Positions 1 to 64,000 of a stretch of DNA of 64,000 nucleotides are shown here, one piece after another. The position numbers and the translations under genes were made by a program. Location: NCBI RefSeq assembly GCF_016093295.1, contig NZ_JAEDAL010000007.1, positions 62,001 through 126,000 of the forward strand, in the 5' to 3' direction. The notes under the pieces were generated by a model, which did not search any database, was not told where the DNA came from, and was given only the letters and a program-made list of their open reading frames with translations. How positions within the stretch are numbered: the first letter of the stretch is position 1; each line of letters starts with the position of its first letter. Source of the stretch: Inhella gelatinilytica (GTDB taxonomy: Bacteria > Pseudomonadota > Gammaproteobacteria > Burkholderiales > Burkholderiaceae_C).

Positions 1-339
1 CGGGTCGTGGAGGCCGCCGATTTCGACACCGTGGTGCGATTGTTCGTGGGCAAGCGGGTGGATGCCTTTCTGGCACTCCCCACGAGTTGGGCCTTGGTGA
101 TTCGCCGTCACAACCTGGAGGACCAGGTGCAGGTGCTCGATTGGGCGCCTCAGGAGCGCATCGTGCACGGGCTGATCGTCTCAAAGCTCACGGTCTCTGA
201 GCCGGATCGGCGACGGCTCAGGAACGCGCTGCACAGCTTGCACACCGATGGCAGCATTGAACGCATCCTGCGCTACCACATGGGGTCAGAGTGGGCTTCG
301 CATGTGCGCTTGCCGGAACTGCAGGCTTTGGAGCGTTGA
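1..339 (+). CDS. C-terminal part of a family 3 extracellular solute-binding protein (5' end outside window)
   Basis: The reading frame is open from the first base, so the start lies upstream of the window and about 112 C-terminal residues are visible. They show the tail typical of periplasmic amino-acid-type binding proteins: a G-x-x-x-D-A-F segment (GKRVDAFLAL), then a VSEPDRRRLRNALHSL helix and a closing DGSIERILRYHMG helix, where family members usually have a DG-x-L/I-x-x-I motif. No transport permease is visible next to it, so it could be an orphan binding or sensory protein instead of part of an ABC importer. The assignment rests on the C-terminal pattern only. Confidence 0.55.
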   Translation, partial: RVVEAADFDTVVRLFVGKRVDAFLALPTSWALVIRRHNLEDQVQVLDWAPQERIVHGLIVSKLTVSEPDRRRLRNALHSLHTDGSIERILRYHMGSEWASHVRLPELQALER

Positions 340-416
340 CTCCAATCTGGGGTCCTCAGGGGTCGGGGGCCCTCCCTACACTGATCCGTTTTTTTGATTG
401 CCATTGGGGGTGCTGA

Positions 417-1541
417 ATGTTTGATGCCGTCATTACCGGAACGGGCTTGTTCAAGCCGCCCCATGCGGTGCCCAATGCCGACTTGGTTGCGGCCTTCAAT
501 GCCTACGTTGAGCGTTTCAATGCTGAAAACGCCGCGGCCATTGCCGATGGCGAGGTTGTCGCGTTGGCCCCCAGCAGCGTGGAGTTCATCGAAAAGGCCA
601 GCGGCATTCAGAACCGCTACGTCATGGACCGCGACGGCGTGCTGGATCCCCAGCGGATGTATCCCCGCCTGCCAGCCCGGGCGGACGATGAACTGTCGTT
701 GATGGCGGAGATCGCTGTGGATGCCGCCCGCCAGGCGTGTGCCGCGGCCGGACGGTCGCCTGCAGACATTGATGCGGTGTATTGCGCTGCGGCCAATATG
801 CAGCGAGCCTACCCGGCCATGGCCTGCGAGATCCAAGCGGCACTGGGCGCGAAGGGGTACGGGTTTGACATGAACGTGGCGTGCTCGTCGGCGACGTTTG
901 CCATTGCTCAAGCCGTGAATGCTGTCAAGACAGGCAGTGCGCAGTGCGTACTGGTGGTCAACCCAGAAATCACCTCCGCCCACTTGGAGTGGCGGGATCG
1001 AGATTGCCATTTCATCTTTGGCGACACCTGCACAGCGATCCTCATCGAGCGTGCCGATACCGCTGTGGCCGCGGAACGATGGGCCGTCGAAGGAACCCAG
1101 TTGGCGACTCAGTTCTCCAACAACATTCGCAACAACTTCGGCTTCATGAACCGCTGTGAAGACAGCAACTTCGTGGAGCGCGACAAAACCTTCCGGCAAG
1201 AAGGCCGCAAGGTTTTCAAAGAGGTGGTGCCCATGGCTGCTGCGCACATTGAAGCGCACTTGGGGGATTTGGGGCTGGTGCCTGCGGCGGTGCGTCGCTT
1301 CTGGCTGCACCAGGCCAACTTGGGTATGAATCAGTTGGTGCTGAAGAAGCTGGTGGGCGACGACGCGGGGCCGGATCGCGCACCGTTGATCTTGAACGAG
1401 TGGGCGAACACCGCCTCAGCCGGATCCATCATTGCGTTCCACAGCCACCGCCAGGATCTGCAGGCCGGCGATGTGGGGGTGATCTGTTCGTTTGGCGCCG
1501 GTTATTCGATCGGCAGCGTGATCGTCAAGCGCCTGAGTTGA
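417..1541 (+). CDS. Beta-ketoacyl-ACP synthase III family, beta-ketodecanoyl-ACP synthase-like
   Basis: A 374-residue thiolase-fold condensing enzyme. The KAS III catalytic triad is visible: Cys156 in NVACSSATFA, His298 in WLHQANLG and Asn331 in NEWANTASAGS. Its length and N-terminal pattern (GTGLFKPP, FIEKASGIQNRYVMD, LDPQRM) recall the Pseudomonas aeruginosa PA3286-type enzyme better than E. coli FabH (about 317 residues). That enzyme condenses octanoyl-CoA with malonyl-ACP and so shunts beta-oxidation intermediates into fatty acid synthesis. This resemblance is from memory and the substrate is inferred. A G-rich stretch (about 405-411) precedes the ATG. The gene converges on the penicillin-binding protein gene and their 3' ends overlap by 17 bases. 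Confidence 0.85.
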   Translation: MFDAVITGTGLFKPPHAVPNADLVAAFNAYVERFNAENAAAIADGEVVALAPSSVEFIEKASGIQNRYVMDRDGVLDPQRMYPRLPARADDELSLMAEIAVDAARQACAAAGRSPADIDAVYCAAANMQRAYPAMACEIQAALGAKGYGFDMNVACSSATFAIAQAVNAVKTGSAQCVLVVNPEITSAHLEWRDRDCHFIFGDTCTAILIERADTAVAAERWAVEGTQLATQFSNNIRNNFGFMNRCEDSNFVERDKTFRQEGRKVFKEVVPMAAAHIEAHLGDLGLVPAAVRRFWLHQANLGMNQLVLKKLVGDDAGPDRAPLILNEWANTASAGSIIAFHSHRQDLQAGDVGVICSFGAGYSIGSVIVKRLS

Positions 1542-3756
1542 TGGCGCTGGAAGCCGGTACGGAGGCGGGCGTCGCAGTGGGGGCACTGCCAATCTTGCGG
1601 AGGCTGGCATCGCCTTGGAATTCTTCATAGCGCCAGCTCCCTTGGACATCAATGACGCCGTCCGGCGGCTGCAGCGGGGACGGGGGGCGGTCTTTGAGTG
1701 CCGGCCTTAAGGTTTCAACCCACACCGGCAAGGCCAAACCCCCGCCTGTTTCGCGTTCGCCCAGTGACCGCGGCTGCGGATAGCCGATCCACACGGCGGC
1801 CGCCCGGTCGGCTTGGAATCCGACAAACCACGCGTCAACGGCATCATTGGTGGTGCCGGTCTTGCCATACAAGTCCTGACGAGCCAAGCTCACGCTGGCT
1901 TTGGCACCCGTGCCTTCCACCATCACGGCTTGTAGCAGCTGCGCCGTCATGAAGGCATTGCGCTCGGAGACGGCCCGGAGTTTCGGGGCCGGAGGGGCCT
2001 CCCAAATCAGCTGTCCCTGGGCATCCACGACGCGCGTGATCAATTGCGGTTCAGGGCGTTCGCCGCCAGCCGCGAACGCTGCGTAAGCCCCCGCCATTTG
2101 CAACGGCGTCACGGCGCCGGTGCCCAAGGCGAGGGTCAAATTGCTGGGTTGCCGATTCAACTCCAAGCCGAACTGCGCGGCCCACGCACGGCCGCGGTCA
2201 GCGCCGATTTCCTGTAGCAAACGAACTGTCGGCGTATTTTTGCTGCGTGCCAAAGCCTGGCGCAGGGTCAGCGTCCCGTCGAACTGATGGTCGTAGTTCT
2301 GCGGCGCCCAGTCGCCAATTTGCAAGGGCTCGTCCTGAACCAGGGTCTCGCTGTCCGCGCCCAATTCAATCAATGCCGAGTACACAAAGGGCTTGAAAGC
2401 CGAACCGGGCTGTCGATAGGCCTGAATCGCGTGGTTGAACTGCAGGCGCTTGAAGTCGAATCCCCCGACCAGGGCCCGAATCGCGCCGGTTTGGGGCTCC
2501 AAACTCACCACCGCCCCTTCGACCTGCGGCCGTTGGGTCAATTGCCACTTGCCTGGGCTGACCTCCAGCAACCGAACTTTGGAGCCCTTCTGCAGGCGCT
2601 GGGCCACAGCAACCTGGGCGCCGATGAAGGGCAGGGCGGGACGGAGCGCCGGGCCGCTCAGTGTGATGCGACTCCCGTCACGCAATTGCACCTCCAGCGC
2701 ATCACGGCTCACCGCTCGGATCACGCCCGCTCGTGTGTCATCCAAATCGTCGTGGTCGGTGAAGCTGGCGAGTTGAAGGCTGCCATCTTCGGCCAGATCG
2801 GCCAGGCCCTCCTCGGCGCCGCGATAGGGCTGGCGCCGCTCAAGGGCCCACAAGGCCTTGTGAAGCGCCGCGTGCGCGGCCATCTGCTCGGGTACTTTGA
2901 GGGTGGTGTGGACGGTTAAGCCACGGGCGTACACGTCTTCGCCCCAGCGGGAGTACAGCTCGGCGCGCACCATTTCCAGTGCGTGATCGGCCGTCCCGGC
3001 CCACTTCGGCTGGGCTCGCAGCCGCAGGGTTTGGTTTTTTGCCGATTGGGCTTGGGCGGCGCTGATGAAACCGACGGTCTGCATGCGGTTAAGCACGTGG
3101 TGCTGGCGCTGAACCGCACGCTGCCAGTGCACAACGGGGTTCACTTGAACTGGGTTCTGGGGGAGGCCGGCCAACATGGCGTGCTCGGCCAGGGTCAGTG
3201 TGTTCAGATCCTTGCCGAAATAGCGCTCCGCCGCGGAGGCGAACCCATACGCCCGGTGTCCCAGGTAGATGTGGTTCATGTAGACCTCGAGGATCTTGGT
3301 CTTGCCCAGCTCCCGCTCCATCTTCAGGGCCAGCAACATTTCCACCAACTTGCGGCTCAGGACCTGCTGCTTGGTTAGGTAAACATCCCTGGCCAGCTGC
3401 TGGGTGATGGTGGAGGCACCGTGCGGTCGTTCGTGCCAGAGGTTGTGCCAGACCGCCCGCACGATGCCGCTGAAATCCAAGCCCGGGTGTTCCCAAAAAT
3501 CAACGTCTTCTGTCGCCAGCAGGGCCTCTTGCAGGGGCTTCGGGATGTCACTGAGGGGCACAAACCGGCGCCGTTCGGTACCGAACTCGCCGAGCAATTC
3601 GCCGTCCGCACTCAGGATGCGCAGGGCCTGTTTGGGCTGGTAGTCAGACAGCGCGTTCAAGTCGGGCAGCTGCTGCCACAGCACCGCGGCGAGCGTGCCG
3701 GTCAGCAAGGCGACACCAGCCGCCAGGCTCAGGATCCAAAGGGCGAGACGTTTCAA
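1525..3756 (-). CDS. mrcA: Class A penicillin-binding protein 1A (bifunctional peptidoglycan glycosyltransferase/DD-transpeptidase)
   Basis: Makes and cross-links peptidoglycan at the outer face of the inner membrane. A membrane anchor (LALWILSLAAGVALL) is followed by a GT51 domain with catalytic Glu in LATEDVDFWEHPG and the HGASTITQQLAR motif, an OB-like insert, and a transpeptidase domain with SAFK, SKN and KTGTT boxes. The C-terminus ends in a low-complexity Ala/Ser/Pro tail. The start is uncertain. A GTG at 3819 would give 764 residues but would overlap the start of divergent sbcB. A TTG at 3756 gives 743 residues and begins LKRLALWIL, like many family members, so I use it; neither has a well-spaced Shine-Dalgarno sequence. 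Confidence 0.9.
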   Translation of the reverse strand: MKRLALWILSLAAGVALLTGTLAAVLWQQLPDLNALSDYQPKQALRILSADGELLGEFGTERRRFVPLSDIPKPLQEALLATEDVDFWEHPGLDFSGIVRAVWHNLWHERPHGASTITQQLARDVYLTKQQVLSRKLVEMLLALKMERELGKTKILEVYMNHIYLGHRAYGFASAAERYFGKDLNTLTLAEHAMLAGLPQNPVQVNPVVHWQRAVQRQHHVLNRMQTVGFISAAQAQSAKNQTLRLRAQPKWAGTADHALEMVRAELYSRWGEDVYARGLTVHTTLKVPEQMAAHAALHKALWALERRQPYRGAEEGLADLAEDGSLQLASFTDHDDLDDTRAGVIRAVSRDALEVQLRDGSRITLSGPALRPALPFIGAQVAVAQRLQKGSKVRLLEVSPGKWQLTQRPQVEGAVVSLEPQTGAIRALVGGFDFKRLQFNHAIQAYRQPGSAFKPFVYSALIELGADSETLVQDEPLQIGDWAPQNYDHQFDGTLTLRQALARSKNTPTVRLLQEIGADRGRAWAAQFGLELNRQPSNLTLALGTGAVTPLQMAGAYAAFAAGGERPEPQLITRVVDAQGQLIWEAPPAPKLRAVSERNAFMTAQLLQAVMVEGTGAKASVSLARQDLYGKTGTTNDAVDAWFVGFQADRAAAVWIGYPQPRSLGERETGGGLALPVWVETLRPALKDRPPSPLQPPDGVIDVQGSWRYEEFQGDASLRKIGSAPTATPASVPASSAINSGA

Positions 3757-3797
3757 TGCGGGACTCGGCGAGAGGGGAGGGGCATTATCCTGAGCGC

Positions 3798-5291
3798 ATG
3801 AATCGCGCAGCCTCGCCACCCCCTTGCTTTTTTTGGCACGACTATGAGACCTTTGGTCGCTCTCCTCGCTGGGATCGACCGGCCCAGTTCGCCGGGGTGC
3901 GCACGGACTGGGATTTGAATGAGGTGGGCGATCCGGTCATGTTGTACTGCCAGCCCGCCGACGACGTTTTGCCGGATCCCGAGTCCTGCCTGATTACGGG
4001 CATCCTCCCGCAGCAGTGTCAGGCGCTTGGGGTGCCGGAGCCTGAATTTGCCGCGCGCATCGAGCGGGAATTGGCGTGGCCCGGTACCGTTGGTTGCGGC
4101 TACAACACCCTGCGGTTTGACGACGAGTTCACGCGTCATTTGTTGTGGCGCAATTTAAGGGACCCTTACGCGCGGGAGTGGCAAAACGGCTGTGGCCGTT
4201 GGGACTTGCTGGATGTGGTTCGCGCCACGTACGCATTGCGCCCGGAAGGCATTGAATGGCCAACGGCGGAGGACGGCCGAACCAGTTTCAAACTTGAAAA
4301 CCTGTCGCGGGCGAATGGATTGGCCCATGAGGCGGCGCACGATGCGTTGTCTGATGTCCGCGCCACCATCGCGCTGGCCCGCTTGATCAAAGCAAGACAG
4401 CCGCGGCTGTTTGACTTCGCCTTGCGGCTGCGTAAAAAAGAAGCGGTCTGGGCCGAAGTCGGCGAAGTGCCGCGACCGCTGCTCCACGTGTCGGGGATGT
4501 ATGGGGTCGAGCGGGGCTGTATAGCCCTCGTGTGGCCTTTGGCCATGCACCCGCGCAATAAAAATGAATTGATCGTCTGGGATTTGGCCGCTGACCCTCG
4601 GGAGTTGCTGGAGTTGAAGGCGGATGAAATCCGGGCGCGCCTGTTTGTGCGTCAGTCTGAGTTGCCGGAGGGGGTCGTGCGGCTGCCGATCAAGACCTTG
4701 CATGCCAACAAGTCGCCCTTTGTGGTCAGCAGTTTGCAAACGCTGCGACCTGAGTTGGCGGAACGTTGGGGGCTGGATTTGCGTCAGCAGCTGCTGCACG
4801 CGGCGTGGCTGCGTGATCACGGTTCGGCGCTGGCAGGGGTGTGGGAGGACGTCTACCCCGTGGTCGCGCCGGGTGAATGCGATCCCGAGGCAAATCTATA
4901 CGGCGGCTTTGTGGGAGACGGTGACCGGCGCCTCTTGCGTGACGTTCTCGGGTTGGCGCCCCAAGCCCTGGCTGAGCGCATCCATGAGGGCCGCCTGAAC
5001 TTTTCGGATGCTCGCCTGGAGGAATTGGTTTGGCGCTTTCGAGCGCGACACCAACCCAGTACGCTCACGCCACTGGAGCAAGAGCGCTGGCGCGGGCAGC
5101 GGGCGCGTCGCTTGCACCGGGGTGAAGCCGGCGGGGGGGGGCTGGCGGACTACCTCCAGCGCTTGGATGCACTGCAGGACCAAGCCCATGAGCGCGAGGA
5201 CGAACGGGCCCTTCATGTGCTGGAATCGCTGGTGGACTGGGTGGAAGCCGTGGTGCCACCGTTCGAGGACTGTGCTTTAGGTACAAATTGA
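3798..5291 (+). CDS. sbcB: Exodeoxyribonuclease I
   Basis: A 3'-to-5' single-strand DNA exonuclease used in recombination and mismatch repair. The DEDDh nuclease core begins at FFWHDYETFG (Asp15 and Glu17), continues through TVGCGYNTLRFDDEFTRH, and ends with EAAHDALSDVRATIALA, which supplies the last His and Asp. The SH3-like and helical ExoI C-terminal domains follow. At 497 residues it is slightly longer than E. coli SbcB (475). The ATG at 3798 is used because the domain starts a few residues later; an in-frame ATG at 3756 would add 14 unconserved residues lying inside the divergent penicillin-binding protein leader. Confidence 0.93.
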   Translation: MNRAASPPPCFFWHDYETFGRSPRWDRPAQFAGVRTDWDLNEVGDPVMLYCQPADDVLPDPESCLITGILPQQCQALGVPEPEFAARIERELAWPGTVGCGYNTLRFDDEFTRHLLWRNLRDPYAREWQNGCGRWDLLDVVRATYALRPEGIEWPTAEDGRTSFKLENLSRANGLAHEAAHDALSDVRATIALARLIKARQPRLFDFALRLRKKEAVWAEVGEVPRPLLHVSGMYGVERGCIALVWPLAMHPRNKNELIVWDLAADPRELLELKADEIRARLFVRQSELPEGVVRLPIKTLHANKSPFVVSSLQTLRPELAERWGLDLRQQLLHAAWLRDHGSALAGVWEDVYPVVAPGECDPEANLYGGFVGDGDRRLLRDVLGLAPQALAERIHEGRLNFSDARLEELVWRFRARHQPSTLTPLEQERWRGQRARRLHRGEAGGGGLADYLQRLDALQDQAHEREDERALHVLESLVDWVEAVVPPFEDCALGTN

Positions 5292-5358
5292 GGGATTGCG
5301 CCGCTTGACCCGGTCCCGCGATCAGGGAAGATAGGGCAAGAACCGTCCAGGAGTGATC

Positions 5359-6270
5359 ATGTCGGATCCATTTGCCGCTCCCCGCCTGCAGGCCCTGCTC
5401 TCCCGCTCGCCGGTGGCTGCAGCCTTTGTCCAAGGCGGGCAATTTGTGTCGGTCAGCGAGTCGTTTCATCACCTGTTCGGACATGGTGATGACAACGAAC
5501 TGAGTAATAAACCCATCCGCACGGTGTTTGTGTCGGATGCCAGCCACACCGCCGCAGCGGAACGGATGACGTCGGCCCATGTGTCGGGTCAGCCGTTCAC
5601 GGAAGAAATTGAATTCGTTCGGGGGGATGGCGGGCGTTTTTGGGGGAAGTTGCGATCCAGTCCCCTGGACTGGCAGGAACCCAAAGGCGAGGCGCTTTGG
5701 ATCGTTGAAGACGTCACCGCGGCCCGTGCGGCCCGGCTCGCCCCGACTTGGACGGCCAAGCACGATCCTGTGACCGAATTGGCCAACCGACGGGAGTTTG
5801 AGCGTCGGCTGTCGGACCACATTGGAAGTCGGCGCAACGAGCCGGTGTCGGTTCTGTGGCTGGACTTGGACCGGTTCGGTGAAATCGTGACCGGCATGGG
5901 GCAAGAAACCGCCGATCATTTCCTGTATGGCGTCGGTCAGCTGCTGCAAGCCCGGGTGCGCGCCTCGGATTCGGTGGCGCGCATTGAAAAGGACCGGTTT
6001 GCGGTACTGCTGCCGGACTGCAACCAGCATTTCGCTGAAATCGTGGCCGAAAAGATGCGCTCCGGAATCGCGGCTTTCCGCATGCGCTGGGGGCTGCACC
6101 GGGCACGGGTCAAAGTCAGCATTGGCGTGGTGTTGTTACAGCCGAGCCTAGAAACCCCCGACTCAGTCCTGGCCGCTGCCAATCTGGCTTGCGGTGAGGC
6201 CAAGGCCGCAGGCGGTGACTGCGTTCGGGTGTTTGTCTCCAGTGGTAGCTTTGAAACCGTCGCGGGTTGA
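5359..6270 (+). CDS. PAS domain protein with a degenerate GGDEF domain
   Basis: A 303-residue protein with no signal peptide or membrane segment. Residues about 10-125 look like a PAS sensor (VFVSDASHTAAAERM, then FVRGDGGRFWGKLRSSPLDW and WIVEDVTA). Residues about 135-300 are a diguanylate cyclase fold (DPVTELANRREFERRL, VLWLDLDRFGEIV, VKVSIGVVLL). The active-site GG(D/E)EF signature is replaced by IEKDRF, so cyclase activity is unlikely; a binding or scaffolding role is an inference. ATG 5359 is chosen because an AGGAG at 5349-5353 lies five bases upstream. It probably forms a unit with the next two genes, the second of which encodes another degenerate GGDEF protein. Confidence 0.8.
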   Translation: MSDPFAAPRLQALLSRSPVAAAFVQGGQFVSVSESFHHLFGHGDDNELSNKPIRTVFVSDASHTAAAERMTSAHVSGQPFTEEIEFVRGDGGRFWGKLRSSPLDWQEPKGEALWIVEDVTAARAARLAPTWTAKHDPVTELANRREFERRLSDHIGSRRNEPVSVLWLDLDRFGEIVTGMGQETADHFLYGVGQLLQARVRASDSVARIEKDRFAVLLPDCNQHFAEIVAEKMRSGIAAFRMRWGLHRARVKVSIGVVLLQPSLETPDSVLAAANLACGEAKAAGGDCVRVFVSSGSFETVAG

Positions 6271-6310
6271 TAATTTGCTCCCGATTCAACACTGACCTGC
6301 GAGCCCCACC

Positions 6311-6604
6311 ATGAGCGTTCAGCTGTCTACCGCGTTGGCCGGCCTGTCGGTTGCGCAGGAGAAGTTGCGCGCTTCGGCCAACAATGTGGTTTTGGCGTCG
6401 ACCAAGCTCATGAGTGCCGATCCGGAGGCACGGCCGGCGCTGAATCGGGGGGTTCAAAGTGAGTTTCAGTTGACGGCTCAGGACCCGGACTTGGCGCGTT
6501 CGCTGGTGGAGCAGCGGACGGCGGCGTATCAGTTCATCGCGAATTTGCGGGTGCTCCAAACCCAGCTTCAGGTGTCCGGCGTCATGCTGGATATCTACGT
6601 CTGA
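6311..6604 (+). CDS. Small flagellar basal-body-rod-like protein
   Basis: A 97-residue protein whose N-terminus (LSTALAGLSVAQEKLRASANNVVLAST) resembles the conserved N-terminal helix of flagellar rod and hook proteins such as FlgC/FlgB (usual form: xALSGLxAxxxRLxxxANNxAN). Its C-terminus (RSLVEQRTAAYQFIANLRVLQTQ) resembles their C-terminal helix. The whole middle domain of a normal rod protein is absent, so this is close to a bare coiled-coil pair. No other flagellar gene is in the window. The two flanking genes encode degenerate GGDEF proteins, so a motility or c-di-GMP link is possible but unproven. Confidence 0.6.
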   Translation: MSVQLSTALAGLSVAQEKLRASANNVVLASTKLMSADPEARPALNRGVQSEFQLTAQDPDLARSLVEQRTAAYQFIANLRVLQTQLQVSGVMLDIYV

Positions 6605-6610
6605 CAGCGC

Positions 6611-7585
6611 ATGACTGGATTGGATTCGGACCACGCGGGGCCCGAAATGGCTGGGCCCCAGTGGGCTTTGCTGGAAGCCTTGGGGGCGTTTTGGGCTGTG
6701 AAGCGGGCCCCGGGTGGGCCGTATGTCGCCGCGTCGACCCAGTTCAAGCGCTTGCTGGGTATTGGTGAGGGCGAGCTGGGTACGCTGGCGGACGTCGACT
6801 TGTTCCACAGTGAAGATGCAGCGGCCCTTCGCCGCGGCGATCAGCAGGCGTTGGCGTTGGGCCAGCCTCAGACCGTGGAGCAACGTGTCGAGGTGGGTGG
6901 GCGGCGTCGCGCATTTACGCTGGTCCGCCTGCCGCTGGATGGCGCAGGCTTGGCCTGTGCTTGGTTGGAGCGGACCGATTCGGTTCAGCGGGATACCCAG
7001 CTGGCGCGGGCCATGCGTCAAATCGAGCAGCACCAGGCCGAGATCGAGGGCTTGCGGCGGGAAATGCAGGCGGGGCTGGAGCGCGACGAGTTCACGGGGC
7101 TGCAGGTCCGCGGCCCATTTGAGGAAGCGCTGCAGCGAGAGATTGACCTTTCACTGCGCGAACAGCGCGAGTTCTCGGTGGTCTTGTTGGCCCTGGACGG
7201 GGCGGAAACCACGCCCGCCAGTTCGCTCGACCCAGAGGGCAACAAGCGCTTGTTGGCCGCTGTGGGGCGGCTGTTAAGAGCCAATACCCGGGCCATGGAC
7301 ATGGCGAGCCGGGTTGACGAGGCACGATTTGCGGTTCTGTTGTCGGGTGTTGGCTTGGCCACCGCTTACCAACGCATGGACCAGGTTCGACGGCAAGCCA
7401 TTCAGCAGATCGTTGCCTGGGACGGGCGGGATCTTGGGCTGTCGCTGTCCATGGGCGTGGCCAGCTTTCCGTTGAGTGCCGCATCGGCGGGAGAGTTGAT
7501 TGCTGCGGCGCAGCGTGCGCTGAAGGCGGCGCAAAGCCGCGGGGGCCAGCAGATGGCGCTGGCGTCCATTCCCTTCAGGGCTTGA
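6611..7585 (+). CDS. PAS-like protein with a degenerate GGDEF domain
   Basis: A 324-residue soluble protein starting seven bases after the flagellar-rod-like gene. The N-terminal 120 residues look like a PAS-type fold (FKRLLGIGEGELGTLADVDLFHSEDAAAL, RRRAFTLVRLPLDG). A coiled-coil linker follows (about 125-155, IEQHQAEIEGLRREMQAG), then a GGDEF-like domain (DEFTGLQVRGPFEEAL, FSVVLLALDG, LGLSLSMGVASFPL). The catalytic signature is replaced by VDEARF and the usual DxD region is altered, so diguanylate cyclase activity is not expected. Its layout parallels the protein two genes upstream, which suggests an old duplication around the small gene. It converges on the TSUP gene with one base between the stops. 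Confidence 0.75.
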   Translation: MTGLDSDHAGPEMAGPQWALLEALGAFWAVKRAPGGPYVAASTQFKRLLGIGEGELGTLADVDLFHSEDAAALRRGDQQALALGQPQTVEQRVEVGGRRRAFTLVRLPLDGAGLACAWLERTDSVQRDTQLARAMRQIEQHQAEIEGLRREMQAGLERDEFTGLQVRGPFEEALQREIDLSLREQREFSVVLLALDGAETTPASSLDPEGNKRLLAAVGRLLRANTRAMDMASRVDEARFAVLLSGVGLATAYQRMDQVRRQAIQQIVAWDGRDLGLSLSMGVASFPLSAASAGELIAAAQRALKAAQSRGGQQMALASIPFRA

Positions 7586-7586
7586 T

Positions 7587-8405
7587 TTACACGCTGAGCT
7601 GCACAGCGCGCCAGCCCATGTAGGTGGCCAGCAGCACGAGCAAGCCGGCGAACAGCTTTTTGAGTTTGGCCACGGGCAGTGCGTGCGCCGCCCGCGCGCC
7701 CAAGGGTGCCGTCACCATGGTGCACGGAATCAAGACCGCCAGTGCGGGCAGGTAAAAGTAGCCCCAGAGCCCGGGAACGGGACTGGGCAAGTGCCAGCCG
7801 CTCAGCAGATAACCCAGCGAATTCGCGACAGCGATGGGAAATCCCGTTGCGGCACTGGTCGCCACGGCTTGGTGAAGCGGCACCGCCATGGAACTCAGGA
7901 AGGGCACGGTCAAGAACCCGCCTCCCGCACCCACGAGGCCCGAGAACAGGCCGATCAAGGCCCCGACCGCCCAAACGAGTCCTCGAGGAGGCACCTGATC
8001 TGCGGCCTGCGAGGGTCGGGGGCCTTGCCACATCTGGAGGGCGGAAAAGCCGACAAAGCACGCAAAAAAACCGGTCAACCAAGTCCCCTTGAGCGCGGCA
8101 AAGAGTGCGCCTCCGCACACCCACCCTCCGATCACCATGGCGGGGGCCAGTTGGCGAACCCAATCCCAACGGACGGCACCCCGGCGGTGATGCGCACGCA
8201 AACTGGAAAACGAGGTGAAGCTGATGCAGGCCATGGAGGTCGCAATGGCGACTTTGACAGCTTGGTCCGCTGCGACGCCCAAACCGTCCAACAGGACCGT
8301 CAGAATTGGCACCATCACCATGCCGCCCCCGATACCCAGCAAACCGGCCAAAAAGCCCGTCCCGATTCCCAGTGCAATCAGGCCTAGCATTAGCGCGGCG
8401 GTCAC
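7587..8405 (-). CDS. TSUP family (TauE/SafE) membrane transporter
   Basis: An integral inner-membrane protein of about eight segments in two related halves. The glycine-rich TauE signature appears in each half: GFLAGLLGIGGG near the N-terminus and GLFSGLVGAGGG after the midpoint. Family members move sulfite, sulfonates or other organic anions; the substrate here cannot be told from sequence. I place the start at GTG 8405, which shares bases with the TGA of the upstream EVE gene (a GTGA overlap), giving 272 residues and implying translational coupling. An alternative start at 8432 lies inside the EVE gene and adds only nine unconserved residues. Confidence 0.85.
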   Translation of the reverse strand: MTAALMLGLIALGIGTGFLAGLLGIGGGMVMVPILTVLLDGLGVAADQAVKVAIATSMACISFTSFSSLRAHHRRGAVRWDWVRQLAPAMVIGGWVCGGALFAALKGTWLTGFFACFVGFSALQMWQGPRPSQAADQVPPRGLVWAVGALIGLFSGLVGAGGGFLTVPFLSSMAVPLHQAVATSAATGFPIAVANSLGYLLSGWHLPSPVPGLWGYFYLPALAVLIPCTMVTAPLGARAAHALPVAKLKKLFAGLLVLLATYMGWRAVQLSV

Positions 8406-8854
8406 GCGAGGAGCCCTTCCAAAACCTGCCACTCGGCGTCAGTGACCGGGGTGATGCTCAGTCGATTTCCTCTTTTCAGGATGCGCAGCGTGGCGAGGCC
8501 CGGGTGCTCCTTGAGTGCTTGCAACGGAAGCAGCGCGGTCTTTCGATCGAAGTGAACATCCACCAGCAGCCAACGAGGGTTTGTTGGGGTCGATTTGGAG
8601 TCGAAGTAAGGGCTGTTTGCATCGAACTGCGTGGGGTCTGGGTAGGGGGCCGAGGCCACGTACGCCAAACCCGCAATGCCCGGCTCGGGGCAGGACGAGT
8701 GATAGAACAGCACCCGGTCCCCCAGTCGAAACTCATCGCGCATGAAGTTGCGTGCTTGGTAGTTCCTGACACCCGTCCAGGGCAGTCGCCCCGCCCGCTC
8801 CAAATCGTCGATGGAGGCCTCATCGGGCTCCGATTTCATGAGCCAAGTTTGCAT
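8402..8854 (-). CDS. EVE domain-containing protein
   Basis: A 150-residue protein made entirely of an EVE domain, a PUA-like fold known to bind modified bases in DNA or RNA (eukaryotic relative: THYN1). Characteristic stretches are WLMKSEPDEASIDDL at the N-terminus, WTGVRNYQARNFMR, GDRVLFYHSSCPEPGIAG and WLLVDVHFDRK. The natural ligand of bacterial standalone EVE proteins is not settled. It lies directly downstream of the 6S RNA gene on the same strand, the position that in many gammaproteobacteria is taken by ygfA, and its stop overlaps the start of the TSUP transporter gene. Confidence 0.88.
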   Translation of the reverse strand: MQTWLMKSEPDEASIDDLERAGRLPWTGVRNYQARNFMRDEFRLGDRVLFYHSSCPEPGIAGLAYVASAPYPDPTQFDANSPYFDSKSTPTNPRWLLVDVHFDRKTALLPLQALKEHPGLATLRILKRGNRLSITPVTDAEWQVLEGLLA

Positions 8855-8879
8855 GGAATGCAGCGTGGTGGAAGGGGTT

Positions 8880-9067
8880 GGGGGTGTCCATCGCGCACCG
8901 CGGACCGCATTCCTGAACCCAGGGTGGTTCAGGTGGGCGAGGTCAGCCGAGCTTCGGGTTCATCTGACGCGAGACGATCACGCCCGCTGGGCATGTTCCA
9001 AGCCCAAGCTCACAAGAGCATCGGTTCAAGGAAATATAGAGCCCGCGCGAACGCAATGGACAAGGGA
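8880..9067 (-). ncRNA. ssrS: 6S RNA
   Basis: The 220-base gap between zapA and the EVE gene holds a structured RNA on the minus strand. Bases 9061-9052 (GTCCATTGCG) can pair with 8894-8885 (CGCGATGGAC), with one G-U pair, to form a terminal closing stem. A CCTGAACC/GGTTCAGG hairpin lies near the 3' side (about 8911-8932). The 5' half contains GCGGGCTCTATATTTCC, and this order of elements recalls E. coli 6S RNA. Its place just downstream of zapA is the conserved one for proteobacterial ssrS. 6S RNA mimics an open promoter and sequesters the sigma-70 holoenzyme in stationary phase. The exact ends are estimated from the closing stem. Confidence 0.8.
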
Positions 9068-9074
9068 GATTGTG

Positions 9075-9392
9075 TCAGAGGAGGTTGCCGTCCGCGGCGA
9101 GCGCCTGATCTAAACGACGCAACAAATCACTCAAATCGGGCACGTCGCCGCCCTCAGCTTGGGGTCTGGCGTCAATCCATGCTGCCGTGCGCGAGGGCTG
9201 AGCCAGCTGGAAGGCGAGGTTCAGTGCCGCCAGGACTGCGATGCGTTCCCGTGCGCGAACCTTGCCCGCATCACGAATGGCACACATTTCGCGGTCCACT
9301 GCCGCCACAGCTTGGGTCAAGGCAGCTTCGCCACCAGGCGGGCAAGACAACCGATAGGCCTGCCCCATGATGCTGACATCCACTTGCTTCAC
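9075..9392 (-). CDS. zapA: Cell division protein ZapA
   Basis: A 105-residue FtsZ-ring-associated protein that bundles FtsZ filaments at midcell. The N-terminus KQVDVSIMGQAYRLSCPPGGEAALTQAVAAVD is the ZapA globular head, and AVLAALNLAFQLAQ leads into the C-terminal helix. The start (ATG 9392) overlaps the end of the upstream ZapB-like gene by four bases, so the two are probably translated together. The 6S RNA gene follows directly downstream, the usual zapA-ssrS arrangement. Confidence 0.88.
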   Translation of the reverse strand: MKQVDVSIMGQAYRLSCPPGGEAALTQAVAAVDREMCAIRDAGKVRARERIAVLAALNLAFQLAQPSRTAAWIDARPQAEGGDVPDLSDLLRRLDQALAADGNLL

Positions 9393-9598
9393 GCCGGGTC
9401 TCCTGGCGTTTCGACCGGCAGTCGAGCGAGCAATTGATCGACCCGGTTACGGGCGGCAGCAAGACGCGAGCGCAGGCTGTCACGTTCTTGCGTAATGGCC
9501 GTGATCTGGTCGTTCAACAGCGCGTTGGTGCGGGCCAGTTCCTCATGGCGCACCAGCAATCGTTCAACGCGGTCAAGCAAGTCGGGAAGCGGGGCCAT
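9389..9598 (-). CDS. ZapB-like small coiled-coil cell division protein
   Basis: A 69-residue protein that is nearly all coiled coil (LLDRVERLLVRHEELARTN, then ERDSLRSRLAAARNRVDQLLARL). It resembles the short ZapB/TIGR02449-type proteins found before zapA in betaproteobacteria. ATG 9598 is chosen because the coiled coil starts right after it; a longer frame reaching 9727 would add 43 arginine/proline-rich residues overlapping nth. The four-base overlap with zapA suggests a two-protein FtsZ-ring module. The family call rests on size, coiled coil and position. Confidence 0.7.
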   Translation of the reverse strand: MAPLPDLLDRVERLLVRHEELARTNALLNDQITAITQERDSLRSRLAAARNRVDQLLARLPVETPGDPA

Positions 9599-9627
9599 GG
9601 TCAAAGCGGGCACGAAAGAGGTTGATT

Positions 9628-10257
9628 TTAGGCCGTGCGGCCCTGGTCGCAATGGGGCCGCACGGCGCATTTTGCGCACTGCGGTTGACGGGCTTGACAG
9701 ACGTAGCGGCCGTGAAGAATCAACCAATGGTGGGCGTGCAGAAGATAGGGCGGTGGAATACGGCGTAGCAGGGCTTCTTCGACCGCCCGCGGCGTTTTTC
9801 CGGGCGCCAGCCCGGTTCGGTTTGCCACGCGAAAGATATGGGTATCGACCGCCATGGTGGGCTGACCAAAGGCCACATTGAGCACGACGTTGGCTGTCTT
9901 TCGGCCGACGCCCGGCAAGGCTTCCAGCGCGTCGCGGTCCGGTGGCACCTGGCCGCCATGCTCGGCCAATAGGCGCTGGCAGGTGGCCATCACGTGTTTG
10001 CCTTTGCTACGAAACAGCCCCAAGGTCTTGATGCAATCAATGACGCCGGCTTCACCCAGTTTCAGCATGCGCGCCGGCGTAGGGGCCATGGCGAAGAGCC
10101 GCCGTGTGGCTTTGTTGACACCGACGTCGGTGGCCTGGGCAGACAGCAGGACAGCGATCAGCAGTTCGAAGGTGCTGGCGTAAATCAGTTCCGTTTCAGG
10201 ATGCGGATTCGCAGCCTGAAGCGTGGCGAAGAAGGCTTCAACTGCCCCCGATTTCAT
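9628..10257 (-). CDS. nth: Endonuclease III
   Basis: A DNA glycosylase/AP lyase that removes oxidised pyrimidines. The helix-hairpin-helix [13 protein letters not shown] carries the catalytic Lys120, and VDTHIFR carries the catalytic Asp138. The [4Fe-4S] ligands Cys187, Cys194, Cys197 and Cys203 follow the usual C-x6-C-x2-C-x5-C spacing. The length, 209 residues, is normal. The ATG overlaps the rnfB stop (ATGA), so nth is translated as part of a phaZ-rnfB-nth unit. Confidence 0.95.
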
Positions 10258-10919
10258 GAGCCGTTTCGCGCCGCTGCGCGTGCACGGGCCTTGGCCAGGG
10301 CGGCTTCAACCGTGGCCCGTTTGCGTTCTGCAGATTCGGGGTGCTTGAGCGCATCGGGCAGGTGGGCCAGTTTGGCCTCCGCTTTGTGTGCCAAGCGCTC
10401 GGCTTGCCGGCGTGCCGCCTCGGGCTGCCGATCCTTGTGGTGTTGATAACGCCGGCGCGACTCAGTGGCTTGGTCCGCACTCCAGGCAGCCCAACCCGTC
10501 AGGCCTGGCGCGACGGGGTCCATACGAATGCAGTCGACGGGACACACGGGCAGGCACAGTTCACAGCCGTTACAGGCATCGGCTTGCACCACGTGCATGG
10601 CTTTGGCCGCGCCGACGATGGCATCGACCGGACAGGCTTTGATGCAGAGCGTGCAGCCAATGCACCAAGCTTCGTCGACGTACGCGACGGCGCGCTCGGC
10701 CTCGATGCCACAGGTTGGGTCGAGCGCAATCACAGCCCGCCCGGTAATTTCAGCCAGGCGCACCACGCCCGCCTGCCCACCGGGAGGACAACGGTTGATG
10801 GCGATACCGTCCCGTGCGATGGCCTCGGCGTACGCTTGGCAGTCGGGGTAGCCACAGCGGGTGCACTGGGTCTGCGGGAGGGCATCCAGAAGATGGGCAC
10901 TCAAATCCTGCCAAGACAT
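10254..10919 (-). CDS. RnfB-like ferredoxin (orphan electron transport complex subunit B)
   Basis: A 221-residue iron-sulfur protein. Near the N-terminus is a four-cysteine motif ([17 protein letters not shown], then NRCPPGG) like that of RnfB/RsxB, followed by two ferredoxin [4Fe-4S] motifs, [12 protein letters not shown] and [12 protein letters not shown]. The C-terminal 70 residues are a charged Ala/Arg/Lys-rich helix. RnfB normally works with five membrane partners (RnfA, C, D, G, E); none is visible here, and it also lacks a clear N-terminal membrane helix. Adjacent nth, itself a [4Fe-4S] protein, fits the frequent rnfB-nth pairing. The ATG at 10919 shares one base with the phaZ TGA. Confidence 0.85.
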
Positions 10920-12202
10920 CAAGCCATGCGCCTTTGTTTTTTGACCGGAACGCTGCGCTGACGGCGGTCATGCGCTCGGATGAAGTCGCGCACGACGGGG
11001 TACGCGTGTTCCCGCCAACGTCGGCCCGAAAAAATCCCGTAGTGGCCGGCGCCCTTGACGTCGTAATGGTGCTGATGATCTTTGGTGATCCCGGTGCACA
11101 GATCGTGTGCTGCGCGGGTCTGCCCCGCCCCGGAAATGTCATCCAACTCCCCCTCCACCGTCAGCAAACCGCAATTGCGGATGTCCTGAGGGCGAACGGG
11201 TTCGCCACGAACCACCCAGGTGCCATTGACCAAGGCGAAGTCTTGGAACACGGTCTTGATGGTGTCCAGGTAATACTCCGCAGGCAGATCCAGTACGGCG
11301 TTGTACTCGTCGTAGAAGACTCGATGCGATTCGGCCGACTCCTCGTCGCCGCGCACCAAGTCGAGGAAATAGTCGTAATGACTGGACAGGTGTCGCCCTG
11401 GATTCATCGCCACGAACCCGGTGTGCTGCAAGAAGCCAGGATAAACCGCACGTCCGGCGCCGGGGAAATGGCTCGGAACGCGGTAAATCACGTTGTTTTC
11501 GAACCAGGAGTAACTCTTGTTCATGGCCAAGTTGTTGACGGCCGTGGGGCTGCGGCGGGCATCGATGGGGCCCCCCATCATCGTCATGGAGCGAGGGACG
11601 ACGCCCCCCGCTGAAGCCTGCAAAGAGACCGCTGCCAGCACGGGCACCGTGGGTTGGCAAACCGAGATCACGTGAGCATGGGGGCCAATGTGATCGATGA
11701 ACTCGCGTACATAGGTTACGTAGTCATCCAGATGGAAGGGCCCGACATCCAGCGGCACCATGCGCGCGTCGATCCAGTCGGTGATGTAAACCTTGTGTTC
11801 CTTGAGTAGTTGCTTCACCGTGTCTCTCAAGAGCGTCGCGTGGTGTCCGGAGAGGGGCGCCACGACCAGTACGGTGGGCTGATCTTTCATGCGCTCTAGT
11901 TGCTCGGCATCGTCAGTGAAACGTTTGAAGCGGACCAGACGGCAAAACGGCTTTTCGATGGCCACGCGCTCTTGAACGGCGACCTGAACGCCATTGACCT
12001 CAACCTGATCGATGGCGAATGGGGGCTTTTCGTAGGCCTTGGCCAGGCGGTGCATCAGGTCCAGGCCCGCTGCCACACGGGGCGCCAGGGGGCCATGGGC
12101 AAAGGGAGACAGCGGGTGGCTGTACAACTGCCCGGCGGCCAAGGCGGCCTCGGCGAATGGGCTGAGCAGTGCCCGCTGGGCTTCGTAGAGTTGGTACAGC
12201 AT
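10919..12202 (-). CDS. phaZ: Intracellular polyhydroxyalkanoate depolymerase
   Basis: An alpha/beta-hydrolase that breaks down stored polyhydroxybutyrate granules. The nucleophile region is [14 protein letters not shown]: Cys182 takes the place of the serine of an ordinary lipase box, as in the Ralstonia PhaZ1 type. A conserved His is in [13 protein letters not shown] near the C-terminus. The start [13 protein letters not shown] matches the usual N-terminus of the family, so ATG 12202 is used, although an in-frame ATG at 12232 has a better ribosome-binding site (GAGG four bases upstream). The gene implies that the organism stores PHA. It is the first gene of a unit with rnfB and nth. Confidence 0.9.
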
Positions 12203-12351
12203 GGAGGGGATCCGAGCGAGAGGAAGGTGCATCTTGCCTCAAATGGTGCGCTGCAACATGGAAATCGAATTTCCCGGCGGCGACGAGAGGCAAGGTGTGA
12301 ATTTTGGCGCGGTCAAAGTAAGCTTCGCGGTTTTTCTCACTCGGCCCCGTC

Positions 12352-14406
12352 ATGTCAGAAACCACTGCAGCACCCGCGGGCGAATGGGTGCAATTTGAGG
12401 GTTCTCCCTTTCAGTTGCACCAACCGTTTCCGCCCGCCGGTGACCAGCCGCGCGCGATTGAGCAGTTGGTTGAAGGCCTACAGGATGGGCTGACTTACCA
12501 GACCCTGTTGGGGGTGACGGGATCGGGCAAGACCTTCACCATGGCCAACGTGATCGCTCGCATGGGGCGACCGGCTATCGTGTTTGCCCACAACAAGACG
12601 CTGGCTGCCCAGCTCTACAGCGAGTTCCGTGAGTTCTTTCCCAAGAACGCCGTTGAATATTTCGTCAGCTATTACGACTACTACCAGCCGGAGGCGTACG
12701 TCCCACAGCGGGACTTGTTCATTGAAAAGGACAGCGCCATCAACGAGCAAATCGAGCAATTGCGCCTGTCGTGCACGAAGAGTTTGCTCGAGCGGCGGGA
12801 CGTGGTCATCGTGGCATCGGTTTCAGCCATCTATGGCATTGGCAATCCGAGCGACTATCACCAAATGGTCATGACCCTGCGAATCGGCGACACCCTGGGT
12901 CAGCGTGACCTGATTGCGCAGTTGGTGCGGATGCAATACAGCCGCAACGAACTGGAATTCACGCGGGGGCATTTCCGCGTTCGCGGCGACACGGTGGACG
13001 TCTTCCCGGCCGAACACTCGGAATTGGCGCTGCGCATCGAGCTGTTCGACGACGAGGTCGAAAGCATGAGTCTTTTCGATCCTTTGACGGGGCGGGTTCA
13101 GCAGAAGTTGGCCCGGTTCACGGTGTATCCGAGCAGCCATTACGTGACGCCACGGGAGCGTGTTTTGGCGGCCCTGGAAACCATCAAAGAAGAACTGCGC
13201 CAGCGTGTCGGGGAGTTTCTGAAGGACGGCAAATTGGTGGAGGCCCAGCGGATTGAGCAGCGCACCCGGTTTGACATCGAGATGCTTCAGGAAGTCGGGC
13301 ACTGCAAGGGTATTGAAAACTACACACGGCACCTCAGCGGGGCTGCGCCGGGTGATGCCCCGCCGACGCTCGTGGACTACTTACCGGCTGACGCCTTGAT
13401 GTTCATCGACGAGAGCCACGTCACCATCGGGCAGTTCGGGGCCATGTACAACGGGGATCGGGCACGCAAAACGACTTTGGTGGAGTATGGATTTCGCCTG
13501 CCTTCAGCACTTGATAACCGCCCTCTGAAGTTCGAAGAGTTTGAGCGCAAGATGCGCCAGGCGATCTTTGTTTCGGCAACACCGGCGGACTACGAGAAGC
13601 GTCAAGCTGGACAAGTTGTCGAGCAGGTGGTGCGGCCGACGGGGTTGGTCGATCCCGTGGTGCAGGTTCGACCAGCCACTCATCAAGTGGACGACCTGCT
13701 CAGCGAGATTCGCAAATGCGTTGACGTGCAGGAACGGGTGCTTGTGACGGTGCTCACCAAGCGCATGGCCGAGCAGTTGACCGATTACTTGCACGAAAAC
13801 GGCGTCAAAGTTCGCTACCTGCATTCCGATGTGGACACGGTGGAGCGTGTGGAGATCATCCGCGACCTCCGCCTGGGGACCTTCGATGTGCTGGTCGGGA
13901 TCAATCTCTTGAGGGAAGGCCTTGACATTCCCGAGGTTTCACTGGTGGCCATCCTGGATGCCGATAAAGAAGGCTTTCTGCGCAGTGAGCGCAGTCTGAT
14001 TCAGACGATTGGGCGGGCGGCCCGCCACCTTCACGGCCAGGCCATTCTGTATGCCGATCGCATGACGGACTCGATGCGACGGGCGCTCCAAGAGACCGAA
14101 CGTCGTCGCACCAAACAGTTGGCGTTCAATGCGGAGCACGGCATCACGCCGCGCGGTGTTGCCAAACGGGTGCGGGACTTGATTGACGGCGTGGTGTCGG
14201 ATCGGGGGCGCGATGTCGCGGCAGCGCCTGTGGTCCCAGGCGTCGAGGGCTTGAGTGAAAAAGAACTCGGCCGGCGCATTCAGCAACTTGAGCGCCAGAT
14301 GCTGGAACACGCCCGCAACCTGGAGTTCGAGCAGGCAGCACGACTGCGGGATCAATTGGCGCAATTCAAAGAGCAAATGTTGGGTGCCAGCAAGAGAGAT
14401 GCCTAG
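12352..14406 (+). CDS. uvrB: Excinuclease ABC subunit B
   Basis: The damage-verification helicase of nucleotide excision repair, 684 residues. It shows Walker A ([10 protein letters not shown]), the beta-hairpin region with [12 protein letters not shown], the DESH box ([13 protein letters not shown]), helicase motifs V-VI ([25 protein letters not shown]) and a C-terminal UVR domain ([23 protein letters not shown]) that contacts UvrA/UvrC. It is divergent from phaZ across 149 bases. I looked for a LexA-type CTG-N10-CAG operator in that gap and did not see one. Confidence 0.97.
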
Positions 14407-14455
14407 ACTCGCCGCCAGTTTCATAGGGTATCGCTATGGCGGCCATCAGCTTGTT

Positions 14456-14486
14456 TTGATCCGCTCCTGAAATAGGTGACTAAAAT
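14456..14486 (+). promoter_or_regulatory. Probable isc operon promoter
   Basis: TTGATC (14456-14461) and TAAAAT (14481-14486) could serve as -35 and -10 hexamers, with a longer than ideal 19-base spacer. The -10 lies inside the IscR-like box, so bound IscR would block RNA polymerase, as in E. coli. Confidence 0.45.
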
Positions 14487-14498
14487 GCTCGACAATTA
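14472..14498 (+). promoter_or_regulatory. IscR type 1 operator
   Basis: The sequence around ATAGGTGACTAAAATGCTCG fits the type 1 site recognised by [2Fe-2S]-IscR (ATA..GACT.....AGTC..TAT form), with a good left half and a degenerate right half. It lies 58 bases before the iscR start, where it would give negative autoregulation of the isc operon. Confidence 0.6.
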
Positions 14499-14556
14499 CA
14501 AGGGTATGCCCTGATCAAGGGCTCCGTGCCACCGTTTCCTCTGAGGGAGTGACGCC

Positions 14557-15099
14557 ATGCGCCTGACCACCAAAGGTCGATTTGCCGTGACCGCCATGGT
14601 TGATTTGGCTTTGCGCGAACACAGCGGGCCGGTTTCCTTGGCGGCTATCGCGCAACGACAGCAAATTTCGCTGTCTTACCTGGAGCAGCTTTTTGGCAAG
14701 CTGCGGCGCGCGGACTTGGTGGAGTCGACGCGGGGTCCCGGTGGGGGCTACACCCTTGCGCGCTCGAGCAACACCATCACGGTGGCTGACGTGATTCAAG
14801 CCGTGGATGAAGCGCTGGATGCGACGGGCTGCGGTGGCCATGAAAACTGCATGGGTCACGACACGGGGGCATGTTTGACTCACGATTTGTGGACCCGGTT
14901 GAACGAGCGCATGCTGGACTTTCTCTCTGGGGTTAGCCTGGGGCAGATCGTCGAAGAGCAGCGCGCCAAAGGCGTGGCGGTCGAAGAAATCCCGGTGAGT
15001 TCGATCAAACGGGCTTTCCAGCCGTCGCCGCTGACCAAGCCCATCCGCGTGAACGCCCCCAATTCTGTTTTTGATCTCGGCACGGTGCTGAGCAAGTAA
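14557..15099 (+). CDS. iscR: Fe-S cluster assembly transcriptional regulator IscR
   Basis: An Rrf2-family DNA-binding protein, 180 residues, that senses cluster supply by carrying a [2Fe-2S] cluster. The winged helix-turn-helix is [19 protein letters not shown] followed by [14 protein letters not shown]. Cluster ligands are Cys92, Cys98 and Cys106 with His109 in CLTH; the spacing between the second and third cysteine is two residues longer than in E. coli IscR. It heads the operon iscR-iscS-iscU-iscA-hscB-hscA-fdx and probably represses it through the box upstream. Confidence 0.95.
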
Positions 15100-15107
15100 G
15101 TTCTCTC

Positions 15108-16325
15108 ATGACTCCTCATTTGCCCATTTATCTGGATTACGGTGCCACCACGCCGGTGGACCCCCGTGTGGTTGACGCCATGATTCCCTGGCTGCGCGAG
15201 CATTTTGGTAATGCGGCCTCACGCAGTCACGCTTATGGTTGGGAGGCCGAAGCAGCGATCGAAAAAGCGCGGGAGCAAGTGGCGGCCCTGATTCAGGCCG
15301 ATCCGCGGGAAATTGTGTGGACCAGTGGGGCAACCGAAAGCAACAATCTGGCGTTGAAGGGCGCTGCTGAGTTCTACAAGACCCGCGGCAACCACATCGT
15401 CACCGTGAAGACGGAGCACAAGGCGGTCTTGGACACGTGCCGCGAGTTGGAGCGCCGCGGTTTCGACGTGACCTATCTGGATGTGTTGCCAAACGGCCTG
15501 CTGGATTACGAGACCTTCAAGACTGCGGTCAGCAAGCCTGGAACGATCTTGGCGTCCGTTATGGCGGTCAACAACGAAATCGGGGTGATTCAGGACCTGT
15601 CGGCCCTGGGCGCGCTGTGCCGACAGTTGGGGGTCATTTTCCATGTGGATGCCGCGCAGGCGACGGGAAAGATGCCCATCGACCTGTCGACCTTGCCGAT
15701 TGACTTGATGAGTCTGGCTTCCCACAAGAGTTATGGCCCCAAAGGGATCGGCGCTCTTTACGTTCGTCGAAAACCGCGGGTGCGCTTGGAGGCGCAGATG
15801 CATGGTGGGGGTCACGAGCGGGGCATGCGCTCGGGTACGCTGCCTACCCATCAAATCGTCGGTATGGGCGAGGCCTTTCGCATTGCGCGGGAGGAGATGG
15901 CGACGGAATTGTCGCGCGTGCGGGCTTTGCAGCAGCGATTGCTGGCGGGGTTGGCCTCGATTGAAGAGTCTTACGTCAACGGCGACTTGGAGCGTCGGGT
16001 GCCGCACAACATCAACATTTCCTTTAACTATGTGGAAGGGGAGTCGTTGATCATGGGCGTGAAAGAGTTGGCGGTCTCGTCGGGTTCGGCCTGTACCTCT
16101 GCCAGCTTGGAACCCAGTTACGTGCTGCGTGCGTTGGGCCGCTCCGATGAGTTGGCTCACTCGTCGCTGCGCATGACGATTGGCCGGTTCACCACCGAAG
16201 AAGACATCGATACGGCGGTTCGCTTGCTTCAGGACCGGGTGGCCAAACTGCGCGACCTCTCACCCTTGTGGGAGATGTTCAAGGATGGCGTCGACTTGTC
16301 GACCATCCAGTGGGCCGCGCACTGA
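15108..16325 (+). CDS. iscS: Cysteine desulfurase IscS
   Basis: A PLP-dependent enzyme that takes sulfur from L-cysteine and passes it as persulfide to IscU and other acceptors. PLP binds Lys207 in [12 protein letters not shown]; the catalytic Cys329 is in [13 protein letters not shown], the long-loop group I form. At 405 residues it matches E. coli IscS (404). It follows iscR by eight bases and precedes its scaffold partner iscU by fifteen. Confidence 0.97.
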
Positions 16326-16340
16326 TAGTGGAGAGTTGAC

Positions 16341-16733
16341 ATGGCATACAGCGACAAAGTGGTGGATCACTACGAGAACCCCCGCAATGTGGGCAGCTTT
16401 GAAAAAGGCGATGCGGCGGTGGGCACCGGTATGGTTGGCGCACCGGCTTGCGGCGACGTCATGAAGCTGCAAATCAAAGTCAATCAGGCGACAGGTCTCA
16501 TCGAAGACGCACGCTTCAAAACCTATGGCTGTGGTTCGGCGATTGCGAGCAGTTCGTTGGTGACAGAGTGGGTCAAGGGCAAGAGCCTGGACGAAGCACT
16601 GTCCATCAAGAACAGCCAGATCGCGGAGGAATTGGCCTTGCCGCCCGTGAAGATTCATTGCTCGATCTTGGCGGAAGATGCCATCAAAGCAGCCGTGGCG
16701 GATTACCGGGCCAAAAATACGCAGGAGGCCTGA
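16341..16733 (+). CDS. iscU: Fe-S cluster scaffold protein IscU
   Basis: The scaffold on which [2Fe-2S] and [4Fe-4S] clusters are built, 130 residues. Cluster ligands are Cys37 and Asp39 (ACGDV), Cys64 (GCGSA) and His106-Cys107. The LPPVK motif recognised by the chaperone HscA is intact at residues 100-104, consistent with hscB and hscA downstream. Confidence 0.97.
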
Positions 16734-16734
16734 A

Positions 16735-17058
16735 ATGGCAGTGACCCTGACGGAAGCGGCGGCACGGCATGTCACCAAATACTTGGCGCGTCGCGGCAAG
16801 GGCGTGGGGGTGCGCTTGGGTGTCAAAACGACGGGCTGTTCGGGGATGGCTTACAAGCTGGAATACGCCGACGAGGTTTCCCCTGAGGACGTGGTGTTTG
16901 AGGATCAGGGCGTCAAAGTCTTGGTGGACCCGAAGAGCCTGGCGTACTTGGATGGAACTGAATTGGATTTCGTTCGAGAGGGCCTTAACGAAGGCTTCAA
17001 GTTCCGCAATCCGCAAGAGAAAGACCGCTGCGGTTGCGGTGAATCCTTCCGTGTTTAA
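16735..17058 (+). CDS. iscA: A-type iron-sulfur carrier IscA
   Basis: A 107-residue A-type carrier that receives clusters or iron and passes them on, especially for [4Fe-4S] maturation. The three conserved cysteines are present: Cys35 (TTGCSG) and Cys99/Cys101 (RCGCGESF). ATG 16735 lies one base after the iscU stop; an in-frame upstream ATG inside iscU would only add unconserved residues. Confidence 0.96.
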
Positions 17059-17076
17059 CCCCTGCAGGGTGTGAAG

Positions 17077-17101
17077 GCGCGGTGCGAGGCCGCGCTTTTT
17101 T
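17077..17101 (+). terminator. Intrinsic terminator or attenuator between iscA and hscB
   Basis: GCGCGG (17077-17082) pairs with CCGCGC (17090-17095) around a seven-base loop, followed directly by six T. It sits inside the otherwise continuous isc operon, 20 bases before the hscB start, so it may lower hscBA-fdx expression relative to iscRSUA. Confidence 0.75.
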
Positions 17102-17120
17102 CATTTCTTCACTGATTCCG

Positions 17121-17645
17121 ATGCAGCTGTCGAGCAACGACTTCGAACTGTTTGGCCTGCCGGTTCGCTACCAAGTGGAGCGAACCGACTTGGATGCCCG
17201 TTGGAAGCGACTGGCCGCTCAGGTTCATCCTGATCGCCATGTGGGGCAGGGTGCGGCGACGCAGGCTCAGGCCATGCAGTGGGCCTTGCGAGTGAATGAA
17301 GCCTACCGGCGTTTGCGAGATCCGCTGGCCCGTGGGGCCTACCTGTGTGAGTTGCGTGGGGCGCCGATTCAGGCAGAGAGCAATACCCACATGTGCATGG
17401 CCTTCCTCGGCGAACAGATGGAGTGGCGCGAGTGCCTGGACGAGGCGGAGGATGAGGCGGGCATTGATGCGCTTCAGGCCCGTGTACACCGGCGCCAACG
17501 CGGCCTGTTCGACACGGTCGCCCGGGAACTGGACAGCCCCGACGGGTGCCCCAACCAGGCGGCTCAGGCGGTACGGTCGCTGATGTTCGTCGCCCGATTC
17601 CTAAAAGACATTGAGCGCCGCCGTGACGCGCTCTTTCCCATTTGA
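17121..17645 (+). CDS. hscB: Fe-S cluster assembly co-chaperone HscB
   Basis: A J-domain co-chaperone that delivers IscU to HscA and stimulates its ATPase. The J domain occupies about residues 6-75, with the HPD motif at 36-38 (AAQVHPDRH); the C-terminal three-helix part that binds IscU follows. Length 174 residues, normal. ATG 17121 is chosen because homologues start just before the NDFELFGLP motif, and the longer frame from 17082 would run through the terminator hairpin. Confidence 0.93.
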   Translation: MQLSSNDFELFGLPVRYQVERTDLDARWKRLAAQVHPDRHVGQGAATQAQAMQWALRVNEAYRRLRDPLARGAYLCELRGAPIQAESNTHMCMAFLGEQMEWRECLDEAEDEAGIDALQARVHRRQRGLFDTVARELDSPDGCPNQAAQAVRSLMFVARFLKDIERRRDALFPI

Positions 17646-17662
17646 AAGCTAGACGCTGAACC

Positions 17663-19519
17663 ATGGCGCTGTTGCAGATTTCTGAGCCCGGCCAATCCCC
17701 CGACCCGCACCAGCGTCGAATCGCGGTCGGCATGGATCTGGGTACGACACACTCGTTGGTCGCTGCCGTCCGTCACGGGCACCCGGAATGCCTGCCAGAC
17801 AGTGAAGGGCGCGTCATCCTTCCCTCCGTTGTTCAATACCTGGGACAAGGGCGGAGGGCGCTGGGATGGGCCGCGGTGACGAATGCAGCCGCTGATCCGG
17901 CGAACACGATTGCCTCGGTCAAACGTCTGATGGGTCGGCAGTTGGCGGATGTGACGGAGGCCGTCAAGTTGCCCTATGCCCTGGAGGAAGGGCAAGGCAT
18001 GGTGGCGGTTCAAACCCGAGAGGGGGCCAAGTCGCCCGTCGAGGTGTCGGCGGAAATATTGGCCACACTTCGTCAGCGTGCTGAGGACAGTTTCGATGAC
18101 GAGCTTTACGGTGCGGTCATCACCGTTCCCGCTTACTTCGACGATGCCCAGCGGCAAGCCACCAAAGATGCTGCCGAGCTGGCGGGCCTCAAAGTGCTGC
18201 GGCTGATCAATGAACCCACGGCAGCGGCAATCGCCTATGGGCTTGACCGCAGCGCAGAGGGTCTATATGCCGTCTATGACCTGGGTGGGGGCACCTTCGA
18301 TGTGTCGTTGCTGCGATTGACACGCGGCGTCTTTGAGGTGGTTGCCACCGGCGGTGATGCGCGTTTGGGGGGGGATGATTTCGATCAGTTGTTGGCGGAT
18401 TGGGCGTTGAGCCAAGCGCACCGAACGGCGGTTAGCGCGGCGGATCGTCAACGCGTACGGTCATCGGCACGACAGGCAAAAGAGCGTTTGTCCGAGGTGG
18501 AAGCGACTGAGCTTGAGCTGGTTTTGGACTCGGGTGCCGTGGGCTGTGCGGTGTCGCGCGAGCAGTTCGAGGGGCTGACCAAGCCGCTGGTGGATCGCAC
18601 ACTGTCGGTGGTGCGTCGCGTTCTCCGTGATGCTGCGGTGGCGGCCGACGATGTGCAGGGTGTGGTGATGGTTGGTGGATCCACCCGAATGCCCGTCATT
18701 CGCGAACGAGTGAGCCAGCTTTTTGGGCGGCCGGTGCTGACGGATCTGAATCCGGATGAGGTGGTGGCGCTTGGCGCAGCAGTTCAGGCCAATGCCTTGG
18801 CGGGTAATGCGCCGGATGGGGAATTGCTGCTATTGGATGTAATCCCGCTTTCCTTGGGGCTGGAGACCATGGGGGGGCTGGTCGAGCGCATTGTTGAGCG
18901 CAACGCGACCTTGCCGATTGCCAAAGCGCAGGACTTCACGACCTTCAAAGATGGGCAAACCGCCTTGGCGCTCCATGTCGTTCAAGGCGAGCGCGACTTG
19001 GTGAGTGAATGTCGCTCGCTGGCCCGTTTCGAACTCCGTGGCATTCCGCCGATGGCGGCCGGCGCGGCGCGCATACGGGTCAGTTTCCAAGTGGATGCGG
19101 ATGGCCTGCTGTCAGTCTCGGCGCGCGAAATCCTGTCGGGCGTGGAAGCGGCCATCAGTGTTAAGCCCAGCTACGGCCTGAGCGATGAGCAAATTGCGGC
19201 CATGCTCCGGGACGGATTTGCCAGTGCGCACGGGGATCGGCAGGCTCGCCAACTCCGCGAAGCGAGGGTAGAGGGGGAGCGTTTGTGCATGGCGACGGAG
19301 TCCGCTCTGGCCGTCGACGGCGATTTGGTGCCGGTGCTGGATCGCCAGCACTTGGATGATTTGCTTCGGACTTTGCGCAGCGCCATGGGCCAAGGTGATG
19401 CGGTCGCCATTGAGGCCGCCGTGGCGGCCCTTGCCAAGGGCTCTGAAGGTTTTGCGGCGGCTCGAATGAACCGCAGTATTCAATCCGCCTTGGCTGGGCG
19501 CTCAGTTGAGGAGATCTAA
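17663..19519 (+). CDS. hscA: Fe-S protein assembly chaperone HscA
   Basis: A specialised Hsp70 that uses ATP to help release the cluster from IscU. Hsp70 signatures are visible: [29 protein letters not shown] and [13 protein letters not shown] in the nucleotide-binding domain, then the substrate-binding domain beginning near [18 protein letters not shown]. Length 618 residues, as expected for HscA and shorter than DnaK. It is preceded by hscB (17-base gap) and followed by fdx (5-base gap). Confidence 0.96.
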
Positions 19520-19524
19520 CTCAC

Positions 19525-19866
19525 ATGCCCACCATCACCATCCTCCCGCACCCGGAGTACTGCCCAGAAGGCCGCACCGTTCAGGCGCCGCCGGGCACTT
19601 CCATCTGCGAGGCGCTCTTGGACCATGGGGTCGAAATTGAGCACGCCTGCGACCAGGTGTGCGCCTGCACGACCTGCCATGTGGTCGTGCGCAAAGGCTT
19701 TGCTTCGCTCTCGGAAATGGAAGAGGGTGAAGAGGACATGCTGGACCGCGCCTGGGGCCTAGAGGCCGATTCGCGCTTGGCGTGTCAAGCCATCATTGGG
19801 CGCGAGGACTTGACGGTGGAGATCCCCAAGTATTCCATCAACCACGCCAAGGAAAAAAAGGTTTGA
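19525..19866 (+). CDS. fdx: ISC-type [2Fe-2S] ferredoxin
   Basis: A 113-residue adrenodoxin-like ferredoxin that supplies electrons for cluster assembly. Ligands are Cys42, Cys48 and Cys51 in [14 protein letters not shown], and Cys87 in LACQ. The small iscX gene that often follows fdx is absent; tsaD starts six bases after the stop. Confidence 0.95.
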
Positions 19867-19871
19867 CGGCC

Positions 19872-20918
19872 GTGGAGCCTTGGCGCGTTCTGGGTATCGA
19901 ATCCAGTTGCGATGAAACCGGTGTCGCACTCGTGGAGTGTGCACGGGGTGTGCGGCCGCGCCTTTTGGCCCAGGGATTGCACAGTCAAATCGACATGCAC
20001 CAAGCCTATGGGGGGGTTGTTCCCGAGTTGGCTTCTCGAGACCACATCCGTCGCGTGGTGCCGCTGACCCGGCAAGTGCTGCGCGACGCCGGGCTGACCC
20101 TGCAAGACCTGAACGCCGTCGCGTTCACCCAGGGGCCGGGATTGGCGGGGGCGCTGCTGGTCGGGGCGGGGGCTGCGGTCGCTTTGGCGGCCAGTTTGGG
20201 GATCCCGGCATTGCCCGTCCATCACCTGGAGGGTCACCTGCTTTCGCCTTTTTTGTCGGAGGATCCGCCCGAGTTTCCGTTCGTGTGTTTGTTGGTGTCA
20301 GGGGGGCACACGCAGTTGATGTGGGTCCGTGACGTGGGCTCCTACGAATTGCTCGGCGAAACCATCGACGATGCGGCGGGAGAGGCATTCGACAAGAGTG
20401 CGAAGCTCCTGGGCTTGCCCTATCCCGGCGGGCCGCACTTGTCCCGGTTGGCGGAACAGGGGCGTGCGGATGCCTTTCCGTTACCGAGGCCACTGCTGCA
20501 CAGCGGGGATTTGAATTTCAGTTTTGCGGGCCTCAAAACTGCGGTGATGACACAGGCCAAAAGGCTCCCCATCGAAGACGCCAGTGCACGGGCTGATTTG
20601 GCCGCGTCCACGCAAGCGGCCATCGTGGAGGTGCTGGTGAAGAAGAGCTTGGCCGCACTGAAGCAAACCGGGCTCAAACGCTTGGTGGTGGCAGGCGGAG
20701 TGGGGGCCAACGCCAGTCTCCGTGCCCAGTTGAACGAGGCGTGTAGTCGGCGCGCTGTCCGGGTTCACTATCCCGAATTGGGGTTGTGCACCGACAACGG
20801 CGCCATGATCGCCCTTGCGGCGGCCATGAACCAGGAGGCGGGGAGGGGTACGCCACTGCCGCCACTCTCTACCGGCAGTTTCGAAATTCGGCCGCGGTGG
20901 CCGCTCGAGATGTCCTGA
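19872..20918 (+). CDS. tsaD: tRNA N6-adenosine threonylcarbamoyltransferase TsaD
   Basis: The catalytic subunit for the universal t6A37 modification of ANN-decoding tRNAs. It has the ASKHA fold with [10 protein letters not shown] near the start, the metal-binding [24 protein letters not shown] and [15 protein letters not shown] 19872 is used because it lies just before the conserved RVLGIESS and a purine-rich AAAAAAGG stretch is about ten bases upstream; TTG 19863, which overlaps the fdx stop, is the alternative. Length 348 residues. Its position after fdx suggests cotranscription with the isc operon. Confidence 0.93.
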
Positions 20919-20924
20919 TATACT
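20916..20924 (+). promoter_or_regulatory. Extended -10 promoter for rpsO
   Basis: TGATATACT is an extended -10 element (TG-N-TATACT) overlapping the tsaD stop. No clear -35 is visible. It would give an rpsO leader of about 155 bases. Confidence 0.55.
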
Positions 20925-20943
20925 CATAGGCTTCTTCTATTGT

Positions 20944-20962
20944 GCCAACGTACTGCGTTGGC
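20944..20962 (+). promoter_or_regulatory. Hairpin in the rpsO leader
   Basis: GCCAACG (20944-20950) and CGTTGGC (20956-20962) form a perfect seven-base-pair stem with a five-base loop near the predicted 5' end of the rpsO message. S15 autoregulates its own translation in several bacteria through leader structures; whether this hairpin takes part is unknown. Confidence 0.45.
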
Positions 20963-21085
20963 GTGGTAGGCGATGCTTCGCACGACGGGGGTCGGTTTCA
21001 CCTCCGCTCGCAAGTTCAACCTGGAAACCGTTCGGTTCGCTCCTGACATCGGAGTGCACGACGGCTTCCGCTCGAAGGAAACATC

Positions 21086-21355
21086 ATGTCCGTCGCTGAT
21101 ATCAACAAGGCCGAAATCGTCAAGGCCAACGCCCGTGCTGCCAACGATACCGGCAGCCCCGAAGTGCAAGTTGCGCTGCTGACCGCCCGCATCAATGAGT
21201 TGACGCCGCACTTCAAGGCCAACCCCAAGGATCACCATGGCCGTCGCGGCCTGCTGAAGATGGTCAATTCGCGTAAGCGCCTGCTGGCTTACCTGAAGGA
21301 TCGTGACAGCGGCCGCTATGTTGAGCTGATCAAGAAGCTCGGCCTGCGCAAGTAA
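21086..21355 (+). CDS. rpsO: 30S ribosomal protein S15
   Basis: An 89-residue primary 16S rRNA-binding protein of the small-subunit platform. Typical stretches are [21 protein letters not shown] and [22 protein letters not shown]. Upstream are an extended -10 and a long leader; downstream is a strong terminator and then pnp, the classic rpsO-pnp order. Confidence 0.98.
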
Positions 21356-21364
21356 TTGCTGCCT

Positions 21365-21396
21365 GAAAGAGCCTGCCGAAAGCAGGCTCTTTCTTC
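21365..21396 (+). terminator. Rho-independent terminator after rpsO
   Basis: GAAAGAGCCTGC (21365-21376) and GCAGGCTCTTTC (21382-21393) form a perfect 12-base-pair stem with a CGAAA loop and a T-rich 3' side. It separates rpsO from pnp, allowing partial read-through as in E. coli. Confidence 0.85.
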
Positions 21397-21431
21397 ATCC
21401 CCACCGGAGACCACGCAACCCGTGACCGCAT

Positions 21432-21475
21432 GCCATCCCCAAAGTGCTCGTTGGGCATTTTGGGAATGACATGGC
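21432..21475 (+). promoter_or_regulatory. Structured pnp leader (possible RNase III/PNPase autoregulation hairpin)
   Basis: CCCAAAGTGC (21438-21447) pairs with GCATTTTGGG (21455-21464) through ten pairs including one G-U. An outer stem GCCAT/ATGGC (21432-21436 with 21471-21475) extends it across an asymmetric internal loop. In E. coli a long leader hairpin upstream of pnp is cut by RNase III and used for PNPase autocontrol; this structure is in the equivalent place, 45 bases before the start codon. Confidence 0.5.
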
Positions 21476-21519
21476 GAACGGCTTGTTGAGCCCGGTTTAG
21501 ACCTTCCACTGGAGTTCCC

Positions 21520-23637
21520 ATGAGCTTGTTCAATAAAGTCACCAAATCCTTCCAATGGGGCCAACACACGGTCACGATGGAAACGGGCGAAATCGCCCGT
21601 CAGTCCACCGGTGCTGTGCTGGTCAACATCGACGACACCGTGGTGCTGGCCACCGTCGTGGCGCGCAAAGAGGCGAAACCCGGCCAGGACTTTTTCCCCC
21701 TGACGGTCGATTACATCGAGAAGACCTATGCCGCCGGCAAGATCCCCGGTAGTTTCTTCAAGCGTGAGGGTCGCCCGAGCGAGCTCGAGACTCTGACCAG
21801 TCGCCTGATCGACCGTCCGATCCGTCCGCTGTTCCCGGAGGGTTTCTTCAATGAAGTTCAGGTGGTGATTCACACCCTGAGCCTGAACCCTGAAGTGCAG
21901 GCGGATATCGCCGCCATGATCGCCACCAGTGCCGCTCTGGCGGTTTCTGGCATTCCGTTCAACGGTCCGATCGGCGCTGCCCGCGTCGGTTACGTGAACG
22001 GCGAGTACGTGCTGAACCCCGGCAAGACCGAGCTGGCCAACAGCAAGCTGGATTTGGTGGTGGCCGGTACCGAGTCGGCCGTGCTGATGGTCGAGTCGGA
22101 AGCCGACCAACTGAGCGAAGAAGTGATGCTGGGCGCTGTGGTGTTCGGTCATGACGCCGGCAAGGTCGCCATCAACGCGATTCATGAATTGGTGCGTGAA
22201 GCCGGCAAGCCGACCTGGACCTGGGCCGCTCCCGCCAAGAACGAACCCTTCATTGCCCAAGTGACCGAGCTGGCCGAGCCGCAGCTGCGCGCCGCGTACC
22301 AAATTCGCAGCAAACAAGCTCGAACCGAGGCCTGCCGCGCCGCCTACGCCGCGGTTAAAGAGTCCCTCAAAACCGCTGGCACCGAGTTCGACGGCGTCGA
22401 AGTGGACAACCTGTTGTTCGAAATCGAAGCCCGGATCGTCCGCAGCCAGATCTTGGCCGGTGAGCCGCGCATTGACGGTCGCGACACCCGCACCGTGCGG
22501 CCGATCGAGATCCGCAACAGCGTGCTGCCGCGCACCCACGGTTCTTCTTTGTTCACCCGCGGCGAGACCCAGGCCTTGGTGGCCACCACCTTGGGCACCG
22601 ACCGTGATGCGCAGTTGATCGACGCCCTGGCGGGAGAGTTCAGCGACCGCTTCATGCTGCACTACAACATGCCCCCCTTTGCCACCGGCGAAACCGGTCG
22701 CGTGGGCAGCCCCAAGCGCCGCGAGATCGGTCACGGCCGTCTGGCCAAGCGTGCGCTGATGGCCGTTCTTCCCAGCAAGGAAGAGTTCCCGTACACCTTG
22801 CGCGTGGTGTCGGAAATCACCGAGTCCAACGGCTCGTCGTCGATGGCTTCGGTCTGTGGCGGCTGTCTGTCGATGATGGATGCCGGCGTGCCCCTGAAGG
22901 CACACGTGGCCGGTATCGCCATGGGCCTGATCAAGGAAGACAACCGGTTTGCCGTCCTGACCGACATCCTGGGTGACGAAGATCACCTGGGTGACATGGA
23001 CTTCAAGGTGGCCGGCACGACCGGGGGTGTGACGGCGCTGCAAATGGACATCAAGATCCAAGGCATCACCAAAGAGATCATGCAAGTGGCACTGGCGCAG
23101 GCCAAGGAAGCCCGCCTGCACATCTTGAGCAAGATGGTGGAAGCCGTCGCGGGCGCCAACACCGAGGTGTCGCAATTCGCACCGCGTCTGTACACCATGA
23201 AGATCAATCCCGAGAAGATCCGTGACGTGATCGGCAAGGGCGGTGCCACCATCCGTGCGTTGACGGAAGAAACTGGCACCACGATCGACATTGGCGAAGA
23301 CGGCACCATCACCATTGCTTCGACCGATGCCGCCAAGGCCGAGTTGGCCAAGAAGCGCATCGAAGACATCACGGCCGAAGCCGTGGTGGGACAGACTTAC
23401 GAAGGTCCGGTCGTCAAGATCTTGGACTTTGGCGCCCTGGTGCAAATCCTCCCGAACAAGGATGGCTTGGTTCACATCAGCGAAATCGCCCACCAGCGCA
23501 TCGGCAAGGTGACCGATGTGCTGCAGGAAGGCCAGATCGTTAAGGTCAAGGTGCTGGATACGGACGAGAAGGGCCGCGTCAAGCTCTCGATCAAGGCGTT
23601 GCTGGAGCGCCCGGCGGCCGCGCCTGCACAGGAGTAA
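21520..23637 (+). CDS. pnp: Polyribonucleotide nucleotidyltransferase (PNPase)
   Basis: A phosphorolytic 3'-to-5' exoribonuclease, part of the RNA degradosome in many bacteria. Two RNase PH domains (about 1-215 and 315-545) are joined by a helical domain. The second contains the phosphate/active-site region with [23 protein letters not shown] domain ([16 protein letters not shown], about 555-615) and an S1 domain ([15 protein letters not shown], about 622-690) close the protein. Length 705 residues. The start follows GGAGTTCCC at good spacing. Confidence 0.97.
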
Positions 23638-23645
23638 GACGGCCC

Positions 23646-24635
23646 ATGAAGGGTATTGCCATTCGCCAACCCGGCGGTCCTGAAGTACTCGAAATGATCG
23701 AGTGCCCAGAGCCACGGACTGGCGAAGGGGAATGCCTGATCGGTGTGGTGGCATCTGGGCTAAATCGCCCCGATCTGTTGCAACGCCGAGGTCTGTATCC
23801 GCCACCACCGGGTTGTAGTTCCTTGCCTGGCTTGGAGGTGGCTGGCCATGTGCTGTCCGGCGACCCAGCGGCGCTGCGCGCCCAAGGATTGGCGGTGGGC
23901 GATGCGGTGATGGCTCTGGTTGGTGGCGGTGGTTATGCCGAGCGCTGCGTGGCCTCGGTCAGTCACTGCTTGCCCCTGCCCGCGGGGTGGACCCTGGAGG
24001 AGGGGGCGGGTCTTCCGGAGACCTTCTTCACAGTTTGGTCCAACCTGTTTGATCAAGGAAACCTACGCGCCGGTGAAACGCTCTTGATCCATGGGGGATC
24101 GAGCGGCATTGGAACCACGGCGATCCAGTTGGCGAAAGCTTTCGGTGCGCACGTTTTGGTCACGGTGGGCAACAAAGAAAAGGCAGCGGCTTGCTGTGCA
24201 TTGGGTGCGGATGCCGCAATCCTCTACCGTGAAGAGGACTTTGTCTCCGAGGTGTTGGCCCTTACCTCGGGGCGGGGCGCTGACCTCATTCTTGACATGG
24301 TGGGCGGGGACTATTTGGGGCGAGATCAGCGCTGTCTCGCGGAAGATGGTCGTATCCAGGTGATTGCCGTACAGGGTGGCACCAAGGCCGAAGTGGATGC
24401 GGGCTTGCTGCTGCGCAAGCGTCAACGGATTGCCGGTTCGACGCTGAGACCCCGCGCCAACGCCTTCAAGGCGGCGATTGCCGAGCAGTTGCGGCATCGA
24501 GTGTGGCCGTTGTTGGTGACGCGGCAAATCAAGCCCGTCCTGGCTGCGGTCTTTCCCGCCGCGGACGTGGTGAGGGCGCATGAGGCGCTGGAGGCTGGCG
24601 CACATGTCGGCAAACTGGTGCTGCGGTGGAATTGA
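23646..24635 (+). CDS. NAD(P)H-quinone oxidoreductase, zinc-independent MDR family (PIG3/QorA-like)
   Basis: A 329-residue medium-chain reductase. The N-terminal GroES-like domain ([28 protein letters not shown]) is followed by a Rossmann domain with [20 protein letters not shown] for NADPH. The zinc ligands of alcohol dehydrogenases are absent, as expected for quinone reductases. The YPPPPG segment is typical of the PIG3-like subgroup. It lies between pnp and tpiA with short gaps, so it is likely cotranscribed with them; the physiological quinone is unknown. Confidence 0.88.
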
Positions 24636-24646
24636 GGAGTGTGAAG

Positions 24647-25390
24647 ATGCGCAAGACCTTGGTGGTCGGCAACTGGAAGATGCACGGTGGTAAGGCATTC
24701 GTTGAGTCCTTGCTGAGCGATCTCAAGAGTCTTGGACCGTGGTCGAGTGATGTGGTGGTTTGCCCGCCGCTGCCTTATTTGGCGCAATGCGAACGCCTGC
24801 TGAGCGGCAGCCCGATCGCGTGGGGTTCGCAAGACGTGTCGGCGCACAACGGGCAAGGGGCCTACACCGGCGAGGTCTCGGCTACCCTGCTCAAAGAGTT
24901 TGGCGCGCGCTATGCCATCGTCGGCCACAGCGAGCGCCGGACGTATCACGCAGAGAACGATCAGCTGGTGGCTGCCAAAGCGAAAGCGGCGCTGGCCCAG
25001 GATTTGATTCCGATCGTGTGCGTCGGGGAAACACGGGCGGAACGCGAGGCGGGTCACACCGAGGCCGTGGTTCAGCGCCAGCTCGGCACCCTGATCCGCA
25101 ATTTGGGTGCGCGAATTGGCGAGGTGGTGGTGGCCTACGAACCCGTTTGGGCCATCGGAACGGGGCTGACGGCGACCCCTGAGCAGGCGCAAGAAGTTCA
25201 TGCCCGGCTGCGTCAGCAATTGCTGGCGGCGACGCCCGCGGCGGCCCAGGTTCGCATTCTGTATGGCGGTAGCGTCAAACCTGAGAATGCTGCCCAACTG
25301 TTCTCCCAGCCCGACATCGACGGGGGGCTGATTGGGGGAGCCGCCCTCAAAGCGGCGGACTTCGACGCCATTTGCCGCGCGGGACACTGA
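24647..25390 (+). CDS. tpiA: Triose-phosphate isomerase
   Basis: A glycolytic and gluconeogenic TIM-barrel enzyme that interconverts dihydroxyacetone phosphate and glyceraldehyde 3-phosphate, 247 residues. Active-site pieces: VGNWKMHG with the catalytic Lys, GHSERR with the catalytic His, [11 protein letters not shown] with the catalytic Glu, and the phosphate loop YGGSV. GAGGAG at 24634-24639, seven bases before ATG 24647, decides the start. Confidence 0.97.
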
Positions 25391-25408
25391 TTTACTGAGG
25401 ATCTCAAC

Positions 25409-25786
25409 ATGCAATTTCTACTCAACCTGGTTTTGGCCGTTCAACTGATCAGTGCCGTGGCAATGATCATCTTGGTGCTGATGCAGCACGGCAAAGGCGC
25501 AGACATGGGCGCCTCCTTTGGCGCTGGGGCGTCGGGCACGCTTTTTGGTGCGACCGGCAGCGCCAACGTGTTGTCAAAGGCAACGGCCCTGTGTGCCACC
25601 CTGTTCTTTGCCTGCACCTTGGTGCTTGCCTACACCGGCACACAACGGCGCGCCAGCTCGGAGGACAAGGGCTCGATCTTGGATGCGGCGCCGGCCGTGG
25701 TGGCGTCTGAACCCCAGACGGGCGCGGCGGCTATCCCTGTGGCACCGACGGCTGCATCGACTCCTGCTTCCGCAGCATCGCAATAA
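25409..25786 (+). CDS. secG: Protein translocase subunit SecG
   Basis: A small SecYEG subunit with two membrane helices (VLAVQLISAVAMIILVLMQ and ATALCATLFFACTLVLAY) joined by the signature GKGADMGASFGAGASGTLFG and GSANVLSKA. The C-terminal tail of about 45 residues is Ala/Pro/Ser-rich and variable, as in other Burkholderiales. At 125 residues it is a normal size. Confidence 0.95.
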   Translation: MQFLLNLVLAVQLISAVAMIILVLMQHGKGADMGASFGAGASGTLFGATGSANVLSKATALCATLFFACTLVLAYTGTQRRASSEDKGSILDAAPAVVASEPQTGAAAIPVAPTAASTPASAASQ

Positions 25787-25858
25787 GCGATTTTTTCGGT
25801 ATAGAATGCAAGGCTCTTTACAGCAGGCAATCCTCATGCGCTGTGAAGGGTTAGTAAA

Positions 25859-25943
25859 GCGGTCGTGGTGAAATTGGTAGACACGCTATCTTGAGGGGGT
25901 AGTGGCGAAAGCTGTGCGAGTTCGAGTCTCGCCGACCGCACCA
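25859..25943 (+). tRNA. tRNA-Leu(GAG)
   Basis: An 85-base class II tRNA. The acceptor stem GCGGTCG pairs with CGACCGC, and the 3' A-CCA is encoded. The anticodon arm CTATC-TTGAGGG-GGTAG places GAG at the anticodon, and a variable arm of leucine-tRNA size is present. The T arm contains GTTCGAGTC. The secG-tRNA-Leu-nuoA order is common in betaproteobacteria. Confidence 0.96.
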
Positions 25944-25980
25944 AATTAAGCGTTAACCCAAGGGTTGACCAATCGCAAAG

Positions 25981-26022
25981 ACGGGCGCAGAGCACAAAAA
26001 GCCAGGCGCCCGTTTTCGTTTC
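25981..26022 (+). terminator. Probable terminator between tRNA-Leu and nuoA
   Basis: ACGGGCGC (25981-25988) pairs with GCGCCCGT (26006-26013), followed by TTTCGTTTC. The 17-base loop is large. A further near-perfect hairpin, GTTAACCC/GGGTTGAC, lies at 25952-25969 just after the tRNA. Together they would end the secG-tRNA transcript. Confidence 0.55.
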
Positions 26023-26065
26023 TAGCGAATAAGATGCTGCGGTTTTGTCTGTAGCAATAAAGACC

Positions 26066-26425
26066 ATGAATTTGGAACAGTACCTCCCTGTCATCCTCTT
26101 CATCCTGGTCGGCGCGGCCGTGGGGGTCATCCCCCAAGTTTTGGGTGCGCTCGTCGGGCCCCATCGACCGGATGCGGCCAAGAACTCCCCCTATGAATGT
26201 GGCTTCGAGGCTTTTGAAGATGCGCGCATGAAGTTTGATGTGCGCTATTACCTCGTGGCCATTCTGTTCATTCTGTTTGACCTTGAAATCGCCTTCCTCT
26301 TTCCCTGGGCCATCACGCTGAAGGAAATTGGTCCCGCGGGCTTCTGGGCCATGATGGTTTTCCTCGCCATCCTCGTCGTGGGTTTTGCCTACGAGTGGAA
26401 AAAAGGCGCGCTGGACTGGGAATAA
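26066..26425 (+). CDS. nuoA: NADH-quinone oxidoreductase subunit A
   Basis: A 119-residue complex I membrane subunit with three helices. The conserved loop [20 protein letters not shown], which carries the quinone-site cysteine, is intact, followed by [17 protein letters not shown] 26066 matches the family N-terminus MNLEQYLPV. It is the first gene of a fourteen-gene nuo operon in the standard A-to-N order. Confidence 0.97.
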
Positions 26426-26428
26426 GCA

Positions 26429-26905
26429 ATGGGCATTGAAGGCGTTCTGAAAGAAGGCTTTGTCACCACGTCGGTTGACAAAGTGATGAACTGGTCCAAG
26501 ACCGGTTCGCTGTGGCCAATGACCTTTGGGCTGGCCTGTTGTGCGGTTGAGATGATGCACGCCGGCGCCGCGCGGTATGACATCGATCGCTTTGGGATGT
26601 TGTTCCGCCCCAGTCCACGTCAGTCCGATCTGATGATCGTGGCAGGCACCTTGTGCAACAAAATGGCTCCCGCACTGCGCAAGGTGTACGACCAAATGGC
26701 CGAGCCGCGCTGGGTCATCAGTATGGGCTCGTGTGCCAACGGCGGTGGGTACTACCACTACAGCTATTCGGTGGTGCGCGGTTGTGACCGGGTGGTGCCA
26801 GTGGACGTGTACGTTCCTGGGTGTCCCCCGACGGCTGAAGCCCTGCTGTACGGCATCCTGCAATTGCAGGCCAAGATTCGGCGCGAAAACACGATTGCCC
26901 GCTAA
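26429..26905 (+). CDS. nuoB: NADH-quinone oxidoreductase subunit B
   Basis: A peripheral-arm subunit (158 residues) that holds cluster N2, the last [4Fe-4S] centre before quinone. The tandem cysteines are in [11 protein letters not shown] (37-38), with the other ligands in [12 protein letters not shown] and [12 protein letters not shown]. Confidence 0.97.
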
Positions 26906-26910
26906 ACCTT

Positions 26911-27513
26911 ATGACGACAGCACCTTGTTTGGATCGGCTGGAATCCAGCCTCAAAAATGCGCTCGGTGAGCGGGTCAAGAAGCTCACTCGGGCATTGGGT
27001 GAACTGACCGTCGAGGTCTCGGCGGCTGATTACTTCAGCGCAGCGAAGACTTTGCGGGATCACTCCGAACTTCGCTTCGAGCAGCTGATTGACTTGTGTG
27101 GGCTGGACTACGCGACGTATGGCGCTAAGCCTTGGGAAGGGCCTCGCTTCTGCGTTGCGAGTCATTTGCTGTCGGTCACCTTGAACCAGCGGGTTCGACT
27201 CAAAGTTTTTGCACCCGAGGACGATCTTCCTGTGGTGGCCTCGGTGACGCCGTTGTGGACAGCGGCCAATTGGTTTGAGCGGGAAGCCTTTGATCTCTAT
27301 GGCATCTTGTTCGAAGGCCATGAAGACTTGCGGCGCATCCTGACGGACTATGGCTTCATTGGCCACCCCATGCGCAAAGACTTCCCGGTTTCTGGTCATG
27401 TGGAAATGCGCTACGACGCTGCGCAGCGGCGGGTGATTTACCAACCGGTCACGATCGAACCGCGCGAGAACACGCCCCGCGTCATCCGCGAAGACCACTA
27501 CGGGGGTCTGTGA
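26911..27513 (+). CDS. nuoC: NADH-quinone oxidoreductase subunit C
   Basis: A 200-residue hydrophilic connecting-arm subunit. The signature [29 protein letters not shown] is cut here to its key parts: [12 protein letters not shown], then [13 protein letters not shown]. It is separate from nuoD, not fused as in E. coli. Confidence 0.95.
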
Positions 27514-27518
27514 GCACC

Positions 27519-28772
27519 ATGTCCGAAATCAAAAACTACACGCTGAACTTTGGTCCGCAGCACCCCGCAGCCCACGGTGTGCTGCGCTTGGTGTTGGAGC
27601 TTGATGGCGAGGTCATTCAGCGCGCCGACCCCCACATCGGTCTGCTGCATCGTGCCACTGAGAAGTTGGCGGAGAGCAAGACCTATATCCAGTCGTTGCC
27701 CTATATGGATCGACTGGACTACGTTTCGATGATGTGCAATGAGCACGCCTACTGTTTGGCAGTAGAGAAGATGCTCGGGATCGACGTTCCGGTGCGTGCG
27801 CAGTACATCCGCGTGATGTTCAGCGAACTGACCCGTTTGCTGAACCACCTGCTGTGGCTCGGTTGTCACGGCCTCGATTGCGGCGCGATGAACATCTTCA
27901 TCTACGCCTTCCGCGAGCGCGAGGACATCTTCGATATGTACGAAGCGGTTTCTGGGGCGCGCATGCATGCGGCGTACTTCAGACCCGGTGGCGTGTATCG
28001 CGATCTGCCGGACACCATGCCGCAGTATCAAGCGAGCAAGGTGCGCAACGCAAAAACGATGGCGCGTTTGAATGACAACCGCCAAGGAACGTTGCTGGAT
28101 TTCATTGACGACTTTACGAAGCGGTTTCCGGCTTGTGTCGACGACTACGAAACCCTGCTGACGGACAACCGCATTTGGAAGCAGCGCACCGTCGGGATCG
28201 GCGTTGTGACGCCCGAGCGCGCGCTGAACCTGGGCTTTACCGGCGCCATGCTGCGGGGTTCGGGCATCGCGTGGGATCTGCGCAAGAACCAACCCTATGA
28301 CGTGTACGACCGCATGGATTTCGATATCCCGGTCGGTGTGAATGGGGACACCTACGACCGCTATCTGGTTCGGATGGAAGAGATGCGGCAGGCCAATCGC
28401 ATCATCAAGCAGTGCGTGGACTGGCTGAAGGCCAACCCCGGTCCGGTGATCACAGAAAACCACAAAGTGGCACCCCCGGCGCGCGAATCCATGAAGTCCA
28501 ACATGGAAGAGTTGATCCACCACTTCAAACTCTTCTCAGAAGGCTTCCGCGTCCCGGCCGGTGAGGCTTACGCGGCCGTTGAGCACCCCAAGGGTGAGTT
28601 CGGTATTTACTTCGTGAGTGATGGCGCCAACAAGCCCTATCGCATGAAGATTCGGGCCCCGGGTTTTGCCCATTTGGCCGCCATGGACGAGATGAGTCGC
28701 GGTCACATGCTGGCGGACGCGGTGGCCATCATTGGCACCATGGACATCGTGTTCGGCGAGATCGATCGATGA
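27519..28772 (+). CDS. nuoD: NADH-quinone oxidoreductase subunit D
   Basis: The 49-kDa-type subunit (417 residues), which forms the quinone-binding pocket with NuoB. Key stretches are [15 protein letters not shown] at the N-terminus and [12 protein letters not shown] near the C-terminus. ATG 27519 ([16 protein letters not shown]) matches homologues; a GTG at 27510 overlapping the nuoC stop would add only three residues. The stop overlaps the nuoE start (ATGA). Confidence 0.96.
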
Positions 28773-29260
28773 GCAGCTATCAATTGACCGATGCGACGCG
28801 CGCCCGTTGGGATCGCGAAGTCGCCAAATACCCTGCAGAACAAAAGCAGTCGGCCGTCATGGCCTGCCTGTCCATCATTCAGCAGGAAGAGGGCCACGTG
28901 TCCCGCGAGTCGGAAGAGGCGCTGGCCCAGTACCTGGGAATGGCGCCGATCGCCGTGCACGAGGTCACGTCGTTCTACAACATGTACAACCAGCAGCCGG
29001 TGGGCAAGTTCAAGCTGAACGTTTGCACCAACCTGCCTTGTCAGTTACGTGGCGGGCAGCAGGCCTTGCAGCACGTGCTGGACAAGCTGGGTGTCGAAGC
29101 CGGTGGTACCACCGCCGATGGCCAGTTCACCGTGCAACAGTGCGAATGCCTGGGGGCTTGTGCCGACGCGCCGGTGATGCTGGTCAACGACCGTCAAATG
29201 TGCAGCTACATGAGCCATGAGCGGCTGGATGAGCTGCTGGACGTGCTGAAGAAGGCCTGA
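28769..29260 (+). CDS. nuoE: NADH-quinone oxidoreductase subunit E
   Basis: The 24-kDa-type subunit, 163 residues, carrying the [2Fe-2S] cluster N1a in a thioredoxin-like fold: ligands in [11 protein letters not shown] and in [13 protein letters not shown]. It pairs with NuoF in the NADH-oxidising module. The start overlaps the nuoD stop by four bases. Confidence 0.96.
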
Positions 29261-29265
29261 GAACC

Positions 29266-30597
29266 ATGCTCGACCTTTCCAAATTTCAAAGCACCGGCGA
29301 GCACACCTGCTTTCACGGGCGTCACATCCAGCCACAGATTTACGCCGATTTGAACGGCAAGAACTGGGGCTTGAAGGACTACGAGGCGCGTGGCGGTTAT
29401 TCAGCGCTGCGAAAAATCCTGGCTGCGGACGGCGGCATGACGCCTGAGCAAGTGATTGCAGAAGTCAAAGCGTCGAGTCTTCGCGGTCGTGGCGGTGCGG
29501 GCTTCCCCACGGGTCTGAAGTGGAGTTTCATGCCACGGCAGTTCCCGGGCGCCAAGTACCTGGTCTGCAATTCGGACGAAGGGGAACCGGGGACCTGCAA
29601 GGACCGCGATATCCTGATGTACAACCCCCACGCCGTGATCGAAGGCATGGCCATCGCCGCCTATGCGATGGGAATCTCCGTGGGCTACAACTACATCCAC
29701 GGCGAGATCTTCGAGGTTTATGAGCGCTTTGAGTCCGCCCTGGAAGAGGCTCGCGCAGCGGGTCTGTTGGGTGACAGGATCCTTGGTTCGGCTTTCAGCT
29801 TCCAGCTGCACGCTCACCATGGTTTTGGTGCCTACATTTGCGGTGAGGAAACGGCGCTGTTGGAGTCGCTCGAGGGCAAGAAGGGCCAGCCGCGCTTCAA
29901 GCCGCCGTTCCCAGCCAGCTTTGGCCTGTACGGTAAACCGACCACCATCAACAACACTGAAACTTTTGCCGCGGTGCCCTGGATCATCCGAAACGGGGGG
30001 CCGGCGTACCTCGAGATCGGGAAGCCCAACAACGGGGGCACAAAGATTTTCTCGGTGTCTGGGGATGTGGAGCGACCTGGTAACTACGAAGTTCCGCTGG
30101 GGACACCCTTTAGCACCCTCCTGGAGTTGGCGGGTGGCGTGCGCAAGGGCCGCACGCTCAAAGCGGTGATTCCCGGGGGCTCCTCGGCACCGGTGCTGAC
30201 TGCTGACGTCATGATGCAGTGCACGATGGACTATGACTCGATCGCGAAGGCGGGGTCCATGCTGGGTTCGGGGGCTGTGATCGTGATGGACGACAGTCGG
30301 TGCATGGTGGAAAGCCTGTTGCGTCTGTCGTATTTCTATGCGCACGAAAGCTGCGGGCAGTGCACGCCGTGCCGAGAAGGCACAGGGTGGATGCACCGTG
30401 TGATCGAACGCATCGCGCACGGTCAAGGTCGCACGGAGGACATTGACCTGCTCAATAGTGTGGCGGACAACATTCAAGGTCGCACGATTTGTGCCCTGGG
30501 TGACGCGGCTGCCATGCCGGTCCGAGCGATGCTCAAAAACTTCAAGCACGAGTTCGTGCAGAAGATCGAAGCCGCCAACGTGAAGAAGGCCGCCTGA
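29266..30597 (+). CDS. nuoF: NADH-quinone oxidoreductase subunit F
   Basis: The 51-kDa-type catalytic subunit, 443 residues, that oxidises NADH using FMN. FMN/NADH sites: [14 protein letters not shown] and [12 protein letters not shown]. Cluster N3 ligands: [15 protein letters not shown] plus the later cysteine in [11 protein letters not shown]. The long nuo spacing upstream is only five bases. Confidence 0.97.
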
Positions 30598-30598
30598 G

Positions 30599-32908
30599 AT
30601 GGTTGAAATCGAACTTGACGGTCAGAAAGTGGCCGTTCCGGAAGGCAGCATGGTCATGCATGCGGCCGAAAAGGTGGGGACGTACGTACCGCACTTTTGT
30701 TACCACAAGAAGCTCAGCATCGCAGCCAGCTGCCGCATGTGCTTGGTGGAGGTTGAAAAGGCCCCCAAGCCCCTGCCCGCCTGTGCAACGCCGGTGACCC
30801 CGGGAATGGTGGTGCGCACACGCTCGGAGAAGGCGGTAAAAGCCCAGCAGGGTGTGATGGAGTTTTTGCTCATCAACCACCCATTGGACTGCCCAATATG
30901 CGACCAGGGTGGAGAGTGCCAACTCCAAGATTTGGCGGTTGGTTATGGGGGCAGCAAGAGTCGATACGCTGAAGAAAAGCGGGTGGTATTCCACAAGAAC
31001 GTGGGTCCGCTGATCTCCATGGAGGAGATGAGCCGCTGCATCCATTGCACGCGCTGCGTTCGCTTTGGGCAGGAAGTGGCCGGCGTCATGGAATTGGGGA
31101 TGCCCAATCGTGGCGAGCACGCTGAGATCACCACCTTCGTGGGTCGAAGTGTGGATTCCGAGCTCTCGGGGAACATGATCGACCTGTGCCCCGTTGGGGC
31201 CTTGACCAGCAAGCCTTTCCGATACAGCGCCCGGACCTGGGAATTGGCTCGGCGCAAGTCGGTGAGTCCGCATGATTCCACCGGTGCCAATCTGATCGTC
31301 CAGATCAAGAACAACCGCGTTATGCGTGTTGTTCCGCATGAAAACGAGGCTGTCAACGAGTGCTGGTTGGCCGATCGTGATCGTTTCAGCTACGAAGGCC
31401 TGAATGCCGACAGCCGTCTGACGCGCCCCATGATCAAGCGTGACGGCGCTTGGCAGCAGGTGGAGTGGGCCGTGGCCCTGGATTACGCCGCCAAAGGCCT
31501 TCAGGGGGTCAAGCAACAGGGCGGCGCCCTGGCCACACTCGTGTCACCGCATGTCACTGTGGAAGAGGCCGCGCTAAGCGCGCAGCTGATGCGTGCGCTG
31601 GGTAGCGAGCACATCGATTCGGCGCTGCGTCAGCAAGACGACGCATTGCGAGCCGGAGCGGGGCGTGCGTTCCAGCTGGGACGTTCGATTGCCTCCCTGT
31701 CGCACCTGGATACGGTGTTTGTGATTGGCTCGAACCTGCGCAAGGAGCACCCGCTCTTCGCTCAGCGGATCCGCCAAACGGCGCGTCATGGCGCCGCGGT
31801 GCTGAGCCTGCATGCGGTGGCTGATGACTGGGCCATGCCGGTTCATCAGCACGCCACTTGTGCTCCCGACCGCTGGTTGTCATTCATGGCCGAAGTCGCG
31901 TCGGCCTTGGTGCTGGGCCAGGGTATCGCCGCACCGGTTCCGGTTGCACAGGTCAGCGACGAGGCGCTTCGCCTTGCGCAGGCCCTGCGTCAAGGGCAAG
32001 AAAAAGCGGTCTTGCTCGGCAATACCGCGATGGAACACCCGCAAGCCAGCCAGCTGTACGCGCTCGCCGCGTGGATCGCGGCACAGGTCGGGGCTACGGT
32101 TGGGGTTCTGGGCCAGGCTGCTAACGCTGTGGGTGTCCAACTGGTCGGTGCAACACCGGGTGCCGGCGGGCGTAGTGCGAGAGCCCTGTTGGGCGAGGCG
32201 CCAGCTCAAGGCGTTTTGATGGTCGGTGTGGACCCGCTGCTGGACAGTGCCAATCCCCAAGCAGCCCACGCCGCGTTGGCGCAAGCCGACATGGTGGTGG
32301 CGCTGAGTTCGCATCGGACGGATTCGTTGTTGGATCTGGCGGATGTGCTGTTGCCGATGGCGCCCTTCACCGAAACTTCAGGCACGTTCGTCAATGCGGA
32401 AGGGCTGGCTCAAAGCTTCGTGGGCGTTGTGCCGCCCTTGGGTGAAACGCGCCCAGGTTGGAAAGTGCTGCGCGTCCTGGCCAATCATCTGGGACTTCCG
32501 GGATTCGACTATGAAAGCAGCGAGTCCGTTAGAGCCTCGGTGAACCTGAATGCGCAGAGTGCTGAGGTGGCGGCACTGCAGATTCCATCGACCGAGCCGG
32601 CTGGCTTGGTGCGCTTGAATGAATTGCCCATCTACGCAGCGGACATGCTGGTGCGTGAAGCCCCGAGCCTCCAAGCCACTCGGGACGGCCGTCAGGCGTC
32701 CGGGGTGCAGATTTCGCGCTCGTTGGCCCTGCAACTGCAACTGACGGACGGTGACTTGGTCCGTGTATCTCAAGGTCAAGGGCATGCGGTCTTGCCTGTG
32801 CAGTGCAATGCGAACTTGGCGGATGGCGTCGTCCGTGTCGCTGGCGGCCTGACCCAGACGGTCAGTCTGGGTGCTGGATTTGCCGCCATCACCGTGGAGA
32901 AGGCGTGA
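30599..32908 (+). CDS. nuoG: NADH-quinone oxidoreductase subunit G
   Basis: The 75-kDa-type subunit, 769 residues. The N-terminal ferredoxin domain has Cys ligands in [20 protein letters not shown] and CATP; then come the His/Cys cluster N5 region ([18 protein letters not shown]), the N4 cysteines ([14 protein letters not shown]) and a molybdopterin-oxidoreductase-like domain without Mo ligands. The C-terminal part is of the shorter Burkholderiales form. The ATG lies one base after the nuoF stop. Confidence 0.95.
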
Positions 32909-34005
32909 TGATTGACCAGTTCAACGTCTGGGGATCGCAAACTCTGGGCATTCTTTGGCCTGTCGTTTGGTCCCTGATCAAAATCGTTGCGGTGGTTGCG
33001 CCGTTGATGATTTTGGTTGCATACCTAACGTTGTGGGAGCGCAAGGGCATTGCGGCTTCGCAACTTCGACCGGGCCCCAACCGCGTTGGCCCTTATGGGC
33101 TGCTGACCCCCATTGCGGATGCGGTCAAGCTGATCTTCAAAGAGATCATCTTGCCCACGGCCTCCAGCAAGGGCTTGTTCTTCCTGGGCCCCATCATGAC
33201 CATCATGCCGGCCTTGGCAGCATGGGCAGTGATTCCGTTCGGTCCGGAAGCGGCCGTGGCAAACATCAATGCGGGCCTGCTGTTCTTGATGGCGATCATG
33301 TCCATTGAGGTGTATGGGGTCATCATTGCTGGTTGGTCCTCCAACTCCAAATACGCCTTCTTGGGGGCGATGCGGGCGTCGGCTCAGATGGTCAGTTACG
33401 AGATTGCGATGGGTTTTGCACTGGTCGTCGTCTTGATGGTGACCGGCAGCCTGAACATGACGGACATCGTGTTGGGGCAAACCAAAGGTCAGTTTGCTGA
33501 CATGGGGCTGGGTTTCTTGAGTTGGAACTGGCTGCCGTTGCTCCCCATCTTTGTTGTCTACTTCATCGCGGGACTGGCTGAAACCAACCGTCACCCGTTT
33601 GACGTCGTCGAAGGTGAGTCGGAAATCGTCGCCGGCCACATGATCGAGTACTCGGGCATGTCGTTTGCGATGTTCTTCTTGGCTGAGTACGCCAACATGT
33701 GGCTGGTTTCCGTCTTGGCGGCGACGATGTTCCTTGGGGGCTGGGCGGCGCCAGTGAGTTTTGCCCTTTTTGGCCTTGAAACCCCGGTGTTCATTCAGAA
33801 CACCATGGCCCTGTGGAACTGGTTCTGGTTGTTCGCGAAGACCTTCGTGGTTGTGACCCTCTTCCTGTGGGTTCGCGCATCATTCCCCCGCTTCCGCTAC
33901 GACCAAATCATGCGTCTGGGTTGGAAGATTTTTATCCCGGTCACCTTGGTTTGGCTGATCGTGGTGGGTCTGTGGATCCAGTCCCCCTGGAATATCTGGA
34001 AATGA
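32908..34005 (+). CDS. nuoH: NADH-quinone oxidoreductase subunit H
   Basis: A 365-residue membrane subunit with eight or more helices, at the junction of the peripheral and membrane arms, forming the quinone channel. Conserved loops: [20 protein letters not shown] and [22 protein letters not shown] 32908 shares its A with the nuoG TGA. Confidence 0.96.
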
Positions 34006-34016
34006 GGGCCTGAGCA

Positions 34017-34505
34017 GTGAGTGCACTCATCGATTTCTTCAAGAGCTTCATGCTCATTGAGCTGTTCAAGGGCATGGCCCTGACCGGCCGACACTTCCTG
34101 GCACCGAACATCACCATTCAGTTCCCGGAAGAAAAAACCCCTCTCAGCCCCCGCTTTCGCGGACTGCACGCCCTGCGCCGCTATGACAACGGGGAAGAGC
34201 GTTGCATCGCCTGCAAGCTGTGTGAGGCCGTGTGTCCCGCGATGGCCATCACGATTGAAAGCGGCGTACGGGACGACGGCACGCGGCGTACCACGCGATA
34301 TGACATTGACCTGACCAAGTGCATCTTTTGCGGGTTCTGCGAGGAAAGCTGTCCGGTCGATTCCATCGTTGAAACGCCGATCTTTGAATACCACGGTGAG
34401 AAGCGGGGAGATCTGTACTTCACCAAGGACATGCTGCTGGCGGTGGGTGATCGCTACGAGCCGCTGATCGCCAAAGCCAAGGAGGCGGATGCCAAGTACC
34501 GCTGA
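34017..34505 (+). CDS. nuoI: NADH-quinone oxidoreductase subunit I
   Basis: The 23-kDa-type subunit, 162 residues, holding two [4Fe-4S] clusters (N6a and N6b): [12 protein letters not shown] and [12 protein letters not shown]. The start codon is GTG at 34017, supported by the family N-terminus [11 protein letters not shown]. Confidence 0.96.
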
Positions 34506-34526
34506 GGTACTGAGGCCGTAATAACT

Positions 34527-35156
34527 ATGAACATCACCACCGCGTTGTTCTTTCTGTTTTCAGCCATCTTGCTGGGTGCCAGCTTTCGCGTGATTACCGC
34601 GAAGTCCACCGTGCATGCGGCACTCTTTCTTGTACTGGCCTTCTTCAATGCCTCCTGCATTTGGATGCTGCTAAAGGCTGAATTTCTGGCCATCACCTTG
34701 GTGTTGGTTTATGTCGGTGCCGTGATGGTGCTGTTCTTGTTTGTTGTGATGATGCTGGACTCCCAAACCGACAAGGTCCGGCAGGGTTTTTGGAAGCACC
34801 TGCCGTTGGCCGCCGTGGTGGGGGTGGTTGTGGCGTTGGAAATGGCAGCGGTCCTGATGGGCGGCTTCCAGGTGAGTCAGCCAGCCGCCCTGCCTGCGGA
34901 GGCGCTCAAGCTCGGCAATAGCAAGCTGCTGGGTGTGGCGATCTACACCGACTATTTGTATCCGCTTCAAGTGGCTGCGGTGCTGCTGGTTGTGGCAATC
35001 ATTGCCGCCATCGCGCTTACCCTGCGCGAGCGCAAAGATGCACGTTGGCAGGACGCCGGCCAGCAGGTGCGAGTCAAAGCGAAGGATCGGGTCCGTTTGG
35101 TCAAGATGAACGCAGTCAAGCCGGCCCAGTCTCAAAAAGAAGAAGGAGCCGCGTGA
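34527..35156 (+). CDS. nuoJ: NADH-quinone oxidoreductase subunit J
   Basis: A five-helix membrane subunit, 209 residues, with the typical [28 protein letters not shown] region represented by [17 protein letters not shown] and the pi-bulge helix [17 protein letters not shown]. The C-terminal tail of about 45 residues is basic and cytoplasmic ([18 protein letters not shown]). Confidence 0.94.
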
Positions 35157-35464
35157 TGGAACTCACCCTCGGCCATTTCCTGACGCTGGGCGGCTTGCTC
35201 TTTGCGCTCTCGGTCATTGGCATCTTCATGAATCGCAAGAACCTGATCGTTCTGCTGATGGCGATTGAGTTGATGCTGCTGGCTGTCAACCTCAACTTCA
35301 TTGCGTTCTCCCATTTCCTGGGGGATATCGCCGGTCAGGTGTTTGTGTTCTTCATCCTTACGGTGGCAGCGGCGGAGTCGGCGATTGGTCTCGCCATCCT
35401 TGTCGTGCTGTTCCGCAACCGCAGCTCCATCCGCGTGGATGAGCTGGATTCTCTGAAGGGCTGA
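35156..35464 (+). CDS. nuoK: NADH-quinone oxidoreductase subunit K
   Basis: A 102-residue, three-helix membrane subunit. Glutamates in [16 protein letters not shown] and [14 protein letters not shown] are part of the proton path. ATG 35156 shares one base with the nuoJ TGA. Confidence 0.96.
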
Positions 35465-35468
35465 TCCG

Positions 35469-37532
35469 ATGACCACGCCCATGCTCAATCCGAACCTGCT
35501 GCTCTGGGTGCCCCTGGCTCCGCTGATCGGCTGCATCTTGGCCGGCTTGTTCGGCAAAACCATTGGCCGGCGCGGTGCGCACATGGTGACCATTCTGGGG
35601 GTGGCCATTGCGGCGGCCATTTCCCTGGTCACGCTCAAGGCCGTGGCCCTGGATGGCGCCCGTTTCTCCGGAACGCTCTATGAGTGGATGGTGGTCGGCG
35701 GCATCAAGATGGAAATTGGTTTCCTCGTCGATGGCTTGACGGCCATGATGATGGTGGTCGTGACCTCGGTGTCTCTGATGGTGCACATTTACACCATCGG
35801 CTACATGGCAGAAGACCCGGGCTACCAGCGCTTCTTCAGCTACATCTCGCTGTTCACCTTCAGCATGTTGATGCTGGTGATGAGCAACAACCTGCTGCAA
35901 CTGTTCTTCGGCTGGGAGGCGGTGGGTCTGGTGTCCTATCTGCTGATTGGGTTCTGGTACACGCGACCAACGGCGATCTTCGCCAACATGAAGGCCTTCC
36001 TGGTCAACCGCGTGGGTGACTTTGGCTTCATTCTTGGCATCGGCCTGCTGGTGGCCTATTCCGGCTCGTTGAATTACGCCGAAATCTTCGCCAAAAAAGA
36101 CGCGCTGGCAGCCATTGCCTTCCCGTTGCCCCTGTGGGGCGACGACGGTTGGCGCTTGATCACGGTGGCCTGCATCTGCCTGTTCATCGGTGCAATGGGC
36201 AAATCAGCACAGTTCCCGTTGCATGTGTGGCTGCCCGATTCGATGGAAGGCCCGACGCCGATCTCGGCGCTGATCCACGCCGCCACCATGGTGACGGCTG
36301 GCATCTTCATGGTCAGCCGCATGTCGCCGCTGTTTGAGCTGTCGGATACGGCGCTGAACGTAGTGCTGGTCGTGGGGGCCATCACAGCGCTCTTCATGGG
36401 CTTCCTGGGCATCATCCAGAACGACATCAAGCGCGTGGTTGCGTACTCGACACTCTCGCAGCTGGGCTACATGACGGTTGCGCTCGGTGTGTCGGCGTAT
36501 TCGGTGGCGGTCTTCCACCTGATGACGCATGCGTTTTTCAAGGCGCTGCTGTTCCTGGCAGCGGGCTCGGTCATCATCGGGATGCACCATGATCAGGACA
36601 TCCGCAACATGGGTGGCTTGAGGAAGTACATGCCCATCACGTGGATCACCAGCCTGATCGGTTCCTTGGCCCTGATTGGCACGCCATTCCTGTCGGGCTT
36701 CTACTCGAAGGATTCCATCATCGAGGCCGTACATGGCAGCGCCCTGCCAGGCGCACACTTTGCGGCTTTTGCGGTGACGGTGGGGGTGTTTGTCACGGCC
36801 TTCTACTCCTTCCGCATGTATTTCCTGGTATTCCACGGCAAGGAGCGATTCGGCCATGCCCACCCTGGGCACGATGACCATCACGGTGACGACCACCATC
36901 ATGGTTTGGCACCGGGCGAGAAGCCGCACGAAACGCCGTGGGTGGTTTGGCTGCCGCTGGTGGCTCTGGCCATTCCTTCGCTGCTCGTTGGCTACTTCAC
37001 CATCGAACCCATGGTGCACGGCACGTTCTTCGCGGATGCCATCACGGTCAATACGACGGCCCACGGGGCGATGGACCTCCTCAAGCAGCATTTCCATGGC
37101 GCCATGGCCATGGGCTTGCACGCGTTCACCACGCTGCCGTTCTGGCTGGCTCTGGCTGGGGTGGCGGTGGCGTACTGGTTCTACATCCTGCAGCCCAGCA
37201 TCCCCGCGGCGTGCGCTCGCGTGCTGCGTCCGCTGATCACGGTGATGGAGAACAAGTACTACATGGATTGGATCAACGAGCAAATTTTGGCCCGCGCGGT
37301 TCGAGGTTTGGGCGTTGGGTTGTGGAAGGGCGGCGATGCAGCCCTGATCGACGGGGTGGCCATTGATGGCTCGGCCAAAGTGGTGGGGCGTCTGGCAGCC
37401 TGGATGCGGCGCATCCAGAGCGGCCACCTGACGGCCTACGCCTTCGCCATGATCCTCGGCGTGGTGGGTCTGATGAGCTGGAAGCTGTGGCCCACGATTG
37501 CGCCGCAATTGCGCGCATTGCTGGGCCAGTGA
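35469..37532 (+). CDS. nuoL: NADH-quinone oxidoreductase subunit L
   Basis: The distal antiporter-like proton-pumping subunit, 687 residues. Proton_antipo_M features: FFGWEAVGLVSYLLIGFW with the key Glu, HVWLPDSMEGPTPISALIHA with Lys/His residues upstream, and a long C-terminal lateral helix region. An unusual histidine/aspartate-rich loop, HDDHHGDDHHHG, lies at about residues 474-485. It could bind divalent metal, but such loops vary among relatives. Confidence 0.96.
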   Translation: MTTPMLNPNLLLWVPLAPLIGCILAGLFGKTIGRRGAHMVTILGVAIAAAISLVTLKAVALDGARFSGTLYEWMVVGGIKMEIGFLVDGLTAMMMVVVTSVSLMVHIYTIGYMAEDPGYQRFFSYISLFTFSMLMLVMSNNLLQLFFGWEAVGLVSYLLIGFWYTRPTAIFANMKAFLVNRVGDFGFILGIGLLVAYSGSLNYAEIFAKKDALAAIAFPLPLWGDDGWRLITVACICLFIGAMGKSAQFPLHVWLPDSMEGPTPISALIHAATMVTAGIFMVSRMSPLFELSDTALNVVLVVGAITALFMGFLGIIQNDIKRVVAYSTLSQLGYMTVALGVSAYSVAVFHLMTHAFFKALLFLAAGSVIIGMHHDQDIRNMGGLRKYMPITWITSLIGSLALIGTPFLSGFYSKDSIIEAVHGSALPGAHFAAFAVTVGVFVTAFYSFRMYFLVFHGKERFGHAHPGHDDHHGDDHHHGLAPGEKPHETPWVVWLPLVALAIPSLLVGYFTIEPMVHGTFFADAITVNTTAHGAMDLLKQHFHGAMAMGLHAFTTLPFWLALAGVAVAYWFYILQPSIPAACARVLRPLITVMENKYYMDWINEQILARAVRGLGVGLWKGGDAALIDGVAIDGSAKVVGRLAAWMRRIQSGHLTAYAFAMILGVVGLMSWKLWPTIAPQLRALLGQ

Positions 37533-37554
37533 GCGAGAAGCCGGAGAACAAGAA

Positions 37555-39045
37555 ATGCAATGGTTGAGTCTTTCGATCTGGCTGCCAGTGCTGTGTGGGG
37601 CGTTCATGCTCACGCTCAGCCGTCCCAGCCAGGCGGGTCTGGTGCGTTGGTTGGCACTTGTGTCGGCGCTGGCGAGCTTTGCGGTCACACTGCCGCTGAT
37701 CACTGGGTTCGATACGGCTTCGGCCGCGATGCAGTTTGTCGAGTCGGCACGTTGGATTGACCGCTTCAATGCCCACTACGCGCTGGGCGTGGATGGCCTC
37801 TCGGTGTGGTTTGTGTTGCTCACTGCGTTCATCACCATCATCGTGGTGGTGGCGGCTTGGGACGTGATCGAAGAGCGCGTGAACCAATACATGGGCGCGT
37901 TCTTGATCTTGTCGGGCCTCTTGATCGGTGTGTTTGCTGCAACCGATGGCTTGCTCTTTTACGTCTTCTTCGAGGCCACGCTGATCCCGATGTATCTGAT
38001 CATCGGCGTATGGGGCGGGCCGCGGCGTGTCTATGCCGCCTTTAAGTTTTTCTTGTACACCTTGGCGGGCTCGCTCTTGATGCTGCTGGCCCTGCTGTAC
38101 CTTTATTTCCAAAGCGCCAAGGTCAATGGCGTAGGTAGCTTTGACATCCTGATGTGGCACAAGTTGCCGCTGGCCATGGATGCGCAGTCCCTGCTGTTCT
38201 TTGCCTTCTTCGCCGCCTTTGCGGTCAAGGTGCCGATGTGGCCGGTGCACACTTGGTTGCCGGATGCACACGTCGAGGCGCCGACCGGTGGCTCGGTGGT
38301 GCTGGCTGCCATCATGCTGAAACTGGGGGCCTATGGCTTCTTGCGCTTCTCCATGCCCGTGACGCCCGATGCGGCCCATGCCTACGCGCCATTCGTCATC
38401 ACGTTGTCGCTGATTGCCGTGATTTACGTCGGTCTGGTGGCGATGGTGCAAAAAGACATGAAGAAGTTGGTGGCTTACTCGTCCGTGGCGCACATGGGAT
38501 TTGTGACGCTGGGCTTTTTCCTCTTCAATCCACTCGGAGTTGCGGGCGGTTTGGTGCAAATGATTGCCCACGGTTTTGTTTCCGGTGCCATGTTCCTCTG
38601 CATCGGCGTGCTGTACGACCGTGTCCACTCACGTGAAATCGCGGCCTATGGGGGCGTGGTCAACACCATGCCCAAGTTTGCAGCCTTTGCCGTGCTGTTT
38701 GCCATGGCCAATTGCGGGTTGCCGGGAACGGCAGGCTTCATTGGCGAGTGGATGGTGATCCTGGGTGCGGTGCAGTTCAACTTCTGGATTGGCGCACTCG
38801 CGGCCACGGCCTTGATCTTTGGCGCCGCCTACTCGCTGTGGATGGTCAAGCGCGTCTACTTTGGCGCGGTCGCTAATGACAACGTGAAGGTATTGAGCGA
38901 CCTGAGTGCGCGCGAATTTTGGATGCTGGGCATCTTGGCCCTGGCGGTGCTGGCGATGGGCCTCTATCCCAAGCCCTTTACCGATGTGATGAACGCCTCG
39001 GTGGATCAGCTGCTGCGCCACGTCGCGGTTTCCAAGCTGCCCTGA
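37555..39045 (+). CDS. nuoM: NADH-quinone oxidoreductase subunit M
   Basis: The middle antiporter-like subunit, 496 residues, about 14 helices. Signature pieces: FYVFFEATLIPMYLIIGVWG with the pumping Glu, FAVKVPMWPVHTWLPDAHVEAPTGGSV represented by VPMWPVHTWLPDAHVEAPT, and QKDMKKLVAYSSVAHMG. ATG 37555 gives the family start MQWLSLSIWLPVL; the longer frame would run into nuoL. Confidence 0.96.
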   Translation: MQWLSLSIWLPVLCGAFMLTLSRPSQAGLVRWLALVSALASFAVTLPLITGFDTASAAMQFVESARWIDRFNAHYALGVDGLSVWFVLLTAFITIIVVVAAWDVIEERVNQYMGAFLILSGLLIGVFAATDGLLFYVFFEATLIPMYLIIGVWGGPRRVYAAFKFFLYTLAGSLLMLLALLYLYFQSAKVNGVGSFDILMWHKLPLAMDAQSLLFFAFFAAFAVKVPMWPVHTWLPDAHVEAPTGGSVVLAAIMLKLGAYGFLRFSMPVTPDAAHAYAPFVITLSLIAVIYVGLVAMVQKDMKKLVAYSSVAHMGFVTLGFFLFNPLGVAGGLVQMIAHGFVSGAMFLCIGVLYDRVHSREIAAYGGVVNTMPKFAAFAVLFAMANCGLPGTAGFIGEWMVILGAVQFNFWIGALAATALIFGAAYSLWMVKRVYFGAVANDNVKVLSDLSAREFWMLGILALAVLAMGLYPKPFTDVMNASVDQLLRHVAVSKLP

Positions 39046-39063
39046 GCGATCGAGGACGACAAG

Positions 39064-40545
39064 ATGACGAACATGAATTGGTCGGTCATGACGCCGGAGC
39101 TGCTGCTGCTGGGCATGGCCTTGTTCGTGGCGATGGTGGACCTGTGGGTCAAAGATCCCGCACGTCGGGTGACCTATTGGCTAACGCAATTGACTTTGCT
39201 GCTGGTCGGCGGTATGCATTTGCAGGCTTTCCAGGCGGGGGGGCGTTTCGTGGCGTTCCAGGACCTCGTGTCGGTCGACCCCCTGGGGCACTTGTTGGCG
39301 GGTTTTGCTGCACTCGTCACCGCCGGCGTATTGCTGTTGTCGCGCCCCTATGCGCAAGCACGTGAGTTGCTCAAAGGTGAGTTTTTCACCTTGAGCCTTT
39401 TCATGGTGCTCGGGGTGTGCATCATGGTCTCCGCACGCCACTTCCTGGTGGTGTACCTGGGCCTGGAGTTGATGAGCCTTTCGTTGTATGCCCTGGTCGC
39501 CCTGCGGCGTGACCACGCGGTGAGCACGGAAGCGGCCATGAAGTACTTTGTGCTGGGCGCTCTGGCCAGTGGCTTCCTACTTTATGGCTTGTCCATGATG
39601 TACGGTGCGACGGGCTCGCTGTCCATTCCGCAGGTGTTTGCTGTCGTGACAGCGGGGGGGCTCAATCAGGGCGTGCTGGTCTTCGGACTGGTCTTTATCG
39701 TGGCGGGTTTGGCGTTCAAGTTGGGTGCGGCACCTTTCCACATGTGGGTTCCTGACGTCTACCAGGGCGCCCCGACCGCCGTGACGTTGTTGATCGGTAC
39801 AGCCCCCAAACTCGCGGCGTTTGCTATCACCATTCGCCTGTTGGTGGAGGGTCTGTTCGCACTGGCCGTGGATTGGCAACAGATGTTGCTGGTGCTCGCC
39901 GTGTTGTCGCTCGTCGTGGGCAATGTGGTCGCGATTGCTCAGTCCAACATCAAACGCATGTTGGCCTATTCCGGCATTGCCCAAATGGGGTTCATGCTCC
40001 TCGCACTGGCCAGTGGTGTGGTGAAAGGGGACGCGCTGCCTGCCGCCAGCGCCTACAGCTCGGCGCTTTTCTATGCCGTGACCTATGTGCTCACCACACT
40101 CGGCAGCTTCGGCATGATCATGCTTCTGGCTCGCCAGGGCCATGAGGCCGAACAACTCAGCGACTTCGCGGGATTGGCCCAGCGAAGCCCCTGGTTTGGC
40201 GGTGTGATGACACTGCTGATGCTTTCGCTGGCGGGTATCCCAATGACCGTTGGTTTTTACGCCAAGTTGTCTGTTTTGCAGGCGATGATCGCCACGCAGG
40301 AAGCGCTGTACTACCAAGTGGCGGTGGCCGCCGTGGTGCTGTCGCTGATTGGCGCCTACTACTACTTGCGTGTCATCAAAGTCATGTGGTTCGATGCGCC
40401 CCAAGACCGCCAGCCAATTCAAGCGCCCTGGGATGTCCAGGCGCTGCTCACGGCGAATGGGGTCGCCGTACTGGCTTTGGGTGTCTTGCCCGCCGCCCTG
40501 ATGGAAGCCTGCAAGCAGGCCATCGTTGGCACCTTGGTTGGCTAA
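39064..40545 (+). CDS. nuoN: NADH-quinone oxidoreductase subunit N
   Basis: The third antiporter-like subunit, 493 residues. Signature pieces: VYLGLELMSLSLYALVAL, FKLGAAPFHMWVPDVYQGAPT and SNIKRMLAYSGIAQMGFML. It closes the complete nuo set; two small genes follow on the same strand with tight spacing. Confidence 0.96.
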   Translation: MTNMNWSVMTPELLLLGMALFVAMVDLWVKDPARRVTYWLTQLTLLLVGGMHLQAFQAGGRFVAFQDLVSVDPLGHLLAGFAALVTAGVLLLSRPYAQARELLKGEFFTLSLFMVLGVCIMVSARHFLVVYLGLELMSLSLYALVALRRDHAVSTEAAMKYFVLGALASGFLLYGLSMMYGATGSLSIPQVFAVVTAGGLNQGVLVFGLVFIVAGLAFKLGAAPFHMWVPDVYQGAPTAVTLLIGTAPKLAAFAITIRLLVEGLFALAVDWQQMLLVLAVLSLVVGNVVAIAQSNIKRMLAYSGIAQMGFMLLALASGVVKGDALPAASAYSSALFYAVTYVLTTLGSFGMIMLLARQGHEAEQLSDFAGLAQRSPWFGGVMTLLMLSLAGIPMTVGFYAKLSVLQAMIATQEALYYQVAVAAVVLSLIGAYYYLRVIKVMWFDAPQDRQPIQAPWDVQALLTANGVAVLALGVLPAALMEACKQAIVGTLVG

Positions 40546-40551
40546 CTAGCG

Positions 40552-40854
40552 ATGGCAGCGACGGCCGCACTCTGGGTCTTGCTGGTGCTAGCGGCCAATC
40601 TGCCCTTCATGAGCACCCGGGTTTTGCTGATTGGGCCGCTGCGGCCCAACCGCGCATTCGGATGGCGTTTGCTTGAATTGCTGCTGTTGGGGGCGGTTTG
40701 GCTGGTGATGGCCTGGACCGTGGAAGCCCGCATGGGCCAACGGCACGCCCAAGAGTGGGGTTTTTATGTGGTCCTGCTCTGTTTGCTGTTGACTTTCGCC
40801 GCCCCTGGATTTGTATGGCGGTATCTGCGACGTCACGCTACAGCCAGTGACTGA
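40552..40854 (+). CDS. DUF2818 family small membrane protein
   Basis: A 100-residue protein with three predicted membrane helices (AALWVLLVLAANLPF, LLELLLLGAVWLVMAW, YVVLLCLLLTFAAPGF). The stretch after the first helix, LPFMSTRVLL, is typical of the DUF2818 family, which sits directly after nuoN in many betaproteobacteria. Its function is unknown; the constant position suggests a link to complex I, but that is inference. It starts six bases after nuoN. Confidence 0.85.
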   Translation: MAATAALWVLLVLAANLPFMSTRVLLIGPLRPNRAFGWRLLELLLLGAVWLVMAWTVEARMGQRHAQEWGFYVVLLCLLLTFAAPGFVWRYLRRHATASD

Positions 40855-41428
40855 CCTCACGGAGCACTTGCTTTCTCGGGAGGCCATGCTAGACGGCGGC
40901 TTTCTCAAGGTCCGGCGTGACCGGGTGCGCCTGCCAGACGGCACGTCGGCTTTTCGGGAGTACATCGTGCACCCGGGTGCCGTCATGATTGTTCCGCTTC
41001 TGGCGGATGGGCGCCTGGTCTTGGAGCGGCAGTACCGTCACCCGATGGGGCAAGTCATGCTGGAGTTCCCAGCAGGCAAGAAAGATCCGCTGGAGAGTGC
41101 CCTGGCCTGCGCGCAGCGGGAGCTGCGCGAAGAAACCGGCTACGTCGCCAGCGAATGGGCCCATGTCGGGGTTTTGCACAATGCCATTGCTTATTCCACC
41201 GAGGGAATTGACGTCTTTCTTGCGCGTGGTTTGATTGCGGGCCCTCAGGAGCTTGATCCGGGCGAATTTGTCGAACCCGTCTTGATGACGGCAGAGGAGC
41301 TGGATTGCGCCTGCGCCGAGGGACGGGTGACGGATGCCAAAACCCTGATTGGGCTGATGTGGCTGCAGAAGGTCAACCAGGGCCAGTGGCCGGTGAATTG
41401 GATCGTCTCCCCGTCAGCGCGACCGTGA
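40847..41428 (+). CDS. Nudix hydrolase, ADP-ribose pyrophosphatase type
   Basis: A 193-residue enzyme likely to split ADP-ribose into AMP and ribose 5-phosphate. The nudix box GKKDPLESALACAQRELREETGY fits G-x5-E-x7-RE-x2-EE-x-G; its core is QRELREETGY at about residues 89-98. Upstream VRLPDGTSAFREYIVHPGAV is typical of the NudF group. GTG 40847 overlaps the DUF2818 stop by eight bases and keeps the conserved LTEHLLS start; ATG 40886 would lose it. The complex I-DUF2818-nudix order is common in Burkholderiales. Confidence 0.88.
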   Translation: MTDLTEHLLSREAMLDGGFLKVRRDRVRLPDGTSAFREYIVHPGAVMIVPLLADGRLVLERQYRHPMGQVMLEFPAGKKDPLESALACAQRELREETGYVASEWAHVGVLHNAIAYSTEGIDVFLARGLIAGPQELDPGEFVEPVLMTAEELDCACAEGRVTDAKTLIGLMWLQKVNQGQWPVNWIVSPSARP

Positions 41429-41546
41429 CGATCGCCTGAGGCGCACATGGCCTGTTCTCACGGGCGTCGCCAATCGCCCCTCAAATCCCGCCGCTCGCGC
41501 CCCAAAGCATGCGCTTCATCCCTGTGGATTGGCAGGGTTGCCACGT

Positions 41547-41567
41547 GCGCATTAAGCTGCGCTTTTT
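41547..41567 (+). terminator. Possible weak terminator upstream of the RND operon
   Basis: GCGCA (41547-41551) pairs with TGCGC (41558-41562), followed by five T. The stem is short, so termination of the nuo-nudix transcript here is only a suggestion. Confidence 0.35.
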
Positions 41568-41586
41568 CCCATAAGCCCAAAATTCC

Positions 41587-42741
41587 ATGTTGACCCAACG
41601 CAAGCCCTTGTTGTTGTCCGCTCTCGTTCTGGCCTTGAGTCTGACGGCCTGCCAACGCCCCGACGCCAAGAACAAAGACAAGACGGGGCCGAGTGCCACG
41701 CTCCAGATCGCAGCGGAAGACGTGGTGACGGTGGGCAGCAATGGACTGATTGGCGGTCCGGTGCTCACGGGCTCCATTCAGGCGGCCCGCCGAGCGGATC
41801 TGCGGGCGGAGGTTGCAGCCGTTGTGCTCCAGGTGACCAAAGACAACGGCGAACCCGTCCGCCAGGGGGACGTCATCGTGCGTCTGGACAGCACCGCCAT
41901 CCGTGACAACCTGACCAGTGCGGAAGAGGCACTCCGAGCCGCCACGCAAAGCTTTGAACAAACGGAACGGGTTTTGCAGCGCCAGCGCACCTTGAACCAA
42001 CAAGGCATGACGTCGATGCAGGCGTTGGAGGATGCCGAGTTGCGGCGGAATGCCGCGCAGTCAGAGCTGGCCGCGGCGCGCGCCCGCGTGGTGAGCGCCA
42101 AACAGCAAATGACCCGAACGGAAATTAAAGCGCCGTTTGATGGGGTGGTCAGCGAGCGCAAGGTCTCCGTGGGTGACACAGTGCAAGTGGGCCGTGAGAT
42201 TGTGAAGGTGGTCGATCCGCGCTCGCTTCGATTTGAAGGGCAGGTCAGTGCCGATCGGTTGGGCGAAATTCGCGTCGGACAGGCCGTGGCCTTGCGCGTG
42301 AATGGCGTGTCAGAAGGTGAGTACAGCGCCAAACTCGAGCGCATTGATGCGGCAGCCAACCCCACCACGCGTCAGGTCGAAGTGATGGCTCGCTTTGATA
42401 ACCCCGCCCAAGCGCCAAAGGTCGCTGGGTTGTATGCCGAAGGTCGGGTGAATACGGGCGCGAAGTCAGCCCTGGTGTTGGCGGAATCGAGCTTGGTTCG
42501 TCAGGGCGAGGAAGCGTTCGTCTGGCGCCTGGACGGAGACCGACTGAAGAAGGTGTCGGTGCAACTGGGTGAACGCGATGCGCGTCGGGGGGAATGGGTG
42601 ATCCAGTCGGGCCTTAAGTTGGGGGATGAAGTGTTGCGCAGCCCAGCAGGGCAGTTGGCTGACGGGCAGGCCCTCCGACGGGCAGGCCAGAAGACGCCTC
42701 CGGTAGCCGCTGCATCGTCTGCTTCAGCCGCTCAACGTTAA
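41587..42741 (+). CDS. RND efflux periplasmic adaptor lipoprotein
   Basis: A membrane-fusion protein, 384 residues, linking an inner-membrane RND pump to an outer-membrane channel. The signal peptide ends in a lipobox, LSLTAC, so Cys22 would be lipidated. Then come a barrel-sandwich (lipoyl) half, a coiled-coil hairpin (about 105-165, SAEEALRAATQSFEQTERVL), the second lipoyl half (TRTEIKAPFDGVVSERKVSVGD) and beta-barrel and membrane-proximal domains. The tail is Ala/Ser-rich. The pump gene follows after 15 bases; no outer-membrane factor is in the window. Confidence 0.9.
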   Translation: MLTQRKPLLLSALVLALSLTACQRPDAKNKDKTGPSATLQIAAEDVVTVGSNGLIGGPVLTGSIQAARRADLRAEVAAVVLQVTKDNGEPVRQGDVIVRLDSTAIRDNLTSAEEALRAATQSFEQTERVLQRQRTLNQQGMTSMQALEDAELRRNAAQSELAAARARVVSAKQQMTRTEIKAPFDGVVSERKVSVGDTVQVGREIVKVVDPRSLRFEGQVSADRLGEIRVGQAVALRVNGVSEGEYSAKLERIDAAANPTTRQVEVMARFDNPAQAPKVAGLYAEGRVNTGAKSALVLAESSLVRQGEEAFVWRLDGDRLKKVSVQLGERDARRGEWVIQSGLKLGDEVLRSPAGQLADGQALRRAGQKTPPVAAASSASAAQR

Positions 42742-42756
42742 GGACCGGAGCCGTCC

Positions 42757-45700
42757 ATGTTCTTGTCCAATTTCAGTATTCGCAAACCCATTGCGACCGT
42801 TGTGGTCATCATTGGGATGATGTTGCTTGGGGTGTTGGCGTTGACCAAACTGCGCGTCAACCAGTTCCCAGACATCGAGCCCCCGCTGTTGTTTGTCAAT
42901 ATCAGCTATCCCGGCGCGTCGCCCGACACGGCCGAGCGGGAGGTGCTGAACCGAATCGAGAAATCCTTGAGCTCGATCTCGGGCGTCGACCGAACGCAGT
43001 CTGCGGCGGTCGAAGGCGGTGTGCGCATCACCGTGGTGTTCGATTTCTCGAAAAACATGATTGAGGCGGCAGATGAGGTGCGCAATGCCATCGCGTCGGT
43101 GCGCCACAAGTTGCCGACCGAGATTCGCGAGCCCGTGATCACGCGCGCTGATCCGGGCGCGCAACCCATCATGCAGCTTGCGCTCACCAGCACTTCGCTC
43201 AACCATGCGGAGCTGTCGCGGTTGGTCGAGGACAAGTTGGCCGAACGATTCCGCGGCATTCCTGGGGTGGCCGTCGTCAACGTCAACGGGGCCCTACGCC
43301 GGGAGCTGTCGGTCCTGCTGCGCGCAGAAAAACTTCGCGAATTTGGTGTCTCCGTCACTGAGGTGGTCGCGGCGTTGCGGGCGCAGAACACCACGGCCCC
43401 GGTGGGCAAAGTGCGTGGTGAATTTGCGGATCAAAGCATCCGCTTGGTTGGCCGCATCGAGTCGCCCGCTGAATTCGAGCAAATGGTGGTTAAGCGCCGC
43501 GGAACCGATGTGGTGCGCTTGGGGCAAGTCGCGGCGGTGCGGGATGGTTTTGCCGACCTGACCGGCTTCAGCCTCAGGGATGGCAAACCCAACGTGGGCC
43601 TTTCGATCACGCGATCGCGTGAGGCTTCGACGGTGACGGTGGCCAACGAGGTACGCAAACTTGTCGATGAAATCAAGAAGGAATTGCCTGGCGGCACCCT
43701 GATGGAAGTGACGCAAGACGGCGGCAAGGATGCAGAGAGCAGCCTGTACAACGTGATTCATGCCTTGGTGTTTGGTGCCGGGCTGACGGTGTTCGTGGTC
43801 TATGTCTTTCTCAACAGCTGGCGCTCGACGCTGATCACCGCGCTGTCACTGCCCACTTCGGTGCTGGCCGCTTTCATTGCGGTTTGGCTGATGGGTTTTT
43901 CGCTCAATTTCATGAGCCTGCTGGGCCTGTCCTTGGCCATCGGCGTCTTGATCGATGACGCCATCGTGGTCCGAGAAAACATCGTGCGCCACATGGAGCG
44001 GGGCAGTGATCGGGTGACGGCGGCGCGCGAGGGGACAGCTGAGATTGGGCTGGCGGTGGCCGCGACCACGTTTGCCATCGTGGCGGTCTTTGTGCCCGTG
44101 GCTTTCATGGGATCGGGCCCAGGGCAGTGGTTCAAGCCCTTTGCCCTCACGGTGGTGGCCTCGGTTCTCGTGTCCTTGCTCATCAGCTTTACGCTGGATC
44201 CGATGTTGAGCGCGTACTGGGGAGACCCTCCGGGCTATCACGAGGCGCCCAAGAAGGGGATTTCCGCCCTCTTGCAGCGCTTCAACCACTGGTTTGACCA
44301 CCAGGCGGACCGGTATGGCAAGGTCATTGCCTGGGCCCTGAAGCACCGGCTGCTGATGTCGCTGATCGCCGTCACGACCTTGCAGGCCTCTTGTGGGGCG
44401 CAGGCGATTTGGGGGGGGTCGTCCTTCCTGCCCGCAGCGGATGCGGGTTTCCTGGCCATTGATGTGCGCACGCCAGCGTCCAGCAGTCTGGAGTACAGCA
44501 AGCGCAAGCTGGATGCAGCCGCGACCGAGGCGCGTCAAATCAAGGAAGCGCGGCACACCAGCGCCTATCCGAACGCCGCAGGTGGCCGGATTTACGTGGA
44601 TATCGGCAAGAGCACGGAGCGCAAGCGCTCGGCCACCCAAGTGGCGTCTGAACTGCGCGAGCGCATGGCCACGCTGGTGGGGGCTGAGTTCGTGGTTCTG
44701 GATGACCTGAACAACGGCGCCCAGAAGCCGGTCCAAATCCGCTTTTATGGGGCAGACACGCGCAAGCTGCAGGAAATCACCACCGGTTTCATGCAGCAAA
44801 TGCGCACGATCAAGGGGGCGGTGGACATCGGCTACTCCGAGCAGGATCCGCAGCAAGAGTTGCAGATCGAACTCGACCGAGGCTTGGCCAACCAACTGGG
44901 CATCTCGGTGGCCGATGCGGCCCAAGCGTTGCGCGTGGCGTTTGCGGGCGTTGAGGTGGGGGATTGGGTCGATCCGGCCGGTGAAACGCGGGATGTGGCC
45001 GTTCGTTTGCACCCGCAGGATCGGGTGGATGCCAGCAACATTGAGCGCCTGCCGATTGCGGTGGCGGGCAGCAACCGCATGGTGCCGTTGGACCAGATTG
45101 CTACCGTGCGCATGGGCAAGGGTCCCTCGCAGATTCAGCACGCCGATGGCAAGCGCATGATTACGGTCAGCGCCAATGCCCAAGGCCGGTCGCCTGGCGA
45201 AATCACCGCTGAGGCCAAGAAGATGGCGGAAAAGATCGACTTCCCACCGGGCTACGGCATTGAGCTGGCGGGCTCGGCCCGCGATCAGCAGGTGGTCTTC
45301 ACTGCCATGGTCACCGCGTTGTTCTCGGGCATTGCGCTGATGTACTTTGTGCTGGTGATTCAGTTCAATAGCTTCAGTGCGCCGCTGGGGGTGATGTTCT
45401 CGCTGCCGCTTTCGCTGATCGGCGTGGTGCTGGCCCTGCTGCTCACCAAGGGCACGCTGAACTTGATGAGCCTGATTGGCGTCATCATGCTCATGGGTTT
45501 GGTGGCCAAAAATGCCATCTTGTTGCTCGACGCCACGCGACAGGAGGAAAAGGCCGGTGTGGATCGTGAAGAGGCACTCATGCACGCCGGGCGCAAGCGG
45601 TTCCGTCCGATTTTGATGACCACCTTCGCGCTGATCGCGGGCATGTTGCCCGTGGCCATTGGGGTGGGTGAAGGGGGCGAGTTCTACCGTCCGATGGCGG

Positions 45701-46002
45701 TGGCCATCATCGGTGGCACGATCACCTCGACGGTGCTGACGCTCTTGATGGTGCCAAGCTTCTATGACTCGCTCGAAATCTTCAAAGGCAAGATGGCGGC
45801 GAATTTCCGCACGCGCTTTGCCGCTCGAGGCCGGGGTTACGCGCTGGGCGTGACGGGCTTGGAGGTCATCGGCCGCATCCTGGTGTCGATCCTGCTGCTG
45901 GCTTTGGCACCGCTGGTCTTGGTGGGGTGGGGCGCCTGGGGGCTGGTTCAGCGGCTCAGGGGCCGTCGGGGCGCGAGGCAAGCAGCACCCGTCCTGGGTT
46001 GA
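42757..46002 (+). CDS. RND multidrug efflux permease (HAE1 family)
   Basis: A 1081-residue proton-driven inner-membrane pump. The first helix begins at SIRKPIATVVVIIGMM, and helix 4 carries the paired proton-relay aspartates in IGVLIDDAIVVREN. Other landmarks are FVPVAFMGSGPGQWFKPFALTVV and, in the second half, MGLVAKNAILLLDATRQ. The C-terminus has an extra hydrophobic stretch (ILVSILLLALAPLVLVGWG) not found in AcrB, perhaps a thirteenth helix. Substrates cannot be told. The stop lies 47 bases inside the convergent FAD-oxidase gene. Confidence 0.93.
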   Translation: MFLSNFSIRKPIATVVVIIGMMLLGVLALTKLRVNQFPDIEPPLLFVNISYPGASPDTAEREVLNRIEKSLSSISGVDRTQSAAVEGGVRITVVFDFSKNMIEAADEVRNAIASVRHKLPTEIREPVITRADPGAQPIMQLALTSTSLNHAELSRLVEDKLAERFRGIPGVAVVNVNGALRRELSVLLRAEKLREFGVSVTEVVAALRAQNTTAPVGKVRGEFADQSIRLVGRIESPAEFEQMVVKRRGTDVVRLGQVAAVRDGFADLTGFSLRDGKPNVGLSITRSREASTVTVANEVRKLVDEIKKELPGGTLMEVTQDGGKDAESSLYNVIHALVFGAGLTVFVVYVFLNSWRSTLITALSLPTSVLAAFIAVWLMGFSLNFMSLLGLSLAIGVLIDDAIVVRENIVRHMERGSDRVTAAREGTAEIGLAVAATTFAIVAVFVPVAFMGSGPGQWFKPFALTVVASVLVSLLISFTLDPMLSAYWGDPPGYHEAPKKGISALLQRFNHWFDHQADRYGKVIAWALKHRLLMSLIAVTTLQASCGAQAIWGGSSFLPAADAGFLAIDVRTPASSSLEYSKRKLDAAATEARQIKEARHTSAYPNAAGGRIYVDIGKSTERKRSATQVASELRERMATLVGAEFVVLDDLNNGAQKPVQIRFYGADTRKLQEITTGFMQQMRTIKGAVDIGYSEQDPQQELQIELDRGLANQLGISVADAAQALRVAFAGVEVGDWVDPAGETRDVAVRLHPQDRVDASNIERLPIAVAGSNRMVPLDQIATVRMGKGPSQIQHADGKRMITVSANAQGRSPGEITAEAKKMAEKIDFPPGYGIELAGSARDQQVVFTAMVTALFSGIALMYFVLVIQFNSFSAPLGVMFSLPLSLIGVVLALLLTKGTLNLMSLIGVIMLMGLVAKNAILLLDATRQEEKAGVDREEALMHAGRKRFRPILMTTFALIAGMLPVAIGVGEGGEFYRPMAVAIIGGTITSTVLTLLMVPSFYDSLEIFKGKMAANFRTRFAARGRGYALGVTGLEVIGRILVSILLLALAPLVLVGWGAWGLVQRLRGRRGARQAAPVLG

Positions 46003-47368
46003 GTCGGTTCTGAGGGTCTAAAGCGCGCTTGATGCGGTGCATCAGCGCCAGGCCCGTCGAGTTGCCTCGATGGGCCAGTTCCTCAGCTCGCAGTCGACCA
46101 ATGCCATGCTCCGCGCTGAAGGATCCCTGGTGTTTCGCAACCAGATCGAATATCACCCGATTGATCAGCGGCTCCTGAGCGCTGAAGGTGGCCAGTGTCT
46201 GGCCCTCGGGGGGGGCGATGTTGTAGTGCAGGTTTCCATCTCCCAGATGCCCAAAGACGACGGGACGCGCACCCGGAAAGTGCTGGGCCAGCGCGGCTTC
46301 GCATTCATGGACGAATTGGGGAATGCAGCGCAGCGGCAGTGAAATGTCGTGCTTGAGGTTACCCCCCGCGCGGGTTTGAGCGCCGGGAATCGATTCGCGC
46401 AGGGCCCAAAACGCCTGAAATTGCGCAAGGCTATGCGACACACAGGCCTCGCGCACCCAAGCCCGCTCCAGCATTTGGCCCAACCAGGCCACCAAGTCCT
46501 CGCGCACGGGCGCCTCGTCTCGCGGGCTGGAAAGTTCCAGTAGCACCGCCCAAGGCGCAACGGGCAGGGGCAGGGGGGCGATCAAGGTTTGTGCGGCCTC
46601 GCCCATGACCTCAAAACCGGACAGGGCGTCTCCCAGCACGGTGCGTGCGCTGCAGAGCAGGTCCAGCGCCTGGGCCAGCGAATCCAGGGTGACCCACGCC
46701 GCCATGCGGCTGCGCGGCGCGGGTGCCAGCTTCATGACGGCGGCGGTGATGATGCCCAGCGTGCCTTCGCTGCCGATGAACAGGTCGCGCAGGTTCAGGC
46801 CGCGATGGTCCTTGCGCAGGCCATCCAGGTCGGACCAACAGTCGCCATCAGCGGTCACCACCTCAAGGCCCAAACACAAATCCCGGGCATTGCCCCAGCG
46901 CAGAACCTGCGTTCCGCCCGCATTGGTCGCCAAGTTCCCACCCAGGGTGCAGGAACCCTCGGCCGCCAAACTCAGGGGCATTAAAAGGTTCTTTTCAGCC
47001 GCGGCGCGCTGCAGATCGGCGAGGATGCAGCCCGCTTCGGCGGTCACCGAGAGCCCCACGGTATCCAACTGACGGATCTGATTCAGTCGTTTCAAAGACA
47101 GCAAGACTTCGCCGCGTTGCGCGGTGGCGCCCCCCACGAGCCCCGTGGCACCGCCTTGCGCCACCAGCGGCAAACCCATCCGCGCGGTGGCACGGACCAT
47201 GGCCTGTACTTCACTGCGGGTTCGGGGCCGAAGCACCAAGTCGGCTTGACCCATGAACCGCCCGCGGGGTTCCTGGTTAAAGGGCTCGCTTTCGGCGCCG
47301 CTCAGAACCTGTTCCGAACCGAACTCTTGCTGGAGAGCCAGCACCTGTGCGTTGAACACCTTGTGCAC
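45956..47368 (-). CDS. FAD-linked 2-hydroxyacid dehydrogenase (GlcD / D-2-hydroxyglutarate dehydrogenase-like)
   Basis: A 470-residue flavoprotein. The PCMH FAD domain includes PLVAQGGATGLVGGA and SEGTLGIIT; the C-terminal FAD-oxidase domain has the metal/substrate histidines in FGHLGDGNLHYNI and SAEHGIG. This pattern covers D-lactate, glycolate and D-2-hydroxyglutarate dehydrogenases. No partner subunits (GlcE/GlcF) are present, which favours the single-subunit type. Its start touches the stop of DUF2069 upstream. The 3' end overlaps the RND pump gene tail to tail. Confidence 0.88.
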   Translation of the reverse strand: MHKVFNAQVLALQQEFGSEQVLSGAESEPFNQEPRGRFMGQADLVLRPRTRSEVQAMVRATARMGLPLVAQGGATGLVGGATAQRGEVLLSLKRLNQIRQLDTVGLSVTAEAGCILADLQRAAAEKNLLMPLSLAAEGSCTLGGNLATNAGGTQVLRWGNARDLCLGLEVVTADGDCWSDLDGLRKDHRGLNLRDLFIGSEGTLGIITAAVMKLAPAPRSRMAAWVTLDSLAQALDLLCSARTVLGDALSGFEVMGEAAQTLIAPLPLPVAPWAVLLELSSPRDEAPVREDLVAWLGQMLERAWVREACVSHSLAQFQAFWALRESIPGAQTRAGGNLKHDISLPLRCIPQFVHECEAALAQHFPGARPVVFGHLGDGNLHYNIAPPEGQTLATFSAQEPLINRVIFDLVAKHQGSFSAEHGIGRLRAEELAHRGNSTGLALMHRIKRALDPQNRLNPGRVLLASRPDGP

Positions 47369-47770
47369 TCAGGCTGATTCGGTCTGGGCCCGACCGTCGG
47401 CCAATCGCCAACGAATGTGGGCGGTTGCGGAGCCAAAAACCAGGCATCCCAGCAGGACCTCGATCCAGCCCAGGGCAGCTTCAACGCCGACACCGCTGGG
47501 ACCCCGCACCAGGCCCTCCGCGATGTACAGCCAGACCAGGAGTGCAAGCCAGCGGTAGGTATAAAGCCGATAACGCAAAAGGCCCGGGAGGGCCAAACAC
47601 AGGGGCAACACTTTGATGGCCAACCGACCGCTACCGGTCGGCGCCCACAGGGTCTCCCAGAGCACGCCCAATGCAATCAGCGCCACCACAGCCGTAAGCG
47701 TTGCCGAACGGCTTCCACGGGCTCTTGCGCTGGGGGGGTTGGAATTCGATACGGGAGAAAGGGTGTCCAT
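47369..47770 (-). CDS. DUF2069 family membrane protein
   Basis: A 133-residue protein with four predicted membrane helices (LTAVVALIALGVLWETLW, AIKVLPLCLALPGLL, LALLVWLYIAEGLV, EVLLGCLVFGSATA). The LWETLWAP and KVLPLCLALPGLLR stretches and the GL-V-R loop are typical of DUF2069. Function unknown. It is immediately upstream of the FAD-oxidase gene and divergent from the yihY-like gene, with only 38 bases between the start codons, so promoters must overlap coding sequence. Confidence 0.8.
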   Translation of the reverse strand: MDTLSPVSNSNPPSARARGSRSATLTAVVALIALGVLWETLWAPTGSGRLAIKVLPLCLALPGLLRYRLYTYRWLALLVWLYIAEGLVRGPSGVGVEAALGWIEVLLGCLVFGSATAHIRWRLADGRAQTESA

Positions 47771-47808
47771 GCGGGAAGTGTACGAAGGGGCTCTCTACAC
47801 TGCGGCGC

Positions 47809-49095
47809 ATGCACTTTCGATACCGAACTTTGCGGCATGCAGGGTGGCTGCGTCTATTGGCCGGCAGTTGGCGTGATTTGCGTGAATGGCCCTGGGTGGC
47901 GTCTTGGGCGGGCGTCCGATTGCGGTTCCGCGAGCTTCGTCTTGGCGTTACCGCGGGCTCACTGACGTTCACCACGCTGATCTCTTTGGTGCCCTTGATC
48001 GTCCTGGGTTTGGCGCTTTTTACGGCGTTTCCGGTGTTCGGTGCGTTTCAAAAGGCGCTGGAGCAGTATTTCCTCTCGAACTTGGTGCCGGACAGCATCG
48101 CGCGGCCCGTGCTGAAAAGCCTCACCGCATTTGCTGGGAAGGCCAAGGGTTTGGGGACCGTGGGTGCCATCGCTTTGGGGCTGTCAGGCGTGGGTTTGAT
48201 GTTGACCATCGATCGCACACTGAACTCCATCTGGCGGGTGCAGCGTCCGCGTCCCATGGGGCAACGCGTCTTGGTTTATTGGGCAACGCTGACATTGGGA
48301 CCGCTGTTGCTGGGGGGTAGCTTGGCCTTGACCAGCTATGCCATTTCAGCGAGCCGGGGCCTCGTTACGCGCCTCCCAGGGGGCATGGAAACCTTTTTGG
48401 ATGGCGTTCAGGCGGTCGTGATGCTGCTTGCCGTGGCGGCGCTCTTTCGCTATGTCCCGAACACGTTGGTGCGTTGGCGCCACGCAGTCTTGGGGGCACT
48501 TTTTGTGACGGTGGGCCTGAGCGTTGGAAAGTGGGGACTGAGTGTTTGGATTCACTACGCCCCGAGCTATGCCACCGTGTATGGGGCCTTTGCCACTTTG
48601 CCTATTTTTTTGATCTGGGTGTATTTGGGCTGGGTGGTGGTATTGATGGGTGCCTTGGTGGCGGCGAATGCACCCGGCTTGACGCAAGGCTTGATTTATC
48701 GCCCGCCGGGGCCGGGGGTGGACTATGAGTTGGCGTTGGGTGTGATCCGGGAGTTGTGGGGGCGTCAGCAGCGTGGGGCCGCCGGTGCGACGCCGTTGGC
48801 CTTGGCCCAGGCGCAACGGGTGGATCCACTGCAACTGGAACCCGTTTTGGAAGCGCTGCGGCGATTGGATTGGGTTGCACGTTTGGAAGAGGAAGGAGCC
48901 CAGCGGTTGGTCCTGCTGCGCAATCCCCATGAAACCAGCGCCAGTCCGCTCTTGCATGCACTGCTCGTGCCGCGCACCCTGGCTTCTGAGGCGCTGTGGC
49001 GGGCCAGTGGTTGGGAGCGCACTTCGGTAGCGGTGCTGCTGGGGATTGCCGATCGGCGACAGACGGACTTGGGGCATCAAGCCCGCACGTCCTGA
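47809..49095 (+). CDS. YihY/virulence factor BrkB family membrane protein
   Basis: A 428-residue protein with about six membrane helices in the first 290 residues. Conserved stretches are GSLTFTTLISLVPLIVLGLALF, written here by its core LTFTTLISLVPL, and SYATVYGAFATLPIFLIWVYL, core VYGAFATLPIFLIW. The C-terminal 130 residues are cytoplasmic and look like a winged-helix region. The family was once called ribonuclease BN in error; its true function is unknown. ATG 47809 gives MHFRYRTLRHAGW, shortly before the first conserved segment. Confidence 0.88.
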   Translation: MHFRYRTLRHAGWLRLLAGSWRDLREWPWVASWAGVRLRFRELRLGVTAGSLTFTTLISLVPLIVLGLALFTAFPVFGAFQKALEQYFLSNLVPDSIARPVLKSLTAFAGKAKGLGTVGAIALGLSGVGLMLTIDRTLNSIWRVQRPRPMGQRVLVYWATLTLGPLLLGGSLALTSYAISASRGLVTRLPGGMETFLDGVQAVVMLLAVAALFRYVPNTLVRWRHAVLGALFVTVGLSVGKWGLSVWIHYAPSYATVYGAFATLPIFLIWVYLGWVVVLMGALVAANAPGLTQGLIYRPPGPGVDYELALGVIRELWGRQQRGAAGATPLALAQAQRVDPLQLEPVLEALRRLDWVARLEEEGAQRLVLLRNPHETSASPLLHALLVPRTLASEALWRASGWERTSVAVLLGIADRRQTDLGHQARTS

Positions 49096-49128
49096 GCCCT
49101 GACACGGTGTGTGCCAGAGCAAGTGCGC

Positions 49129-50358
49129 TTAAGGGCCTGTCAAAACCGCGGTCAGAGGGCAGTGATCCGACAGGGCCAAGGCCGCGGTTTCACCTGGCTT
49201 GACCTCGGTCCTTCCCCAGGCGCCCAATGAAACCTTGTGTGCGCCTTCGGGCGCCCGAAGGCCAGCGGAAACCACGATGTGGTCCAACCCCAGGGGGTTA
49301 CGGCAGCCCAAGGTGTTGCGGACTTGACCATAGGCTTCGCGGGAAATCGCTTCGCGCCGCGCTAGCAGGCAGGCGGGTTCGTCACAATGAACCTCCAGCA
49401 ACGTCAGTTGGGGCATGCCCGAGGGGCGCTCATCGTTCACTTCTCGCCACAGGTTGCGGCTGCGTGCGGGGGGCACCAGGGGCTGCGTTGCGTCTGAACT
49501 GTCGGAGCGCACGGGGCGATTCAGGGGTTCGGCGTCTTCATGCGCCAAATTTCGGTTGAAGTCCCCCATCCACACCAGAGCATCCATCCCTTGTGCCGAT
49601 TTTTCGACCCAGGATTCAATCGGGGCCACCTGGGCCTGGAGGGCTTGACAGGCGGGGTCGTCACCCTCCAACTGCCCTCGACTGGAAGCGCCTAGGCCAT
49701 CCAAGGGCGAAACGCAGGAGGACTTGAGGTGAACCGTCAGAAATCGCCAGCGTTTTCCGTTCATATTTAAAGTGAGCGCGAGTCCAGGGCGGAGTTGCTC
49801 GGCTTCGGGACGGTCCAGGAGCGCCAAGGGCCATTCCACGTCGCAGCTTCCTTCGCCCAGACTCTTGCGCCAAGCCAGGGCAAGCCGTTGCACCTTGTGA
49901 CCCGAGTAACTGCACACTCGGTAGTCCGGCCCCAGAAGCTGCTGCACAGCCGCCGTTCCACTGACTTCTTGGAAAGCCCAGACATCTGCGCTGACTTGAC
50001 TCAGGACCGATTGCAAGCGCTCGCGTCGCTGCGTGTCGGCTGCCAATTCCACAGGGACTGCTTGACGCTGGACTTCCCACACATTGCAGGGGGGTAACTT
50101 GCCAATGTTCCACTCAATGGGCGCGTTGCGCCCCCACGGCAGCTCCCACCCCTTCTTGGTTTCGGCGGTCCCCCGCTCCGCCGCTTGCCATCGGCCGGTC
50201 TGGGGATTCAATTCAAACGGTGCACTGCACGAAGCGCGCCATTGGGCCGCCAGCTCCTTATCCAGGTGCCAGCCCAAATTCCAGGTGGCGACCTTGAGGG
50301 GTTGGGCCTGGGCCCATGAACTCAGCGCGCAGAGCGCCAGGGAAACAAAAGTGCGCAT
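49129..50358 (-). CDS. Secreted endonuclease/exonuclease/phosphatase (DNase I-fold) family protein
   Basis: A 409-residue protein with a Sec signal peptide (VSLALCALSSWAQA, cleavage probably after AQA). The mature domain has the DNase I/exonuclease III fold marks: KVATWNLGWH at the start, VWAFQEVSG with the catalytic Glu, WMGDFNRN with the Asp/Asn pair, and SDHCPLTAVL with the final His at the C-terminus. A cysteine-containing insert (SCSAPFELN, PPCNVWE, CQALQ, HCDEPACLL) suggests disulfides, fitting export. Substrate unknown: it could be DNA, a phospholipid or a nucleotide. Confidence 0.82.
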   Translation of the reverse strand: MRTFVSLALCALSSWAQAQPLKVATWNLGWHLDKELAAQWRASCSAPFELNPQTGRWQAAERGTAETKKGWELPWGRNAPIEWNIGKLPPCNVWEVQRQAVPVELAADTQRRERLQSVLSQVSADVWAFQEVSGTAAVQQLLGPDYRVCSYSGHKVQRLALAWRKSLGEGSCDVEWPLALLDRPEAEQLRPGLALTLNMNGKRWRFLTVHLKSSCVSPLDGLGASSRGQLEGDDPACQALQAQVAPIESWVEKSAQGMDALVWMGDFNRNLAHEDAEPLNRPVRSDSSDATQPLVPPARSRNLWREVNDERPSGMPQLTLLEVHCDEPACLLARREAISREAYGQVRNTLGCRNPLGLDHIVVSAGLRAPEGAHKVSLGAWGRTEVKPGETAALALSDHCPLTAVLTGP

Positions 50359-50366
50359 GGATCTGC

Positions 50367-51050
50367 TCAGGTGATGTGACGATTCAGTGCTGCGCCCAAG
50401 TCCGTCGAGCGGGGTTGCAACTGCAAGCCCTGTTCAACATGACCCAAATGGCAGTGCATCAGGTGTTCCGCCGCCGGTGCATCCCGTCGTTCGATGGCAT
50501 CCACCAAGGCTTGATGTTCGTGGACCGAGTGCTCTGCGGCGTGACGACTTTGATACATCAGTGCGATGAGGGAGCACCGCGCCGAGAGCTCCGCCAGCAA
50601 ATCGGCCAAGACGAGGTTCCCCGCGCGCTGAGCCAGCAGAACGTGAAAGTAAGCCAGAAGACGGGTCCGACGCGGAACGTCGCCGCCTTGAAGGGCTTGT
50701 GACTCTTCGACCAGATGGGCGCGAAGGGCGGCAATGTCGAGTTCGGTCGCTTGCGCGCACATGCGACGGATCAGTTGCTGCTCCAACGCCTGTCGCACTT
50801 CAAAGATTTGACGGGCCTCCTCGATACTGGGCTCCGCAATGAAGGCCCCACGCCCGGGTCTTAGGCGAACCAAGTGATTCCGGCTGAGTTGGTTGAGCGC
50901 CTGCCGGATCAGGGTACGGCTGACCTGAAAGTGATCCGCCAACTGCTGCTCCACCAACTTGGTGCCGGGCATCAATCGACGCTCCACGATGGCCGTGGTG
51001 ATGGCATCAACGATGCGCTGGGTTGCGGTATCGGGACGAATCAAGGACAC
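50367..51050 (-). CDS. GntR family transcriptional regulator with FCD domain
   Basis: A 227-residue regulator. The winged helix (about 8-75) reads IVERRLMPGTKLVEQQLADHF, core LVEQQLADHFQVSRTLIRQAL, followed by LRPGRGAFIAEPS; the all-helical FCD effector domain (about 80-215) begins EEARQIFEVRQALEQQLI and contains His residues that often bind metal (HLVEES, YFHVL, HQALVDAI). The start is a GTG at 51050. The ligand is unknown; FCD regulators usually sense carboxylates. It is divergent from the cytochrome c gene and just upstream of the DNase I-fold gene. Confidence 0.85.
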   Translation of the reverse strand: MSLIRPDTATQRIVDAITTAIVERRLMPGTKLVEQQLADHFQVSRTLIRQALNQLSRNHLVRLRPGRGAFIAEPSIEEARQIFEVRQALEQQLIRRMCAQATELDIAALRAHLVEESQALQGGDVPRRTRLLAYFHVLLAQRAGNLVLADLLAELSARCSLIALMYQSRHAAEHSVHEHQALVDAIERRDAPAAEHLMHCHLGHVEQGLQLQPRSTDLGAALNRHIT

Positions 51051-51173
51051 GAGGGGCTCTCAGCGGGTCAACTGTCAGTGTAGTCAGCCTGAAAAAGCAT
51101 GCCGAGCGTTTGCGGCAAATCAAAGCCTTATGAGCAGGTCGGATTCATGCTTGAAGGGCATTAGGAGAGCCTC

Positions 51174-51599
51174 ATGATTCAAGTTGCCCCATATCTCGTC
51201 AGTTTCGTGCTCGCCGCACTCGCCTCTGGGGCCTTGGCGCAGGCCAAGCCGGAGCGGGTGGATATCGGCAAGCGAGAGTTCGAAGCTAAATGTGCGTCCT
51301 GCCATGGCGTGACCGGCAAGGGCAATGGACCCGTCGCGGGACTGTTAACCAAGAGCGCGACGGACTTGACGCTTCTAGCCAAGCGCAATGGCGGGGTGCT
51401 GCCGATTGCGCGCATGTATGAAGTCATTGAAGGCGGGGCAATTGCAGCTCACGGCACGCGTGATATGCCCGTCTGGGGGCGTGAACTCCGCCTGCAAGCA
51501 GGGGAATACTACGGTGAAGTCCCCTACGACCCCGAAGCCTATGTGCGGGCGCGCATCCTGACATTGATCGATTACGTCAATCGAATCCAGGTCAAGTAG
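51174..51599 (+). CDS. Small periplasmic cytochrome c
   Basis: A 141-residue exported class I cytochrome c. The signal peptide (VSFVLAALASGALA, cleavage after ALA or AQA) is followed by the haem motif CASCH and the distal methionine in GTRDMPVWGREL. The insert LQAGEYYGEVPYDPEAYVRARI before the last helix is seen in several betaproteobacterial monohaem cytochromes. Redox partner unknown. Nothing next to it encodes an oxidase. Confidence 0.85.
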   Translation: MIQVAPYLVSFVLAALASGALAQAKPERVDIGKREFEAKCASCHGVTGKGNGPVAGLLTKSATDLTLLAKRNGGVLPIARMYEVIEGGAIAAHGTRDMPVWGRELRLQAGEYYGEVPYDPEAYVRARILTLIDYVNRIQVK

Positions 51600-51621
51600 T
51601 TAGGTCTGGGACATCTGTTCC

Positions 51622-53142
51622 TCAACGCGGCCTGAGCTCATAGACAAAGGCCGGTGACTGAGCCGATTGGCCGGCAGGGTGCTCCCCAGGCAGCCAACTT
51701 CGAAGGTATTCGACACGTGCAAGATCAGGCTCTACGGTGACGCGGATGCGCCCCGAATTGGGCAGGCGGTCACCACTGCGGTAGCGGTCGAAGAAGTAGG
51801 CGGCGTAGTTGGGATCGGCCGGCTCAGGTGCGGTTTGGTAGGTCACGCCGTCGAGTTCCTGCCGCACAAACACGTGGTCGTGGCCTTGGAAGAAGGCCGT
51901 CACGCCGTGCTTCACAAAAAGCCCGTGGATGGGCAGGGGCCAACCGGGGCGTCGCTGGGCGAACTCGTCGCGGCCTCGCGGGTCCTTGCCGCCCCACTCG
52001 TAGAGGCCGGCCATCTCCACCCCGCCGCGCCCAGTGCCCAGCACGTGGTGGGCAAAGACAAACTTGAAGCGGGCCGAGCTGCTGGCCAAGGTCTCGGCCA
52101 GCCAGCGGTACTGCGCCTCTCCCAGGGTGATGGCCCAGAGGTCCCGCTTGCCTTTGAGCGCCGCACCCGGCCCTTCGGCGGAGTCGCCGGCGGGGCGTCC
52201 GCCTCCGGCCTTGTCGCGATGGCCCAGCGGGTTGTCCACGGTCTGGGGGCTGTGCCAGTAGGGATCGATGATGACGAACAGCGCGTCCCCCCAGGTCCAA
52301 GCGTGGTAATCGCGAAGCAAGCCAATGTGTTCCACCGGCGTGGTGTTGCCGCTGTAAAACGCGTTGGGGGCGGGGAGGGGGAAGAGGCGGTTGCGCGCCG
52401 TTTGCGCCCAGACGGCGACGTTGTGAGGGCTGCCGTCGAGATTGGCCCTCGAGGCCTGCTCGTGGTTGCCATTTACCAAGAAGAGCGGGGCGGTTTGCCC
52501 AACCAGGGCCAAGAAGGGGCGCTGGAGTTGGTAGCGCTGCGCCACGGTGGCGGCGGTGCGCTCGGGCAGGGTGTCGACGCTGAAGTCATCCCCGAGGGTG
52601 AGATAGAAGTCCGGCCGATCCGCTGCCGCCGCGCGCAGGGTTTGGGCGTAGAGCTCCGGATGGAACTGATGGCCGCGCTCGGGGTGGGAGTCGCCTTGCA
52701 ACTCGAACACGAAGCGGCTGCCGGGTGCCCGTTGGGTGTGGAAGCTGTGCTCCGCACCCATCCGCGAGGGCCCTTGGGCGTTGGGCCGCAACAGCACCCG
52801 GTAGCGGTAGGCCTGATTGGGCGCGAGATCGGCCAATTCCACTTCCTGGGGTACCGCGCCCGTGAGTCGCAGCCAGGGGCCGCTCACCCAATCCTGGGCG
52901 TGAGCTGGTCGGTGCTGCACCTGGGCTTCCGTGTCGGATTGGCTGAGCAGGCTGAGGGCGATGGAGTGCGCCGTCGGGCGGCCCAAGATCACGCTGAACC
53001 GCTCCAGCTCAACCACATCTGCGGGCAGGGCGAGGGCCGTGCGCGCCCCCTGGCGGCGCGGCTTCTCGTCTTGGGCGGTGCCGAGCAGGGGGGCGAGCAG
53101 GAGCAGGCCGACGGCCCAGCGGCAGGTGGAGAGGGTGCTCAT
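51622..53142 (-). CDS. Secreted metallophosphatase, type A (purple-acid-phosphatase-like)
   Basis: A 506-residue exported protein and the last gene of the four-phosphatase operon. A signal peptide (VGLLLLAPLLGTAQ) without lipobox is followed by a beta-rich N-terminal domain (about 45-140, RFSVILGRPTAHSIALSLL) like the fibronectin-type domain of purple acid phosphatases. The calcineurin-type core has metal ligands in ELQGDSHPE (Asp151, His153), TLGDDFSVD, VNGNHEQ, FAHHVLG and QGHDHVF. It shares GDSHPER and GDDFSVDTL with the first gene of the operon, so the two are one paralogous type. Start ATG overlaps the previous stop (ATGA). Substrate unknown. Confidence 0.85.
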   Translation of the reverse strand: MSTLSTCRWAVGLLLLAPLLGTAQDEKPRRQGARTALALPADVVELERFSVILGRPTAHSIALSLLSQSDTEAQVQHRPAHAQDWVSGPWLRLTGAVPQEVELADLAPNQAYRYRVLLRPNAQGPSRMGAEHSFHTQRAPGSRFVFELQGDSHPERGHQFHPELYAQTLRAAAADRPDFYLTLGDDFSVDTLPERTAATVAQRYQLQRPFLALVGQTAPLFLVNGNHEQASRANLDGSPHNVAVWAQTARNRLFPLPAPNAFYSGNTTPVEHIGLLRDYHAWTWGDALFVIIDPYWHSPQTVDNPLGHRDKAGGGRPAGDSAEGPGAALKGKRDLWAITLGEAQYRWLAETLASSSARFKFVFAHHVLGTGRGGVEMAGLYEWGGKDPRGRDEFAQRRPGWPLPIHGLFVKHGVTAFFQGHDHVFVRQELDGVTYQTAPEPADPNYAAYFFDRYRSGDRLPNSGRIRVTVEPDLARVEYLRSWLPGEHPAGQSAQSPAFVYELRPR

Positions 53143-54566
53143 GGGGTGCGCGGGGTGACGTGGAAGGCGTGCAACACCTGACCGGGTCGGGCGGCGCTGA
53201 GGTAATGCACGTTCAGTTGGTCGGGGCTGACGAGGACTTTGAGAATGCCGGCGTCGCCACGGATCACGCCCTCGCGGTAGCCATAGGCATCGCCCTCGTG
53301 TCGGTCACCCGGATGACCGGGTTGGGGCACTTCCAGGTACACGATGCCATCGCGCTGCTGGTAGGCATAGAGGTGGTCGTGGCCGTGCAGCACCAGGTTC
53401 ACGCCCGTGCGCACCAGCAGAGTGTGGATGGGCTCCTCCCAGCCGGGGCGCTGCTGGGCAAAGCCCGGGCTGCCATCGGCGTTCAGGCCGCCCCACTCGC
53501 CATAGGGCACGGCCTCGGCGCCACCGCGGCCTTGGCGATCGGCACCCCCCACCAGTTGGTGCACGAACACCAGCTTGTGGCGTGCCCGGCTGCGCTCCAG
53601 CGTGTCTCGCAACCAGCGGTACTGGGGCTCACCCAGCGTGAGGTCCCAGCGCTCTTCACCACGCTTGGCGCTGCCGTGCCAATAGGGGTTGAGCACGACG
53701 AAGAGTGCGTCGCCCCAGGTCCAGGCGTAGTAGTCCTGCAGCGGGCCCGCATGGCGGTCGGGTTGCGAATTGCCGCTGTAGAAGCCATCGGGCTCCGGGT
53801 TGGGGAAGTGGCGCTTGCGCAGTTGATTGGCAAAGACGGCGAGGCTCTCGGTGCCGCTGCGCAAGAGCTTGCGGTCTTCGCCGTCGTGGTTGCCGAGCAC
53901 CAGAAACAGCGGCACGCCCAGTTGCCCGAAGTAGTGCCGCTGTTGCAGGTACTGCTGGGCGGCCGCTACGCGGTTGGCGTGCTTGTCGACCATGAAGGTG
54001 TCCCCCAGGTCGATGTGAAAGTCCGGCGCGGCGGCACGCGCCTGGCCCAGCGCCCGTTCGTACAGCGCCGGGTCGGTGTTCTGGTCGAGGTGCGTGTCAG
54101 CGCTGACCGTGAAACCAAAGGTCTTGCCGGCGGGGAGTGCGGTGCGGAAGTGCCCGCTGGCCAGCGGGTGCCCATCGGCATCGCTCAGGGTGTAGCGGTA
54201 GGCGCGATGCGGTGCCAAGTCGGTCAGCACCAAGGGCTTGGGGTCCCCCTTGACCAGACGCAGGACGTGATGGGTGTCCATCGGGCTGCCCTGGGGGCCG
54301 TGGCGCCAATGCACCTCGACATCGCGCCGGTGGGACAACACCAGGGCCGTGACGCCGCGCAGGTCCGGGCGCCCCAAGATGACGTCCACGTCCGGTTGCG
54401 CGACAAAGGGGGCGGGTTGGTGTGGGGGCCCTTGGCGCTTGCGCGTGTCGCCGCCGTCGGGCTGCGCGAGCGCGAAGCCCGTCAGGGCCAAGCCGACGAG
54501 GGCGCTGACACCCCACACCAGGCGTCTCAGGCTGCGCAGGGCGGGGATCAGGGTGTCACGGTCCAT
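53139..54566 (-). CDS. Secreted metallophosphatase, type B
   Basis: A 475-residue exported protein. The N-terminus has a positive region (RDTLIPALRSLRRLVW) and a hydrophobic core (GVSALVGLALTGFALA), most likely a cleaved signal peptide with no lipobox. The PAP-like N-terminal domain (VDVILGRPDLRGVTALVL) is followed by the core with ligands in TVSADTHLDQ, DLGDTFMVDKH, VLGNHDGED, FVHQLVGG and LHGHDHLYA. It shares ADxHLD and GDTFMxxKH with the second gene of the operon. The first 19 bases overlap the end of that gene and the stop overlaps the next start, so translation is coupled on both sides. Confidence 0.85.
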   Translation of the reverse strand: MDRDTLIPALRSLRRLVWGVSALVGLALTGFALAQPDGGDTRKRQGPPHQPAPFVAQPDVDVILGRPDLRGVTALVLSHRRDVEVHWRHGPQGSPMDTHHVLRLVKGDPKPLVLTDLAPHRAYRYTLSDADGHPLASGHFRTALPAGKTFGFTVSADTHLDQNTDPALYERALGQARAAAPDFHIDLGDTFMVDKHANRVAAAQQYLQQRHYFGQLGVPLFLVLGNHDGEDRKLLRSGTESLAVFANQLRKRHFPNPEPDGFYSGNSQPDRHAGPLQDYYAWTWGDALFVVLNPYWHGSAKRGEERWDLTLGEPQYRWLRDTLERSRARHKLVFVHQLVGGADRQGRGGAEAVPYGEWGGLNADGSPGFAQQRPGWEEPIHTLLVRTGVNLVLHGHDHLYAYQQRDGIVYLEVPQPGHPGDRHEGDAYGYREGVIRGDAGILKVLVSPDQLNVHYLSAARPGQVLHAFHVTPRTP

Positions 54567-56137
54567 CGGTCGTCCACTTGGCCATTGCGGCGGGTGCTGG
54601 TTTCTTGGCTGGGTAGCCAGGCCCTCACGTACTCGCTGGTGACGCCGCTGGGGCCGACACTCACGCGCAAATGGCCCGAGCTGCTTTGAATGGTGCCAGA
54701 GTTGTAGTGGTAGTCACGCGCCAGCGTTGCGCCGCTGGAGAAGTTCACGGCGCTGGGTTGGGGCACGGCTTGGTACACCACCCCGTCCAATTGCTGTTTC
54801 ACGTAGAGGTGGTCGTGTCCGTGAAACACGGCCGACACCTTGTGCTGCACCAGCAGGGTGTGGATGGGCACACCCCAACCGGCGCGGTGGGTCGCAAAGC
54901 CTTCGCTGCCGTCGGCGTTCTTGCCCCCCCATTCGTAGAAGGGGGCCGCCTCGATGCCGCCGCGCATTTGGCCGTCCAGGCCGCCGACCAGGTTGTGGAT
55001 GAAGATGAACTTGTATTTGGCGGTGCTGCTGGCCAGGGTGTCGGCCAGCCAGCGGTACTGGCGTTCCCCCAGCGTGAGGTTCCAGCCATCCTTGCTGGCC
55101 TGCGCACGGCTGTTCCAGTAGGGGTCGAGGGTGATGAACAGGGCGTCGCCCCACGTCCATGCGTAGTAGGCGGCTCGTGCGCCGACCAGGGGGTCGGGCA
55201 GGGTGTCGCCGCGGTAGAAGATGCCCGGCTGGGGGTTGGCAAAGTAGCGCTGCCGGGCCTGGGTGGCCCACACAGGTAGGTTGCTGGGGCTGTTGCTGGG
55301 CGCGAGCCAGCCCAGCTCGCCTTCGTGGTTGCCGTTCACCAAGAAGAGCGGCACGGAGTGGCTGATGGCACCGAAATTGGTGCGCTCGTACACGTAGCGA
55401 CGGTTCACCACCTCGGGGCTGTCGGCGTCGTCGACCAGGGCCACCAGGGGGTCGCTGTGCTTTTCCGTCATGAAGGTGTCGCCCAAGTCGATGTGGAAAT
55501 CGGGGCGGTCCGCCAGCACGTTTTGCAGGGTGCGCTGGTACACCGGCAGGCTGGAGTTCTCGTCCAGGTGCGAGTCCGCTTGAAGGGTGAATACAAACGA
55601 GCTGCCCGGCCCGCGGGCGGTGTGGAAGCGCGCCTCACCAGTGGTGCTGGCGGCGCCCGCACCCGTCGCCAGGAATTGCACCTGATAGCGGTAGTCCGTG
55701 TCGGCGCTCAGGCCGGACAGGCTGATTTCCAGCGGGACGCCCGGCTGCAAGGCGCTGCTGGCCGTCTGCTGCAGGGCCCCAGCGTTGGCGGGCCCGTAGG
55801 CCACGCTGATTTGGCCGGACTGGGTGGCGGAGAGCAGCTTGAGCGTGATGGTGCTGAGCGTGGGTGCGCCGAGCAGGACCGTGCCATCGAAGGCAGCCGA
55901 CGGTGCCGGCGCGGGAGCAGGTGTGGGCGCGGGAGCGGGCGCGGGTGCTGGAGCCGGGCTGGGCGCAGGTGTGGGTGCCGGAGTGGGTGCAGGCGCTGGA
56001 GTAGGCGCGGGTGCGGGTGTCGGCGCAGGCACCGGAGCGGGTTCGGGCGCGGAACTGCCCCCACCGCCGCCACAGGCCAGCAGGGCAAGCAGCAGTGGGG
56101 TGGCGCTCAAGGCGCGCATGCGGGTGGTGGTGGTCAT
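54548..56137 (-). CDS. Lipoprotein metallophosphatase, type B, on a Pro/Ala stalk
   Basis: A 529-residue protein with a lipobox (LLALLAC, Cys22), then glycines and a Pro/Ala stalk at about residues 30-79. Next come the PAP-like beta domain (FDGTVLLGAPTLSTITLKLL) and a phosphatase core with ligands in LQADSHLDENS, DLGDTFMTEKH, VNGNHEGE, FIHNLVGG and FHGHDHLYV. It is the lipid-anchored counterpart of the following type B protein. ATG 56137 is chosen because it gives a perfect lipoprotein signal and overlaps the preceding stop (ATGA); the frame extends open to 56305 but has no sensible N-terminus there. Confidence 0.86.
   Translation of the reverse strand: MTTTTRMRALSATPLLLALLACGGGGGSSAPEPAPVPAPTPAPAPTPAPAPTPAPTPAPSPAPAPAPAPAPTPAPAPAPSAAFDGTVLLGAPTLSTITLKLLSATQSGQISVAYGPANAGALQQTASSALQPGVPLEISLSGLSADTDYRYQVQFLATGAGAASTTGEARFHTARGPGSSFVFTLQADSHLDENSSLPVYQRTLQNVLADRPDFHIDLGDTFMTEKHSDPLVALVDDADSPEVVNRRYVYERTNFGAISHSVPLFLVNGNHEGELGWLAPSNSPSNLPVWATQARQRYFANPQPGIFYRGDTLPDPLVGARAAYYAWTWGDALFITLDPYWNSRAQASKDGWNLTLGERQYRWLADTLASSTAKYKFIFIHNLVGGLDGQMRGGIEAAPFYEWGGKNADGSEGFATHRAGWGVPIHTLLVQHKVSAVFHGHDHLYVKQQLDGVVYQAVPQPSAVNFSSGATLARDYHYNSGTIQSSSGHLRVSVGPSGVTSEYVRAWLPSQETSTRRNGQVDDRWTVTP
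55901..56050 (-). repeat. DNA encoding Pro/Ala repeat stalk of the type B lipoprotein
   Basis: About 150 bases of degenerate six-base units (Pro-Ala dipeptides with scattered Thr, Ser, Val) encode residues 30-79. The PAPAPTPAP pattern gives an extended, protease-resistant linker that could hold the enzyme away from the membrane. Confidence 0.85.
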
Positions 56138-57738
56138 GGCAGGCGGTAGCTGAAGGCGGTGGAGCCGTGGACACGGGTGGCGGATTCGTCGCGCTGCAGG
56201 TACGAGCGAACGTAGTCCACCTGCACGCCGTCTGGGGCGACCCGCACACGCGTGTAGCCGCTGTTGGGGAACTTCTCGCCGCTTGCGTAGGCGTCGGCGT
56301 TCCACAGGGTGTAGTTCGGGTCGGCCGGCTCGGAGACGGTCTGATAGGTCACGCCGTCCAGCTTTTGCCGGACCCAGATGTGGTCATGCCCCTGAAAGAA
56401 GATCGTCACGCCGGTGCGGGCCATCAGACGGTGGATGGGCTCGGTCCATGTGGGGCGCTTCAGGGGGAAGTCAAACTGACCGTTGGCGCTTTCGCCGCCC
56501 CACTCCCACTGTTTGGCGAGCTCGATGCCACCACGGCCTGTGCCCATCACGTGGTGCGCAAAGACGAACTTGTAGCGGGCCCGGCTGCCCTCCAGCGTGC
56601 GCTGCAGCCATTGGTACTGGGCGTCGCCATGGCTCACATCCCACATGTTGCTGCGCTTGTCCGAGCCGCCAAACACGTTGTCCACTGCGACGGGGGAGTG
56701 CCAATAGGGGTCGATGACCACGAAGAGTGCGTCGCCCCAGGTCCATGAGAAGTAGTTGCGCAGCAAGCCGATGTGCGGCACAGGGGTGGGGTTGCCGCCG
56801 TAGAACCCATCCGGGGCCGGTTGCGCATAGAGGCTGTTGCGGGCGTTCTGCGCCCACACCGCCACGTTGTTGGCTGTGCCATCGAGCAGGTAACCCGCGG
56901 CTTGTTCGTGGTTGCCATTGACGAGGAAGAGCGGGGCTTGGCGGCCGATCAGGCCCAGGTAGGGGCGCTGCAGGGTGTAACGCTCCCGTACTTTGGCGGA
57001 GTCGATGGTGGTGGGGTCCAGCGTGTCGACGCTGAAGTCGTCCCCCATGAGCACGTAGAAGTCGGGCTGGTCGGCCGCGGCCGTTGTCAGGGTGCGCGTG
57101 TAGAGGTCCGGATCGAACTGGGACTTGAGCCGCTCGGGGTGCGAGTCGCCCTGCAGGGCGAACGTGAAGCTGCTGCCGGCGGGGCGCGCAGTCATGAAGC
57201 TGGCTTCGTCACCAGGAGCGCCCGCCGTGCCGTCGGTGGGCCGGAAGTAGAGGCGGTAGTAGTGGCGCGTGTTGGCGCTCAGCCCGGTCAAGGCGATCTC
57301 AAGCGGCTGCCCCGCCTGCAGAGGCTGGGCCGCTGTTTGGGTGTCGAGCGCACCCGAGCGCGTGCCGTAGGCCAGCCACACCGTGCCCGACTGATCGGGT
57401 GCGTAGACGTTGGCTTTGATGCCACTGTCGGTCGGCGAGCCCAACACCACGTTGCCGCGGAAGCTGCTGGTGCCGGGCGCCGGCGCTGGATTGGGTGCCG
57501 GTGCGGGGCTGGGTGCCGGAGCTGGGCTTGGCGCAGGAGCCGGAGCCGGAGCCGGACTGGGTGCGGGCGTGGGGGCTGGAGCCGGGCTCGGCGCGGGGGC
57601 TGGCGTGGGCACAGGCACGGGCGCTGGGCTCTCGGCCGAGCCACCGCCGCCGCAAGCACTCAAGACCAGCAGAGCCGCCCCCAGGCTGGCCCAGCGCGGG
57701 GAGGGTTTCGGGTGGCGAGGGGGGCGACGCATGGGCAT
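56134..57738 (-). CDS. Lipoprotein metallophosphatase, type A, on a Pro/Ala stalk
   Basis: First gene of the four-phosphatase operon, 534 residues. A basic N-terminus and hydrophobic core lead to a lipobox (LVLSAC, Cys29), followed by a Pro/Ala stalk (about 38-89). The PAP-like domain is FRGNVVLGSPTDSGIKANVY; the core ligands are in LQGDSHPERL, LMGDDFSVDTL, VNGNHEQA, FAHHVMGTG and FQGHDHIWV. It is the lipid-anchored partner of the last gene of the operon. ATG 57738 has AAGGAA four bases upstream; a TTG at 57759 is possible but poorer. A CusR-like box and -10 element lie upstream. Confidence 0.87.
   Translation of the reverse strand: MPMRRPPRHPKPSPRWASLGAALLVLSACGGGGSAESPAPVPVPTPAPAPSPAPAPTPAPSPAPAPAPAPSPAPAPSPAPAPNPAPAPGTSSFRGNVVLGSPTDSGIKANVYAPDQSGTVWLAYGTRSGALDTQTAAQPLQAGQPLEIALTGLSANTRHYYRLYFRPTDGTAGAPGDEASFMTARPAGSSFTFALQGDSHPERLKSQFDPDLYTRTLTTAAADQPDFYVLMGDDFSVDTLDPTTIDSAKVRERYTLQRPYLGLIGRQAPLFLVNGNHEQAAGYLLDGTANNVAVWAQNARNSLYAQPAPDGFYGGNPTPVPHIGLLRNYFSWTWGDALFVVIDPYWHSPVAVDNVFGGSDKRSNMWDVSHGDAQYQWLQRTLEGSRARYKFVFAHHVMGTGRGGIELAKQWEWGGESANGQFDFPLKRPTWTEPIHRLMARTGVTIFFQGHDHIWVRQKLDGVTYQTVSEPADPNYTLWNADAYASGEKFPNSGYTRVRVAPDGVQVDYVRSYLQRDESATRVHGSTAFSYRLP
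57472..57627 (-). repeat. DNA encoding Pro/Ala repeat stalk of the type A lipoprotein
   Basis: About 156 bases of six-base Pro-Ala units with interspersed Ser, Thr and Asn encode residues 38-89. The unit order differs from the type B stalk, so the two stalks have expanded or shuffled independently. Confidence 0.85.
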
Positions 57739-57781
57739 GGGATTCCTTGATTGCCCCAATCAGGGCTTCATCTCGGGCTCG

Positions 57782-57787
57782 ATGCTA
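57782..57787 (-). promoter_or_regulatory. Predicted -10 element for the phosphatase operon
   Basis: TAGCAT on the minus strand, exactly 21 bases downstream of the ATGAC-N6-GTCAT box at 57809-57824 and 44 bases before ATG 57738. The same 21-base spacing to a TAGATT occurs upstream of the LTxxQ lipoprotein. Confidence 0.55.
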
Positions 57788-57808
57788 GGAACCCTGGCCC
57801 TTGGGTGA

Positions 57809-57824
57809 ATGACAAGTGCGTCAT
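57809..57824 (-). promoter_or_regulatory. CusR/CopR-like inverted-repeat box (phosphatase operon side)
   Basis: ATGACAAGTGCGTCAT on the plus strand: perfect ATGAC/GTCAT arms with a six-base centre. The left arm ATGACAA equals half of the enterobacterial copper box recognised by CusR. Placed just upstream of the -35 region, as for an activator. Confidence 0.6.
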
Positions 57825-57835
57825 GGAACCGTCGG

Positions 57836-57851
57836 GTGACAGCCTTGTCAT
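57836..57851 (+). promoter_or_regulatory. CusR/CopR-like inverted-repeat box (Ala/Lys-rich gene side)
   Basis: GTGACAGCCTTGTCAT: one base of the left arm differs from ATGAC and the right arm TTGTCAT is perfect. It starts 27 bases after the start of the previous box and lies 21 bases before TGCAAT (57873-57878), a possible -10 for the gene at 57915. Confidence 0.55.
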
Positions 57852-57872
57852 CCGCCCGGCGGCATGACGGGT

Positions 57873-57878
57873 TGCAAT
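57873..57878 (+). promoter_or_regulatory. Predicted -10 element for the Ala/Lys-rich protein gene
   Basis: TGCAAT, 21 bases after the box at 57836-57851 and 36 bases before ATG 57915. It is a weak -10 by itself; the spacing shared with two other promoters in the segment is the main support. Confidence 0.45.
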
Positions 57879-57914
57879 GAGGCTGTCCCGTCAACCTCAG
57901 CCGTAGGAGGCACC

Positions 57915-58226
57915 ATGCACCGATTCCACGTCATTCCATCCATCCTGCGCGCGGCCGGCCTCGCGCTGTCATCTGCACTCCTGCTCTGTGCCCCGGCGGT
58001 GGCCAAAGACGCCAAGCCCGCGGTGGCGGAGGCCAAGCAACAACTCGAGGCCGACAAGGCCCGCCTGCGCGCCGACAAGGCCGCGGGCAATCGGGCGGCA
58101 GTGGCGGCCGATCGCGCAGCGTTGCAGCGGGACAAGGCGCAATTGCAGGCTGCGCGCTCGGCGGCAAAGGCCGATCAGGCGGCCGGCCGAGCCAAGCCGA
58201 GCCAGCGCGCGGCCAGTGCGCCTTGA
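57915..58226 (+). CDS. Ala/Lys-rich periplasmic coiled-coil protein
   Basis: A 103-residue protein with a Sec signal peptide (LALSSALLLCAPAVA, cleavage before KDAK) and a mature part of about 73 residues that is almost all Ala, Lys, Arg, Asp and Gln. It reads as one long amphipathic helix with related units: ADKARLRADKAAGNR, AADRAALQRDKAQLQ, AARSAAKADQAAGR. No catalytic motif. Start ATG 57915 follows GGAGG at good spacing. It is divergent from the phosphatase operon across a region with two CusR-like boxes. Function unknown; small helical periplasmic chaperones or metal buffers look similar. Confidence 0.75.
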   Translation: MHRFHVIPSILRAAGLALSSALLLCAPAVAKDAKPAVAEAKQQLEADKARLRADKAAGNRAAVAADRAALQRDKAQLQAARSAAKADQAAGRAKPSQRAASAP

Positions 58227-58246
58227 CGGGGGCTGAGAGCCTTTTG

Positions 58247-58288
58247 CGCGGCCGACCGAAAGGGGGCGATGCCCCCGAGCCGGCCGCG
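58247..58288 (+). other. Long GC-rich composite hairpin
   Basis: Outer arms CGCGGCCG (58247-58254) and CGGCCGCG (58281-58288) enclose an inner hairpin GGGGGC/GCCCCC (58262-58267 with 58271-58276). No T tract follows on either strand, so it is not a standard terminator, though it could still end or protect the 57915 transcript. Confidence 0.6.
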
Positions 58289-58371
58289 TGTGCACTTGCT
58301 GGGTTCGTCCATTCGCCGTTGGGTTGGCCTGTCTGCCGGCCCCGGGCGGATCGGATGCTCGGTCGGCTGAC

Positions 58372-58387
58372 ATGACCGAAGTGTCAT
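58372..58387 (+). promoter_or_regulatory. CusR/CopR-like inverted-repeat box (duplicated-motif gene)
   Basis: ATGACCGAAGTGTCAT: perfect ATGAC/GTCAT arms. No convincing -10 is seen 21 bases away on either strand, so its target promoter is less clear than for the other copies. The next gene downstream starts at 58536. Confidence 0.5.
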
Positions 58388-58535
58388 CGTCGGGTGGGCG
58401 GCCTGAGAGAGAGTGCTCGATGCCGGGGTGAGGACCTCCCTTTGGGAGACGGTCATCGCTTCGGTACCGCTCGGACGCCCAGTGCGGTGGGTCGGATCCG
58501 GTCGTGATTTTCAATAGCTCAACCAGGAGACTCAC

Positions 58536-58967
58536 ATGCTGAACGTCAATGCAAGCCCCTCACCTGCGCTGGATGCCTCAAGGCAAGCGCCTCGGCAGCC
58601 GCCGCTGAGTCCCGAGAAACGGGCCGAGGTCTTTGCCGTCTTGGAGAAGTACGACGCCAACGCCCTCAGTGGCAGCGATGTGGAGGCGATCAAGAAGGCC
58701 TTTTCGGCGGCGGGGATCCAAAGAGGCCCCGCGCTGCGCGAGGCGATCGCTTCCGCGGGCTTCAATCCTGCCGATCTGCACCCGGAGAGAACCGAGGCAG
58801 GGCCCGCGCCTCGTCCGGCCAATCTGGAACAACTGCAGACGCTGAAAGACATTCTGGGCGGCTATGACTTGGCGAATCTGAGCGCCGACGATCGGTCGGC
58901 CCTGGTCCAGCGACTGAAGGAGGCTGGATGGGACAGACCGGGCTCGATCATCCATCGGTCGGCATAG
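58536..58967 (+). CDS. Hypothetical protein with a tandem helix-loop motif
   Basis: A 143-residue protein with no signal peptide or membrane segment. Two internal repeats are visible: VLEKYDANALSGSDVEAIKK (about 36-55, continuing AFSAAGIQRG) and ILGGYDLANLSADDRSALVQ (continuing RLKEAGWDRPG) near the C-terminus. Each has YD-x-x-x-LS-x-x-D and ends AG-x-x-R-x-G. The YDANALSGSD stretch looks like an EF-hand loop with residues deleted, so canonical calcium binding is not expected. A Pro/Glu-rich linker joins the repeats. AGGAGA five bases before ATG 58536 supports the start. Not recognised as a named family. Confidence 0.65.
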   Translation: MLNVNASPSPALDASRQAPRQPPLSPEKRAEVFAVLEKYDANALSGSDVEAIKKAFSAAGIQRGPALREAIASAGFNPADLHPERTEAGPAPRPANLEQLQTLKDILGGYDLANLSADDRSALVQRLKEAGWDRPGSIIHRSA

Positions 58968-58986
58968 GCTTTGCCGCAAGAGTCAG

Positions 58987-59010
58987 GGCGCGCTTTCGAG
59001 CGCGCCTTTC
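58987..59010. terminator. Bidirectional terminator between convergent genes
   Basis: GGCGCGC (58987-58993) pairs with GCGCGCC (59000-59006) around TTTCGA, with TTTCC on the plus-strand 3' side. It lies between the stops at 58967 and 59014. Confidence 0.65.
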
Positions 59011-59013
59011 CAT

Positions 59014-60795
59014 TCACGGGGCGGCAAAGAAGCGGTCGTTGTTGGCCAGGTAGGGCACCAACACCGTGCTGTCTTTGATGGGCTCGGCATAGAGGTAGGC
59101 TGTTGCGGCCCCCGAGAAGTCAAACGCGGTTCCGTCCGCATAGCGGCCCGACAGGATGGTCTTGCGCAGGGCCGTGAGCTTGGTCTTCTGTTCCGCGCTG
59201 AGCGAGTTCTTAACGGCCGCGAAGACGGTGGCATAGGCGTGGTTGTTGGCGCCGTCGAGATCGCCATACCGGGCCGAAAGTTCCTGCACGCGCGCTTGAA
59301 CGGTTTGTGGTGAGGTGCGGGGATCCTGAAGCGAACGCAACAAGGTGGCGATCTCGGTCCGCACCTCCACGATGTTCGCCCCCGGGGTGCCGTACAAATG
59401 GCCACGCTGGCGATCGACCAGGCTGGACATCAGCTGGGCCTGCGTGGGGTTCACGTAGCCCAAGCCGGCATCGACCAGCACGGCCCCTGCGGTGGCTGTG
59501 AGTTGTTCGTCGATGCTGTAGCCCTCGTGCCCGATGGCAGGGGCGTCCTTGATGTAGAACGAGCCGAAATAGGTGCCGTGCCGCTCGGGACAAAAGTACA
59601 CATCAGCCGCCAGGGAACCGGCCCACCAGCTGTAGAGATCGCTTGCATAGGTCATGACAGCCACGGCGGTTCCAGCGGGAAGTCCTTGCAGCTTGTTGCG
59701 CACCTGTGCGTCCGTGACGTCCGGCCAGGAGGACCAGCCCTTGCCTTTCATTGCCGCCAAGTAGGCCAGTTGCGTGGCATCGAGCGAGCGCAGGATGTCG
59801 GCGTACAAAACCGCGCGGTCGAAGGCGATTTGCCCGTCCAAGAGATACAACTCACGCGAGGCCGTTTGAACCGCCGCCAAATTCAGACCGGGGCTGCCCA
59901 GGGGCAAGTCGCCATCGGCCAGTCGTCGGAAGGCTTTCATCAGTGCGAAGCGGCGCAGTCCGTACTCGTTGCTCAGGGGCAATTGCGCTGCGGCGAGCGC
60001 CTTGAGTTTGGCGAGCTGCTCGTCCTTCAGGATGAACAACAGGTTGTTGGCGATGCGCGTGAGAAAGCTGGTGTTGTGACCCATGTTGTCTGGGTCGTTG
60101 TCGCGCAGGTACTGGAAGCCGGTGTAGTCGGCCACCTTGCCGGGTGGGAAGAACGACTGCGCCTCGAGATTGCCGGTCAGCAGGGCCAAGCCTGCAAAGG
60201 CCAGGGTGGTGCGTTGCGCCCCGTCGGACAGGGTTTGCGCCATCGTGAATTGCGCGCTGGGGTCGTCGCAGGGCATTGCCCTGGCGCCGGTCAGTTCGAA
60301 TTGCAGCGTGGGTGCCGCGCGCTGGGTGAGTTCGACGTTGAAGCAACGGCTGTCGGCCCCCATGACCACGCGCAAGCCGGTGAGTGTCAGCAGCCCCGTG
60401 GCGGCATCAAACCCACCCCACGCCGGCAGGGGGTTGGCGCAGGAGCGGGCGGTGGCGGAGGTGACTTCCAGGCGGTAGGTGGGGGCGGTGGACAGGGTGC
60501 GCAAGCTGGCGTCGTAGCAGGTGCGGCCTCCCTCGATGTTGACCGGAACGCCCGTGAGCGACAGCATGCCGCTGAGGCTGTCATAGGTGGGTGTTGTGTC
60601 AATTGCCGCGGAAGGCTGGGCGATCGGGGCGGCGGGCTGAACGGCGACCGAAAGGGGCTGACGGTGCGATTCGCTCGCTGTTGCGGAGAGCTCCTCGCCA
60701 CCGCCACCGCAGGCCGGTAGGCAGGCCGCCACAGCAAGGACGCAGACGCGGTGCTGCCGAGGGATGGACGCTGATTTCGAATGGGAGGGCCACAT
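59014..60795 (-). CDS. Large LTxxQ-motif lipoprotein with duplicated cysteine-pair domain
   Basis: A 593-residue protein with a lipobox (AACLPAC, Cys29). Residues about 70-176 hold two tandem copies of a small beta domain of the form (Y/F)D-x-x-(S/T)G-x-L-x-LTG, each with two cysteines (93/119 and 151/176). The remaining 400 residues match the protein encoded at 60948-62240 and carry four LTxxQ-like motifs: LKDEQ (256), LDATQ (338), VNPTQ (448) and LSAEQ (532). A YFCPERHGTYFG core lies near residue 400. LTxxQ motifs mark CpxP/Spy-type periplasmic proteins, though those are much smaller. ATG 60795 gives the lipoprotein signal. Function unknown. Confidence 0.7.
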   Translation of the reverse strand: MWPSHSKSASIPRQHRVCVLAVAACLPACGGGGEELSATASESHRQPLSVAVQPAAPIAQPSAAIDTTPTYDSLSGMLSLTGVPVNIEGGRTCYDASLRTLSTAPTYRLEVTSATARSCANPLPAWGGFDAATGLLTLTGLRVVMGADSRCFNVELTQRAAPTLQFELTGARAMPCDDPSAQFTMAQTLSDGAQRTTLAFAGLALLTGNLEAQSFFPPGKVADYTGFQYLRDNDPDNMGHNTSFLTRIANNLLFILKDEQLAKLKALAAAQLPLSNEYGLRRFALMKAFRRLADGDLPLGSPGLNLAAVQTASRELYLLDGQIAFDRAVLYADILRSLDATQLAYLAAMKGKGWSSWPDVTDAQVRNKLQGLPAGTAVAVMTYASDLYSWWAGSLAADVYFCPERHGTYFGSFYIKDAPAIGHEGYSIDEQLTATAGAVLVDAGLGYVNPTQAQLMSSLVDRQRGHLYGTPGANIVEVRTEIATLLRSLQDPRTSPQTVQARVQELSARYGDLDGANNHAYATVFAAVKNSLSAEQKTKLTALRKTILSGRYADGTAFDFSGAATAYLYAEPIKDSTVLVPYLANNDRFFAAP

Positions 60796-60826
60796 GGCTG
60801 CGCTCGTGTGTAGTCTGGATGCGTCC

Positions 60827-60832
60827 AATCTA
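60827..60832 (-). promoter_or_regulatory. Predicted -10 element for the LTxxQ lipoprotein gene
   Basis: TAGATT on the minus strand, exactly 21 bases downstream of the box at 60854-60869 and 31 bases before ATG 60795. In both minus-strand promoters the -10 begins TAG and is preceded by CC. Confidence 0.55.
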
Positions 60833-60853
60833 GGCCGGTGCACCTGCGAGACG

Positions 60854-60869
60854 ATGACATCGGCGTCAT
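60854..60869 (-). promoter_or_regulatory. CusR/CopR-like inverted-repeat box (LTxxQ lipoprotein)
   Basis: ATGACATCGGCGTCAT: perfect ATGAC/GTCAT arms, in the short gap between the two LTxxQ paralogues, 58 bases before the lipoprotein start. Confidence 0.6.
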
Positions 60870-60947
60870 GGCGGTGGACCGCGTAAACGACCGCGGCGCG
60901 AGCCAGGCGGATGGCGCAGTGCCCGTGCCCGCGCCATGCCGTGCGCC

Positions 60948-62240
60948 TCAGCGTTTGTCCGCGCCAAAGAAGCCCTCGGTCCTTGTCGCTTCCGCCATCC
61001 CTGCGGCATCCAACGGCGCGGCATACAGGAACGGGCCCTTGGGGTCGCGCGGGTCGTGGGGGCTGCGGGCGCGCAGCTGCTGCAGCGCGCTGCGTTGTGC
61101 GGGGTTGAGGTCCTGCCCCACCCGGGCGAAGGCTTGCACGTACAGGTACGCCAATTCACCGTCCAGTTCGCCGTAGCGGCGCGAAAGGGTCTGGACCCTT
61201 TGCGCGTCGGGGCGCTCGCCAACCAGGAAACGCCGCAACTCATGCGCGATCTCGCGCCGCACCGACGCAATCTCTTGCAACTGGGCGCGCTGGCGGTCGG
61301 GCAGGGCCTCGATCAGCGCGCGTTGGGTGGGGCTGAGCAGGGTGAGGAAGTCGGCGCCGGAGTCGCCCGTGAGCGCTGTGCTGATGGAGAAGTCTTGCTT
61401 GCCAAGGGCTGGCGCGGTCTTGAGACCAAAGCCGCCGAAGTACATGGCGTGGCGTTCGGGGCAGAAGTAGGTGTCGGCCTCCAGGCTGCCCCCTTGCCAG
61501 GCAAAGAGCTCGCTGGCGTGGGTCATCATCGCCACGTCCAAGTCGTGGGGCAGGCTGCGGCGCTCTGCGGGGTCGGGTGCATCGGGCCAGGTGCGTGAGT
61601 CGCCGAATTTCAGGCGGGCCAATTGCGCTCGCTGATCGGCGCTCAGGCCCTGGATGACTTGGCCCATGGCGTCGGCACGGGCCCATGCGATCCGACCGTC
61701 GAGTTCATACAAGGCCGCGGAATGGGCAACAACGGCGGCACGACTCAAAGGGGCCTTGGCGGCCGGGCCGCTGCGCTCCAGGGTTTGGCGGAAGGCCTGG
61801 ATCAACGGCAGGCGCAACAGGGCGAAGCGTCGGACATCGGCTTGCTGCTGCTTGGCCGCCTCGATCAATTGGGCACGCTGTGCCGGCGTCAAGATGGCCA
61901 GGGTGTTGAAGGCGATCCGCGTCAGAAAGGCCGGGCTGTGGCCTCCCTGCACGGCATCGATGTCGCGCATGTATTGAAAGCCGAAATAGTCCGAGACCTT
62001 GCCCGGGGGCAGAAAGGTGTCCGCCGCAAAGTCGCCTGTCAAAAACGCCAAACCGCTGAACGCAATGGTGTGGAGTTGGGCGCGATCCGACATGGCTTGC
62101 TGCAGCGAATAGCGCTGTGCGCCCTCACGCGGGGAGCGGGGTCGGTCGCCGTCCCGCGGTGGGCGGCGCTGTTCCGCCGGCGGCTCGCCGCGCGGCGGTG
62201 GGGCGTCGTTGGCGTGGAGGCCGGTGCTGAGGCTCAGCAA
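60948..62240 (-). CDS. Exported LTxxQ-motif protein (paralogue of the 593-residue lipoprotein)
   Basis: 430 residues from the only conventional start in reach, TTG 62240. Shared with the lipoprotein are FLPPGKVSDYFGFQYMRD, FLTRIAFNTLAIL and YFCPERHAMYFGGFGLKTAP; four LTxxQ-like motifs are at LTPAQ (117), LSADQ (199), LSPTQ (302) and LNPAQ (378). The start is a problem. The hydrophobic segment YTCTAWLLLSLSTGLHA that should be its signal peptide begins upstream of 62240, and that region has no in-frame ATG, GTG or TTG back to the TGA (62301-62303) of the preceding gene, which is in the same frame. An unusual start codon or a sequence error is likely. Confidence 0.65.
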   Translation of the reverse strand: MLSLSTGLHANDAPPPRGEPPAEQRRPPRDGDRPRSPREGAQRYSLQQAMSDRAQLHTIAFSGLAFLTGDFAADTFLPPGKVSDYFGFQYMRDIDAVQGGHSPAFLTRIAFNTLAILTPAQRAQLIEAAKQQQADVRRFALLRLPLIQAFRQTLERSGPAAKAPLSRAAVVAHSAALYELDGRIAWARADAMGQVIQGLSADQRAQLARLKFGDSRTWPDAPDPAERRSLPHDLDVAMMTHASELFAWQGGSLEADTYFCPERHAMYFGGFGLKTAPALGKQDFSISTALTGDSGADFLTLLSPTQRALIEALPDRQRAQLQEIASVRREIAHELRRFLVGERPDAQRVQTLSRRYGELDGELAYLYVQAFARVGQDLNPAQRSALQQLRARSPHDPRDPKGPFLYAAPLDAAGMAEATRTEGFFGADKR

Positions 62241-62300
62241 AAGCCAGGCAGTGCAGGTGTAGAGCTGGGGGCTTATGGGTGAGATCTTTTCAAAGGCGCT

Positions 62301-62873
62301 TCAAAAGCGGAAGAGGGGCGGTTTCTCCGCGGGGGCGCTGCGCACCCAGCGTTGCTGGGGTTCGTAGTGCACCACCAGCACGCGCGGCAGTTCGGGGGGC
62401 AAACGCAGTTGAACGGCGGCCGTGGGGGCTTTGGACAGCCACTCCGCGCTCACCTCCAGGGTCTGGCCGTGTGCGTGGTCATGTGGGGCCACGACCGACT
62501 GCATGGCGCGTTGCTGGATCAGCGTTTGCACCCGGCTGGGCGTGGGCCATTGCCATTGTGTGGGGGCTTGCCAAGCGCCCTGGGCGGGTGCCAATTGGGT
62601 GCTGCTCTGGATCCGGAGCTGCAGGCGTTCAAACTGTGTGCGGAAGGCGGCGGCATCCAGCGCCGCCGTCTGGACGAGGAACTCCGCATCGCTCAACTGC
62701 GGTGCGAGGCTGCGGTGCATAAGGCTGACGAGGTCCATATGGAAGCGCAGGCTCACCTGCTGCGGGTGGCGCCGTACCAGGGTGAGACGGTCCGCCTCCA
62801 TCTCGTGGGCCTGTGCCGCACTGGACCCAAGCCCCACGATCAGCAGCCAGAGACAAACCATCCAGAACTTCAT
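62301..62873 (-). CDS. Small exported protein of unknown function
   Basis: A 190-residue protein with a clear signal peptide (MKFWMVCLWLLIVGLGSSAAQA, here mainly LWLLIVGLGSSAAQA, cleavage before HEMEADR). The mature part has RFHMDLVSLMHRSLAPQLSD, an internal HDHAHG, and ends PPLFRF; the His-rich HEME and HDHAHG parts could bind metal, which is speculation. ATG 62873 has GAGGAG about nine bases upstream. It lies between the YHYH-protein gene and an LTxxQ gene, in the same frame as the latter. No family recognised. Confidence 0.65.
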   Translation of the reverse strand: MKFWMVCLWLLIVGLGSSAAQAHEMEADRLTLVRRHPQQVSLRFHMDLVSLMHRSLAPQLSDAEFLVQTAALDAAAFRTQFERLQLRIQSSTQLAPAQGAWQAPTQWQWPTPSRVQTLIQQRAMQSVVAPHDHAHGQTLEVSAEWLSKAPTAAVQLRLPPELPRVLVVHYEPQQRWVRSAPAEKPPLFRF

Positions 62874-62893
62874 GACGCTTCTCCTCGGTCGCA

Positions 62894-64000
62894 TCAGCGG
62901 CAGTAGGTGATGGTGGGCTGCGTGGGGGTGCCTGCGCCGCTGGTGAACTGGAAGTTCCAGCAGGCGGACTTGCCCTTGTTGGCGGTTTGGGCGAGCAGTG
63001 TCTCCAAGGCTGCACCGGCGAGGCGCTGGTAGCGAATTCGATAGGTGCCCGGTCCGTTGGCATAGCTGTCACTGCCCGTTTCCGTGGTGGTGAAGCTGCG
63101 TGCGCTCGTGAACTGCAGCACTTGGTAGCCATCTGACGGATCTTGGGTCAGTGTCATTTGCGACACACCAAAGGGCGTCACCGGGGGCTGGCGCATGGGG
63201 CTGAACTTGGCGCTCTGTCCGGCCAGGTCCGGGCTGGGGGTGCCGCGGAAGCACGAGAGCACGTAGGGCGACGCGTCGGTCACGTGGTAGCTGTAGCCAG
63301 CGGGACCATTGCTCACTGGGTTGGTGTTGCCGCCGCACACACCGTCGCGTTGTGCCGGTGAGCCATCGGCGTTGTTGTAGCCGTAGATGGCAAAGCCATC
63401 CAGCGCCCAGCCCAGCGGGTGCGTGTCCCAATAGCTCGCGGGCTTGGTGGCCATCAGGCAGACGGGGGCGGCGTGGTAGTGGTAGTCGTCCGCCCGGCCC
63501 GCGTGGCCGTTGCAGACGTCCAGTTCGCCCAGCACCTTGGTGTCGCCGTTTTGGCAGCCGCCTTGCTTGCAGGGGTTGAAGATGGGCACACCGTTGATGG
63601 CCATGCCGATCGGGCCGTCCACGGCCGACGTGGAGGTGGCGGCCACGGCCGGGTTCAGGGGAATGCGCCAGGCCTTGGTGCCGTAGAAGTTTTGCGCAAT
63701 GGGGACTTGCAGGTTGGTGGCCGTGATGCCGTCCATCATGGTGTGGCTCGTCAAGCCGTCCGAGCCTATGTAGGCGTAGCTGGCGTCGCAACCCACCGTC
63801 GGGCGCCCGGTGGTGGAAACCGCCACTGAATTGCGCACCAGCGCACAGGGTGCGGTGCTGCCGCTGGAAGCGGCGGTTCTGGCATAGCTCAGATTGAGCG
63901 TGGCCTTGCCCAAGGTCAGGGGCGCCAGCGCGGCCTCCAATTGGGCGCCCGTGACGGGCCCGCTGGCCAGGGTCGGGCTGGCGGACAGCGCGTACAGCGT
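62894..64000 (-). CDS. YHYH domain-containing exported protein (N-terminus outside window)
   Basis: The frame is open to the window end, so at least 368 residues are present and the start is missing. The YHYH signature is intact in GRADDYHYHAAPVCL, with GWALDGFAIYGYNN downstream, the two hallmarks of the YHYH family. Ten or so cysteines (GCD, NPCKQGGCQNG, DVCNGH, DGVCGG, LSCF, SACWNF, TYCR) point to an extracytoplasmic, disulfide-bonded protein. The biochemical function of YHYH proteins is not established. Its stop is 21 bases before the start of the small exported protein, so the two are probably cotranscribed. Confidence 0.8.
   Translation of the reverse strand, partial: TLYALSASPTLASGPVTGAQLEAALAPLTLGKATLNLSYARTAASSGSTAPCALVRNSVAVSTTGRPTVGCDASYAYIGSDGLTSHTMMDGITATNLQVPIAQNFYGTKAWRIPLNPAVAATSTSAVDGPIGMAINGVPIFNPCKQGGCQNGDTKVLGELDVCNGHAGRADDYHYHAAPVCLMATKPASYWDTHPLGWALDGFAIYGYNNADGSPAQRDGVCGGNTNPVSNGPAGYSYHVTDASPYVLSCFRGTPSPDLAGQSAKFSPMRQPPVTPFGVSQMTLTQDPSDGYQVLQFTSARSFTTTETGSDSYANGPGTYRIRYQRLAGAALETLLAQTANKGKSACWNFQFTSGAGTPTQPTITYCR

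Follow-up and report, generated by a model that had tools for sequence, protein, structure and literature searches.

Organization of the locus

The window, that is, the whole 64,000-nucleotide stretch of Inhella gelatinilytica DNA that was analysed, carries towards its right end a gene cluster that continues beyond the edge. Its features are given below in window coordinates (contig C21 coordinates minus 62000) or, beyond the edge, in C21 coordinates.

51622-57738, - strand: four calcineurin-like metallophosphoesterase genes, presumed operon, two products with Pro/Ala linkers; PF00149 in all four
57809-57824, - strand: box of the phosphoesterase operon, exact ATGAC-N6-GTCAT (ATGACGCACTTGTCAT on the - strand); -10-like TAGCAT at 57782-57787
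57836-57851, + strand: box of the divergent Ala/Lys-rich gene, with GTGAC as left arm its single mismatch; -10-like TGCAAT at 57873-57878
57915-58226, + strand: Ala/Lys-rich protein, 103 aa, signal-like N-terminus; no Pfam or NCBIfam match
58372-58387, + strand: box of the 143-aa helical protein gene, exact; weak -10, GAGAGT at 21 nt
58536-58967, + strand: 143-aa protein; no Pfam or NCBIfam match
59014-60795, - strand: lipoprotein (593-609 aa), paralogue of the 430-aa protein; no Pfam match
60854-60869, - strand: box of the lipoprotein gene, exact; -10-like TAGATT at 60827-60832
60948-62240, - strand: 430-aa protein, presumably encoded by the last gene of the YHYH operon; weak, sub-threshold similarity to LTXXQ/Metal_resist
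62301-62894, - strand: p197, 197-aa Ang-1-like metal-binding candidate; presumed mature N-terminus His
62894-64000, - strand: PEBP-YHYH fusion lipoprotein (PF01161, PF14240), cut by the window edge and continuing to C21:126492
C21:126561-126576, - strand: box of the YHYH operon, exact; TAGCAT 21 nt on
C21:126611-128014, - strand: histidine kinase, beyond the window; best NCBIfam model TIGR01386 (cztS/silS/copS)
C21:128014-128706, - strand: OmpR-type response regulator, beyond the window; best NCBIfam model TIGR01387 (cztR/silR/copR)
C21:128741-128756, - strand: box of the response regulator gene, exact; CCCAAT 21 nt on

The preliminary description had reported four boxes in a candidate co-regulated segment of 51.6-60.9 kb, three of them followed after exactly 21 bases by TAGCAT, TGCAAT or TAGATT. 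All four are present, three exactly and that at 57836-57851 with one mismatch, and the spacing was borne out for those three, GAGAGT standing at this distance from the box at 58372. The idea of a co-regulated set was retained, but the cluster is larger than that segment and runs through the YHYH operon to the regulator gene.

The YHYH domain (PF14240, 68.6 bits against a gathering threshold of 25) and the PEBP domain (PF01161, 61.4 against 24) are clear matches; the former has been called enigmatic and a predicted metal-dependent hydrolase in the portion of PMC7824862 cited here. The 430-aa protein scored 19.8 bits against the LTXXQ/CpxP-like PF07813, below its gathering threshold of 24.3; it and the lipoprotein match the same places in related loci, and its orthologues occur in G003, G002 and G115. 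A box-led phosphoesterase gene, in some cases with one mismatch in the box, was found in 8 of the 15 regulator loci (the Inhella locus itself, G003, G001, G002, G115, L064, L068 and L081), orthologues of the Ala/Lys-rich protein lie behind a divergent box in G003, G002, G001 and L064, and relatives of the 143-aa protein directly precede the regulator gene in G100, G176 and G049. The products are probably mostly secreted, several with predicted metal-dependent or metal-binding folds. Among the cluster proteins scanned (window 51.6-64 kb plus the regulator, kinase and YHYH genes), no efflux or metal-detoxification gene was found.

A two-component system beyond the window edge and its likely signal

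As the preliminary description noted, the window itself holds no regulator gene; an OmpR-type regulator of the CusR/CopR/IrlR subfamily had nevertheless been predicted, with a CusRS/CopRS-like pair to be sought near one of the boxes. Such a pair lies just past the right edge, 0.6-2.7 kb beyond the window, with an exact box directly in front of the regulator gene. The regulator contains receiver (PF00072, 83.8 bits) and winged-helix Trans_reg_C (PF00486, 93.4 bits) domains. Its score against TIGR01387, 216.9 bits, is below the cut-off of 279.2, yet this model ranks at the top of 99; the kinase likewise scored 235.1 bits against TIGR01386 (CusS, heavy-metal sensor kinases), whose cut-off is 292.55. 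Judged by sequence, both proteins are nearest to the Cus/Cop/Sil/Czc families, though under the family cut-offs. The predicted subfamily thus agrees with the best models, which are those of metal families, but is tempered by these scores and by an identity of only 42-48% between the regulator and CusR, HprR and IrlR.

In CusS-type kinases the metal is bound by His and Met residues of a PAS-like domain in the periplasm. In a fold search with the Inhella sensor domain, CusS (5ku5) appeared at rank 17 with a Z score of 6.4, amid many PAS/Cache domains. All 15 sensor domains compared have Cys43 and Cys130 (C43, C130), and no His or Met is invariant among these 15 aligned sensors. The lack of an invariant His or Met, unlike what a CusS-type copper site would need, counts against copper as the signal.

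The two periplasmic cysteines could instead form a redox switch, so that the kinase would sense oxidants or thiol-disulphide state in the manner of HprRS, which has a similar box. We regard this as a serious possibility, though not the favoured one. HprS (9epn) is the second-best PDB sequence match of the kinase core, and E. coli CusR (copper) and HprR (oxidant) share one recognition sequence according to the part of PMC9302797 cited here. NCBIfam, however, puts heavy-metal kinases first, no methionine-sulphoxide repair enzyme was found among the Pfam-scanned cluster proteins, and the YHYH operon encodes the metal-binding candidate p197.

The AF2 model of p197 (pLDDT 90.2) had 9GCE, the Ang-1 domain of HupE/UreJ-2, as its sole PDB match with E < 0.001 (Foldseek 3.2e-5; VIA Z 11.0 over 144 residues, rmsd 3.7); the next fold matches were the zinc-binding ZrgA and PA4063 (Z 7.5-8.1). 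As in the Ang-1 domain, insofar as PMC12537917 describes it in the portion cited, p197 has a beta-sandwich whose strands 2 and 3 are separated by three helices, and an invariant His, in p197 only presumed to be N-terminal. This residue, H30, occupies the only invariant column (His in 42 of 42 sequences), and cleavage probably occurs just before it, giving an N-terminal His. Unlike HupE/UreJ-2, p197 is a free protein of 197 aa without a C-terminal permease domain or a Pfam match, and it is 10% identical to 9GCE, with no sequence match. On this structural model p197 is a candidate binder of copper or another metal, and its Ang-1-like fold together with the invariant, probably N-terminal His favours a metal signal.

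Conservation of the boxes and promoter geometry

The Inhella genome (3.52 Mb) has nine exact ATGAC-N6-GTCAT sites, five of them inside C21:119809-128756 (about 9 kb), so the genome scan suggested in the preliminary description revealed clustering. Two of these five lie beyond the right edge of the window, one before the PEBP-YHYH gene and one directly before the response regulator gene. Three of the other four fall inside genes that Pfam identifies clearly, for a disulphide reductase, a threonine dehydratase and an H+ pyrophosphatase, and the fourth, C20:153840, was judged to be intergenic. Away from the cluster, the genome has a MacA-like adaptor gene with one intergenic box. Because 106 sites occur genome-wide at one mismatch or fewer, single-mismatch boxes alone carry little weight. 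At this stringency the window has five matches, the fifth at 12857 away from the cluster, against 1.17 expected; 2 of 100 shuffles reach five, a modest excess.

Comparison of 79 YHYH-gene loci showed an exact box in 11 of 11 loci with the regulator and in 3 of 68 without it (Fisher p = 4e-11, although the loci share ancestry and the counts are not independent); when only loci of at least 10 kb were counted, the figures were 11/11 and 3/54. The regulator orthologues in the 11 loci are 53-81% identical. In the same loci, spacer 6 gave 21 matches against 0-1 for each other spacer from 0 to 12, and the half-site gave 21 against a mean of 0.15 for 59 permuted half-sites. Across 399 family genomes, seven matches to the composite ATGACN6GTCATN21TAGCAT were found, every one of them in this cluster (four genomes), against none for the control, and within Inhella the regulator (E <= 1e-90) and the YHYH gene co-occur in the same four of six genomes. 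Box and spacing are thus conserved in relatives and follow the regulator gene across species. There are departures. L063, L117 and L139 have an exact box in the YHYH locus and no regulator in the stretch covered, L063 with a perfect N21-TAGCAT, whereas in L065 and L066 the regulator is present with its box, and the YHYH gene has no exact box before it. An exact or one-mismatch box within 450 nt before the regulator gene or its preceding small gene is missing in 2 of 15 distinct loci, L068, where 466 upstream bases were covered, and G176, where the nearest box is 1.9 kb away; in G002 and L081 the regulator-gene box has a mismatch.

Among the 64 oriented flanks of 32 exact boxes, TANNNT stands at exactly 21 nt in 17 and at 22 nt in three, against 0-2 at every other distance from 5 to 44. 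NNNAAT lies at 21 or 22 nt in 14 of 20 further promoters, picked by hand (regulator, Ala/Lys-rich, 143-aa and one phosphoesterase), with a mean of 0.4 at other distance pairs. The phosphoesterase-gene box (two with one mismatch) is followed by N21 TAGCAT also in G003, G002, I. crocodyli, L064 and Pelomonas, and the Ala/Lys-rich gene has TGCAAT, CCCAAT or TCTAAT at 21 nt in four other loci. For 22 promoters selected because they have TANNNT at 21 nt, the best -35 match was 2.8 of 6 against 2.3 at random, that is, no good -35; the promoter-proximal half-site has its inner T in 20 of 22 and the distal half its counterpart A in 7 of 22. The operator thus appears to adjoin or replace the -35 at a fixed distance from the -10, save in three regulator promoters (G100, L080 and L088) with a -10-like TGTAAT at 33-34 nt. 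With 21 nt, in some cases 22, between the end of the box and the -10, the regulator would sit where a -35 is expected and so work as a class II activator.

The boxes might instead be bound by a different member of the subfamily, such as a metal-resistance paralogue, the adjacent pair being incidental or sharing sites. In G002, G004 and G001, paralogous pairs close to genes for an RND pump and a P-type ATPase (pump and ATPase assigned by Pfam in G002 and G001) have ATGACAAATTTGTCAT or ATGACCGATTTGTCAT boxes; metal-resistance systems of the same genus use the same box and their regulators could also bind, much as E. coli CusR and HprR have a common site. Yet box presence tracks the adjacent regulator gene, the paralogous promoters of G002 and G001 place the -10-like hexamer at 33 rather than 21 nt, and G004 has the metal pair without the cluster regulator or the YHYH gene, which together make this explanation improbable. 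Chance clustering of a common palindrome, which the shuffles and the one-mismatch count might suggest, is negligible in view of the conservation across species, the spacer and half-site controls, the fixed -10 distance and regulator identities that exclude near-identical copies of loci.

Proposed regulon

The boxes are very probably the operators of the cluster's own self-regulated two-component system, which would activate some six promoters in the class II manner. The 16-bp inverted repeat of the ATGACA/TGTCAT kind is linked to the regulator by association only; from boxes, spacing, gene order and regulator co-occurrence, all read from the sequence, we infer binding, activation, signal, operon structure and product function as follows. 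The kinase, through its presumed PAS-like sensor domain and the two invariant cysteines there, would perceive a signal in the periplasm, for which a transition metal (copper, for example) or a redox change linked to metal is the most likely candidate. Once phosphorylated, the regulator would dimerise on ATGAC-N5-TGTCAT, occupy the -35 place and switch on together the promoters of regulator-kinase (self-activation), PEBP-YHYH/p197/430-aa, lipoprotein, 143-aa, Ala/Lys-rich and the four phosphoesterases. The proposed control system is conserved in several bacterial groups and apparently undescribed before.

A more speculative and rather doubtful extension is that a copper-family system no longer serves detoxification but now governs a secreted metalloprotein programme, in which a Cys-pair sensor of envelope metal or redox state, the N-terminal-His copper binder p197, the PEBP-YHYH metallohydrolase and the four phosphoesterases would couple metal capture or loading to phosphoester scavenging, insulated from same-box metal-resistance regulators by a difference of about one helical turn in the distance to the -10 (21 versus 33 nt). 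The predicted regulon gives a clue to the function of several little-characterized secreted families at once (PEBP-YHYH, p197, the 430/593-aa family and the Ala/Lys protein), supplies the YHYH domain with its own candidate inducible promoter, and provides a natural example in which paralogous regulators seem to use a common operator sequence.

Comparison with known systems

The likeness to a copper box noted in the preliminary description holds for the fixed positions, which the E. coli MG1655 cusC box ATGACAATTTTGTCAT shares, but it is no proof of copper, since one sequence serves both CusR and HprR according to the cited part of PMC9302797. CusR is 42% identical to the Inhella regulator, with a similar TN..DV...R.R stretch. 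At cusC, however, 33 nt separate the box from TAAAGT, roughly one turn more than in the Inhella cluster, CusCFBA efflux was not found in this cluster, and the Inhella sensor is without an invariant His or Met. HprR, 43% identical, belongs to the same subfamily, and its partner HprS is among the best kinase-core matches; the E. coli HprRS box is CATTACAAAATTGTAATG and its targets, as far as given in that part of PMC9302797, are hiuH-msrPQ, none of which is among the scanned Inhella cluster proteins. IrlR of Burkholderia (plasmid record), at 47.6% the closest named regulator compared, adjoins a CusA/CzcA-type pump, unlike the Inhella pair. AgrR of Cupriavidus metallidurans, according to the portion of PMC7380067 cited here, has an inverted repeat of 16 bp, ATKACANNNNTGTMAT, activates most of its promoters in the type II manner and regulates itself positively. 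AgrR is linked to silver resistance, whereas the Inhella cluster encodes mostly predicted secreted hydrolases and binders, with no efflux gene found; it nevertheless resembles the Inhella system in the 16-bp inverted repeat ATGAC-N5-TGTCAT, the class II arrangement and the self-regulation proposed here.

Boxes in the window and in the genome

The ATGAC-N6-GTCAT inverted repeats (boxes) of the window are real and most likely mark a conserved, apparently self-regulated regulon, controlled by a two-component system from the copper-regulator subfamily. All four boxes of the preliminary description were found where it had placed them, three exact (57809-57824, 58372-58387, and 60854-60869) and one with a GTGAC arm (57836-57851), and the 21-base distance that it had reported from box to -10-like hexamer was exact for TAGCAT, TGCAAT, and TAGATT. 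Because the box excess over shuffles was only moderate inside the window alone, we examined the whole genome and its relatives. The 3.52-Mb genome has nine exact sites and none of the pattern read backwards, and the full-genome scan that had been proposed placed five of the nine in C21:119809-128756 (C21, the contig of the window; window coordinate plus 62000). Among the four sites outside this cluster, three sit within genes with clear Pfam matches and the fourth is flanked by a MacA/HlyD-like gene and a divergent reading frame that has no Pfam match. The count at one mismatch or fewer, 106 versus 26 backwards, was set aside as evidence because of unequal base-step make-up. A search for a CusRS/CopRS-like pair near one of the copies had been proposed, and a regulator-kinase pair with a box in front is indeed present just beyond the window edge, the regulator lying about 2 kb past it.

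Features just past the window (C21 coordinates)
126561-126576, box of the PEBP-YHYH lipoprotein gene
126611-128014, histidine kinase, after the response regulator
128014-128706, OmpR-type response regulator, with a box in front
128741-128756, box of the response regulator gene

An XRE-cupin-like regulator gene past the right end of the window (L010:16765-17337, minus strand) ends eight bases before the response-regulator box and adjoins a KBL-like gene (assigned by eye); both neighbours also occur in I. proteolytica. In the open-licence literature we found no earlier description of such a regulon, nothing on an Inhella two-component system or on the box by name, and nothing relevant tying YHYH to two-component systems, response regulators, copper, or PEBP; 'YHYH domain' was met there in phage papers only.

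Conservation of the box with the regulator

The regulator was found in four of six genus genomes (our own and three with 81, 70, and 67% identity), the same four that carry the YHYH gene. It was also found in at least 7 of 200 family genomes (E <= 1e-70), a lower bound since at most 14 candidates were scored per genome and genome G003 was not drawn, and this search added four loci to those of the genus. Conservation of the boxes in relatives, on which the preliminary description had staked its proposal, held in all eight regulator loci of genus and family, each with exact boxes. When the PEBP-YHYH alignment was scanned against named genomes (357 relatives, 79 loci kept, from Burkholderiales, other Proteobacteria, Acidobacteria, Gemmatimonadota, and a few more), 11 of the 79 loci contained a regulator orthologue (53-81% identity). 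At least one exact box occurred in all 11 of these, whereas only 3 of the 68 loci without a regulator had one (Fisher p = 4e-11, shared ancestry ignored). In two of the regulator-less stretches, L063 and L117, an exact box lies shortly upstream of the YHYH gene, so that a regulator may be encoded in another part of these genomes.

As for autoregulation, 13 of the 15 distinct loci have a box no more than 450 nt upstream of the regulator or its preceding small gene, imperfect by one mismatch in two of them (G002 and L081); the exceptions are L068, where 466 bases upstream were covered, and G176, where the nearest box is 1.9 kb off. Relatives of the 143-aa protein of the window (58536-58967) are encoded immediately upstream of the regulator in G100, G176, and G049 (e.g., L050:17406-17684), and this small protein may therefore act in signalling.

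Box specificity and promoter layout

In 11 regulator loci, a spacer of 6 gave 21 matches and any other spacer from 0 to 12 gave none or one, while 59 alternative half-sites of the same letters averaged 0.15 matches. Chance clustering of the boxes was thus ruled out by the spacer, half-site, and cross-species controls. The sequence box-N21-TAGCAT occurs seven times in 399 family genomes, always in the cluster and in four genomes. Of the 64 flanks of 32 exact boxes, 17 have TANNNT at precisely 21 nt, 3 have it at 22 nt, and 0-2 have it at each remaining distance from 5 to 44 nt. The hexamer of the regulator and Ala/Lys-rich promoters is weaker: of 20 cases listed by hand, 14 show NNNAAT 21 or 22 nt from the box (0.4 on average elsewhere), and the regulator hexamer is 33-34 nt from the box in Albitalea (G100) and in two gammaproteobacterial MAGs (L080 and L088). 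The -35 position is nearly empty, with 2.8 of 6 matches against a random 2.3. Taken with the fixed box-to-hexamer distance, this is, as read from the DNA, the layout of a class II activator. Only seven bases separate CCCAAT from the regulator ATG in our genome and in I. proteolytica, and the regulator mRNA may hence be leaderless.

Little spoke for a wider regulon within our genome, where the composite pattern at one mismatch or fewer has five matches, four in the cluster and one at C20:153813 preceding the MacA/HlyD-like gene; among relatives, four matches lie outside the cluster, two in G003 (C39 and C41) and two in G004. The exact box at the C20 site of our genome (L012:5841-5856; C20:153840) is about 70 nt before the MacA/HlyD-like adaptor gene of an ABC exporter, and relatives of the gene have a one-mismatch box at a similar place in one of four genomes, I. 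proteolytica only, which makes the gene at most a candidate member of the regulon.

Putative target proteins and sensor

Taken together, the putative targets suggest a link to metals, although no efflux gene was found in the cluster. The set includes four calcineurin-like phosphoesterases, the lipoprotein with PEBP and YHYH domains behind the box at C21:126561-126576, a 430-aa protein with weak, below-cut-off likeness to LTXXQ/Metal_resist, and the Ala/Lys-rich gene behind the divergent box, which is kept in four other loci. A further member is p197, a 197-aa protein for which no solved relative was found by sequence, and whose sole invariant column in 42 relatives is a histidine after the apparent signal end. 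Its model (pLDDT 90.2) best matched the copper-bound Ang-1 domain 9GCE (Foldseek E 3.2e-5, the only match under 0.001; VIA Z 11.0), the zinc-binding ZrgA and PA4063 coming next (Z 7.5-8.1) and unrelated folds scoring 5.3 or lower. According to the accessible text of PMC12537917, Ang-1 binds copper via an N-terminal histidine, and the related Ang-2, also copper-binding, frequently has metallophosphatase neighbours. Adjacent PEBP-YHYH and p197 genes were also seen in stretches of acidobacterial, gemmatimonadotal, and Leptospiraceae MAGs where no regulator was found (L084, L087, L107, L128, L132, and others), so that the two genes may have been neighbours before they came under the regulator.

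The kinase sensor has a predicted PAS/Cache-like fold (pLDDT 88.6) with no discriminating structural match, WalK, CusS, and many receptors being among the matches. Residues invariant in 15 sensor domains are R41, C43, E45, R48, D65, K69, L70, C130, and W142, comprising two cysteines but neither histidine nor methionine.

Comparison with known regulators

Among NCBIfam models, regulator and kinase each matched best to the corresponding heavy-metal family, with scores under the cut-off in both cases, and the regulator is 47.6, 43, 42, and 39% identical to IrlR, HprR, CusR, and PhoB, respectively. In a tree of 21 regulators with 10 of 18 inner branches open and PhoB on a long branch, the five named or metal-linked regulators other than PhoB grouped together (95/98) with the 15 orthologues outside, which only supports calling the latter 'a separate group'.

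Metal-resistance pairs of the genus near RND-pump and P-type-ATPase genes have the boxes ATGACAAATTTGTCAT and ATGACCGATTTGTCAT. A block with an integrase-like gene (by eye), a P-type ATPase, a two-component pair, and an RND pump is common to L146 (G002:C1:2176000-2190000) and L147 (G004:C138:26000-38000); 10,473 of 11,470 bases are identical at one fixed offset, the first 1.4 kb being out of register, and this near-identity points to a recent horizontal transfer between members of the genus.

The box is a property of the subfamily. Because HprR, responding to oxidants, and CusR, responding to copper, have one box in common (PMC9302797, in the portion available), the identity of the signal does not follow from the box, and a copper signal read from the box alone was rejected. 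AgrR of C. metallidurans, described in the available part of PMC7380067 as a type II, self-activating regulator, binds ATKACANNNNTGTMAT; the available part of PMC10127602 gives no box sequence. In the genus metal-resistance promoters and E. coli cusC, three promoters only, the box is separated from a -10-like hexamer by 33 nt, and the recognition-helix stretch TN-VVDV---R-R of our regulator is close to that of CusR.
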